Part shown: positions 1-34,537 of the stretch, in pieces | Layout of the letters: every line of letters starts with the position of its first letter | How positions within the stretch are numbered: the stretch's first letter is position 1 | Origin: a virus | Reading direction: 5' to 3' (one strand) | Length of the DNA: 34,537 bases | Virus record (IMG/VR): IMGVR_UViG_3300035670_000762 | Coordinates: 1-34,537 of that record | Made by a program: the position numbers and the translations under genes | The notes under the pieces: generated by a model | Seen by the model: the letters and a program-made list of their open reading frames with translations, nothing else | Database searches by the model: none | What the model was told of the DNA's origin: nothing

Positions 1-20
1 CCCTACGCTTACCTGCTGAC

Positions 21-50
21 TGTAAACCACCGTTATGAGTGATAAACCGG
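21..50 (+). other. Left terminus of the transposable phage (attL-type end)
   Basis: The probable first base is T21 of TGTAAACC. When this end and the reverse complement of the right end (from base 34505) are aligned without gaps, both begin TGTA and both carry GATAAAC at terminal positions 21-27, with further matches between (CC at 7-8, CCG at 10-12). Mu-family elements end in TG...CA with transposase sites just inside, so this is the expected arrangement. The 20 bases before it would be host DNA. No 5-bp target duplication links the two flanks (CTGAC on the left, CGTAT on the right), so the exact end is inferred. Confidence 0.65.
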
Positions 51-146
51 GAAGAGGCGAAAGGAAACGGGATCCGGTGGGATCAATTCAGGCGTGGCGG
101 GGGTTTGCGAGGTGATTCGATGGCGAGACGAGCGGGCTAGGCAGAT

Positions 147-238
147 CCGCGAGAATTGACAAAACGGCATCTGTTGTAAGCGGCGAGGCGCGAGAATTGA
201 TAAACGAGGCCTGCGGCGCGTGATGTGATAAAAACATC
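147..238 (+). repeat. Cluster of transposase-binding-site-like repeats at the left end
   Basis: Three related copies occur here: CCGCGAGAATTGACAAAACG (from 147), GCGCGAGAATTGATAAACGA (from 188) and GCGCGTGATGTGATAAAAAC (from 216). Their shared core is TTGAtAAA followed by CG or a similar pair. The same core occurs at the left tip (GATAAAC, 41-47) and at the right end (34437 on the plus strand; inverted at 34477-34496). MuA binds several such sites at each end to build the transpososome, so these are the likely L sites. The rest of 1-310 holds no gene that I can see. Confidence 0.6.
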
Positions 239-310
239 GTTCGTAGAGTTTAGGTAGGCCACTCGCAGCAAGCGGCTCCCCGATTATAGCGCGTCTCTCT
301 CACAACATTA

Positions 311-1048
311 CTATCCTACATCCTTACCAATCCACACCACCTGCCCAACGATAGCTAGGTGCTCCAGTTCGGTAGCCGGAATGACCTGGGTGTTGTATTC
401 CTTGTTATCGCTGATCAGCTCAATGGCACCGTCCCAGCGCTTCTGGATGCGCTTGGCATAGAGTTCGTCGCCTAAGCGAACCACGAAGATCTCACCATCA
501 ATCAGCCTGGTGCTATCCAGGTTGATCAGCAAACTATCGCCACTTTTGATAGTCGGCTCCATTGAATCGCCTTTGCCAAACACCACTTTAAGGCGTTCTG
601 GCCTGAATCCTCGATACTTGAGCCATTTCCATCTAAAGGCCAGATGCCGTTTAACAGGTATTTCATCACCGTTAAAGGCTCCATGGCCTGTGCTGACGGT
701 GATGTGGTAGCCCTCAATCAGCGCATATTCCTCATCGAACTCATCTTTGCAGACGCAGGGGGAGGGTTGTTCGGCCTTTTCGCCCGGATGTTTAGGGCCT
801 TCACCTGTAGCTAGCCATTCCAGTGCCACACCGCAGGCTACCGCAATGCCAACCAGCCGACTGATAGTTGGTTCAGTCTCACCGGTAAGGTACTTACGGA
901 TCGTCGTATCACTGATTCCGACTTTGCGACCAAAAGCTCGCACGCTCTCTTGTCCGATTAACTCTCTGAGTCGTTCGTTAAAAAGTCCGATACCGCTAGG
1001 AAGAATCGGACCTTGTGTCCGATTTTCTGTGTGTTCGTCCGATTCCAT
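311..1048 (-). CDS. c: LexA-like (S24) lysogeny repressor with N-terminal HTH
   Basis: This is a 245-residue repressor. Residues about 22-80 form a lambda/XRE-type helix-turn-helix (SVRAFGRKVGISDTTIRKYL region). The C-terminal half is an S24 peptidase fold with the catalytic serine in GDSMEPT (Ser162) and the general-base lysine in YAKR (Lys199). It is the only leftward gene and faces the Ner-like gene, the position of the lysogeny repressor in B3/D3112-type Mu-like phages; Mu's own c protein lacks the S24 domain. The start is the only Met before the HTH and has AAAGG six bases upstream. The linker reads VSTGHGAFN, with Thr-Gly where self-cleaving relatives usually have Ala-Gly, so RecA-induced cleavage may be altered. 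The first 33 codons contain repeated operator-like sites, which suggests autoregulation. Confidence 0.9.
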   Translation of the reverse strand: MESDEHTENRTQGPILPSGIGLFNERLRELIGQESVRAFGRKVGISDTTIRKYLTGETEPTISRLVGIAVACGVALEWLATGEGPKHPGEKAEQPSPCVCKDEFDEEYALIEGYHITVSTGHGAFNGDEIPVKRHLAFRWKWLKYRGFRPERLKVVFGKGDSMEPTIKSGDSLLINLDSTRLIDGEIFVVRLGDELYAKRIQKRWDGAIELISDNKEYNTQVIPATELEHLAIVGQVVWIGKDVG

Positions 1049-1120
1049 ATAAGCCTTTGTTTTATATGTAAATAACTGTCAGTCTGCACCCTATTGGTTG
1101 CGTCGGTGCATCGGACGCAA
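952..1120. promoter_or_regulatory. Array of repeated GTCCGAT/ATCGGAC operator half-sites
   Basis: The heptamer GTCCGAT or its complement occurs six times: 952-958, 985-991, 1005-1011 (inverted), 1017-1023, 1037-1043 and 1110-1116 (inverted). The copies at 1004-1011 and 1017-1024 form an inverted repeat with 8-bp arms AATCGGAC/GTCCGATT and a 5-bp spacer. Same-strand copies lie 33, 32 and 20 bp apart, close to whole helical turns. A second inverted repeat, TTGCGTC (1098-1104) / GACGCAA (1114-1120), overlaps the last copy. Most copies lie inside the 5' end of the repressor gene. I infer binding sites for the repressor, less likely for Ner. Confidence 0.6.
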
Positions 1121-1130
1121 TAAAAAGGTG

Positions 1131-1172
1131 TTGACGCGATATATAGGTCTGATCAATGCTTCATATATCGCG
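1131..1172 (+). promoter_or_regulatory. Candidate early promoter with overlapping 10-bp inverted repeat
   Basis: TTGACG at 1131-1136 matches five of six bases of a -35 box. It overlaps the left arm of a perfect inverted repeat, CGCGATATAT (1135-1144) and ATATATCGCG (1163-1172), with an 18-bp spacer. The best -10 at acceptable spacing is weak (AATGCT, 1155-1160, 18 bp), so the exact promoter is uncertain. A protein bound to the repeat would cover the promoter. Ner proteins bind inverted sites near the early start, so Ner autorepression is a reasonable inference. Confidence 0.4.
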
Positions 1173-1230
1173 CACTTGGCAACATGCCGAATGCGCAAAT
1201 TAGCCCGAAATACTAACACGGTGACACGTC

Positions 1231-1458
1231 ATGAAAATAGACAATGCCAACCATATCCATGCAGCCCTTCGGGCTCAGGGGATGACCTGTCGGTCTTGGG
1301 CTTTGGCACATGGCTTCCACCCAAGAACAGTTTTGAGCTGCATTGAATTGTTCTCACCTGACAAGGGACGAAAGCCCATACGGCCTCATGCAAAAGAGAT
1401 CGTCAAAGCTCTCTCCAAATCAATTGGGTTCGATTTGATTGGAGGTGACCATGAATAA
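1231..1458 (+). CDS. ner: Ner-like early DNA-binding regulator
   Basis: This 75-residue basic protein is predicted to be one helix-turn-helix domain (MTCRSWALAHGFHPRTVLSC core, then a basic RPHAKEIVKALSK helix), the size and pattern of Mu Ner and the related Nlp proteins. Ner represses transcription of the repressor and early operons after induction. It is the first rightward gene, divergent from the repressor and directly ahead of the transposase, exactly as in Mu. Its stop codon at 1456-1458 overlaps the transposase start by 8 bp, so the two are probably translationally coupled. The ribosome site before its ATG is weak (GGTGAC). Confidence 0.8.
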   Translation: MKIDNANHIHAALRAQGMTCRSWALAHGFHPRTVLSCIELFSPDKGRKPIRPHAKEIVKALSKSIGFDLIGGDHE

Positions 1459-3706
1459 AGAATGGTTCACAGCTCAAGATCTCGCCGGATTGGTTGGTGT
1501 CCCATCAACAGATCGCAGGGTAAGAAGCAAAGCTGCCGGAGATGGCTGGCAATCCAGAAAGCGTGAAGGAACCAAAGGCCTCGAATACCACATATCCAGT
1601 TTGCCATTAGTGACTCAACAGGTATTGGCCAAGCAAGCCGCCTCTGAGTTGCTGCAAAGCAACGAGCCGATTGTTATGGCGGCCAAGAGAGCTGCGGCAC
1701 AACTAAATGCCGAGGAAAAGAGCGGTACTCAATCCAGGCAGCTCCGCAAGGAGAAAAGCTCGGTGCTCTTCAACTCCCTACCTGAAAAGGCGCAGAACCG
1801 AGCCAACGCCAAGCTGGCCATTTTGCAGGCATTGGAGGTGTTCTTGGTGCCGTATTGCAGCGTAAATAGCAAAACTGAAGGCGTAAATCGGTTTGTTGAG
1901 GCTTACAACTCCAGACAGATCAGCTTGCCAGGGTGGGTTATTTCTGCCCGTGCCCGGTTAAGCGTACCCAGCCTGTACCGCTGGCAGAAAAAAGCAGAAC
2001 AGCATGGCATCAGCGCCTTGGCCGGTATTGTTCGAGTAGAGCGTCCACACCTGGTGGAGGCTAACCAGCGAATGGTGCAGTTCTTCACCGCGTTGTTGAC
2101 GGCTAAACCGCACCTGGAGAAAAAGCCACAGCGCCTGCGCGAATTGGCTCTGGTGCAAGCAGAACAAGAAATGGAGTGGAATGTCCCATCGGCCTCCAGT
2201 ATTCGCCGCTGGGTGAAGAAGTGGGTGGTTGAGCACAGCGCAGAGTTTGCCTATGTGACCAATCCGGATGGTTACAACAACGAGCACCGTCCGATCTTCC
2301 AGAAGATGTACCCGCAATATTCCCGCCCGAATGATGTGTGGGAGTTCGATAGCACACCAGTAGATGTGCAGCTGAACGTAGATGGCAAGTTGCGGCGTTA
2401 CAGCATCATCGCTGCCATTGATGTGATCACCCGGAGGGCTCGGTTGCTGCTGGCTCCCACATCGGATTCCGAGGGGATCTGCCTGTTGCTGCGCCAATGT
2501 CTGCTGACCTGGGGAATGCTGAATGATGATGGCATGGCCCGTACCGATAACGGATCCGACTATGTGAGCAAGCGCACCACCGGGATTTTTGCTCTGCTTG
2601 ATATCCGTCAGAGCCGAGCGGATGCCTATTCAGGGTGGCAAAAACCTCACATTGAACGGTTTTTCGGAACCATGTCTCGCAACCTGATGGAGGTTCTGCC
2701 GGGTTATATCGGTCACGATGTTTCTGACCGGAAACAGATCGAGGCCGCTCGTGCCTTCTGTGAACGGATCGGCAAGAAGAACCGTGCCAAAGCGCAGAAG
2801 GAAGCCTTGGAACTGGCGTTGACGCCCGTCCAGATGGAACAGGCTCTGAGTGACTGGTTGGAATACTACTACCACCACAAACCCCATGATGAGCTGGGCG
2901 GCCTGACACCGTTTCAGGTTTACCAGCAAAGCGGGTATCAACCCAAGGTGATCACCGAAGCGCATGCCCTCGACCTACTACTCAATTATGTAGGGGATGC
3001 CAGCGTGATCCGTGGGCGGGTTTCGGCTGGCGGCATCAAATACACATCCGAAGTGCTCATGGAAGCCCAGTGGGATAAGCGCCGCGTGAGGGTGTTCCTT
3101 GACCCCTGCGATGTCGGTCGGGCCACGCTCTATCCGTTGGATTCATGGGGTGAGTATGTCGAAGCGGTCAACAGTGATCTGATCGGTCGAGAGATATCAC
3201 CGACTGAATACCGAGATCGGCGCAAAGAACAGGGCAAGGTGCTGCGGGACTACAAACGTGGTGCCAAAAAGCTGCAGGAGGAATTTGGCATTGACACTCT
3301 GGCTGCTCGCGAACTGGCAGCCGCCAAAGCTCGGAATCAAGCCCTGATTGGTTTCCCCATGCCGGAGCTGGAGCACGGTAACGCGGCCATTACGGCCCTG
3401 GCCTCCGCTGCATCAGTCCAGTTGAAAAAGCCTGAAACCGAATTTACGGACGAACAACGCGATGCCTTGGCTCGCCGCCGTGGGCAGGAGCGTGAGCTTC
3501 TGCGCCAGCAGGAAGAGCGCAAGGCCACATTGCTCAGAAGTGAAGAAGAGCAAGCCTGGCACCTGTCGCGCAAAGCTTTGGTCGAGCCATTGAGTGATAA
3601 GGAGCGGGCGTGGTTGGAACAGTATCGGAAGGATTATTACCTGGTGGCCCGCCGGATCGATTTCAGCCTGCGCAAGGAACAAGAGGCAAAAGCACAAGGG
3701 CAATAA
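1451..3706 (+). CDS. A: DDE transposase (MuA family)
   Basis: This 751-residue protein catalyses strand cleavage and transfer for integration and replicative transposition. I start it at ATG 1451 because GGAGGTG (1441-1447) is correctly spaced; the in-frame TTG at 1439 is less likely. The N terminus is a MuA-type winged helix (EWFTAQDLAGLVGVP), followed by an end-binding helical region (about 100-260). The integrase-like catalytic core has Asp300 (VWEFDST), Asp366 (ARTDNGSDY) and Glu402 (QKPHIERFFG); the 35-residue gap between the last two is typical. A Mu-type C-terminal beta barrel follows (about 500-590). The final 100 residues are highly charged and helical, the region that contacts MuB and ClpX in Mu. 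It is longer than MuA (663 residues). Confidence 0.95.
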   Translation: MNKEWFTAQDLAGLVGVPSTDRRVRSKAAGDGWQSRKREGTKGLEYHISSLPLVTQQVLAKQAASELLQSNEPIVMAAKRAAAQLNAEEKSGTQSRQLRKEKSSVLFNSLPEKAQNRANAKLAILQALEVFLVPYCSVNSKTEGVNRFVEAYNSRQISLPGWVISARARLSVPSLYRWQKKAEQHGISALAGIVRVERPHLVEANQRMVQFFTALLTAKPHLEKKPQRLRELALVQAEQEMEWNVPSASSIRRWVKKWVVEHSAEFAYVTNPDGYNNEHRPIFQKMYPQYSRPNDVWEFDSTPVDVQLNVDGKLRRYSIIAAIDVITRRARLLLAPTSDSEGICLLLRQCLLTWGMLNDDGMARTDNGSDYVSKRTTGIFALLDIRQSRADAYSGWQKPHIERFFGTMSRNLMEVLPGYIGHDVSDRKQIEAARAFCERIGKKNRAKAQKEALELALTPVQMEQALSDWLEYYYHHKPHDELGGLTPFQVYQQSGYQPKVITEAHALDLLLNYVGDASVIRGRVSAGGIKYTSEVLMEAQWDKRRVRVFLDPCDVGRATLYPLDSWGEYVEAVNSDLIGREISPTEYRDRRKEQGKVLRDYKRGAKKLQEEFGIDTLAARELAAAKARNQALIGFPMPELEHGNAAITALASAASVQLKKPETEFTDEQRDALARRRGQERELLRQQEERKATLLRSEEEQAWHLSRKALVEPLSDKERAWLEQYRKDYYLVARRIDFSLRKEQEAKAQGQ

Positions 3707-3813
3707 AACCGGCAGGCAGGTTGCCGAACGTGGAAGGGACGCAACCTACCCGCCGTCCACTTAAATCAGCAATTAACCAAATCGCAATTGCTAATTAAAC
3801 AGGAATTTTAATC

Positions 3814-4551
3814 ATGAAGAAAAAAGTTGTTCCCGTCAAAAACGTTACTCGCACCGAGACCTTGTTTCACAACCTGAATAGCCGGTCACAAGTTGTTCCA
3901 GGTATTGGTCTGGTTCATGGGCCGAGTGGATTTGGCAAGACCACCACCATGACATGGCTCTTCAACCAGGATGGGGTCAACGCCATTTATATCCGCTGCT
4001 TCGCAACAGACACGCCGAGCAGTGTATTGGAGCGGATCGTTCGCGAGTTGGGCATGGTTCCTCGATTCCCTATTCAGCGCATGGTGGATGACGTAATCGA
4101 ACGGATGCGGGCAGAGGAATTAACCCTGTTCGTTGACGAGTGTGATTACGTTGTTGGTTCTAACCGCATCATGGATAGCTTTCGAGACATCTACGATGGC
4201 ACGGATCAACCGGTGATTCTCATTGGCATGGACCAAATCGCCAAACGTATCAGCCACCGCAAACAGTTGTTTAACCGCATCAGTGATTGGATTGAATTTC
4301 AACCCGCTGATTTGGCCGATGTAGGCATGTTTGCCGACCACTTAATCGAAGGCGATATCTTGCTGGAAGAAGACTTGCTCAACGCTATTTGTAAGCGAGC
4401 TCATGGCGAGGTTCGTCGGATCTTGATTGCTCTGGAAAAAATTGAGTCTCTTGCTTTGGCCAATGACATGGCGGTTATCAGTTTGGCTGACCTACACGGC
4501 CGTGAAACCGAATTGTTCTTGGACTTCAACGGCAAAGGGCGGCTGGGTTAA
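3814..4551 (+). CDS. B: AAA+ ATPase, transposition target-selection protein (MuB-like)
   Basis: This 245-residue ATPase has Walker A GPSGFGKTT (residues 36-44) and Walker B TLFVDECD (104-111). MuB forms ATP-dependent filaments on target DNA and delivers it to the transposase, and it underlies target immunity. Position directly after the transposase supports the assignment. It lacks the separate N-terminal HTH domain of Mu B (312 residues) and so belongs to the shorter MuB/TnsC-like type seen in several Mu-like phages. A CAGGAA site precedes the ATG. The 107-bp spacer before it is AT-rich near its end and contains an inverted repeat (AGCAATT 3768-3774 / AATTGCT 3786-3792). Confidence 0.9.
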   Translation: MKKKVVPVKNVTRTETLFHNLNSRSQVVPGIGLVHGPSGFGKTTTMTWLFNQDGVNAIYIRCFATDTPSSVLERIVRELGMVPRFPIQRMVDDVIERMRAEELTLFVDECDYVVGSNRIMDSFRDIYDGTDQPVILIGMDQIAKRISHRKQLFNRISDWIEFQPADLADVGMFADHLIEGDILLEEDLLNAICKRAHGEVRRILIALEKIESLALANDMAVISLADLHGRETELFLDFNGKGRLG

Positions 4552-4555
4552 TTCG

Positions 4556-4574
4556 CGGAGGCGGGATGCCTCCG
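4556..4574 (+). terminator. Hairpin after the MuB-like gene (attenuator-like)
   Basis: CGGAGGC (4556-4562) and GCCTCCG (4568-4574) form a perfect 7-bp stem with loop GGGAT, directly after the stop of the ATPase gene. The following bases (ATATTTCC) are not a real U tract, so I expect partial attenuation or protection of the mRNA 3' end rather than full termination. The early genes must be read through this point. Confidence 0.4.
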
Positions 4575-4607
4575 ATATTTCCAGACGTTTCCAGGGGATT
4601 TATTTAA

Positions 4608-5192
4608 ATGACACAGAGCACGAGAAATAAACGAGCAATTGCTTGGGAACATATGGCAGCTAATGACCAATTCACTGTCAACGACATTGCCAATGTTCTA
4701 GCTGAACCTGCGGATAAAGGCCGCGAAATAGTGAAGGAGTTTGAACAACGCGGATTTATCCGGCAGGTGTCAGGGATTGGCGTTGCTGGGCGACCAAAAG
4801 TTTATTCCCGCATCGACGGGCGCACTCCGGTTCTTGGCCGAGGTCACTGTCAGGAAGGCAGAACTGTTCGACGTCGGGGGAATAAGACCAAACAACAGAA
4901 AATGTGGAACAGCATGAAGATGCACCGCGTTTTCACCAGAGTCGATTTGCAGATGACAGCAGAGGTTACGGACAGCCATGCAAAAGACTACCTCAATGCT
5001 CTACACAAGGCTGGCTATGTTCGTTTCACCGTCAAGGTGAAGGCCGGGCAAAAAAGCAAGGGGCTTCTTAGCCGCTACAGCCTATTACGGGACACCGGAC
5101 AGTTAGCTCCTATCGTGCGTAAAGCCGGTATGTGGGATCAGAACCAGCAGTTGTTCTACCCGTTTGAGCAATCACAAGGAACTGAGTCATGA
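4608..5192 (+). CDS. Tandem winged-helix DNA-binding early protein
   Basis: This 194-residue protein appears to contain two winged-helix units. The first spans about 8-68 (FTVNDIANVLAEPADKGREIVKEFEQRGFIRQV) and the second about 100-160 (MHRVFTRVDLQMTAEVTDSHAKDYLNALHKAGYVRF). A basic linker, rich in Arg and Lys (VRRRGNKTKQQK), joins them. Proteins of this shape follow the MuB gene in several Mu-like phages, and their role is not established; regulation or replication are reasonable guesses. Its stop overlaps the start of the next gene by 4 bp. I do not recognise a named family. Confidence 0.75.
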   Translation: MTQSTRNKRAIAWEHMAANDQFTVNDIANVLAEPADKGREIVKEFEQRGFIRQVSGIGVAGRPKVYSRIDGRTPVLGRGHCQEGRTVRRRGNKTKQQKMWNSMKMHRVFTRVDLQMTAEVTDSHAKDYLNALHKAGYVRFTVKVKAGQKSKGLLSRYSLLRDTGQLAPIVRKAGMWDQNQQLFYPFEQSQGTES

Positions 5193-5722
5193 GCAGCAAA
5201 GAACCGCTGTCGGTGTGGCTGACAGCCTTACAGCAAGCAGTGAAAAGCGGCTCATTGGCCGAGGTTTCTAAGCGGCTTGGGGTCTCAAAAACCCTAGTAA
5301 GCCAAGTCTGTAATCAAAAATATCCAGGTGATCTAGCTCGGGTTCAGAAGTTGGTGGAAGGCGCTTACCTGTCTCACACCGTGACGTGCCCGATCTTGGG
5401 GGAGATACGGCAAGACCAGTGTTTAGCCCACCAGGCGCGGCGAAATGTGAGCAGCAACCCGCTTTATATCCAGGTCTACAAAGCCTGTCGAAGTGGTTGT
5501 GCTCATAGCCAGATCCCAGAGGACAAGCAACTCAAACGCCCCATCCGTTTGAACTCTGATGTTGAGGTTGTGGAGCAGTACAACGCCTCAAGAGTGATTA
5601 GCCGACTGACCTTCCAGGCAGGCAGCAATGAAAGCGAGTTGGTGCAGTTACTAAAAAACGAGCTGGAGCATTTGGCGATGCGTTTCAACCAGCATCTGAG
5701 AAAGCAAGGAGAGAGCAAATGA
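5189..5722 (+). CDS. HTH protein with a cysteine-containing C-terminal region
   Basis: The 177-residue product begins with a compact helix-turn-helix (GSLAEVSKRLGVSKTLVSQVCNQKYPG, about residues 20-48), similar to XRE/LacI-type DNA-binding heads. A region with four cysteines follows in the pattern C-x9-C ... C-x3-C (TCPILGEIRQDQC, then ACRSGCAHS), which could bind zinc or an iron-sulphur cluster. The C-terminal third is helical and charged. It overlaps both neighbours by 4 bp, so it is embedded in the early operon. The function is unknown; a regulator is the most likely role. Confidence 0.7.
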   Translation: MSSKEPLSVWLTALQQAVKSGSLAEVSKRLGVSKTLVSQVCNQKYPGDLARVQKLVEGAYLSHTVTCPILGEIRQDQCLAHQARRNVSSNPLYIQVYKACRSGCAHSQIPEDKQLKRPIRLNSDVEVVEQYNASRVISRLTFQAGSNESELVQLLKNELEHLAMRFNQHLRKQGESK

Positions 5723-5967
5723 GCATCACCGACCGCATTGATATTCGTCGCAAGGCCGCCGTCATGCGGCGCTGGCTGCAGGCCAAGGGTATTTCCGTGA
5801 TTGAAAACCGAGTGGTGAATAAAACCCCGGTACTCGCGGTATCTGGCCCGGTGCCGAGTGAACTGGCCAGCCATGTGATGGTCATTACCGAAAAACTCAA
5901 CGGCCTGGAGCGTCGCGCCTGGTTGGCTCGCCTTGGTGGCTGCTGCATTCACTGGCGAGAGCAATGA
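5719..5967 (+). CDS. Small conserved-type early protein, unknown function
   Basis: This 82-residue basic protein starts at an ATG overlapping the preceding stop, with AAGGAGA upstream. The first helix is strongly basic (RIDIRRKAAVMRRWLQAKG), followed by an apparent beta-alpha segment ending ARLGGCCIHWREQ. No motif identifies an activity. Its continuous overlap with neighbours on both sides supports a real gene in the early operon. Confidence 0.6.
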   Translation: MSITDRIDIRRKAAVMRRWLQAKGISVIENRVVNKTPVLAVSGPVPSELASHVMVITEKLNGLERRAWLARLGGCCIHWREQ

Positions 5968-6017
5968 ACTACTACGAATCACCCTCTTTCTACATGGAAA
6001 AGAACAAGGAGAAAAAT

Positions 6018-6641
6018 ATGGAACAACAAGTAACCACAGTGCCTGCAGGTCACCGCAAGAACGCCCTGGGGCATTTAGTGCCGGAGGAGTTGATTGCTCC
6101 GGTTGACAAGATCCGGGATGACCTGGTGAGCAAAATCATCGCCAACGGGAAAAAGCTGCGTGAGGCCATCGCCGAGTTTAAGGCCGCCACCATGGGGGAA
6201 GTGTCGGCGTTCGTTGACCTGAGTGCAGCCGAGTATGGGGTTCAGTTCGGTGGGGCCAAGGGCAATGTGCAGCTGAGCAGCTTTGATGGCCAGCACCTGG
6301 TCAAACTCTCGGTCGGCGAGCACCGCCATTTCGATGAACGGATCCAGGCGGCCAAGCAACTGATCGATAGCTGCATCACCCGCTGGTCGGATGGGGCTTC
6401 TGCTCAGATCGTGGCATTGGTTGACCATGCGTTCCGGGTCAATAAACAGGGGCATATCGACGTGAACCAGGTTCTCAGCCTGCGCAAGCTGGACATCGAT
6501 GATGCCGATTGGAAAGAGGCGATGGACGCAATTGCCGACGCCATCCAGGTAACCGGAACCAGCACCTATCTGCGCCTGTATGAGCGGCAAGGTGTGGATG
6601 GCGGCTACAAGATGCTGAGTCTCGACCCGGCCAAATTGTGA
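6018..6641 (+). CDS. DUF3164 family early protein
   Basis: This 207-residue protein resembles the DUF3164 family common in Mu-like phages. It has an N-terminal GHRKNALGHLVPEELI segment, a central helical region (DDLVSKIIANGKKLREAIAEFK) and a C-terminal part ending YKMLSLDPAKL. The family has no established biochemical role. I choose ATG 6018 because AAGGAG (6006-6011) lies at ideal spacing. An in-frame ATG at 5964 overlaps the upstream stop and would add 18 residues, and cannot be excluded. Confidence 0.75.
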   Translation: MEQQVTTVPAGHRKNALGHLVPEELIAPVDKIRDDLVSKIIANGKKLREAIAEFKAATMGEVSAFVDLSAAEYGVQFGGAKGNVQLSSFDGQHLVKLSVGEHRHFDERIQAAKQLIDSCITRWSDGASAQIVALVDHAFRVNKQGHIDVNQVLSLRKLDIDDADWKEAMDAIADAIQVTGTSTYLRLYERQGVDGGYKMLSLDPAKL

Positions 6642-6669
6642 ACTTTTATACCCAACAAGGAGCATGACG

Positions 6670-6981
6670 ATGAGTAAAGGTGGAATCGGACACAGAACCA
6701 AGACGTTGGAGCAAGCGGCTGGCGAGCTGAAAACCATTGAGCGCGAGGCTGAGTTTGCGCGGATGGCTGAACGGGCACAGAGCGTCGTCACGTTTAAGGA
6801 GCTGTCTGAATTGGCTGCTCGATTAGAGCAGAACGGCGAGTACAGCAAAGCCCACGCGGTATGGATCAAGGCGAAGCATCTGGCTCGGCTGGAGGTCAAT
6901 CGGACTTGGTGCCGTCATCGCTCCGCGCTTTGTTCTGTTGCTGCTCACAAGTGGCCGCTGGAGCAACGGTTAGCAGCCTGA
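6670..6981 (+). CDS. ANR-family-like small regulator
   Basis: This 103-residue protein's central part (FKELSELAARLEQNGEYSKAHAVWIKAKHLARLEVNRTWCRHRSALC) fits the pattern of ANR proteins. These are small helical regulators first described as binders of AraC/XylS-type activators and also found in phages. The partner here is unknown. The start is ATG 6670, seven bases after AAGGAG (6657-6662); the ATG at 6664 is too close to that site. The stop codon (6979-6981) lies within the upstream stem II strand of the first hammerhead motif, so gene end and ribozyme are interleaved. Confidence 0.65.
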   Translation: MSKGGIGHRTKTLEQAAGELKTIEREAEFARMAERAQSVVTFKELSELAARLEQNGEYSKAHAVWIKAKHLARLEVNRTWCRHRSALCSVAAHKWPLEQRLAA

Positions 6982-7048
6982 CGCGAAACAGGGGTTTATG
7001 TCGTCCCCCTGTCTGCCGGGCGTGGTGGTCCGGTACTGATGAGCAGCC
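6981..7048 (+). ncRNA. Type II hammerhead ribozyme candidate, copy 1
   Basis: All core elements of a hammerhead are present in type II order. GAAA is at 6985-6988. Stem III is A6988-G6994 with C7006-T7012 (7 bp, loop 6995-7005). The cleavage triplet GTC is at 7011-7013. Stem I is TGCCGGGC (7014-7021) with GTCCGGTA (7028-7035), 8 pairs including two G-U, loop GTGGTG. CTGATGAG follows at 7036-7043. Stem II pairs G7043-C6984 and C7044-G6983, and beyond these two pairs it is non-canonical. Predicted cleavage is after C7013. The 3' part ends just before the GGAGAG ribosome site of the next gene. The short stem II is the weakest point. Confidence 0.8.
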
Positions 7049-7060
7049 GAGGAGAGAAAC

Positions 7061-7273
7061 GTGGATACAAACCAATACATTCATACCAGCGTTGACGATG
7101 CGCGAACCAGCCTGGAATGCCGAATGATCCAAGATCCGCTTTATGTGGTGCTGGCTTCTGCCGCAACACTCGTTGAACTCAATGGGCGTAGTGGCCAAAA
7201 GTCCCGTCGCATGATGCTGGCTGGCATGGTTCGCAAGGCCATCAAACAAGTGCCGATGGAGGTCAACCAGTGA
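7061..7273 (+). CDS. Small early protein between the two hammerhead motifs
   Basis: The 70-residue product starts at GTG 7061, with GGAGAG (7051-7056) correctly spaced. It is predicted helical, with a basic C-terminal half (NGRSGQKSRRMMLAGMVRKAIKQV); no family is recognised. It is the first of two genes lying between the predicted ribozyme cleavage sites. Cleavage of copy 1 would leave it with a 47-nt leader beginning with the stem I hairpin and a 5' hydroxyl. Its stop overlaps the start of the next gene (GTGA). Confidence 0.6.
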   Translation: MDTNQYIHTSVDDARTSLECRMIQDPLYVVLASAATLVELNGRSGQKSRRMMLAGMVRKAIKQVPMEVNQ

Positions 7274-7689
7274 TCACCAAAGAGCAGTGGGCTGAAATAA
7301 CGGAACGTATGGGCCGCATGTTTGCGAATGAGGAGTTCGAGCTGGGAGGGCGTAGGATTTCAGTGAGCAGGGAGAGAAAGTCCGAGTCAACCACCTGCCT
7401 GGTTGTGTATATCGACGGCATGATCAGGGGATCAGCGGGGATGAAAGATAGTGAGTATTTCGACCCGCTGACAGAGAAAGTCTGGCGGAGGAAGGAAGTT
7501 AGGCTCTATAGCCGCCGCAAAGCGGCTCATATAAGAAAGGAATTTGGGGTCAGAAAAGCCAAGGAGTTTTTTGGTGATCTGGATAAAGCCACGGAGTACC
7601 TGGAGCCTGTTTTCCCAAGCGCCAAGGTCATGGTGAGTCAGTTCAAAAAAATTGACGGACTTATTTGGAAGCAACGCGAAACGGCCTAA
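7270..7689 (+). CDS. Early protein of unknown function whose 3' end forms part of a ribozyme
   Basis: This 139-residue basic protein starts at GTG 7270, with GGAGG (7258-7262) seven bases upstream, and overlaps the preceding stop. A central stretch is rich in Arg and Lys (EKVWRRKEVRLYSRRKAAHIRKEFG) and could bind nucleic acid. No family is recognised. The last codons, for KQRETA and stop, are also the upstream strand of stem II, the GAAA core and the 5' arm of stem III of hammerhead copy 2. Self-cleavage after 7698 would cut the mRNA nine bases downstream of the stop. Confidence 0.65.
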   Translation: MITKEQWAEITERMGRMFANEEFELGGRRISVSRERKSESTTCLVVYIDGMIRGSAGMKDSEYFDPLTEKVWRRKEVRLYSRRKAAHIRKEFGVRKAKEFFGDLDKATEYLEPVFPSAKVMVSQFKKIDGLIWKQRETA

Positions 7690-7732
7690 CCGGCCGTCTG
7701 CCCGATGTGGTGATCGGGTACTGATGAGCAGC
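7674..7732 (+). ncRNA. Type II hammerhead ribozyme candidate, copy 2
   Basis: GAAA is at 7678-7681. Stem III is ACGGCC (7681-7686) with GGCCGT (7692-7697), six perfect pairs, loop TAACC. The cleavage triplet GTC is at 7696-7698. Stem I is TGCCCGAT (7699-7706) with ATCGGGTA (7713-7720), eight pairs, loop GTGGTG. CTGATGAG is at 7721-7728, and stem II starts G7728-C7677 and C7729-G7676. Compared with copy 1, stem I pairs change G-C to C-G, G-U to A-U and C-G to U-A while pairing is kept. The stem III sequence and loop are largely different but still paired. Loop I, the core and the flanks ACGC/GCAGCC are conserved. Predicted cleavage is after C7698. Confidence 0.82.
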
Positions 7733-7742
7733 CACGGATCCG

Positions 7743-7771
7743 GGTTGTTCTCCACCGGAAAGGAGACAACC
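7743..7771 (+). promoter_or_regulatory. Hairpin enclosing the ribosome binding site of the next gene
   Basis: GGTTGT (7743-7748) pairs with ACAACC (7766-7771) and CTCC (7750-7753) with GGAG (7762-7765). A single T is bulged and the loop is ACCGGAAA. The AAGGAG ribosome site (7760-7765) of the gene at 7776 is partly in the loop and partly in the stem, so its translation may be restrained unless the hairpin opens. It lies directly downstream of hammerhead copy 2. Confidence 0.5.
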
Positions 7772-7775
7772 GTTT

Positions 7776-8009
7776 ATGTATGACAAAGAAAAGTTAGACC
7801 TGGGCTTGCAGCTGATTTCAATCGGCAGCTTGTGGGCCATAGCCATGACACCTCCGCAATTGCGGGTGGTTATGCGCAGTTTGGGGGATTTGATTCGCAG
7901 AGCAAAAGACTCGGGCAACCCAGCGATTGTGCGGGATGCAACTCGCGACTGGCGTAAAGCCCGCCGAGCCCTGTGTGCTTACTACAAGGAGAACCGGTAT
8001 GGACGCTGA
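7776..8009 (+). CDS. Small early protein, unknown function
   Basis: This 77-residue helical protein has a hydrophobic first half (LGLQLISIGSLWAIAMTPPQL) and a basic second half (RDATRDWRKARRALCAYYKENRYGR). The hydrophobic segment is borderline for a membrane helix. Its ribosome site AAGGAG lies in a hairpin. The gene overlaps the next by 11 bp. No family is recognised. Confidence 0.55.
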   Translation: MYDKEKLDLGLQLISIGSLWAIAMTPPQLRVVMRSLGDLIRRAKDSGNPAIVRDATRDWRKARRALCAYYKENRYGR

Positions 8010-8274
8010 ACAAATTACCCAAGCAGTGCAGGGCGTTGTGGCTCTGCGTCCGCACCAACGCCAGCGGCGCCCCGATCAAGGTAGTTCCGCATGGCGGGAT
8101 ATTGAGCGTATCAAGGAGCAACGCGCCCTGATCGTGGAGGTACAAGGGTTGCTGCCGGGGCGGGCCAGTGAGGACGAAGCCATCGCATGGCTTGATGCCA
8201 ACACGCCCAACTGGCGGCTCGGTCCAGCACCCCATGGCCGAACGGTTGTGTTGGAGGTGACCGATGGCGACTAG
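7999..8274 (+). CDS. Small early protein, unknown function
   Basis: This 91-residue protein starts at ATG 7999, preceded by AAGGAG (7986-7991); an earlier in-frame start at 7927 would lie deep inside the previous gene and has no comparable site. The sequence is mixed: a basic central part (RPHQRQRRPDQGSSAWRDIERIKEQRALIVEV) followed by an acidic helix (RASEDEAIAWLDANTP). It overlaps the gp16/GemA gene by 11 bp, consistent with the early operon. No family is recognised. Confidence 0.6.
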   Translation: MDAEQITQAVQGVVALRPHQRQRRPDQGSSAWRDIERIKEQRALIVEVQGLLPGRASEDEAIAWLDANTPNWRLGPAPHGRTVVLEVTDGD

Positions 8275-8833
8275 AGCACAACTGATCCAGTTGGCCCATG
8301 TGGCCAAGCGCGAACTGGCGCTGGATGATGACGCCTATCGGGCTGCCATCGACTCGGTGGCCAAGGGGAAAACCAGTTGCGCCCAATTGCTGGATAGGGA
8401 GCTGGAGACCCTGTTGGAATCGTTCAAAGCTGCGGGGTTTAAACGCCGTGTAAACCCGGCGAAAAAGCCCCGTTTAAGCCCGGCATCTGGGGTGCCGGTC
8501 AAGGTGGCTGAAATTACCAAGATCCGCGCCCTCTGGATCACCATGCACCAACACGGCTTTGTCCGGGATGGCAGCGAAACGGCGCTGAACAGCTATGTGC
8601 AGCGGATGACCGTCAATCTTAATGGCGGCGTGGGTGTGGCAGAGGTCGGCTGGTTGGATGAGGCTCTGGCATTCAAAGTGCTTGAAGCGCTCAAGGGGTG
8701 GCATCGTCGCTTGATGATCGATGCTCTGGTTAAGAATGAACGCCGGGTGCCAGCTAATCCGCAGACCGGGAAGCCAGCCGGGTATCAAGGCGTTCTGGAT
8801 GCGTATGAAGTGCAGCATGGGGTGAATGTATGA
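8264..8833 (+). CDS. gemA: Gp16/GemA family regulatory protein
   Basis: This 189-residue protein has the features of the Mu gp16/GemA family (DUF1018). The N-terminal helical domain begins ATRAQLIQLAHVAKRELALDDDAYRAAIDSVAKGK, and the C-terminal domain contains ITKIRALWITMHQHGFVRDGSETALNSYVQR, typical of the family. In Mu, GemA modulates host gene expression and DNA supercoiling. The linker (residues 65-80) is basic and proline-rich. The gene overlaps both neighbours. Confidence 0.88.
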   Translation: MATRAQLIQLAHVAKRELALDDDAYRAAIDSVAKGKTSCAQLLDRELETLLESFKAAGFKRRVNPAKKPRLSPASGVPVKVAEITKIRALWITMHQHGFVRDGSETALNSYVQRMTVNLNGGVGVAEVGWLDEALAFKVLEALKGWHRRLMIDALVKNERRVPANPQTGKPAGYQGVLDAYEVQHGVNV

Positions 8834-9294
8834 AGTTAGGACGTTGCCCCATTTGTCATGGGCAGATCCACCTGGAGGCATTGGTGCAGGATGAGGCGGG
8901 CCGTCAACTGATGGCCTCGCTGGTACCGCTGACGATCGAACATGGCACTGCCCTTGTGGGCTATATCGGCTTGTTTCGCTCCCACAACCGCGACCTGGCC
9001 AATGACCGGGCGTTGCGGTTGATGCGAGAGGTGCTGGAGTTGGGCGGGGCTGAGATTGCCCCCGCCTTGGCGGAGGTGGTTGAAGCCATGCGCAGCAAGG
9101 CGCAACAAAACCCTGCCGTGTGGAAGCCGCTGTCGAATCACAACTACCTGAAACGAGTGATAGAGGGCATGGCGCCGCAACAAAACAACCCCGCAGTGCA
9201 ACAACCAGGGCCGATCATGCAACAGCCAGCTCGAATGACGAGCAAAACAGCAGGCGGCATGATGGCGCTCGAAGCGCTCAAAGGAGGTCACTGA
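8830..9294 (+). CDS. Conserved phage early protein with an N-terminal Cys pair
   Basis: This 154-residue protein begins MKLGRCPICHGQIHLEAL, a CxxC plus His arrangement that could bind zinc. A helical stretch follows (GYIGLFRSHNRDLANDRALRLMREVLELGG), then WKPLSNHNYLKRVIEGM and a Gln/Pro-rich tail. This order, with a zinc-like N terminus, a LF-R segment and a WKPL-NHNYLK motif, is one I associate with phage early proteins of unknown role, possibly linked to replication. The gene overlaps GemA and the next gene. Confidence 0.65.
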   Translation: MKLGRCPICHGQIHLEALVQDEAGRQLMASLVPLTIEHGTALVGYIGLFRSHNRDLANDRALRLMREVLELGGAEIAPALAEVVEAMRSKAQQNPAVWKPLSNHNYLKRVIEGMAPQQNNPAVQQPGPIMQQPARMTSKTAGGMMALEALKGGH

Positions 9295-9680
9295 TGGCGA
9301 ACGGACACCATGAGCAGTGGTTTATGGCTGAGTTGGCCACTGGTCTGCAGAGGCTGATTAGCCTGTCACTGCAGGGGACTCCAGCGATGGAGACTATTCA
9401 GCTGACCGCCGCCAGTTGGGCTGAGACGCTGTGGGCGGCCCCGATAGGTTGGGATCAGTCGTTGGATAGTCAGCGCATTGCGTCGGCGTTCGTCCGCATG
9501 ATGCGAGATGTTGACCGCTGGCCAGCGCCTAAGCACTTGCTGCACTACCTGCCATCGCGGCCGCAGCCGGTGAACCCACTGTTGACTGCGCCGCAGATCA
9601 GTGAGGAGCAACGGCAGCGCAATCTGAGTCACTTGGAGGGAATAGTGGCCATGTTTAAACGAGGAGACCGCAATGGATAA
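9294..9680 (+). CDS. Early protein of unknown function upstream of mor
   Basis: This 128-residue protein starts at ATG 9294, which overlaps the preceding stop as TGATG and follows AAGGAGG (9281-9287). It is mainly helical with several Trp residues and a short RWPAPKHLLHYLPSRP segment, a pattern seen in phage proteins of unknown role in this position. The C terminus is basic and overlaps the mor start by 8 bp. Confidence 0.6.
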   Translation: MANGHHEQWFMAELATGLQRLISLSLQGTPAMETIQLTAASWAETLWAAPIGWDQSLDSQRIASAFVRMMRDVDRWPAPKHLLHYLPSRPQPVNPLLTAPQISEEQRQRNLSHLEGIVAMFKRGDRNG

Positions 9681-10092
9681 TCTGGACCTGTTCGCCGATG
9701 ACCATGAGGCGTTGGGGCAGTTGGTTGACCGGATGGACTTGATCCCAATCGATGAGCTCAAGGCTAAATGGCCGCAATCTCTCGCGGATCTGGCGGATGT
9801 GATGGCGAGCGAATTGAAACGAGAAGGGGTGGCAGAGCCAGGTGCTAAATCCCGTAAGCTGGCTATGGTACTGGCTCATTATCTAGGTGGTCGGGCGTAC
9901 TACATCCCAACCGGTGAAAAGCTCAAGGCCGCGTTGCGTGACCTTGAGATCTTTGAGCGTTGGTACCAGAACGAGCCGATGGATAGCATTGCCACCCACT
10001 ATAAGCTGAGCCATCCGCAGCTTTACGTCATCATCTCCGAGCAGCGCAAGCTGCACAGGAAACGGCACCAACCGGATATGTTCGATTCATGA
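9673..10092 (+). CDS. mor: Mor/C-type transcription activator
   Basis: This 139-residue protein matches the Mor transcription activator family. An N-terminal dimerisation region (LADLADVMASELKREGVAEPGAKSRKLA) is followed by GGRAYYIPTGEKLKAALRDLEIFERW and a C-terminal HTH (PMDSIATHYKLSHPQLYVIISEQRK). In Mu, Mor activates the middle promoter and the related C protein activates late promoters. Only one such gene is present here, so it may do both jobs. It is the last gene before a strong terminator, and three matching promoter elements lie downstream, ahead of the late blocks. GAGGAGA precedes the ATG. Confidence 0.88.
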   Translation: MDNLDLFADDHEALGQLVDRMDLIPIDELKAKWPQSLADLADVMASELKREGVAEPGAKSRKLAMVLAHYLGGRAYYIPTGEKLKAALRDLEIFERWYQNEPMDSIATHYKLSHPQLYVIISEQRKLHRKRHQPDMFDS

Positions 10093-10121
10093 CCCCGCTT
10101 CGGCGGGGTTTCTCTTTTTTT
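10092..10121 (+). terminator. Rho-independent terminator of the early operon
   Basis: ACCCCGC (10092-10098), a TTCG tetraloop and GCGGGGT (10103-10109) are followed by a T-rich tract with seven consecutive T. This is a strong intrinsic terminator starting right after the mor stop, so early transcription should end here and the late genes need their own promoters. Confidence 0.92.
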
Positions 10122-10177
10122 GAGCTTCAAATGTTGCCATCATAAGGGAAGGGATAAATTCATATGGAGATGCGGAA

Positions 10178-10579
10178 ATGGCTAAATGGAACCTCGCTTT
10201 GATTTTATTGTTCCCCGTGTTGTTGGGGACCGTTTCAGCTAAAACCATCTATAAATGTGGTGGCACATACCAAGACTTACCTTGTAAAGGCGAGGTGAAA
10301 GGTGAAGTCGTTCAGCATGTTGATGCCACCATATCAGCAGAAAGGAAAAAACAAATCCAACTTGAGCAGGCCGAGCTTTCTGCAAATGCCCGCATCTTCG
10401 ATGCCATTGTTGCCCGGCAAATCGTGAGAGGGATGACCGCTAGTCAAGTGATCCGATCTTGGGGCAAACCTAACGAAATTAATCAGTCTTCTGGAGGCGA
10501 CCAGTGGGTGTACAACAGAGGCGGTTCTAAGATGCAGTTTGTTTACCTTTCAAATGGTATAGTCACCGGATGGAATTGA
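10178..10579 (+). CDS. Secreted DUF4124/SmpA-OmlA-like protein (probable moron)
   Basis: The 133-residue product has a signal peptide (KWNLALILLFPVLLGTVSA, likely cleaved near residue 22). A DUF4124-like segment follows (KTIYKCGGTYQDLPCKGE) with two cysteines that could form a disulphide. The C-terminal part has the SmpA/OmlA-like pattern GMTASQVIRSWGKPNEINQ ... QWVYNRG ... FVYLSNGIVTGW. The mature protein should act in the periplasm or cell envelope. There is no lipobox Cys at the cleavage site. It sits alone between two strong terminators, separate from early and late operons, and looks AT-richer than its neighbours. This suggests an accessory lysogeny gene altering the host envelope. The ribosome site is GGAGA at 10166-10170. 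Confidence 0.75.
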   Translation: MAKWNLALILLFPVLLGTVSAKTIYKCGGTYQDLPCKGEVKGEVVQHVDATISAERKKQIQLEQAELSANARIFDAIVARQIVRGMTASQVIRSWGKPNEINQSSGGDQWVYNRGGSKMQFVYLSNGIVTGWN

Positions 10580-10583
10580 ATAC

Positions 10584-10610
10584 AACCCCGCCGTCGAGCG
10601 GGGTTTTTCT
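10584..10610 (+). terminator. Rho-independent terminator after the moron gene
   Basis: AACCCCGC (10584-10591), loop CGTCGA and GCGGGGTT (10598-10605) are followed by TTTCT. The 3' half of this terminator plus the following activator box is repeated almost exactly at 22968-23002, so terminator and promoter form a repeated unit. Confidence 0.9.
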
Positions 10611-10612
10611 TA

Positions 10613-10657
10613 TGTAATACACAATAAACCCGCCTCAATCGCCCCCCTCGATACGCT
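10613..10657 (+). promoter_or_regulatory. Late promoter 1 (lysis/packaging block), Mor/C-type
   Basis: TGTAATACACAATAAACCCG at 10613-10632 is the first of three identical 20-bp boxes. Exactly 19 bp later is TACGCT (10652-10657), a -10-like hexamer. No good -35 is present, as expected where an activator replaces it. The box would span about -51 to -32, where Mor and C bind in Mu. A start near 10664 would leave a leader of about 26 nt with GGAGGG before the lysozyme gene. Confidence 0.72.
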
Positions 10658-10689
10658 ATCAGCACAGCATATCGAGCCGGAGGGCGAGC

Positions 10690-11253
10690 ATGTATAACAC
10701 TGCATTTTTATGGTTGATGATGGCCGAAGGGGGCGAAGTCAATCATGCCGCTGACAAGGGAGGCCACACCAAGTTCGGCATCGCAGATGCCGCTGATGGA
10801 AAAAAAGATGGTCTTGCTGATCTGGACCGCAATGGTTCCGGTGATGTGCCAATCGCCAGCTTGACCCGCGAGCAGGCCAGTCAATTCTATTTTGACCACT
10901 ACTGGCTGCCGTCCCGGTGCCAGCAGGTGGGCCGTATCCATGCTCCATTGGCAGTAGCGCTGTTTGATACGGCTGTCCATAGTGGACCAGGTCGGGCCAT
11001 TAAACTGTTGCAGATGGCGTTGGGGGTAACAGTCGATGGTGACCTGGGGCCGAAAACCCTAGAGTCCGTTGCCGATCGTGCGCGTATCAACAGCGGCCAT
11101 CCATTACTGTTGGCGTTCCTGGAGCAACGCTCCCGCTTCCTGTTGGGTATCGTCAAAGATGACGCCAGTCAATGGACCTTCGCCGCCGGTTGGCAGGCGC
11201 GCCTGTTGCGCTTGCAGTCATTCCTGCTGACTCACTCCGGCGCGTGGGAGTGA
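10690..11253 (+). CDS. Endolysin, glycoside hydrolase family 108 with peptidoglycan-binding domain
   Basis: This 187-residue lysozyme-like enzyme resembles GH108. The N-terminal motif AEGGEVNHAADKGGHTKFGIAD contains the family EGG signature, with Glu13 as the likely catalytic residue. The C-terminal half (LLQMALGVTVDGDLGPKTLESV) is a typical PG_binding_3 domain. The enzyme cleaves cell-wall glycan at lysis. No signal sequence or membrane anchor is seen, so it probably depends on a holin. GGAGGG precedes the ATG. It is the first gene after late promoter 1. Confidence 0.92.
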   Translation: MYNTAFLWLMMAEGGEVNHAADKGGHTKFGIADAADGKKDGLADLDRNGSGDVPIASLTREQASQFYFDHYWLPSRCQQVGRIHAPLAVALFDTAVHSGPGRAIKLLQMALGVTVDGDLGPKTLESVADRARINSGHPLLLAFLEQRSRFLLGIVKDDASQWTFAAGWQARLLRLQSFLLTHSGAWE

Positions 11254-11258
11254 ATCAG

Positions 11259-11567
11259 ATGGCCACTCAACGTCACACCTCATCCCGCCAACATACTGGC
11301 GATCCACAAGCTCCAACTCGCTACGGTATTCCAGAGCTGCGCAATCCGCGTTACTTGGCCATCTTTCGTGCTGGGCAAGAAGCTCGGGTGAAGGCGGATC
11401 AATTCGGCGTAGCCGCCCCGGACGCCGTGCCGTTGTACTCACATAACGCTACCTACCAAGCGCTGTTTACCAAAGGCTGGGAGTCGTTGTCAGAGGTTGA
11501 TCTGATGCGCCTTCGAGCCCGGCGGGCGGAGCGTGATAAACGGGGGGCTACATCATGTTGCCATTGA
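11259..11567 (+). CDS. Small late protein; weak resemblance to ribosome modulation factor
   Basis: This 102-residue protein starts at ATG 11259, a few bases after the endolysin stop; an earlier in-frame codon at 11172 would overlap that gene widely. The central part (YLAIFRAGQEARVKADQFG ... VPLYSHNATYQALFTKGWESL) loosely recalls the G-x2-A ... PY ... GW arrangement of Rmf-like proteins. The match is weak and I do not assign that function. It overlaps the holin gene by 13 bp. Confidence 0.5.
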   Translation: MATQRHTSSRQHTGDPQAPTRYGIPELRNPRYLAIFRAGQEARVKADQFGVAAPDAVPLYSHNATYQALFTKGWESLSEVDLMRLRARRAERDKRGATSCCH

Positions 11568-12148
11568 TCCCCATCCTGGCCTCTATGGCTGTTCAGCAGG
11601 GGCCTGCTCTGATCCGGGGTGTCGCGTCGATGTTCGGCGGCTCAGATACTGCCACTCAGGTGGCTGATATGGTCGAAGCTGTCGGCAAGGCCGGATTGCC
11701 ACAAGGAGACCAGGTGAATCTTTTGGCCGCTCAGTTGGCGACCATGCCAGCCGAGGCTCAGGTCGAGCTGACAAAACTCAAGGTCGCACTGGAACAAGAG
11801 ATCACGCGGCGCCAGGAGTTGGCATTTGCCGACAAACAAGCCGAGCAGTCGCAGACCCAGGAGACCATTCGTCAGGGCGATAACTCAGCCGATGCCTACG
11901 TTCGGCAGACTCGCCCGCTGATGGCCCGTCAATCGTGGCAGATGACGGCCATTTACGTCATGACGTTCAGCCTGTTGAGCGCTTGGGGTCGTGGTACCGG
12001 CCCGGACTTTGACATCGTGCTGATGTTGATGACTCCGGCGCTGGCCTATCTCGGCCTGCGCACCCTGGATGGTTGGGCTCCCTATTCCAAGGCCAGTGGC
12101 GACAAAGTCGCTGGTGCCATTACTGCACTGTTGCCGGGGAAAAAATGA
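11555..12148 (+). CDS. Holin-like membrane protein (3TM-type)
   Basis: In this 197-residue protein an amphipathic N-terminal region and a long charged helix (TKLKVALEQEITRRQELAFADKQAEQ) precede a conserved VRQTRPLMARQSWQ motif and two hydrophobic segments (MTAIYVMTFSLLSAWG; FDIVLMLMTPALAYLGLRTLDGW). The RQTRP motif followed by membrane helices is typical of the phage Holin_3TM family. Position next to the endolysin supports a pore-forming role at lysis. Its stop overlaps the next start (ATGA). Confidence 0.75.
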   Translation: MLPLIPILASMAVQQGPALIRGVASMFGGSDTATQVADMVEAVGKAGLPQGDQVNLLAAQLATMPAEAQVELTKLKVALEQEITRRQELAFADKQAEQSQTQETIRQGDNSADAYVRQTRPLMARQSWQMTAIYVMTFSLLSAWGRGTGPDFDIVLMLMTPALAYLGLRTLDGWAPYSKASGDKVAGAITALLPGKK

Positions 12149-12387
12149 CAGACATCCTCGATAGAGCTGCCGAACTGGAGCAGATGACTCGCGATCTGGC
12201 GCTGCAGGGCTGTGTGCAGCGCAGTTATGAAGCACCGGATGAAGATGAGATGGGGCGCTACTGCCTGGATTGCGGAGTGACCATCCCTGATGAACGGATT
12301 ATCCAGGTGCCGCATGCAGTTCGGTGTGTGGAGTGCCAAGAGATCCACGAAAAGAAGGAGTCCATTCGTGTGGGCAGACATCGTTAA
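12145..12387 (+). CDS. TraR/DksA-type zinc-finger protein
   Basis: The 80-residue product has the four-cysteine finger C-x2-C-x17-C-x2-C (YCLDCGVTIPDERIIQV ... RCVEC), the signature of TraR/DksA family proteins, after an N-terminal helix (RAAELEQMTRDLALQG). TraR-like proteins bind RNA polymerase through the secondary channel and mimic DksA/ppGpp effects. A homologue sits in the same place between lysis and packaging genes in many Mu- and P2-like phages. ATG 12145 overlaps the previous stop. Confidence 0.85.
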   Translation: MTDILDRAAELEQMTRDLALQGCVQRSYEAPDEDEMGRYCLDCGVTIPDERIIQVPHAVRCVECQEIHEKKESIRVGRHR

Positions 12388-12706
12388 AACCTATTGGCCA
12401 ATCGTTGTAGTGCTGGTGTCTCTGGCCTCGTTGGTGGTGCAGACGCTGTTGGCAAAGACATATGCCAAACGCGAGTCCGTTGCCGCCTTGGAGGGACGCA
12501 TTGCCGAGACATCCAATTCACTGGTGGTACGCATCACCATGGTAGAGCAGAAGATTGCCGACCTGCCCAGCGAGCGTGACCTGCACAAGCTGCAGCTGGA
12601 TATATCCGATCTACGCGGTGAGTTACGCGCTGTCAGGCCGGAGTTGGCTCAGTTGCGGCGGCTGAGTGATTTGTTGTTGGAAAACGAAATCAAGGAGAAA
12701 GCATGA
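12368..12706 (+). CDS. DUF2730 family membrane-anchored protein
   Basis: This 112-residue protein starts at GTG 12368, seven bases after AAGGAG (12355-12360). One N-terminal membrane helix (YWPIVVVLVSLASLVVQTLLA) is followed by a long coiled coil (VAALEGRIAETSNSLVVRITMVEQKIADLPSERDLHKLQLDISDLRGELRAV). This matches DUF2730, the Mu gp25 type. The shape, one membrane anchor plus a periplasmic-length coiled coil, also resembles an inner-membrane spanin. No separate spanin pair is visible nearby, so a lysis role is possible but unproven. Confidence 0.75.
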   Translation: MWADIVKTYWPIVVVLVSLASLVVQTLLAKTYAKRESVAALEGRIAETSNSLVVRITMVEQKIADLPSERDLHKLQLDISDLRGELRAVRPELAQLRRLSDLLLENEIKEKA

Positions 12707-12996
12707 GCATGATGGAGTTACTCGATGCTGACCGGCGCCTGGTGATATTACGGTCACTGGTGGACGTTGGGGGGGAGGCCAATGAGTCGATCCTCAATGA
12801 CTGCCTGGACGCTTATGGCCACCGCATCAGTCGTGACCAAGTGCGCACCCATATCAATTGGTTGGCAGAGCAAGGGCTGGTCACTGTTGAAATGGTGGGC
12901 AGTTACATGGTGGCCAGCCTGACCGGACGAGGGCAGGACGCTGCCGAAGGGCGTGCCACTGTGCCTGGTGTTAAAAAGCCTCGGGCGCGGGGGTGA
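12703..12996 (+). CDS. Mu gp26-like protein (VpaChn25_0724 family)
   Basis: This 97-residue protein resembles a compact winged helix (RRLVILRSLVDVGGEANESILNDCLDAYGHRISRDQVRTHINWLAEQGLVTVE). It fits the small phage family found between DUF2730 and DUF3486 genes in Mu-like phages, where Mu has gp26. Its function is unknown; DNA binding near packaging is a guess. It overlaps the preceding gene by 4 bp. Confidence 0.75.
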   Translation: MSMMELLDADRRLVILRSLVDVGGEANESILNDCLDAYGHRISRDQVRTHINWLAEQGLVTVEMVGSYMVASLTGRGQDAAEGRATVPGVKKPRARG

Positions 12997-12999
12997 TGC

Positions 13000-13578
13000 A
13001 TGGCCGATGAACGCCCTACTCGTGGCCGCTCCAGCAAGGTTGATCTGCTGCCGGAGAATATCCGCAATCAACTGCACGCGATGCTGCGCGAGAAGTCGAT
13101 TACCCAGCAGGAGATCCTGGACTCCATCAATGACCTGATTGGTGAAGAAGGATTACCAGACGATCTCAAGCTCTCCCGTTCTGGACTGAACCGTTACGCC
13201 ACGCAAGTGGAACAGGTTGGCGCTAGTCTTCGCCAGATGCGTGAGGCCACCGCCGCCTTGACTGCGCAACTGGGTGATAAGCCGACGGGCGAGGTGACCA
13301 AGCTCATTCTGGAAATGGGGCGCGGCCAGCTGTTCAAGCTGTTTATGGCTCAGGCCAATGACCCTGATGCCGAAGTGGATGTGGGCATGCTCAAAGAGGC
13401 CATGCTTGCCGCCCAGCGTCTGGAATCCACAGCGATGCAAAGCCATAAGCGGGAGAAAGAGATCCGCCAGGCGTTTGCTGAGGAGGTAGCAGCCAAGACC
13501 GAGCAGATTGTTACCCAGGCAGGCTTGACCAAAGACACCGCCGCGCAGATCCGGCGCGAGATATTGGGGATCGCATGA
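13000..13578 (+). CDS. DUF3486 family protein, likely small terminase subunit (Mu gp27)
   Basis: This 192-residue protein has an N-terminal HTH-like region (KVDLLPENIRNQLHAMLREKSITQQEILDSINDLI ... LSRSGLNRYA) and a long helical C-terminal part, matching DUF3486. Genetic position, directly before the large terminase and overlapping it, supports the small terminase role proposed for Mu gp27: recognising phage DNA for headful packaging. Confidence 0.85.
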   Translation: MADERPTRGRSSKVDLLPENIRNQLHAMLREKSITQQEILDSINDLIGEEGLPDDLKLSRSGLNRYATQVEQVGASLRQMREATAALTAQLGDKPTGEVTKLILEMGRGQLFKLFMAQANDPDAEVDVGMLKEAMLAAQRLESTAMQSHKREKEIRQAFAEEVAAKTEQIVTQAGLTKDTAAQIRREILGIA

Positions 13579-15137
13579 TGGAGCAGACTGCAGTTTCTCG
13601 TGCCATCCAGCTCGCCGCCCAATTGGGAACCGAGTTCAACCCGGATGATGTGCTGCTGCCGTATCAGAAGATCTGGATAGCCGATGACAGCCCGTTAAAG
13701 ATTGCGGAGAAGTCACGGCGGACGGGGATCACCTGGGCAGAAGCGGCTGACGCCACGCTTAAATCCTCGATGGCCAAGTCGGAAGGTGGCTCCAACCACT
13801 TCTATGTGGGCTCTAATAAGGAGATGGCCCGCGAGTTTATTGACGCCGTGGCCATGTGGGCCAAGGCGTTTAATAAGGCCGCCGGGGATATCCAGGAGGA
13901 AGTGTTTGCCGATGAGGACAAAGACATCCTGACCTTTGTGGTCTACTTCTCATCCGGATTCAAGGTGCAGGCGCTCTCGTCCAACCCCTCGAACCTCCGG
14001 GGGATGCAAGGGACGGTGACCATTGATGAAGCAGCATTCCACGAGCGTCTGGCCGAAGTGCTCAAGGCTGCGTTGGCGCTCACCATGTGGGGGGCCAAGG
14101 TCCGTTTAATCAGTACCCACAATGGCGTGGATAACCTGTTTAACCAGCTGATAACGGACAGCCGCGCAGGGAAGAAACGCTATTCCATTCACACCATCAC
14201 TCTGGATGACGCTTGTCGGCAGGGGCTCTACCGCCGCATCTGCCAGGTCAAAGGCATGGTCTGGAGTCAGGCCGTCGAAGATGAGTGGAAAGCCGGTCTG
14301 CTCAAAGACACGGCCACCGAAGAGGATGCCCTCGAAGAATATTTCTGCGTCCCCAAGCAAGGCGGTGGGGCCTATATCAAGCGATCCCTGATTGAGCGGG
14401 CCATGCAGCCGGATATCCCCATCATCCGCTTCACCGCGCCCAAAGACTTCGAGCTGATGAGCGAAGAGACCCGCACCGTTGTGGTCTCGGTTTGGTGTGA
14501 GGAAAACCTGAAACCATGGCTGGATGGGCTGGATCAGACCTGCCGCCATGTCCTGGGTGAGGACTTTGCCCGCAAGGGGGACTTGTCGGTGTTTGTGCCG
14601 TTGGTCATTGCCAGCAACCTGCGCAAGCGGGTGCCGTTCGTGGTGGAGTTGGCCAATGCCCCTTACGAGACTCAGCGGCAGATCCTCTTCTATATATTGC
14701 TGGGGCTGCCGCGCTTGCGTGCGGCTTCTTTTGATGCCACCGGCAACGGTGGTTATCTGGCAGAAGCGGCCCGACTCAAGTGGGGGGCTGGCATGATTGA
14801 ATGCGTGATGCTCAATGACCCCTGGTACCGGGAGTGGATGCCCAAGCTCAAGGTGGAGTTTGAAGACGATACCTTGGTGATCCCTCGTCATGCCGATGTG
14901 GTCGATGATCTGGGCAAGATCCAGGTGGTCAACGGGGTGCCCAAAATCGACAAGGGGCGCAGCACTGATGCTTCGGGCCAAAAGCGTCACGGCGATTTCG
15001 CGGTGGCACTGGCCATGGCGATCCGGGCCAGCTGGATGGAGGGCGGATCTATCGAGTTCACGCCATTACCTGGTAAGCGCGAAACCAGCCCGGACGATGA
15101 CGACGACTATCACCGCTTTGAGCGAGGAGCCTGGTAA
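13575..15137 (+). CDS. Large terminase subunit (Mu gp28-like)
   Basis: This 520-residue packaging motor and nuclease has an ATPase domain with a variant Walker A around EKSRRTGITW (residues 45-54) and Walker B TVTIDEAAF (148-156). The C-terminal RNase H-like nuclease has Asp330 in GEDFARKGDLSV and Asp387 in SFDATGNGGYL. It cuts and pumps DNA into the prohead; Mu-type packaging starts near the left end and takes in host DNA. It overlaps neighbours on both sides. Length and motifs are normal for the family. Confidence 0.93.
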   Translation: MMEQTAVSRAIQLAAQLGTEFNPDDVLLPYQKIWIADDSPLKIAEKSRRTGITWAEAADATLKSSMAKSEGGSNHFYVGSNKEMAREFIDAVAMWAKAFNKAAGDIQEEVFADEDKDILTFVVYFSSGFKVQALSSNPSNLRGMQGTVTIDEAAFHERLAEVLKAALALTMWGAKVRLISTHNGVDNLFNQLITDSRAGKKRYSIHTITLDDACRQGLYRRICQVKGMVWSQAVEDEWKAGLLKDTATEEDALEEYFCVPKQGGGAYIKRSLIERAMQPDIPIIRFTAPKDFELMSEETRTVVVSVWCEENLKPWLDGLDQTCRHVLGEDFARKGDLSVFVPLVIASNLRKRVPFVVELANAPYETQRQILFYILLGLPRLRAASFDATGNGGYLAEAARLKWGAGMIECVMLNDPWYREWMPKLKVEFEDDTLVIPRHADVVDDLGKIQVVNGVPKIDKGRSTDASGQKRHGDFAVALAMAIRASWMEGGSIEFTPLPGKRETSPDDDDDYHRFERGAW

Positions 15138-16729
15138 TGGCACAGAGCAGAATTATAGATATCCACGGCAACCCGCTGGCCTTTGAGCCGGAGCCGCAAA
15201 CCGAGAACGACAGCAAGCTGGGGATGCTGCGCAAGCATTACTCCGAGCACCCGACTGTGGGGCTCACTCCGGCCAAAGCCGCCATGGCCTTGCGCGAGGC
15301 TGAGCAGGGCAGTCTGCTCCTGCAGTGCGAACTGGCGGAAGATATGGAAGAGAAAGACAGCCACCTGCAGTCGGAGCTGGGTAAACGTCGCCGCTCGCTG
15401 CAGTCAGTTCCCTGGACTATCCAGCCGCCGCGCAACGCCACTCCGGAAGAGAAGCGCGATGCCGCGATGATCACCGAGTTGCTGGAAGACTTCACTTGGT
15501 TTGATGACTGCCTGTTCGATGCCAGCGATGCCATCCTCAAGGGCTTTTCGGCGCAGGAGTTTACCGGCTGGGAACAGGTCGAGGGCTTGATGTTGCCCAA
15601 GGGGTTGGAGTGGCGAGACCCAGCATGGTTCCAGACCCACCCGGATGATCGCAATGCTCTGCGCCTGCGCGATGGCTCCTATGAAGGTGCGGCGCTCAAC
15701 GGCTTTGGCTGGATCGTCCACCGCGCCAAGTCCAAGTCGGGCTATCTGGCGCGCAATGGCCTGATCCGGACGCTAGTCTGGCCGTTCCTGTTCAAGAACT
15801 ACAGCGTGCGAGACCTCGCGGAGTTCTTGGAGATCTATGGGTTGCCAGTTCGTCTGGGTAAATACCCGGAAGGAGCGACGGAGAAAGAAAAAGCCACCTT
15901 GCTGCAGGCCGTGCTCAGCATTGGTCACAATGCCGGAGGGATTATCCCGCGCGGGATGGAGATCGACTTCGAGAACGCCGCCAGCGGGCAGGCCGATCCC
16001 TTTGTAGTAATGATGGATTGGTGCGAACGTTCCATGTCCAAGGCTATCTTGGGCGGTACGCTCACCAGTCAGGCCGATGGTAAGAGCAGCACCAACGCCC
16101 TGGGTAATGTCCACAACGAAGTGCGACTGGAGGTGCGTGACTCCGATCTCAAGCAGCTGGCCGCCACACTGACCCGCGATCTGATCTATCCGCTGTATGC
16201 GCTCAACGGCACAAGTTATCAGAACCAGCGGCGCATTCCGCGCCTGGAGTTTGATGTCACCGAGCCGGAAGACATGGCCAAAGTGGCGGCCCCGCTACGA
16301 GAATTGGTCAGCATGGGGCTCAAGGTGCCAGCCAGTTGGGTGCGTGACAAGCTGCAGATCCCCGAGCCCCAGGGCAATGAGGCCGTGCTGCAGATGGTGA
16401 CCGAGCAGGTGCCAGGATCCCAGGGTGAGGCGGCATTGAAAGCCAAAGCCGCGCATTGGGCTGTGCTGGCCGCCGAGCGCCAGGTGCAAGACAAGGCCGA
16501 TCTACTGACGGGCCGGTTAAGTGCGGCCGGAGAGGATGCCATTACTGGTTGGGCTGCTGAGGTTGAGCAACTGCTGGGCGAGGTCAAGTCGCTGGAGGAG
16601 TTCCGCGACCGGTTGCTGGAGCGCTATCGCGATCTGCCGACCGAGGAGCTGGCCACGTTGATGCAACGGGCATTTGTCGCTGCAGAGCTGGCTGGCATGG
16701 CTGATGTCGGCCAGCCGGAGGGTGCTTGA
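15137..16729 (+). CDS. DUF935 portal protein (Mu gp29-like)
   Basis: The 530-residue protein matches the DUF935 portal family. Typical segments include EMEEKDSHLQSELGKRR-like text (residues about 69-90), LVWPFLFKNYSVRDLAEFLEIYGLPVRLGKY (about 215-245) and GGTLTSQADGKSSTNALGNVHNEVRLEV (about 312-340). Twelve copies normally form the ring through which DNA enters and leaves and to which the tail attaches. It overlaps the terminase by one base and the MuF gene at TGATG. Confidence 0.93.
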   Translation: MAQSRIIDIHGNPLAFEPEPQTENDSKLGMLRKHYSEHPTVGLTPAKAAMALREAEQGSLLLQCELAEDMEEKDSHLQSELGKRRRSLQSVPWTIQPPRNATPEEKRDAAMITELLEDFTWFDDCLFDASDAILKGFSAQEFTGWEQVEGLMLPKGLEWRDPAWFQTHPDDRNALRLRDGSYEGAALNGFGWIVHRAKSKSGYLARNGLIRTLVWPFLFKNYSVRDLAEFLEIYGLPVRLGKYPEGATEKEKATLLQAVLSIGHNAGGIIPRGMEIDFENAASGQADPFVVMMDWCERSMSKAILGGTLTSQADGKSSTNALGNVHNEVRLEVRDSDLKQLAATLTRDLIYPLYALNGTSYQNQRRIPRLEFDVTEPEDMAKVAAPLRELVSMGLKVPASWVRDKLQIPEPQGNEAVLQMVTEQVPGSQGEAALKAKAAHWAVLAAERQVQDKADLLTGRLSAAGEDAITGWAAEVEQLLGEVKSLEEFRDRLLERYRDLPTEELATLMQRAFVAAELAGMADVGQPEGA

Positions 16730-18009
16730 TGCCAGCGAGCAGCAAGAGCAGCCGCCAGAGCCTTGGCCCTTTTATGGAGGGGCCAACCAGGCCGATGGAT
16801 GCCCGATCTGGCAGCCAGTATTTTCAGCAGGCGATCGACTACTTCCGCGATAAGGTCAACGTAAAGGGCGAGGCGTGGGATTCGCTGTGGCAAGGCCAAC
16901 ATGCCGCAGCCTTTACCGTTGCCGGTGCTATGAAAGACGACCTGCTCTGTGACTTGCGCCAGTCGGTGGATAAAGCCATCTCCCAGGGCATGAGCCTGGC
17001 AGATTTCCGCCTCCAGTTTAAAGAGATTGTGGCCAAGCATGGCTGGACGGGGTTCACGGGCGAAGGAAGCAAGGCCGGAGTAGCCTGGCGGGCTAAGGTC
17101 ATCTATGACACCAACATGCGGCAAGCCTACAACGCGGGCCGTTGGCAGCAACTGCAGCAGTTTGATATTTGGGTCTATCGCCATGGCGACAGCCGCTCTC
17201 CGCGACCAGAGCACTTATCCTGGAACGGATTGGCGTTACCGAAGAATGACGCTTGGTGGCGTACTCATTTCCCGCAGAACGGCTGGGGCTGCCATTGCCG
17301 AGTGGAGGGGTACTCCAAGGTGCGGGCCAAGCTCAATGGCATCGAGATCGGCCAGGCTCCTGACGACGGCACCTATGAGTATGTGAACAAGAAGACCGGC
17401 GAGGTGATGCAGGTACCAACCGGGATCGATCCCGGCTTTGATTACTCGGTGGGTGAGGCCAAGTTCGGCCGCCGTCTGGCTCAGGCAGAATATGACCAGT
17501 GGAAAGGGCCCCGGGCTGATGCGTGGCAGAGTCTGACTCCAGGTGGTTGGCAAACCGAGATGCGTCCGGAGCGGCTGCCTGTCCGGCCTTTGCCGCAGCC
17601 ATTGCAACAGCCGGTCGCTGCAGGGGATGTGGTCCAGGCAGTGAAGACTGCCTTGGGCGCTGACGAAGCTCTGATGACTACCCCAGTGGGCACCGTTCTG
17701 GTTGACGCCGAGGTGTTGGGTTCCCATTTGGCCGATGATGCGGCCCGCACGGCTTACCTGCCTCTGCTCGCAGATGCCCTCGCCAATCCCCAGGAAGTCT
17801 GGCAGAGCTTCGAGCAGCACAAGGGCACCGGCAAGGTCGTGTTGCGCACCCGGTTTGTTACGGTCTACCAGGTAAGGAAGGACAAGGCGCTATTGGTAGC
17901 TTTTAATGCGGTTCGGGGAGTGTTGACGGCGTGGACACTAATCGGCACGTCGGATCTGAAATACCTGAACAGGCAGAGAATGGGTCAGTTGATCCATGTA
18001 GAAGAGTAG
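16729..18009 (+). CDS. MuF head morphogenesis protein with C-terminal PBECR-like nuclease domain
   Basis: This 426-residue protein starts at ATG 16729, overlapping the portal stop (an in-frame TTG at 16726 is less likely). Residues about 40-200 are the MuF/SPP1 gp7 minor head domain, ending in the signature RPEHLSWNG ... WWRTHFPQNGWGCHCRV. Residues about 310-426 (GTVLVDAEVLGSHL ... YLPLLADALANPQEVW ... FVTVYQVRKDKALLVAF ... LNRQRMGQ) resemble the phage Barnase-EndoU-ColicinE5/D-RelE-like nucleases found fused to MuF. Such domains are thought to be RNase toxins injected with the DNA. The domain assignment comes from pattern memory; no separate immunity gene is evident next to it. Confidence 0.85.
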   Translation: MPASSKSSRQSLGPFMEGPTRPMDARSGSQYFQQAIDYFRDKVNVKGEAWDSLWQGQHAAAFTVAGAMKDDLLCDLRQSVDKAISQGMSLADFRLQFKEIVAKHGWTGFTGEGSKAGVAWRAKVIYDTNMRQAYNAGRWQQLQQFDIWVYRHGDSRSPRPEHLSWNGLALPKNDAWWRTHFPQNGWGCHCRVEGYSKVRAKLNGIEIGQAPDDGTYEYVNKKTGEVMQVPTGIDPGFDYSVGEAKFGRRLAQAEYDQWKGPRADAWQSLTPGGWQTEMRPERLPVRPLPQPLQQPVAAGDVVQAVKTALGADEALMTTPVGTVLVDAEVLGSHLADDAARTAYLPLLADALANPQEVWQSFEQHKGTGKVVLRTRFVTVYQVRKDKALLVAFNAVRGVLTAWTLIGTSDLKYLNRQRMGQLIHVEE

Positions 18010-18118
18010 GGCCCTCGCTCCCTGACCGCCGGGCGGGCTCTCCTGCTCGGGTATTGCGGCGGTCCGCACCCGTCTCGGATCGATGTGAGTATGACAGTAA
18101 CAATATTCAGGAGGCAAC

Positions 18119-18544
18119 ATGGCTGGCGCATTTATCACCATCACCCCATCCGGCCATGAGTCGGCGTTGGAGTTGCTGCAGCAGTTGTATGACAAGACCG
18201 GCGATATCAGCCCGGCGCTGGCCGATATCGGCGAGGCATTGCTGGAAAGTCATAAGGCCAGATGGAAGGCCGAGCAGGCCCCGGATGGTTCGCCCTGGTT
18301 GCCGTTGGCCCCTGAGACAATAGAGGCCAAGGGTTTTGATCTGATCTTGCGTGAGCATGACTATCTGCGTGACATGCTCAACTATGCTGTCGATCCTCTG
18401 GCGCTCTACTTCGGTACTCCGATGGTCTACGGGGAATATCACCAGTTCGGCTGTGGTGTTCCGGAGCGGCCATGGTTAGGGGCATCAGAATCGGATGGTA
18501 AGCAGGTTCTGGACATTGTTGCGGCCTATTTGCTAGAAGAATAG
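18119..18544 (+). CDS. Virion morphogenesis protein (Mu gpG-like)
   Basis: This 141-residue protein fits the phage virion morphogenesis family: an N-terminal helix (ALELLQQLYDKTGDISPALADIGEALLESHKARW), a central DGSPWLPLAPETIEAK, then LREHDYLRDMLNYAVDPLALYFGTPMVYGEYHQFG and a PERPWLG ending. Mu gpG acts in tail completion or head-tail joining. AGGAGG lies just before the ATG. The 109-bp spacer before it is GC-rich and shows no convincing gene. Confidence 0.88.
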   Translation: MAGAFITITPSGHESALELLQQLYDKTGDISPALADIGEALLESHKARWKAEQAPDGSPWLPLAPETIEAKGFDLILREHDYLRDMLNYAVDPLALYFGTPMVYGEYHQFGCGVPERPWLGASESDGKQVLDIVAAYLLEE

Positions 18545-18587
18545 CGAACCTCATAGAACGCATCAGGCTCGATTTGGAGGGGGTCTG

Positions 18588-18680
18588 GTGCGGCGGATGT
18601 ACCCATATGATATGGTTGAGCCAGTTCGGAATGATTTAAACGCCATTAAACGCTACTCGCGTCCCCCTGATCTCCTGTAA
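18588..18680 (+). CDS. Possible 30-residue ORF before late promoter 2
   Basis: GTG 18588, preceded by GGAGG (18576-18580) at good spacing, opens a frame of 30 codons (MRRMYPYDMVEPVRNDL, then NAIKRYSRPPDLL) ending at TAA 18678-18680. That stop lies inside the repeated activator box at 18676. The peptide looks protein-like, with a basic start and a helical middle, but is too short to be sure. It occupies most of the 182-bp gap between the gpG and protease genes, which otherwise shows no terminator. Confidence 0.35.
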   Translation: MRRMYPYDMVEPVRNDLNAIKRYSRPPDLL

Positions 18681-18720
18681 TACACAATAAACCCGCCAAT
18701 TTCCCCCGCCATTCGACAAT
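18676..18720 (+). promoter_or_regulatory. Late promoter 2 (protease-capsid block), Mor/C-type
   Basis: The same 20-bp box lies at 18676-18695 (it also shares the next bases CC with copy 1). After exactly 19 bp comes GACAAT (18715-18720), matching four of six bases of a -10. No terminator precedes it, so it should add to read-through from promoter 1 and raise transcription of protease, scaffold and capsid. The predicted start falls at about 18727, the A of the annotated protease ATG. Confidence 0.68.
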
Positions 18721-18726
18721 GGCGGT

Positions 18727-19875
18727 ATGAAATCTATTCGTTCGACCTCACAGCCGCAGGGGCTGGCTCTCCTGCAAGCCTTGCCGCTTGACCCGCGCTT
18801 GCCGCCTCGCGTGGCCGTGTTGGAAGCGGCACTCAAATCTGCTGACGACGGCTGGCATCAACTGCTACCCGCGGGCGCATTTACGGCCCGTGATGGCAGA
18901 CCCTTCGATGTGGAGGGCGGTCAGTGGCACCTGGACGAACAGACTGCAGGCGTACTAATTGCCAAGGCTCGTAATCTGGGCCAGGACATCCTGATCGACT
19001 ACGACCACCAAACCCTCAAGACCGACCAGAACGGCCAACCCGCGCCAGCCGCAGGGTGGTTTAACGCCGACGAGATCCTGTGGCGTGAAGGCGAAGGTCT
19101 GTTTATCAAACCCCGCTGGACCGAGAAGGCCGCCGCCCATCTGTCGGCAGGTGAGTACCGGTTCCTCTCTGCTGTATTCCCTTATGACGCTAACGGCCGT
19201 CCGTTAGAGCTGCGCATGGCCGCCCTGGTCAATGACCCAGGGGTGGTTGGCATGCAGGCGCTGGCCGCATTGGCTGCCCAGTTTAATTCCACAACCCACT
19301 CCTCTAAGGAGGAACCGCAAATGAATGAGTTGCTTAAGAAACTCCTGGCCAAGCTCGGGATCGAGGTGCCTGCAGACGGTCAATTGACCGGCGAGCAGGA
19401 AACCGCTGCGCTCTCCGCGCTCGAATCTGCGCTGGATAAGTCGAAGAAAGTCCCGGAGCTGGAGCAGTCCGTGGCTGCCCTTAAGGCCGCTACGCCTGCT
19501 CAGGGCCAGGTTGATCTGGACAAGTATGTCCCGAAAGAAACCTACACCGCTCTGGTGCAGCAAGTCGCCGCGCTGTCGGCCAAGGTCGATACCACCGATG
19601 CCGAATCGGTGCTCAAGGAGGCTCGCGAACAGGGCAAGGTTGTTGCCGCCGAAGAGGGCTATCTGCGTGAGTATGCAGCCCAAAAGGGCGTCGCCGCGCT
19701 CAAAGCCATGCTGGCTCCGCGCCCGGCACTTGCCGCCCTGTCGGCACAACAGACGTCCAGTCTGCCTGATCCGCAAACCAAGGGAACTGCCGTGCTATCG
19801 GCAGAAGATAAGTACGCCGCAGACCAGCTGGGTATTTCCCATGCTGACTTCGCCAAGCTCAAGGAGACCAACTAA
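18727..19875 (+). CDS. Head maturation protease-scaffold precursor (Mu gpI-like)
   Basis: This 382-residue protein matches Mu I-type phage proteases: WHQLLPAGAFTARDGRPFDVEGGQWHL, ILIDYDHQTLKTDQNGQPAPAAGWF, GEYRFLSAVF and NDPGVVGMQAL are conserved blocks in the first 180 residues. The C-terminal half is a charged, Ala/Leu-rich scaffold. The protease directs prohead assembly and cleaves scaffold. The start is uncertain: ATG 18727 has no ribosome site and coincides with the predicted transcript start, so it may be leaderless. GTG 18811 would give an N terminus closer to family length. Confidence 0.85.
   Translation: MKSIRSTSQPQGLALLQALPLDPRLPPRVAVLEAALKSADDGWHQLLPAGAFTARDGRPFDVEGGQWHLDEQTAGVLIAKARNLGQDILIDYDHQTLKTDQNGQPAPAAGWFNADEILWREGEGLFIKPRWTEKAAAHLSAGEYRFLSAVFPYDANGRPLELRMAALVNDPGVVGMQALAALAAQFNSTTHSSKEEPQMNELLKKLLAKLGIEVPADGQLTGEQETAALSALESALDKSKKVPELEQSVAALKAATPAQGQVDLDKYVPKETYTALVQQVAALSAKVDTTDAESVLKEAREQGKVVAAEEGYLREYAAQKGVAALKAMLAPRPALAALSAQQTSSLPDPQTKGTAVLSAEDKYAADQLGISHADFAKLKETN
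19321..19875 (+). CDS. Internal-start scaffold protein (Mu gpZ-like)
   Basis: In the same frame as the protease, ATG 19321 is preceded by TAAGGAGGA (19305-19313), the strongest ribosome site of the head block. It would give a 184-residue scaffold (MNELLKKLLAKLGIEVPADG ... LGISHADFAKLKETN), the C-terminal part of the full-length product. This reproduces the nested I/Z arrangement of Mu, where scaffold is made in excess of protease. It overlaps the capsid gene by one base. Confidence 0.8.
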   Translation: MNELLKKLLAKLGIEVPADGQLTGEQETAALSALESALDKSKKVPELEQSVAALKAATPAQGQVDLDKYVPKETYTALVQQVAALSAKVDTTDAESVLKEAREQGKVVAAEEGYLREYAAQKGVAALKAMLAPRPALAALSAQQTSSLPDPQTKGTAVLSAEDKYAADQLGISHADFAKLKETN

Positions 19876-20783
19876 TGGCCCTCGTTACTCCTACGCTGAT
19901 TTCAGCGCTCTTTACCGGATTCAACAAGAACTTCCAGGACGCGCTGGGCGAAGTCCCGTCCCAGTACACTGAAATCGCTACTGTGATCCAGTCCACTACG
20001 AAGTCCAATACCTATGGCTGGCTCGGTAAGTTCCCCTCCTTGCGCAAGTGGGTCGGTGATCGGGTCATCAATTCGATGTCGGCACATGGCTATGCCATCA
20101 CCAACGAAGACTACGAGTCCACGGTTGGGGTCGATCGCAATGACATCGAGGATGACCAGCTGGGCATCTATGCGCCGCTGTTTGCTGAGATGGGGCGTGC
20201 CGCTGGTGTCCATCCGGATGAGCAAGTTTTTGGTGTGCTCGCTGCTGGCTTCACGACTGCTTGCTATGACGGCCAGTACTTCTTCGATACCGATCATCCG
20301 GTCTACCCCAATGTGGACGGCACCGGCACGCCGGTCTCTGTGGCCAACCTGGTGGTTGATGGGGCGTACACCGGTGAGCCTTGGTATGTGCTGGATACCA
20401 GCCGCGCTTTGAAGCCGCTCATCTTCCAAGAGCGTAAGAAGCCGCAGTTGATCTCCATGGACAAGATCGATGACGAGTCGGTGTTTACCAAGAAGCAGTT
20501 CCGTTACGGCGTCGATTGCCGTGATGCTGTGGGCTTCGGCTTCTGGCAGTTGGCGTTCGCCAATAAGCGCGCCCTGAATGCGGACAACCTCTGGGACACC
20601 ATCGAGAAGATGCGAGCCATTGAAGGGGATGGCGGCAAGAAGCTGGGTATCAAGCCGACGATCCTGGTTGTTCCTCCGTCACTGGAAAAACTTGCCACTC
20701 GCTTGCTGGAACGTGAGCAGGACGCCAACAGCTCGAACGAGCTCAAGGGGCGCGTCAAGTTGCTGGTCGCCGACTACCTGTAA
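19875..20783 (+). CDS. Major capsid protein (Mu gpT-like)
   Basis: The 302-residue protein matches the Mu gpT family. Examples are the N-terminal ISALFTGFNKNFQDALG, the segment STTKSNTYGWLGKFPSLRKWVGDRV, YFFDTDHPVYPNVDGTG, and the C-terminal LGIKPTILVVPPSLEKLATRLLE. It forms the HK97-fold icosahedral shell. AAGGAGA precedes the ATG, which overlaps the scaffold stop. It is followed by stable hairpins, fitting high expression. Confidence 0.94.
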   Translation: MALVTPTLISALFTGFNKNFQDALGEVPSQYTEIATVIQSTTKSNTYGWLGKFPSLRKWVGDRVINSMSAHGYAITNEDYESTVGVDRNDIEDDQLGIYAPLFAEMGRAAGVHPDEQVFGVLAAGFTTACYDGQYFFDTDHPVYPNVDGTGTPVSVANLVVDGAYTGEPWYVLDTSRALKPLIFQERKKPQLISMDKIDDESVFTKKQFRYGVDCRDAVGFGFWQLAFANKRALNADNLWDTIEKMRAIEGDGGKKLGIKPTILVVPPSLEKLATRLLEREQDANSSNELKGRVKLLVADYL

Positions 20784-20786
20784 CCA

Positions 20787-20813
20787 CCCGTTTACCGCCC
20801 GTGTAAACGGGCG
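20787..20813 (+). other. Overlapping alternative hairpins after the capsid gene
   Basis: CCCGTTTAC (20787-20795) and GTAAACGGG (20803-20811) form a perfect 9-bp stem with a 7-base loop. The overlapping pair CGCCCG (20796-20801) / CGGGCG (20808-20813) forms a second, mutually exclusive stem with loop TGTAAA. No U tract follows, so mRNA stabilisation or partial attenuation is more likely than termination. Confidence 0.5.
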
Positions 20814-20843
20814 TTAAACCCCATCACAAGGGGGAATCATGAG

Positions 20844-21335
20844 ATGGTCAAATCTATTCCGATTCATGTCGTATCTGTGGCCCATACCGGCTATTTACGA
20901 GCGGGTGTGCGCCTGGACGCGGGGGTTAATGAAATCACTGTGTCACCTGGCCAGCTCGCGGCCATGGAAGCCGACCCGCGTTTGGTGGTCACGGTGCTGG
21001 CTGCGATTGCAGAACAGCCTGCCGATGATGATGCGCCGACGCAAGGGCGTCTGGACTCTGGTCTGGATGGCTCCGGCGTAGGCGAACAGTTATCGCCGAC
21101 ATCTTTAGCCACCGGGACTCTGGGCGGGGTGATGGAGCAGGATGGCACGGTTAAGTCACTGGCCGACATGAGCCAGACCGCGCTCAAGGCACTGGCTAAG
21201 GATCTGGAAATCAAGGGCTATACCAGCATGGATAAGCCAGCTCTGGTTGCTGCTATAGCGGCCACCAAGATCCAGTACGACGCCTCCGAAGCTGATGGCA
21301 AGAAGCAAGTCGCTGACGAGCAGGCCGAGGGCTAA
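20844..21335 (+). CDS. FluMu-type small virion-region protein with HeH/SAP-like C terminus
   Basis: This 163-residue protein's N-terminal half (SIPIHVVSVAHTGYLRAGVRLDAGVNEITVSPGQLAAMEADPRLVV) fits the Mu-like FluMu N-terminal domain found after the capsid gene. The C-terminal part (SLADMSQTALKALAKDLEIKGYTSMDKPALVAAI) has the form of a HeH/SAP-like helix-extended-helix, which often binds nucleic acid. The role in the particle is unknown. AAGGGGGA lies before the ATG. Confidence 0.75.
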   Translation: MVKSIPIHVVSVAHTGYLRAGVRLDAGVNEITVSPGQLAAMEADPRLVVTVLAAIAEQPADDDAPTQGRLDSGLDGSGVGEQLSPTSLATGTLGGVMEQDGTVKSLADMSQTALKALAKDLEIKGYTSMDKPALVAAIAATKIQYDASEADGKKQVADEQAEG

Positions 21336-21338
21336 GCC

Positions 21339-21752
21339 ATGTACGCCACGCTCCAGGATATGCAAAGCCGGTTTGGGGTCGACTTACTGCGTGTTGCGGT
21401 GATCCCAGGCACAGCCACTCTGGATGAGGCGGTTATCACCCAGGCGCTGGCAGATGCCAGCAGCCTGATTGATGGCTACCTGGCAGGGCGTTACCCGCTG
21501 CCATTGGCTCATGTGCCGACGGCGTTGGTGCCGATCTGCTGCGACATTGCCCGCCACCGGCTCTATGGCGAGCAGGCCCCGGAACAAATCGGTAAACGGT
21601 ATGAAGCTGCCCTCGCGTTCTTGAAGTCTGTTGGCCGTGGTGAGCTGGCGCTGGGGATGTCGGCGGATGGCGAGCAGCTGGAAAGCCAAAACCTGGCCGA
21701 GTTGCAATCTGATGGTCGGGTGTTTGGTCGCCAAAGCGGAGGGTTTATCTGA
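21339..21752 (+). CDS. DUF1320 head-tail connector protein (Mu gp36-like)
   Basis: This 137-residue protein matches DUF1320: the start MYATLQDMQSRFGVDLL, then LADASSLIDGYLAGRYPLPLAHVPTALVPICCDIARHRLYG, and QIGKRYEAALAFLKSVGRGELALG. The family supplies an adaptor-type connector between portal and tail. It sits three bases after the preceding stop and directly before the gp37-like gene, as in Mu. Confidence 0.88.
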   Translation: MYATLQDMQSRFGVDLLRVAVIPGTATLDEAVITQALADASSLIDGYLAGRYPLPLAHVPTALVPICCDIARHRLYGEQAPEQIGKRYEAALAFLKSVGRGELALGMSADGEQLESQNLAELQSDGRVFGRQSGGFI

Positions 21753-21753
21753 T

Positions 21754-22179
21754 ATGGATGGCGTCGATTTGTTGGCGGCCGGTGATGAGCTAAAAGCGCT
21801 GATCCAGCCACTGGTTGGGCAGGATTTGCGCGAGGTGCTGATTGCAACCGATATGGCTGAGGTCAAGAACATCAGCCAGGTGGCCCCAGCCGTCGCGATC
21901 ATCTACCAAGGCGATAGGGTCGATAGCAGTAGCCAGTCGGGGTTGGTTTCGTCAGTCGTACAGTCGTGGCTTGTTCTGCTGGTGCATCGGTTTACTCCTG
22001 GCCAAGCCAGAGCCGGGGTCATGTTAGGACGTGTCTTGTCGGCTTGTGCCGGTAAGCCATTCAGTAACTCTACGTTCAAACGGGTGAGCCCTGGCGTTCG
22101 CCCCAGCTATGCCGCAGGCGTGTCTTATCTGCCGCTGGCATTTGAAATTACTATCAAGTTCAAAGGAGTCAGATCATGA
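21754..22179 (+). CDS. Gp37/DUF1834-like tail terminator or completion protein
   Basis: This 141-residue protein starts at ATG 21754, one base after the preceding stop. Features include an N-terminal helix (DELKALIQPLVGQDLREVLIATDMAEVKN), VAPAVAIIYQGDRVD, a beta-rich QSWLVLLVHRF, and the C-terminal YLPLAFEITIKFKGV. Its pattern and position fit the gp37-type proteins that cap the tail tube and join it to the head. It overlaps the tube gene by 4 bp. Assignment to the exact family is tentative. Confidence 0.7.
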   Translation: MDGVDLLAAGDELKALIQPLVGQDLREVLIATDMAEVKNISQVAPAVAIIYQGDRVDSSSQSGLVSSVVQSWLVLLVHRFTPGQARAGVMLGRVLSACAGKPFSNSTFKRVSPGVRPSYAAGVSYLPLAFEITIKFKGVRS

Positions 22180-22934
22180 GTCAACCCCAGGAACAAACCT
22201 TCCATTTTGCCGGGAATGTTTATATCAACCCGTATGAGAATGGCGCTTACACCGGTCTGATCGGCCCTATCGATGTTGATTCGTTAGAAATTAAAGCCGA
22301 TGCCAAGAAAAACACGGTGCAGAGCAAGAAGAAGGAAAGCTATGGGCAAGCCCGGAAATCTTACTGGCTTTCCCAGCCTGCCCAGCTAACCCTCAAGACC
22401 AATGAGATCCCGCCTCTTTTGTTGGCGGCGGCATTCATGGGGCGAGAAACGACCATCAATCAGGGGAGCGGTACGTTGACGGATTTGGCGGTCACTCTGC
22501 CTGCTTATCCGAAATGGATTCAACTGCCCAAGACCAATCTTGCGAGTGTTGGTTTCTCGGTCAAAAATGGAGCCGCTGAATTGGCCGCCACGGACTTTGA
22601 GGTGAACTACGCCTTGGGGTTGCTGCGCGCCACAGCTGCCGGAACCATTGCTGATGGTTCTCCGGTAACGGTGAGCGGTACGCATAACGCAGTGACTGGA
22701 ACGCGGATCGAAGGTAACGTCAAGCCAGCCATCGAGGCTCAAGTGCTACTGGACGGTGTCAACCTCATTGACAATAGTCCTATGAAACTGGATGTGCCGC
22801 TGACCAGCCTGAGCCCCAAGAACGGGGTGGACTTCCTCTCTGAGAAGGCTGTTGAAATAACGTTGGAAGGTGAAGTGCTGTTCAAGTCTGGTGAAACCGC
22901 ATCCTTCTATGTGGAGCGGCCGGTCACAGCGTGA
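22176..22934 (+). CDS. Tail tube protein
   Basis: This 252-residue beta-rich protein begins QTFHFAGNVYINPYENGAYTGLIGPIDVDSLEIKADAKKN and ends with an immunoglobulin-like or tube-type VEITLEGEVLFKSGETASFYVERPVTA. This is the style of major tail (tube) proteins of siphoviruses. Position before the tape-measure gene supports it. It is followed by a terminator, so it closes the second late transcription unit. No sheath gene accompanies it. Confidence 0.75.
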   Translation: MSQPQEQTFHFAGNVYINPYENGAYTGLIGPIDVDSLEIKADAKKNTVQSKKKESYGQARKSYWLSQPAQLTLKTNEIPPLLLAAAFMGRETTINQGSGTLTDLAVTLPAYPKWIQLPKTNLASVGFSVKNGAAELAATDFEVNYALGLLRATAAGTIADGSPVTVSGTHNAVTGTRIEGNVKPAIEAQVLLDGVNLIDNSPMKLDVPLTSLSPKNGVDFLSEKAVEITLEGEVLFKSGETASFYVERPVTA

Positions 22935-22951
22935 TAGCCTATTTACATATC

Positions 22952-22981
22952 AAAGCCCCGCCATCGTGCGGGGTTTTTCTT
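22952..22981 (+). terminator. Rho-independent terminator after the tube gene
   Basis: CCCCGC (22956-22961), loop CATCGT and GCGGGG (22968-22973), extended by AA/TT pairs, are followed by TTTTTCTT. It ends transcription from late promoters 1 and 2, and is directly joined to late promoter 3. Confidence 0.92.
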
Positions 22982-22982
22982 A

Positions 22983-23027
22983 TGTAATACACAATAAACC
23001 CGACCATCGGGCACCGCTTTATACCAT
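22983..23027 (+). promoter_or_regulatory. Late promoter 3 (tail block), Mor/C-type
   Basis: The third exact copy of the 20-bp box is at 22983-23002, followed after 19 bp by TACCAT (23022-23027), four of six -10 matches. The predicted start is near 23034, giving a leader of only about 24 nt before the tape-measure ATG. The preceding terminator makes this promoter essential for the tail genes. Confidence 0.7.
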
Positions 23028-23057
23028 GGGGTTAAACCATCCAACCCTGTGGCCGTC

Positions 23058-26000
23058 ATGAGCAACAAAGATCTGAAACTCGCGCTAGAACTTGCAGCCA
23101 AAGCCACGGGCCGCGAGGAGATTGCCGAGCTCAATAAAGAGGTCGGCAACCTTGGCCCTATCTCCAACGCTGTGGAGCAAGAGACCAAAGAGCTGGCGCA
23201 GAGAATGCAGCAGCTCGGTCAGCAGCGCGATCAGATCGATGCCTTCAAAAAGTCCAAAGAGGCGCTGACTCAGCTAGCGCTGGCGACCGTCCTCTCCCGC
23301 GACAAACTCGAAGAGTTTCGCAAGAGTCAGAAGTCTGGCTCAGGGGATGCACAAGATCTGGCACGTCAGGAGCAACTGCTGGCCCGTGAGGTCAAGCAGC
23401 TTGAATCCCAACTCGTTCGCCAGGCGGCAACCCACACCAAATTGCACGCCGGACTTAAACAGTCTGGCATCGATACTCAGAACCTCGCCGGTGAACAAAA
23501 CCGGCTACAACGCGAACTCACCGAAACCGCTACACGCACCGAGAAGCTGGCCCGAGAACTGATAGGCGGCCAGACTGGGGCCAGCAGTATGGCGACCGGT
23601 GTTGCTGGCTTGACCACTCGCTTGGTCGCCATGGCCGGGGCCTATGTTGGTATTCAGGCGCTCAAAGACGCCGTCCTGTCATTCTTTGCTGCTGGCGACA
23701 AGGCCGAACAGCTCAGCATTCAGATGAATGCGGTAATGGGCTCTATTCAGGGCGGCCAAGAAGCCACCGCCTGGATCAATGATTTTGCCAAGAAAACCCC
23801 TCTCCAACTCAATGAAGTAACGCAGACCTTCATCCGGCTCAAAGCCATGGGGCTAGATCCAATGGACGGGTCTATGCAGGCTGTTGTTGACCAGTCCTCC
23901 AAGTTGGGCCTGGGCTTTGAGGGGGTGGAGAGTATTTCCTTGGCGCTCGGCCAGGCCTGGGCCAAGGGAAAGTTGCAAGGCGAGGAAATGTTGCAGATGC
24001 AGGAGCGTGGCGTTCCTGTGCTGGATTTACTGGGCAAGGCGTTGGGCAAAACCACCGCCGAGCTGGGCGAGATGTCGGCTAAGGGACTACTCGGCCGCGA
24101 TGCTATCAAAGCGTTAATCGCAGAGATGGGGAGTGAATCTGCCGGTGCCGCCAATGCGCAGATGGGCACCATGTCAGGGCTGTTATCCAACTTGGGAGAC
24201 AGTTGGACCAACTTCAAGGTTGCTGTTGCCAACTCGGGTGCCCTGGAGTGGCTAAAGCAACAGCTCACTGACTTGAACACCACCATCAACGAGATGGCGG
24301 CCGATGGTCGGCTGAAACAATACGCGCAACAGGTGTCGGATTGGCTGGTCACCACCGGGCAAAGTGTCAAACAGTTCATGCTGGATATCGGTGGCAGCTT
24401 TGACGGAATGCTCAGCGCTGTCAACGTCACTGTGCAGTCGCTGCGGGTGGTATTCAACGCATTCACCGCGGCTGTGAAGGGGATGGCCGCCGGGTTCTTG
24501 ACCAATCTATTTCTGATTACGACCGGCCTGGAAAAATTAGCAGGTGCGCTCGGGATGAAGGGGCTGGCTGCTGAACTGAGCCAGGCCACTGGTCTGTTGA
24601 AGGCAGAAATGGATGCGTTCGCCAAGTCGGCAAAAGAGGATCTGGATGATATCGCGGATGCCTCTGTCCGGATGAGCGGGACGCATACCAAAGCCACTGA
24701 CGAAGTGAAGAAGTCGCTGCAGGAGTTTGCCAAAGAGAGCAAGACCCAAAGTGATGAAGTCGTGAAGCATCAGTCTGCAATCGCCGATTCTGCAGTGTCG
24801 TCCTCTAGCGCATTAAGTGATGCCCTGAAAGGCATCGGGCTGGACTATGAGCGTCTTGAGGGCAACGTTGGAGCTAGCTTCAAGGGGATATCGTCTGCGC
24901 TGGATCTGTTGGTCGAGACCAGCGGTGTCGGCGCCGAGACCATCAAAGCTACGTTAGAAGAAGGGTTTAAACAGGCCAAAAACAAAGCTGAACTGGATCT
25001 AGTGACTCAAGCCATGGAGCACTTGCATGAGCAAGGCAAGTTGGTCGGCCCCGCCTACGTTGAAAGCATGAGCCTGGCAGGCACCGCTAGCAAACGTCTT
25101 GTAGGGGAAACGCAAGGGGTCATCGACCGCCTGAAATTACAAAAGGCTGCCGCTGATGAGGCCTACAAGAAGGGCCAGATGGGAGCCGAGGAGCACACTC
25201 GACTCGTTGGCAAGCTGAATACCGAAATAGATAAGACCACCAAGGCATCCCAGAAAAATGCAGATGCCGCCGATAACATGACCAAGGCCTATTCCGATTT
25301 TGGTATGCAGTCAGCCAAAGCGTTAGAGGATCAGGCCGCCAAGCTCAAGACGTCATTCGAAACAATTCAGCGCGGAGCCGAGCCTATCGAGCAAGTCAAA
25401 TCGGCCTTCCTCAAGTATGCCGAGGCTCAGCTTGAGTCAGATAAAGCGAACGGAAAATTCACGACAGGGGCGCTATCTGCACAGGCCGCAACCCTGGGGC
25501 TGTCATCTGAATTTGACGCCCTGAAAACATCGGTTAACACCACGGGTAAAGAGGCTGTCATTACCGCCGCCGCCCTGGACCACTTAGGCAATAGCAGCCA
25601 GCAGGCAGGCGATAAGGCCGCCGCATCCGGGCAAAAGCTGGATAAGCATGCAGAAGATATTAAGAACCTGGAAGAACACACCCGCAAAGCCAGCTCCGGC
25701 CAGCTGACATTCGCCACCGCCATGATGAAATCCTCCGAGGTCGCCTCGATGAGCCTGGATGACATCAATACCAAGATGGCCGAAGCCCAGGAGATCTGGG
25801 AGTCGAGCTACAACTACCTGCAGCAATCCAATGATATCTCCACCGAGTGGTGGTCGCCGTTTGTCCTCAAACAAAAGCTGGCTCAGGAAAACAACCTGCA
25901 AATCCTGGGTCAGATGAAACGCGTTCGCGAGGCATCTGATGCCCTGGCCAGTGCTGAGCAACCGACCGCCAAGCTGGTCGCCAATGCCGAACGGGCAGTG

Positions 26001-26558
26001 AAAGCTGCGTACAAGCTCGATGACCAAACGCTCTCTTCGTTCCGGGCCGCCATCGATAGCGCCAAACAGAAGATGAACGAGTTGGCCGACTCGGCCGCAT
26101 CCACAGTCAGCAATTTACGCGACGAGCTAGACCAGCTCTCTGAGAACTATGACGCCATCGAACGGCGGCGCTATGACGAGCAAGTTGCCTCCATCCGCTC
26201 CAGCCTGGAAACCGCCCGCGCATCAGGCAATGCCGATGCAGTTGCCAGCTACAAAGAAGCCCTGCGCCTCGCGGAAGAACTGCATCAGAAGAAGATGGCC
26301 ACCATCAAAGCCGAACAAGCCGCCGCAGCTCAAGAGGTGGCTGAGGCCAAGAAAGCAGCAGCTTCAAATCCAGCCGCGAAGGCATCCACTGCAGCTAAGA
26401 CAGCAAACCAAAACACAAGCGAGACAACTACTTTGTCCAGGGAAATCACCATCAATCTGCCGGGATCCCGGCAGACCATTAAAACTGATGCTGCTGGTGA
26501 GGCCGCACTGGAATCAGTGCTCCGCCAGCTTGAATCAGTGGGAGCAATCACTCCATGA
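23058..26558 (+). CDS. Tail tape-measure protein
   Basis: This protein of about 1,166 residues starts at ATG 23058 (GTG 23049 adds three). Neither start has a clear ribosome site. An N-terminal coiled coil (about 10-165) precedes a conserved tape-measure domain (EQLSIQMNAVMGSIQGGQ ... TQTFIRLKAMGLDPMDGSMQ ... GEEMLQMQERGVPVLDLLGKALGKTTAELG). Hydrophobic segments near 440-500 (VRVVFNAFTAAVKGMAAGFLTNLFLI) and long coiled coils follow to the end. At about 1.5 A per residue the tail would be roughly 175 nm. No peptidase or lysozyme domain is evident. Confidence 0.92.
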   Translation: MSNKDLKLALELAAKATGREEIAELNKEVGNLGPISNAVEQETKELAQRMQQLGQQRDQIDAFKKSKEALTQLALATVLSRDKLEEFRKSQKSGSGDAQDLARQEQLLAREVKQLESQLVRQAATHTKLHAGLKQSGIDTQNLAGEQNRLQRELTETATRTEKLARELIGGQTGASSMATGVAGLTTRLVAMAGAYVGIQALKDAVLSFFAAGDKAEQLSIQMNAVMGSIQGGQEATAWINDFAKKTPLQLNEVTQTFIRLKAMGLDPMDGSMQAVVDQSSKLGLGFEGVESISLALGQAWAKGKLQGEEMLQMQERGVPVLDLLGKALGKTTAELGEMSAKGLLGRDAIKALIAEMGSESAGAANAQMGTMSGLLSNLGDSWTNFKVAVANSGALEWLKQQLTDLNTTINEMAADGRLKQYAQQVSDWLVTTGQSVKQFMLDIGGSFDGMLSAVNVTVQSLRVVFNAFTAAVKGMAAGFLTNLFLITTGLEKLAGALGMKGLAAELSQATGLLKAEMDAFAKSAKEDLDDIADASVRMSGTHTKATDEVKKSLQEFAKESKTQSDEVVKHQSAIADSAVSSSSALSDALKGIGLDYERLEGNVGASFKGISSALDLLVETSGVGAETIKATLEEGFKQAKNKAELDLVTQAMEHLHEQGKLVGPAYVESMSLAGTASKRLVGETQGVIDRLKLQKAAADEAYKKGQMGAEEHTRLVGKLNTEIDKTTKASQKNADAADNMTKAYSDFGMQSAKALEDQAAKLKTSFETIQRGAEPIEQVKSAFLKYAEAQLESDKANGKFTTGALSAQAATLGLSSEFDALKTSVNTTGKEAVITAAALDHLGNSSQQAGDKAAASGQKLDKHAEDIKNLEEHTRKASSGQLTFATAMMKSSEVASMSLDDINTKMAEAQEIWESSYNYLQQSNDISTEWWSPFVLKQKLAQENNLQILGQMKRVREASDALASAEQPTAKLVANAERAVKAAYKLDDQTLSSFRAAIDSAKQKMNELADSAASTVSNLRDELDQLSENYDAIERRRYDEQVASIRSSLETARASGNADAVASYKEALRLAEELHQKKMATIKAEQAAAAQEVAEAKKAAASNPAAKASTAAKTANQNTSETTTLSREITINLPGSRQTIKTDAAGEAALESVLRQLESVGAITP

Positions 26559-26920
26559 CCAACTCACTCGCAGGCATCGAACTGGATGACGAAATCGCGT
26601 GGACTGATGAACTGGACTGGACGCCCATCGAGCAGTCGCTATCGCGCGGCCAGACCGGTCACATGATTGTCCAGGAAGGGACCAAGGTCGGCGGCAGACC
26701 ACTGACCCTGACCATGACCTGCACCCGTGGCACTGTCGATTTACTCCGTGCCCAGCTAACGACAGCCCAGCTGCCGTTGGTGCTTTACGGAACAACGTAC
26801 ACCGTGCGCTGGCGTCATGCCGACAAGCCCATTGAGGCGACTCCGCTGGTCGACTACGTCAACCCTGCCTCCATGCCCGATCTGGAACACGCCATTACTC
26901 TGCGATTAATCGAGGTTTAA
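26555..26920 (+). CDS. Tail protein downstream of the tape measure, distal-tail candidate
   Basis: This 121-residue protein is beta-rich (RGQTGHMIVQEGTKVGGRPLTLTMTCTRGTVDLLRAQLTTAQLPLVLYGTTYTVRW). It overlaps the tape-measure stop by 4 bp. Size and place after the tape measure suggest a small tail-tip component. I do not recognise a family. Confidence 0.65.
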   Translation: MTNSLAGIELDDEIAWTDELDWTPIEQSLSRGQTGHMIVQEGTKVGGRPLTLTMTCTRGTVDLLRAQLTTAQLPLVLYGTTYTVRWRHADKPIEATPLVDYVNPASMPDLEHAITLRLIEV

Positions 26921-26925
26921 ACGAC

Positions 26926-29900
26926 ATGACTATCCAACCCGCTGATCTCGTATTGCTCGAATCAGAGCGCATGACCGATGAGGCGTCCGGCGGCGGGCGC
27001 CCGACTGGTCGCGTGATCCCGGATAACACGCTCAACGCTATTTTCCAAAAGACCTCGCGCCGGGATCGCACCGAGGGCCGCAGCAACCTGACCAAGGTTT
27101 TCTGTGCTGTACGCACCGCGACCGCGGAGTCTTATCAGGGGAGCCACTTTGCCGTTACCCGCGATGCTGAGGATGCCCATATCAATGTGGTCTGCCTGCC
27201 GGGTACCCCCACGGATACCCGAGCCGAGGCCCGGGCACGGATCGAGGCATATCTCGTGCCCGGGGTGTTCAGCAACCTCTATCTGCTGGGTGACCAGTAC
27301 GCGGGCCAGCGCACCATACTGCTGTACCAGGAAACCAAGGAGCAGTTGCCCGAGCTGGGTTCCACCCTGTTCCTCAAGCAGCTGGATAAGACCGGTGCTG
27401 TCGTCGCCACCGACTATGTAAAAATCAAAAGCTACGACGCCGAGATCCGTCAATTCACCTACGAGAAAAATAACGAGTTTTTCACCATCACTCGCCGTCA
27501 GTTGACCGTCAAGCTGGCGGGCAAGCTACGGATCAATCTCACCGGAGGGATCCCATACCCGACTGGTACCCTAGCAAGTGGCGATATACCAGCCGCCAAG
27601 GTCTATTTCACCAACGTGGCGGATACCGCCCAGTTCTACGGCGTGTCGGCGCTGGCCCAGTCAGCGGTGGCTGGCAGCGCATCGGTCCGAGTGAAAGATG
27701 TCTACAAGCCGATCGTACCCAGCGCCTACTCTGAGACCAACGTGATCGAGCAGCAGGCCCTCTCCGATCTCGCTCAGTTAGCAGCATCTGGACCAGCCAC
27801 CTCGGCGGCGCTGACTTTTGCGGTGGTCGCCGGTAATCAGTCACGGGCGTTTATGCCACGCATCCCGATGCGGGGATCTGTGCTGACCATCGACAGTGGC
27901 GTTTACAAGGATGATGGCTCAGGTAGTTTCAAATTCGTCTCAGGTGCGGACAATTTCAGCCAGATCTCCCTGTCTTATGAGTCCGGGCAGATTGACGCCT
28001 ATCGCAAGACCAGCGTGTTCACCAGTGGTGCCCAGATCGCCTACACCCCAGCTGCCCGCATGATTGGCGCGGCAGTGAGTGTCGAGAAGGAGGTCACCGT
28101 GGCCAACCGCACCTTCAGTTGGAATTGGTCCTATCCCAATAACCCACCTGAAGCGGGATCCGTGGTGATCTGGTACCGCAGCCTTGGCAAGTGGCAACTG
28201 ATCCAGGATGACGGTACCGGCCGCTTGACCGGAGCCGGCACCGGAACGGTTACCGCGAGCGGCACCATATCGGCCACGTTCAGTTCGCTGCCGGATGCTG
28301 AAACCAGCATCGTACTGATGTTCCTGCCGATCGGGGCCCTGGAGTACACGCCTCTGGCTGGCGCCATCACGGTTGCCAAAAAGCAGGTGCTGGCACTGCC
28401 TTATGTGCCGCAGCCGGGAACATTAGCAATCACCTGGACCTCAGGAGGCCAGAGCAAAACCGTTACTGATAACGGCAGCGGGGTGCTCGCGGGAGATCTG
28501 ACCGGCGCAGGGTCTGTTAGCTACGCCGGTAAATCCGCCACCTTTGTTCCCACCGGGCTCCCGGACGATGGCGTGTACCATGTTGCCTATACTCGCGGTC
28601 CGTACCGTCTGGCCAACGTGACCATCCCTGCTGATGCCGCCACCATGGCAACCTTCAGTGCTGGGGCTCCGCTGTCACCAGGCAAGACGTTGGTACGTTA
28701 TCCGCTACGGCGCCGCACCTCGACCGGCTCACCGGAGACTGTGACGATCACCCTGACGGATGATGGCACCGGCAAACTGCTGCGGGATGGGGTGCAGGTC
28801 GGAACTATCGATTACGCGGCTGGTACCGGCTCGTTCTCATGGGCCAAGGAATACACCTACACCGTGACCAGCTATGTGTTCAATGGCCTGGCGATGCAGA
28901 AGCAAAAAGAGACCATCACCGCCACCGAATTGAACGGTGGCGCCGGTACGCTGGAAGGTCTGCCGAGCAACGAAGCGGCGGGTGTTGCCGAGAACATTAC
29001 CGTCAATATGCCGGAGCTCTCGTTCTCCCTGGCAGCGCCGAATCTGGTCTCTGGCAGCCTGATGTTCACGGATGGCGGCAATATCTACATCGAACGTGAC
29101 GGCATCTTGTGGAAGAACCCGGACAGTCGAACCGGGGCCGGTAGCCGTGTCGGTCGTGTCGAGCTGGCGGCCAGCCGAGTTGTGATCAGCGATGCCAAGG
29201 GCATCACCGGGAACATCTTGATCAATGCCGGTGTGGCGCTGGTTTCTCGGCCATATCTATCCAGTGCAGTCTGGAAAACACCAGGTGCACCGCTCAAATC
29301 TGGTGGACTAGAGATCAAGGGGACCACCGCTGATGGGTCAACCATGACTTCCAGCGACTCAGGCACTGGCACTCTCGCTGGAGCGCTGGGTTCCGGTCAG
29401 GCTGACATCAGCATGGGGTTGATCTCCATGCAGTTCTCAAAGCCGATCGAGGCGGGGAGCCTGGCCTATTCAACCGTGATCCTGACAGCCATTCCCCTCG
29501 ACTCTGATGCCATCGGCATTGACCCGGTGCGCCTACCTCCGGATGGCAAGGTGCCAATCTATCAGGACGGGGTCGGCGTGGTCATTGGCCATACCGCTAC
29601 CCTCGACATCGGCACCCCGACTGCCAACCAGGTGATTGATTGCGGCCGCGACTATCTGGCCGAGGTCTGGATCACCGATTCTGCTGGCAGCAAGCTGGCG
29701 GTCAATCAGTACGCTGAAAACCGGGATACCGGCCTCGTCACTATGGCGAGCCCGTTGTCGCTTATCACTGCCGCAGGCGCGGCGCTGGTGCCGCCGCTCA
29801 CCCTGCACCATCGCATCGAGCACCGCAGCCTGGTGCAGGATGTGCAGCCGAATGGTGATCTGACGCTAGCCATCCCACTGGCCCAGGATTATCCGGCCGG

Positions 29901-30387
29901 TACCAGCTACGTCAGCTCCTACATCCCGCAGGGGGATCGCTACGCCAGCTGTGGCGATCTGTTCACCCAGCAGTCGTGGGATGCCAACAATCCGAACTGG
30001 ACCCACTCACCGGTAGGCCCGGAGCTGCTGGCCGACTACAACATCATTGATTACCCGATTGAGGTCAGCAACCAGTCGACAGTGGATGATGAATGGCTGA
30101 TCAAGTTCAGCAGCCAGACCACGTTTGATGTGGTCTCCCGTGATCGCGGCCTGATTGCCAGCGGCAACACCACCACCGATCTGATGCCCATCAACCCCAA
30201 TACCGGTACTCCCTATTTCATTCTGCGCAAGGGTGGCTGGTCTGCGGGGTGGGCCACCGGAAACGTTGTGCGCTGGCCCACTCGTTCCGCTCTGGCCCCA
30301 GTCTGGCTGCTGCGTTGCGTCAGTATCGGCGTGGCCACACATCCGGATGACCGGTTTGAGTACATGCAGTATGGGGATGCGGACTGA
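26926..30387 (+). CDS. Large tail-tip protein with repeated beta modules
   Basis: This 1,153-residue protein contains a repeated module with a D-[DNS]-G-[TS]-G core at residues 329, 428, 515, 612 and 811. A degenerate copy near 715 (FTDGGNIYIERDG) gives a period of about 97. Each unit looks like a beta sandwich (a core like DDGTGRLTGAGTGTV, followed by a short strand and LPD). The N-terminal 300 residues and C-terminal 250 residues are unrelated to the repeats. Located between tape measure and fibre genes, it is probably a structural tail-tip protein. The specific function is unknown. Confidence 0.75.
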   Translation: MTIQPADLVLLESERMTDEASGGGRPTGRVIPDNTLNAIFQKTSRRDRTEGRSNLTKVFCAVRTATAESYQGSHFAVTRDAEDAHINVVCLPGTPTDTRAEARARIEAYLVPGVFSNLYLLGDQYAGQRTILLYQETKEQLPELGSTLFLKQLDKTGAVVATDYVKIKSYDAEIRQFTYEKNNEFFTITRRQLTVKLAGKLRINLTGGIPYPTGTLASGDIPAAKVYFTNVADTAQFYGVSALAQSAVAGSASVRVKDVYKPIVPSAYSETNVIEQQALSDLAQLAASGPATSAALTFAVVAGNQSRAFMPRIPMRGSVLTIDSGVYKDDGSGSFKFVSGADNFSQISLSYESGQIDAYRKTSVFTSGAQIAYTPAARMIGAAVSVEKEVTVANRTFSWNWSYPNNPPEAGSVVIWYRSLGKWQLIQDDGTGRLTGAGTGTVTASGTISATFSSLPDAETSIVLMFLPIGALEYTPLAGAITVAKKQVLALPYVPQPGTLAITWTSGGQSKTVTDNGSGVLAGDLTGAGSVSYAGKSATFVPTGLPDDGVYHVAYTRGPYRLANVTIPADAATMATFSAGAPLSPGKTLVRYPLRRRTSTGSPETVTITLTDDGTGKLLRDGVQVGTIDYAAGTGSFSWAKEYTYTVTSYVFNGLAMQKQKETITATELNGGAGTLEGLPSNEAAGVAENITVNMPELSFSLAAPNLVSGSLMFTDGGNIYIERDGILWKNPDSRTGAGSRVGRVELAASRVVISDAKGITGNILINAGVALVSRPYLSSAVWKTPGAPLKSGGLEIKGTTADGSTMTSSDSGTGTLAGALGSGQADISMGLISMQFSKPIEAGSLAYSTVILTAIPLDSDAIGIDPVRLPPDGKVPIYQDGVGVVIGHTATLDIGTPTANQVIDCGRDYLAEVWITDSAGSKLAVNQYAENRDTGLVTMASPLSLITAAGAALVPPLTLHHRIEHRSLVQDVQPNGDLTLAIPLAQDYPAGTSYVSSYIPQGDRYASCGDLFTQQSWDANNPNWTHSPVGPELLADYNIIDYPIEVSNQSTVDDEWLIKFSSQTTFDVVSRDRGLIASGNTTTDLMPINPNTGTPYFILRKGGWSAGWATGNVVRWPTRSALAPVWLLRCVSIGVATHPDDRFEYMQYGDAD

Positions 30388-30653
30388 TGGCCAGAACGCT
30401 GAACTATCGCGCCGTCGACAGCCAGGGGCAGCCGGTTGCCGGTTGCCCAGTGGTCATCATGACTCGCACCAAGGGGCTGATCCCAGGCTCTGAGCCGCCC
30501 GCTATTGGCCGCTATGTGCTGGGCTCAACGATCACGGTCGCTGACGGCACTTGGTCATTTACGACAGAAGCTGATGGGCCTCTGATGGCCGTAGCGTGGG
30601 ATCCGGCACGGCCAGACCGCCGTCCGATTGTTATTGAACCGATTGTGGGGTGA
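30387..30653 (+). CDS. Small beta-rich tail protein
   Basis: This 88-residue protein has the look of one Ig- or transthyretin-like domain (LNYRAVDSQGQPVAGCPVVIMTR ... VADGTWSFTTEADGPLMAVAWDP), the type that extends or connects tail-tip proteins. The start overlaps the preceding stop (ATGG at 30387). It shares the GC-rich composition of the genes before it, unlike the next gene. Confidence 0.6.
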   Translation: MARTLNYRAVDSQGQPVAGCPVVIMTRTKGLIPGSEPPAIGRYVLGSTITVADGTWSFTTEADGPLMAVAWDPARPDRRPIVIEPIVG

Positions 30654-30656
30654 TGA

Positions 30657-31700
30657 ATGAGTTATTTAAAGGGATCTGGTTCTTCAGTCGATCCATGGGT
30701 AATTCATAATGCTGCAGCATTAAAATATTACTTTGAAACCGGGGGTTTGGTTGCTGGATACGCAGTATTGGTTAATGACATTGATATGACTGGCACTACG
30801 GTAAGTCTTAAATCTGGAGCTCAATGGATTTGCCAATTGGATGGCTATGGATATGCCATTCGCAACCTCACGCTTAGCGGTCCGAATAACTATGTACGGA
30901 CAACATGGAAGAGACTTCGATTTATAAAGCTAACATCGTCTAACAATTTATTTATTGGTTACAACAGCGCAGAATCATTCATTGTTGACTGTGAATTTGA
31001 TGATATTTCCATTCCAGCGCATACCAGTTATATCACATTCAATCGATGTGTAGTAAAAGGTATGTCTGCAAATATTGTCAACTATTATTCAACAACAAGC
31101 TGTTATGTTGTGGACGGGATGTATTTATTTAGTAAGTTTACCAACTTAACGTCAACGCCAGATAAATATAACGCATCAAATTATCCAGCACTGGCAGCAT
31201 TGGCAACGCTTTGGTTGATTGATGGTGCAAGCATGCCACGCCTGAAGGCTCAATCTAGCAGTGCATTGACCAGAGCCTATGCGATCAAGGGACTAACAAA
31301 AGTGGGGGGGATCCCCAGGTCGCGAACGGTTAGCTGTCACAGCCCAGTTGATTTCAACCAAATTGCCAAGGGGAAAAGTCTAGGTGATGGCAGCTATTCT
31401 TTGAATTGCGGTTTGTATACTGACCATGTAGCTGTGGTGCATAGTGACGATTATGGGAAGTTATTTGCTGCTAATTATGCGTATGCACTCGGAGATGTTG
31501 TTCACCCATCAACAACCAATGGCTGTCGTTATATTTGCACTACAGCGGGAACCAGTGCTTCTACTGAGCCAACTAACTGGCCGACAACTGGCACGTTAAC
31601 CACTGGTTCCGCAATTTTCACCGCGCAGCCTGTTTATAAACCCGAAGCTTTTATTGCTGTTCCAGTGCTAATTGATTTAATCACGGGACTGCCGGTATGA
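30657..31700 (+). CDS. Probable receptor-binding tail fibre/spike protein
   Basis: This 347-residue protein begins SYLKGSGSSVDPWVIHNAAALKYY and continues with NDIDMTGTTVSLKSGAQW and YAIRNLTLSGPNN, the spacing of short strands typical of a right-handed beta helix as in adhesins and spikes. Its C terminus (about 272-330: YALGDVVHPSTTNGCRYICT ... STEPTNWPTTG) is a small module also found in the next gene. The base composition is clearly more AT-rich than in flanking genes, suggesting replacement of a host-range module by transfer. The function is inferred from position and fold pattern. Confidence 0.65.
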   Translation: MSYLKGSGSSVDPWVIHNAAALKYYFETGGLVAGYAVLVNDIDMTGTTVSLKSGAQWICQLDGYGYAIRNLTLSGPNNYVRTTWKRLRFIKLTSSNNLFIGYNSAESFIVDCEFDDISIPAHTSYITFNRCVVKGMSANIVNYYSTTSCYVVDGMYLFSKFTNLTSTPDKYNASNYPALAALATLWLIDGASMPRLKAQSSSALTRAYAIKGLTKVGGIPRSRTVSCHSPVDFNQIAKGKSLGDGSYSLNCGLYTDHVAVVHSDDYGKLFAANYAYALGDVVHPSTTNGCRYICTTAGTSASTEPTNWPTTGTLTTGSAIFTAQPVYKPEAFIAVPVLIDLITGLPV

Positions 31701-32248
31701 GCGAACCATATTTAACGCCAGAATTAGCGCTGAATTGTAATAGCGATGTCAGTGATATTCCGTATGTAGGCATACCCTGGAATACAGCCAATAGCGATGT
31801 GCAGGACTGGATCGAGAAAGTCTATGTGGGGCGCATCCTCGGCACGGTACGCATAGATAGCAGCCCGGTACGGCGGGAGATTGTGGTGGTGTCGGCTCAT
31901 ACCGAGGGCGCTGCCGTTCTAGCCTCTGCAGCATCGTCAGCAAGTACCGGCGCATACGATATCAGCTGGAACACCTACACCGGCCCTGTGCTGGCGTTGT
32001 TGCTGGATGATCTCGGTGCCGAATGGGCGCCTGACACCCTCTATCAGCAGGGAACTGTGATTTACCCACGCGCCTGGAATGGCTGGCAGTATGAGTGCGT
32101 CTCCGGCGGCACAGGTCCGACTGATGAGCCGATATGGTGGGTAGGCGAGGGCGTGACGGCCATCATCGGCACGGCCACGTTTAAAGCAAGACAGTACATT
32201 CATGCCCAGGCGCATGGCCTGATCCAGCCGATCATCGAGGAGCACTGA
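31697..32248 (+). CDS. Tail protein with a C-terminal module shared with the fibre
   Basis: This 183-residue protein's first 110 residues are not recognised. Residues about 111-165 (TLYQQGTVIYPRAWNGWQYECVSGGTGPTDEPIWW ... GTATFKARQYI) repeat the pattern of the fibre's C-terminal module (G-xV-x-P-nG-x2-Y-x-C-x3-G-EP-W). Such modules are common in phage tail fibres and may bind carbohydrate. The first 30 codons are AT-rich like the fibre gene, after which GC rises, so the composition boundary lies inside this gene near 31790. It overlaps both neighbours. Confidence 0.6.
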   Translation: MSEPYLTPELALNCNSDVSDIPYVGIPWNTANSDVQDWIEKVYVGRILGTVRIDSSPVRREIVVVSAHTEGAAVLASAASSASTGAYDISWNTYTGPVLALLLDDLGAEWAPDTLYQQGTVIYPRAWNGWQYECVSGGTGPTDEPIWWVGEGVTAIIGTATFKARQYIHAQAHGLIQPIIEEH

Positions 32249-34149
32249 TGGCCTATTCGGTACCTCCGGCCACCGCCGTTGATTTCAGCGTCACGCTCCG
32301 GCCAGCTCGGCCGCATTTGCTGCCTGGGTTAACCGGCGTCATGCTAATGGATGGACCATTGATACCACCAGGAGCGCCTCGCCTGCGCCGCCGAGCGATA
32401 GCTGCTTGGGTACCAGCAGGCGAACTGTATGCGGTTGGCAGCCAGCATATGACTGGCATGGCCATCTGCGATGCGCGGCGTGGTGAGCGACTGCAACTGG
32501 CATCGCCGCAATTCACTGAGGGATCTTTGGGATGGAGTGCGGCTCGTTGCGCCGATCTGCGACAGGGCGAAGAACTGCGGCTGGCCAACGTCATCGCCCA
32601 GCCCCCTGTGTTGGTATCCTGGGCGACAGCTCGGCAGCTTGATACCCGGCTTGCTGCGCAATGGTCGGCCGGAATTCCGATCCCTGCGGCCATCGGCACC
32701 CAGCACCTGCAGATGCTGGCCGCTTGTGATCGCCGTGGTGCGGATATCAGTTGGTCTGTGAACCTGCGCGATCGGCCGTTTGACCCACGTTATGATCTGA
32801 TACCACCGCTGCACATGCTGCCAATCGGTGGGCAGTCCATATCGTTTGCCGATGGCTATGCCGCCCCAGCAGCCAGCGCCGTCGATTTCAGTTTTAACCA
32901 CGACATAACCCCACGATCTATCTACCCGCGCAACAGCGCCCCGCACACCGCCCTGCTGGGCCAGTTGTCCGAGCGTGACGGTGTAGGCCGTGGCCGATGG
33001 GGCGCCGGAGCCTGGTATTCCCACGGCGGATACCCAAGCTGGGGCGATGACTCCGGCGGTCAAATCGGCCAACTCGAACCACCCATTGACCCTGCAGAGG
33101 CGCCATACCACATCATGAACAGTATTCAGTGCTTTGCTCTGGTGGGTGATGAACGCATCGCCATCGCGCCAGATAACATCAAAGTGACCTTGCTCATTGA
33201 AAGCTACACATGGGAGATGACGGCGGACTTGTATGGACGCACATCAGTCAACTATTTACGCCCTGATGCCTCCGGACCAAAACACATTGAACTACTGATG
33301 AACGGTCATAAATGGCTATTTGCGATCAAGAGTTATCGCCGTAGCACAAAGCTGGCTAGCGAAACCTACAGCTTCACGGCTCAGTCGCGCAGTATGCTGC
33401 TGGATGGCGAACAGTCGGACAGACTCACTGTCACTCTGCCCACAGCAATGGGGGCGTGGCAATTGGTTGAACAAGTGCTGCAACCTCTCGGCTTTAGTAT
33501 TGAACGAACTGCAGTTGCTGAATGGGTACAGACACCGGAATGGACCCTTGCCGCACAGTCGGCAAGCTGGGTATCAGTTACACCCATGGCGATCATCAGT
33601 TCTATTGCTAAAGCTTGCGGGGCTGTTGTGATGCCGCATATGACAGAGGACAAGTTGATCATCACCCCTCGCTATCGAGTATCACCCGGCAAATGGGCAA
33701 CCGCGCCAGCATCGGCATGGTCACACTTGATCCCAGAAGATGTCAGCCCGAGCGAGAGCAGTGACCCGCAGTTCACTACGCCGTTGGAGCGGGTGCTGAT
33801 TGCTGGCACGACACATGGGTGCATCACAGAGGTGGTGCGCTCCGGCTCTGCTGGGGTTGTGAGTGCGGCTGATGTTTCGGATGTGCTGGCTCAGGATCCG
33901 GCAGCTAATGCTGAACGCGGCCGAAATCTCCTGGCTGAGAGTGGTCAGATCGAGATCGTTACTCTGGAGTTGCCATTGCTCCCACCCGGACAGTCTCCAA
34001 CCCTGGTTGTGCCTGGCCAGCTGGTAAAGGTACTGCGCGGTGATGGTAGTGAGACACGGGGGCTAGCGCTTGGCAACAGCATCACACCGAACGGCGTAAG
34101 CGCGATCTGGCAGTCTGTTAGCTTGGAGGTACATCATGGCAACAGTTAA
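32248..34149 (+). CDS. Baseplate/tail-tip hub-like protein
   Basis: In this 633-residue protein the N-terminal 280 residues are rich in Arg/Pro/Gly and repeat the phrase AVDFS (residues about 11 and 211). The C-terminal 340 residues look like a hub domain: VTLLIESYTWEMTADLYG, KWLFAIKSYRRSTKLASETYSFTAQSRS, TPMAIISSIAKACGAVVMPHMTEDKLIITPRYRVSP and VVPGQLVKVLRGDG resemble gp27/gpD-like hub proteins. It probably forms the central tail tip. The family link is by pattern only. Confidence 0.7.
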   Translation: MAYSVPPATAVDFSVTLRPARPHLLPGLTGVMLMDGPLIPPGAPRLRRRAIAAWVPAGELYAVGSQHMTGMAICDARRGERLQLASPQFTEGSLGWSAARCADLRQGEELRLANVIAQPPVLVSWATARQLDTRLAAQWSAGIPIPAAIGTQHLQMLAACDRRGADISWSVNLRDRPFDPRYDLIPPLHMLPIGGQSISFADGYAAPAASAVDFSFNHDITPRSIYPRNSAPHTALLGQLSERDGVGRGRWGAGAWYSHGGYPSWGDDSGGQIGQLEPPIDPAEAPYHIMNSIQCFALVGDERIAIAPDNIKVTLLIESYTWEMTADLYGRTSVNYLRPDASGPKHIELLMNGHKWLFAIKSYRRSTKLASETYSFTAQSRSMLLDGEQSDRLTVTLPTAMGAWQLVEQVLQPLGFSIERTAVAEWVQTPEWTLAAQSASWVSVTPMAIISSIAKACGAVVMPHMTEDKLIITPRYRVSPGKWATAPASAWSHLIPEDVSPSESSDPQFTTPLERVLIAGTTHGCITEVVRSGSAGVVSAADVSDVLAQDPAANAERGRNLLAESGQIEIVTLELPLLPPGQSPTLVVPGQLVKVLRGDGSETRGLALGNSITPNGVSAIWQSVSLEVHHGNS

Positions 34150-34378
34150 CCCATGGGCTCGATTCAGGGCCTTATTACCGAGTCAGGTGCGTTATCGGGC
34201 TGAGGTCATCTCTGTTGATACTGTGCGCGGCACTAGCTATGTAGAGCTAAGCTCTAGTGACCGCATTACTGTCACAGGCACATCAGCCGCCGCTGGTGCG
34301 CAGGTTATGATCGTGGATGGGGTCATCGCTGCGACATTACCCAGCTTGCCATTCAACAGGATTGAAGTTGATGTTTAA
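34136..34378 (+). CDS. Small tail-tip protein, last gene of the phage
   Basis: This 80-residue protein is beta-rich (YRAEVISVDTVRGTSYVELSSSDRITVTGTSAAAGAQVMIVDGVIAATLPSLPF), consistent with a single OB-like barrel such as those that plug hub proteins. It overlaps the hub gene by 14 bp. Its stop lies just before the right-end region, so it closes the tail operon. Confidence 0.65.
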   Translation: MATVNPWARFRALLPSQVRYRAEVISVDTVRGTSYVELSSSDRITVTGTSAAAGAQVMIVDGVIAATLPSLPFNRIEVDV

Positions 34379-34427
34379 ACGCTCTCTGAGCAGTGTTTAA
34401 ACAAACAAGCAGTAAATCCACCATTTC

Positions 34428-34505
34428 GCCAAAAATGATAAAACCGCCGAGAGGCGGTTTCTCATTTCTAGTGAATCCGTTTATCAATTCGCGCGGCGGG
34501 CTACA
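34428..34505. other. Right terminus with transposase-binding-type sites
   Basis: One site, CGCCAAAAATGATAAAACCG, starts at 34427 on the plus strand. A second, inverted site spans 34477-34496 (reverse complement CCGCGCGAATTGATAAACGG). The latter is almost identical to the left-end copy at 188. Reading inward from base 34505 the terminus is TGTAGCCCGCCG, matching the left tip TGTAAACCACCG. Bases 34506-34537 would be flanking host DNA. Confidence 0.62.
34441..34460 (+). terminator. Hairpin terminating the tail operon
   Basis: AAACCGCC (34441-34448), a GAGA tetraloop and GGCGGTTT (34453-34460) form a perfect 8-bp stem followed by CTCATTTCT. The T run is short, so termination strength is uncertain. 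Its upstream edge adjoins the transposase-type site GATAAAA at 34437. Confidence 0.65.
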
Positions 34506-34537
34506 CGTATGCCGTTGAGTGATGGGTGTGGTGTTAG

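Follow-up and report, generated by a model that had tools for sequence, protein, structure and literature searches.

Three identical C-boxes probably mark the late promoters of a Mu-like phage, with two predicted transcription starts nested in hairpins

The window, namely the whole 34,537-nucleotide stretch of viral DNA analyzed here (IMG/VR record IMGVR_UViG_3300035670_000762), contains three identical 20-bp boxes that are very probably the C-boxes of -35-less sigma70-type late promoters homologous to Plys, PI, and PP of phage Mu, activated by the product of the gene at 9673. This assignment was based on the sequence and spacing of the boxes, the genes around them, their recurrence in relatives, activator homology, and a match with the annotated Mu promoters; we infer binding by the 9673 product and the start sites, and the kinetic step is taken from Mu. 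The window was shown to represent a Mu-like phage encoding a MuA-type transposase, a MuB-like ATPase, GemA, terminase, protease I, gpT, and a tape measure protein.

The box, TGTAATACACAATAAACCCG, was found in three exact copies, all on the plus strand, and no further site with three or fewer mismatches was detected on either strand of the window. The sequence was also absent from 100 dinucleotide shuffles, in line with the proposal of the initial annotation that the triplicate could not be due to chance. A search for the exact 20-mer among other IMG/VR contigs returned none. At all three sites, a -10-like hexamer follows the box after exactly 19 bp, and a scan of 9600-23200 revealed no sigma70-type -35/-10 pair there, both as initially described. 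When +1 was set seven bases past the -10, as is usual for sigma70 promoters, the promoters were laid out as follows:

10613..10632, + strand: C-box 1 (Plys), -51 to -32, with the likely dyad TGTAA-N6-ATAAA at 10613-10628
10652..10657, + strand: -10 of Plys, TACGCT, after the 19-bp gap; predicted +1 at 10664
18676..18695, + strand: C-box 2 (PI), -51 to -32
18715..18720, + strand: -10 of PI, GACAAT; predicted +1 at 18727, the A of an ATG
22983..23002, + strand: C-box 3, a PP-type promoter before the tape measure gene, -51 to -32
23022..23027, + strand: -10 of the third promoter, TACCAT; predicted +1 at 23034

By comparison with Mu and the relatives, the box is a C-box, an element of an already known kind. 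Profile matches also bore out the view that the three copies precede a lysis/packaging, a protease-capsid, and a tail block, copy 1 lying before the lysis gene, copy 2 before protease gene I, and gpT (PF10124) coming after protease I:

10690..11253, + strand: lysozyme (glycosyl hydrolase 108; PF05838, 4e-19), heading the late lysis/packaging operon
18727..19875, + strand: Mu-like protease I (PF10123, 1.7e-103), heading the capsid operon
23049..26558, + strand: tape measure protein (PF20155, 6.6e-36), heading the tail operon; its start codon is GTG 23049 or ATG 23058

The putative activator is encoded upstream of these blocks:

9673..10092, + strand: C-type late transcription activator of 139 aa (PF08765, E = 1.9e-24)

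Among phage records, the best match of its product was Mu gpC (45.9% identity over 96%), and a profile of 16 relatives matched the solved Mu C structures 9l0x and 9vw8 with E of about 5e-55, while the same profile matched Mor (1rr7) at 2e-24, well behind them. By homology, the 9673 product is thus specifically a C orthologue. The initial annotation had regarded this gene as the lone Mor/C-type gene of the window, which stood, since it is the sole PF08765 gene and its family matches agree; its description as Mor-like has to be changed to C-like, given the 46% identity to Mu C. A Mu-type early-middle-late cascade with Mor and C involves two PF08765 genes, as found in Mu, whereas the window and nearly all relatives possess one; the Mor-driven middle stage of Mu therefore seems to be absent in this phage group.

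No C-box was found upstream of the 9673-10092 gene, and C itself would be switched on without Mor. In one relative (L121:4769, contig G015), a second, partial Mor/C-family frame with a PF08765 match at 8480-8677 is followed by a degenerate C-box and a Plys-like hairpin, so that the C-Plys region appears to have been duplicated.

In the Mu record AF083977, each of the four annotated late promoters was shown to consist of a ACCATAANCCCG-like core, a 19-bp gap, and a -10:

Mu Plys: ACCATAATCCCG-N19-TAGACT
Mu PI: AGCATAACCCCA-N19-CAAACT
Mu PP: GCCATAACCCCG-N19-TATCCT
Mu Pmom: CCAATAACCACA-N19-TAAGAT

The annotated features start exactly 10 bp 5' of the core in all four cases and, given our +1 placement, would span -53 to +13 or +14. 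A core at about -43 to -32 with the fixed 19-bp gap is thus common to the three sites of the window and the four of Mu. The four Mu promoters require C, which acts on Plys, PI, and PP at open-complex formation (PMC4461284). The activator family, the box core, the 19-bp gap, the lack of a -35, and the location of sites before the lysis gene, the protease I gene, and the tail block are all shared with these C-dependent promoters. In contrast, the common box of the window is longer (20 bp identical in triplicate), its third site precedes the tape measure gene, whereas that of Mu lies within N and upstream of P, a fourth (mom) box is lacking, only one Mor/C gene is present, and hairpins occur at the Plys and PI starts together with a predicted leaderless gene I.

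The Mor element has been described as 16 bp in length, with two 5-bp inverted repeats flanking a G/C-rich hexanucleotide and its center at -43.5 (PMC4390567, PMC4287176); the dyad to which C binds in late promoters is related to it (PMC4287176). The 16 bp at -51 to -36 read TGTAA-TACACA-ATAAA in the window and TGTAA-CCCACC-ATAAA in many relatives, so that the recognition dyad is likely TGTAA-N6-ATAAA, symmetric at three of five positions with a weak left half and in the same register as for Mor. This supported the initial placement of the boxes at -51 to -32, where Mor and C bind in Mu, the dyad being centered at -43.5 like that of Mor in the middle promoter Pm. The window sites resemble Pm in the 5+6+5 dyad, its center, and a -10 without a -35, and differ from it in that no Mor accompanies C and the boxes lie at late, not middle, genes. 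The 9-bp palindrome TGTAATACA that the initial annotation had pointed out is present in each box, but its center is odd and it is not conserved, most relatives reading TGTAACCCA; it was accordingly rejected as the recognition dyad. TTAT-N10-ATAA, seen around boxes 1 and 3, was also discarded, TTAT being missing at box 2. When the boxes were inspected for changes that go along with changes in the helix-turn-helix of C, no clear rule emerged.

A search of related phages, which had been suggested as a check, found the box and the 19-bp gap before the lysis gene and gene I in about 20 relatives, mostly Aeromonas phages, and in several also before the tape measure gene or genes inserted 5' of it. 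The TACGCT of Plys is invariant among the Aeromonas-type relatives. The Pasteurellaceae relatives exhibit a diverged box just past C, CCACAAACCCA, with a gap of 18-19 bp and TACACT or TAAACT. With a motif built from the relatives' Plys and PI sites, the window sites ranked first to third (34.2, 34.0, and 29.5), the next score in the window being 8.5, so that no fourth box was found, and the best score in 200 simulated genomes being 21.0. A leave-one-relative-out scan gave 37 sites scoring at least 16, every one of them on the late strand and thus none on the opposite one; because the training sites were collected with a core chosen in knowledge of the window and Mu, this motif test is not fully independent. 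Among the relatives, the Plys and PI copies differ by 1-5 bases and the PP-type copies by 4-10; the exact identity of the three copies in the window is therefore unusual and suggests recent homogenization or tighter constraint. Meanwhile, three relatives (L067, L068, and L089) were found to carry one or two extra C-box promoters per genome between the tail tube and tape measure genes, which precede inserted genes and are followed by a common GGGCATATCTGAATCT leader; C-boxes thus seem to travel as late promoters for cargo genes.

It is very improbable that the boxes serve another regulator, whether a host protein or one of the phage HTH proteins (4608, 5189, or 12703), with the C-type protein acting elsewhere. 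The window does encode further small HTH-like proteins, as judged from weak matches, but the core, the gap, and the gene positions are as in Mu, where the role of C is proven, and the box-bearing relatives, which were retrieved through their C-type gene, each carry one such gene. Another explanation, that the repeats represent a terminator-plus-spacer module copied by duplication and have no regulatory role, could draw on copies 1 and 3, which sit within a longer module of 47 bp (10586-10632 and 22956-23002, 96% identical) that starts with an intrinsic terminator:

10586..10608, + strand: intrinsic terminator immediately 5' of box 1, CCCCGCCGTCGAGCGGGGTTTTTC
22956..22978, + strand: intrinsic terminator immediately 5' of box 3, CCCCGCCATCGTGCGGGGTTTTTC

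Copy 2, however, has only the 20 bp in common with the others and no such terminator, and in the relatives the flanks have diverged around a retained box and 19-bp gap, which leaves this explanation hardly credible. The terminator and C-box module itself is a within-genome duplicate.

A gene for a small secreted-type protein lies between C and Plys (10178-10579), bracketed by terminators at 10091-10110 and 10584-10605. Its product gave weak DUF4124, BamE, and DUF2845 signals, every one under the cut-off, and the relatives have a different sequence in this gap; the gene looks like a cargo (moron) gene.

With the boxes read as C-boxes under the control of the 9673 product, a C-type dimer would bind -51/-36 at the half sites TGTAA and ATAAA, separated by a 6-bp spacer and centered at -43.5. 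With C bound, as in Mu, host RNA polymerase would assemble into productive open complexes at the three -10 hexamers (TACGCT, GACAAT, and TACCAT), and transcription would start at about 10664 (lysis/packaging), 18727 (protease-capsid), and 23034 (tail).

In addition to this control, and not as an alternative to it, we give about even chances to a further layer, in which the late starts would be nested in hairpins and gene I RNA would be leaderless. Read-through RNA would then hide the late gene start or end before it, and C-driven RNA, having no 5' arm, would be translated. The relevant elements are as follows:

10641..10685, + strand: inverted repeat around the Plys start (hairpin region 10641-10692)
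18706..18726, + strand: palindrome CCGCCATT-CGAC-AATGGCGG with 8-bp arms, overlapping the PI -10 and adjoining the start codon

At Plys, the arm 5' of +1 (about GCCCCCCTCGATACGC) is promoter DNA comprising the spacer and the -10, and the 3' arm comprises the leader and the lysozyme Shine-Dalgarno sequence GGAGGG. Compared with random positions in the same genome, the straddling hairpin gave p = 0.047 in the window, a marginal value uncorrected across several tests, and p = 0.0003 in L137, 0.003 in L134, 0.0007 in L101, and 0.01-0.07 in Pasteurellaceae relatives. In five relatives (L137, L134, L148, L140, and L147), a T-run lies between the hairpin and the ATG, which would make it a full intrinsic terminator, whereas the window hairpin has no T-run. 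The arms vary among lineages yet still pair, with two-sided pair-keeping changes at five of 13 consensus pairs. Removal of the 5' arm raised the predicted accessibility of the start region in all 14 lineages, the single p values being weak (0.10 in the window). The straddling hairpin was not significant at the third promoter of the window (p = 0.12), and the fold energy of 44-nt RNA pieces at the promoters was not distinctive against the whole genome. At the four Mu late promoters, Plys (p = 0.61), PI, PP, and Pmom, no straddling hairpin was seen, and hairpins as a general feature of Mu were thus dismissed.

At PI, the predicted +1 coincides with the A of ATG 18727, the sole plausible start codon of gene I, and no Shine-Dalgarno sequence was found at the normal distance from it; gene I mRNA is accordingly predicted to be leaderless. 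The dyad gave p = 0.027 in the window, likewise marginal and uncorrected, and 0.0008-0.032 in the six further leaderless or near-leaderless lineages tested (L077, L073, L080, L038, L094, and L091). The 6-nt distance from the -10 to the ATG recurs in L077, L054, L071, L073, L080, L038, and L094, and each of those tested has a palindrome of its own. Meanwhile, no dyad was present at that place in two tested members of a second Aeromonas clade, which has a GGAG leader, or in Mu. The arrangement at 18706-18735, with the start at the ATG and an adjoining palindrome, recurs with different sequences in several relatives.

Although the start sites are predicted, and the marginal window values and the null result in Mu weigh against it, the recurrence of both elements makes it quite conceivable, at slightly under even chances, that a large Mu-like group nests its C-dependent starts in hairpins that terminate transcription or hide the Shine-Dalgarno sequence (lysis) and in a palindrome with a leaderless start (gene I), as a combined transcriptional-translational lock. 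The closest known device is the hairpin of T4 gene e, whose ribosome site is hidden in early RNA and whose nested late promoter yields RNA without the 5' arm that is translated (PMC3014915). The likeness is one that we infer; the phage, promoter type, and sequence are unrelated, and in several relatives the hairpin doubles as an intrinsic terminator.

These results give the likely late transcription map of this phage. In Mu-like phages of the Aeromonas type, the C-box motif GTAAyCCACMATAAACCC-N19-(-10) locates late promoters, cargo gene promoters among them; its core diverges in Pasteurellaceae phages. The control circuit itself is known and the present case is a new example of Mu C-type late control; the predicted location of two start sites within RNA hairpins appears to be a previously unreported twist on it. 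If the lock holds true, only transcripts begun by C would escape termination and be translated, keeping the late genes silent in lysogeny and early growth. If the nested hairpins work as predicted, the T4 lysozyme lock would have arisen again in unrelated phages, joined to termination.
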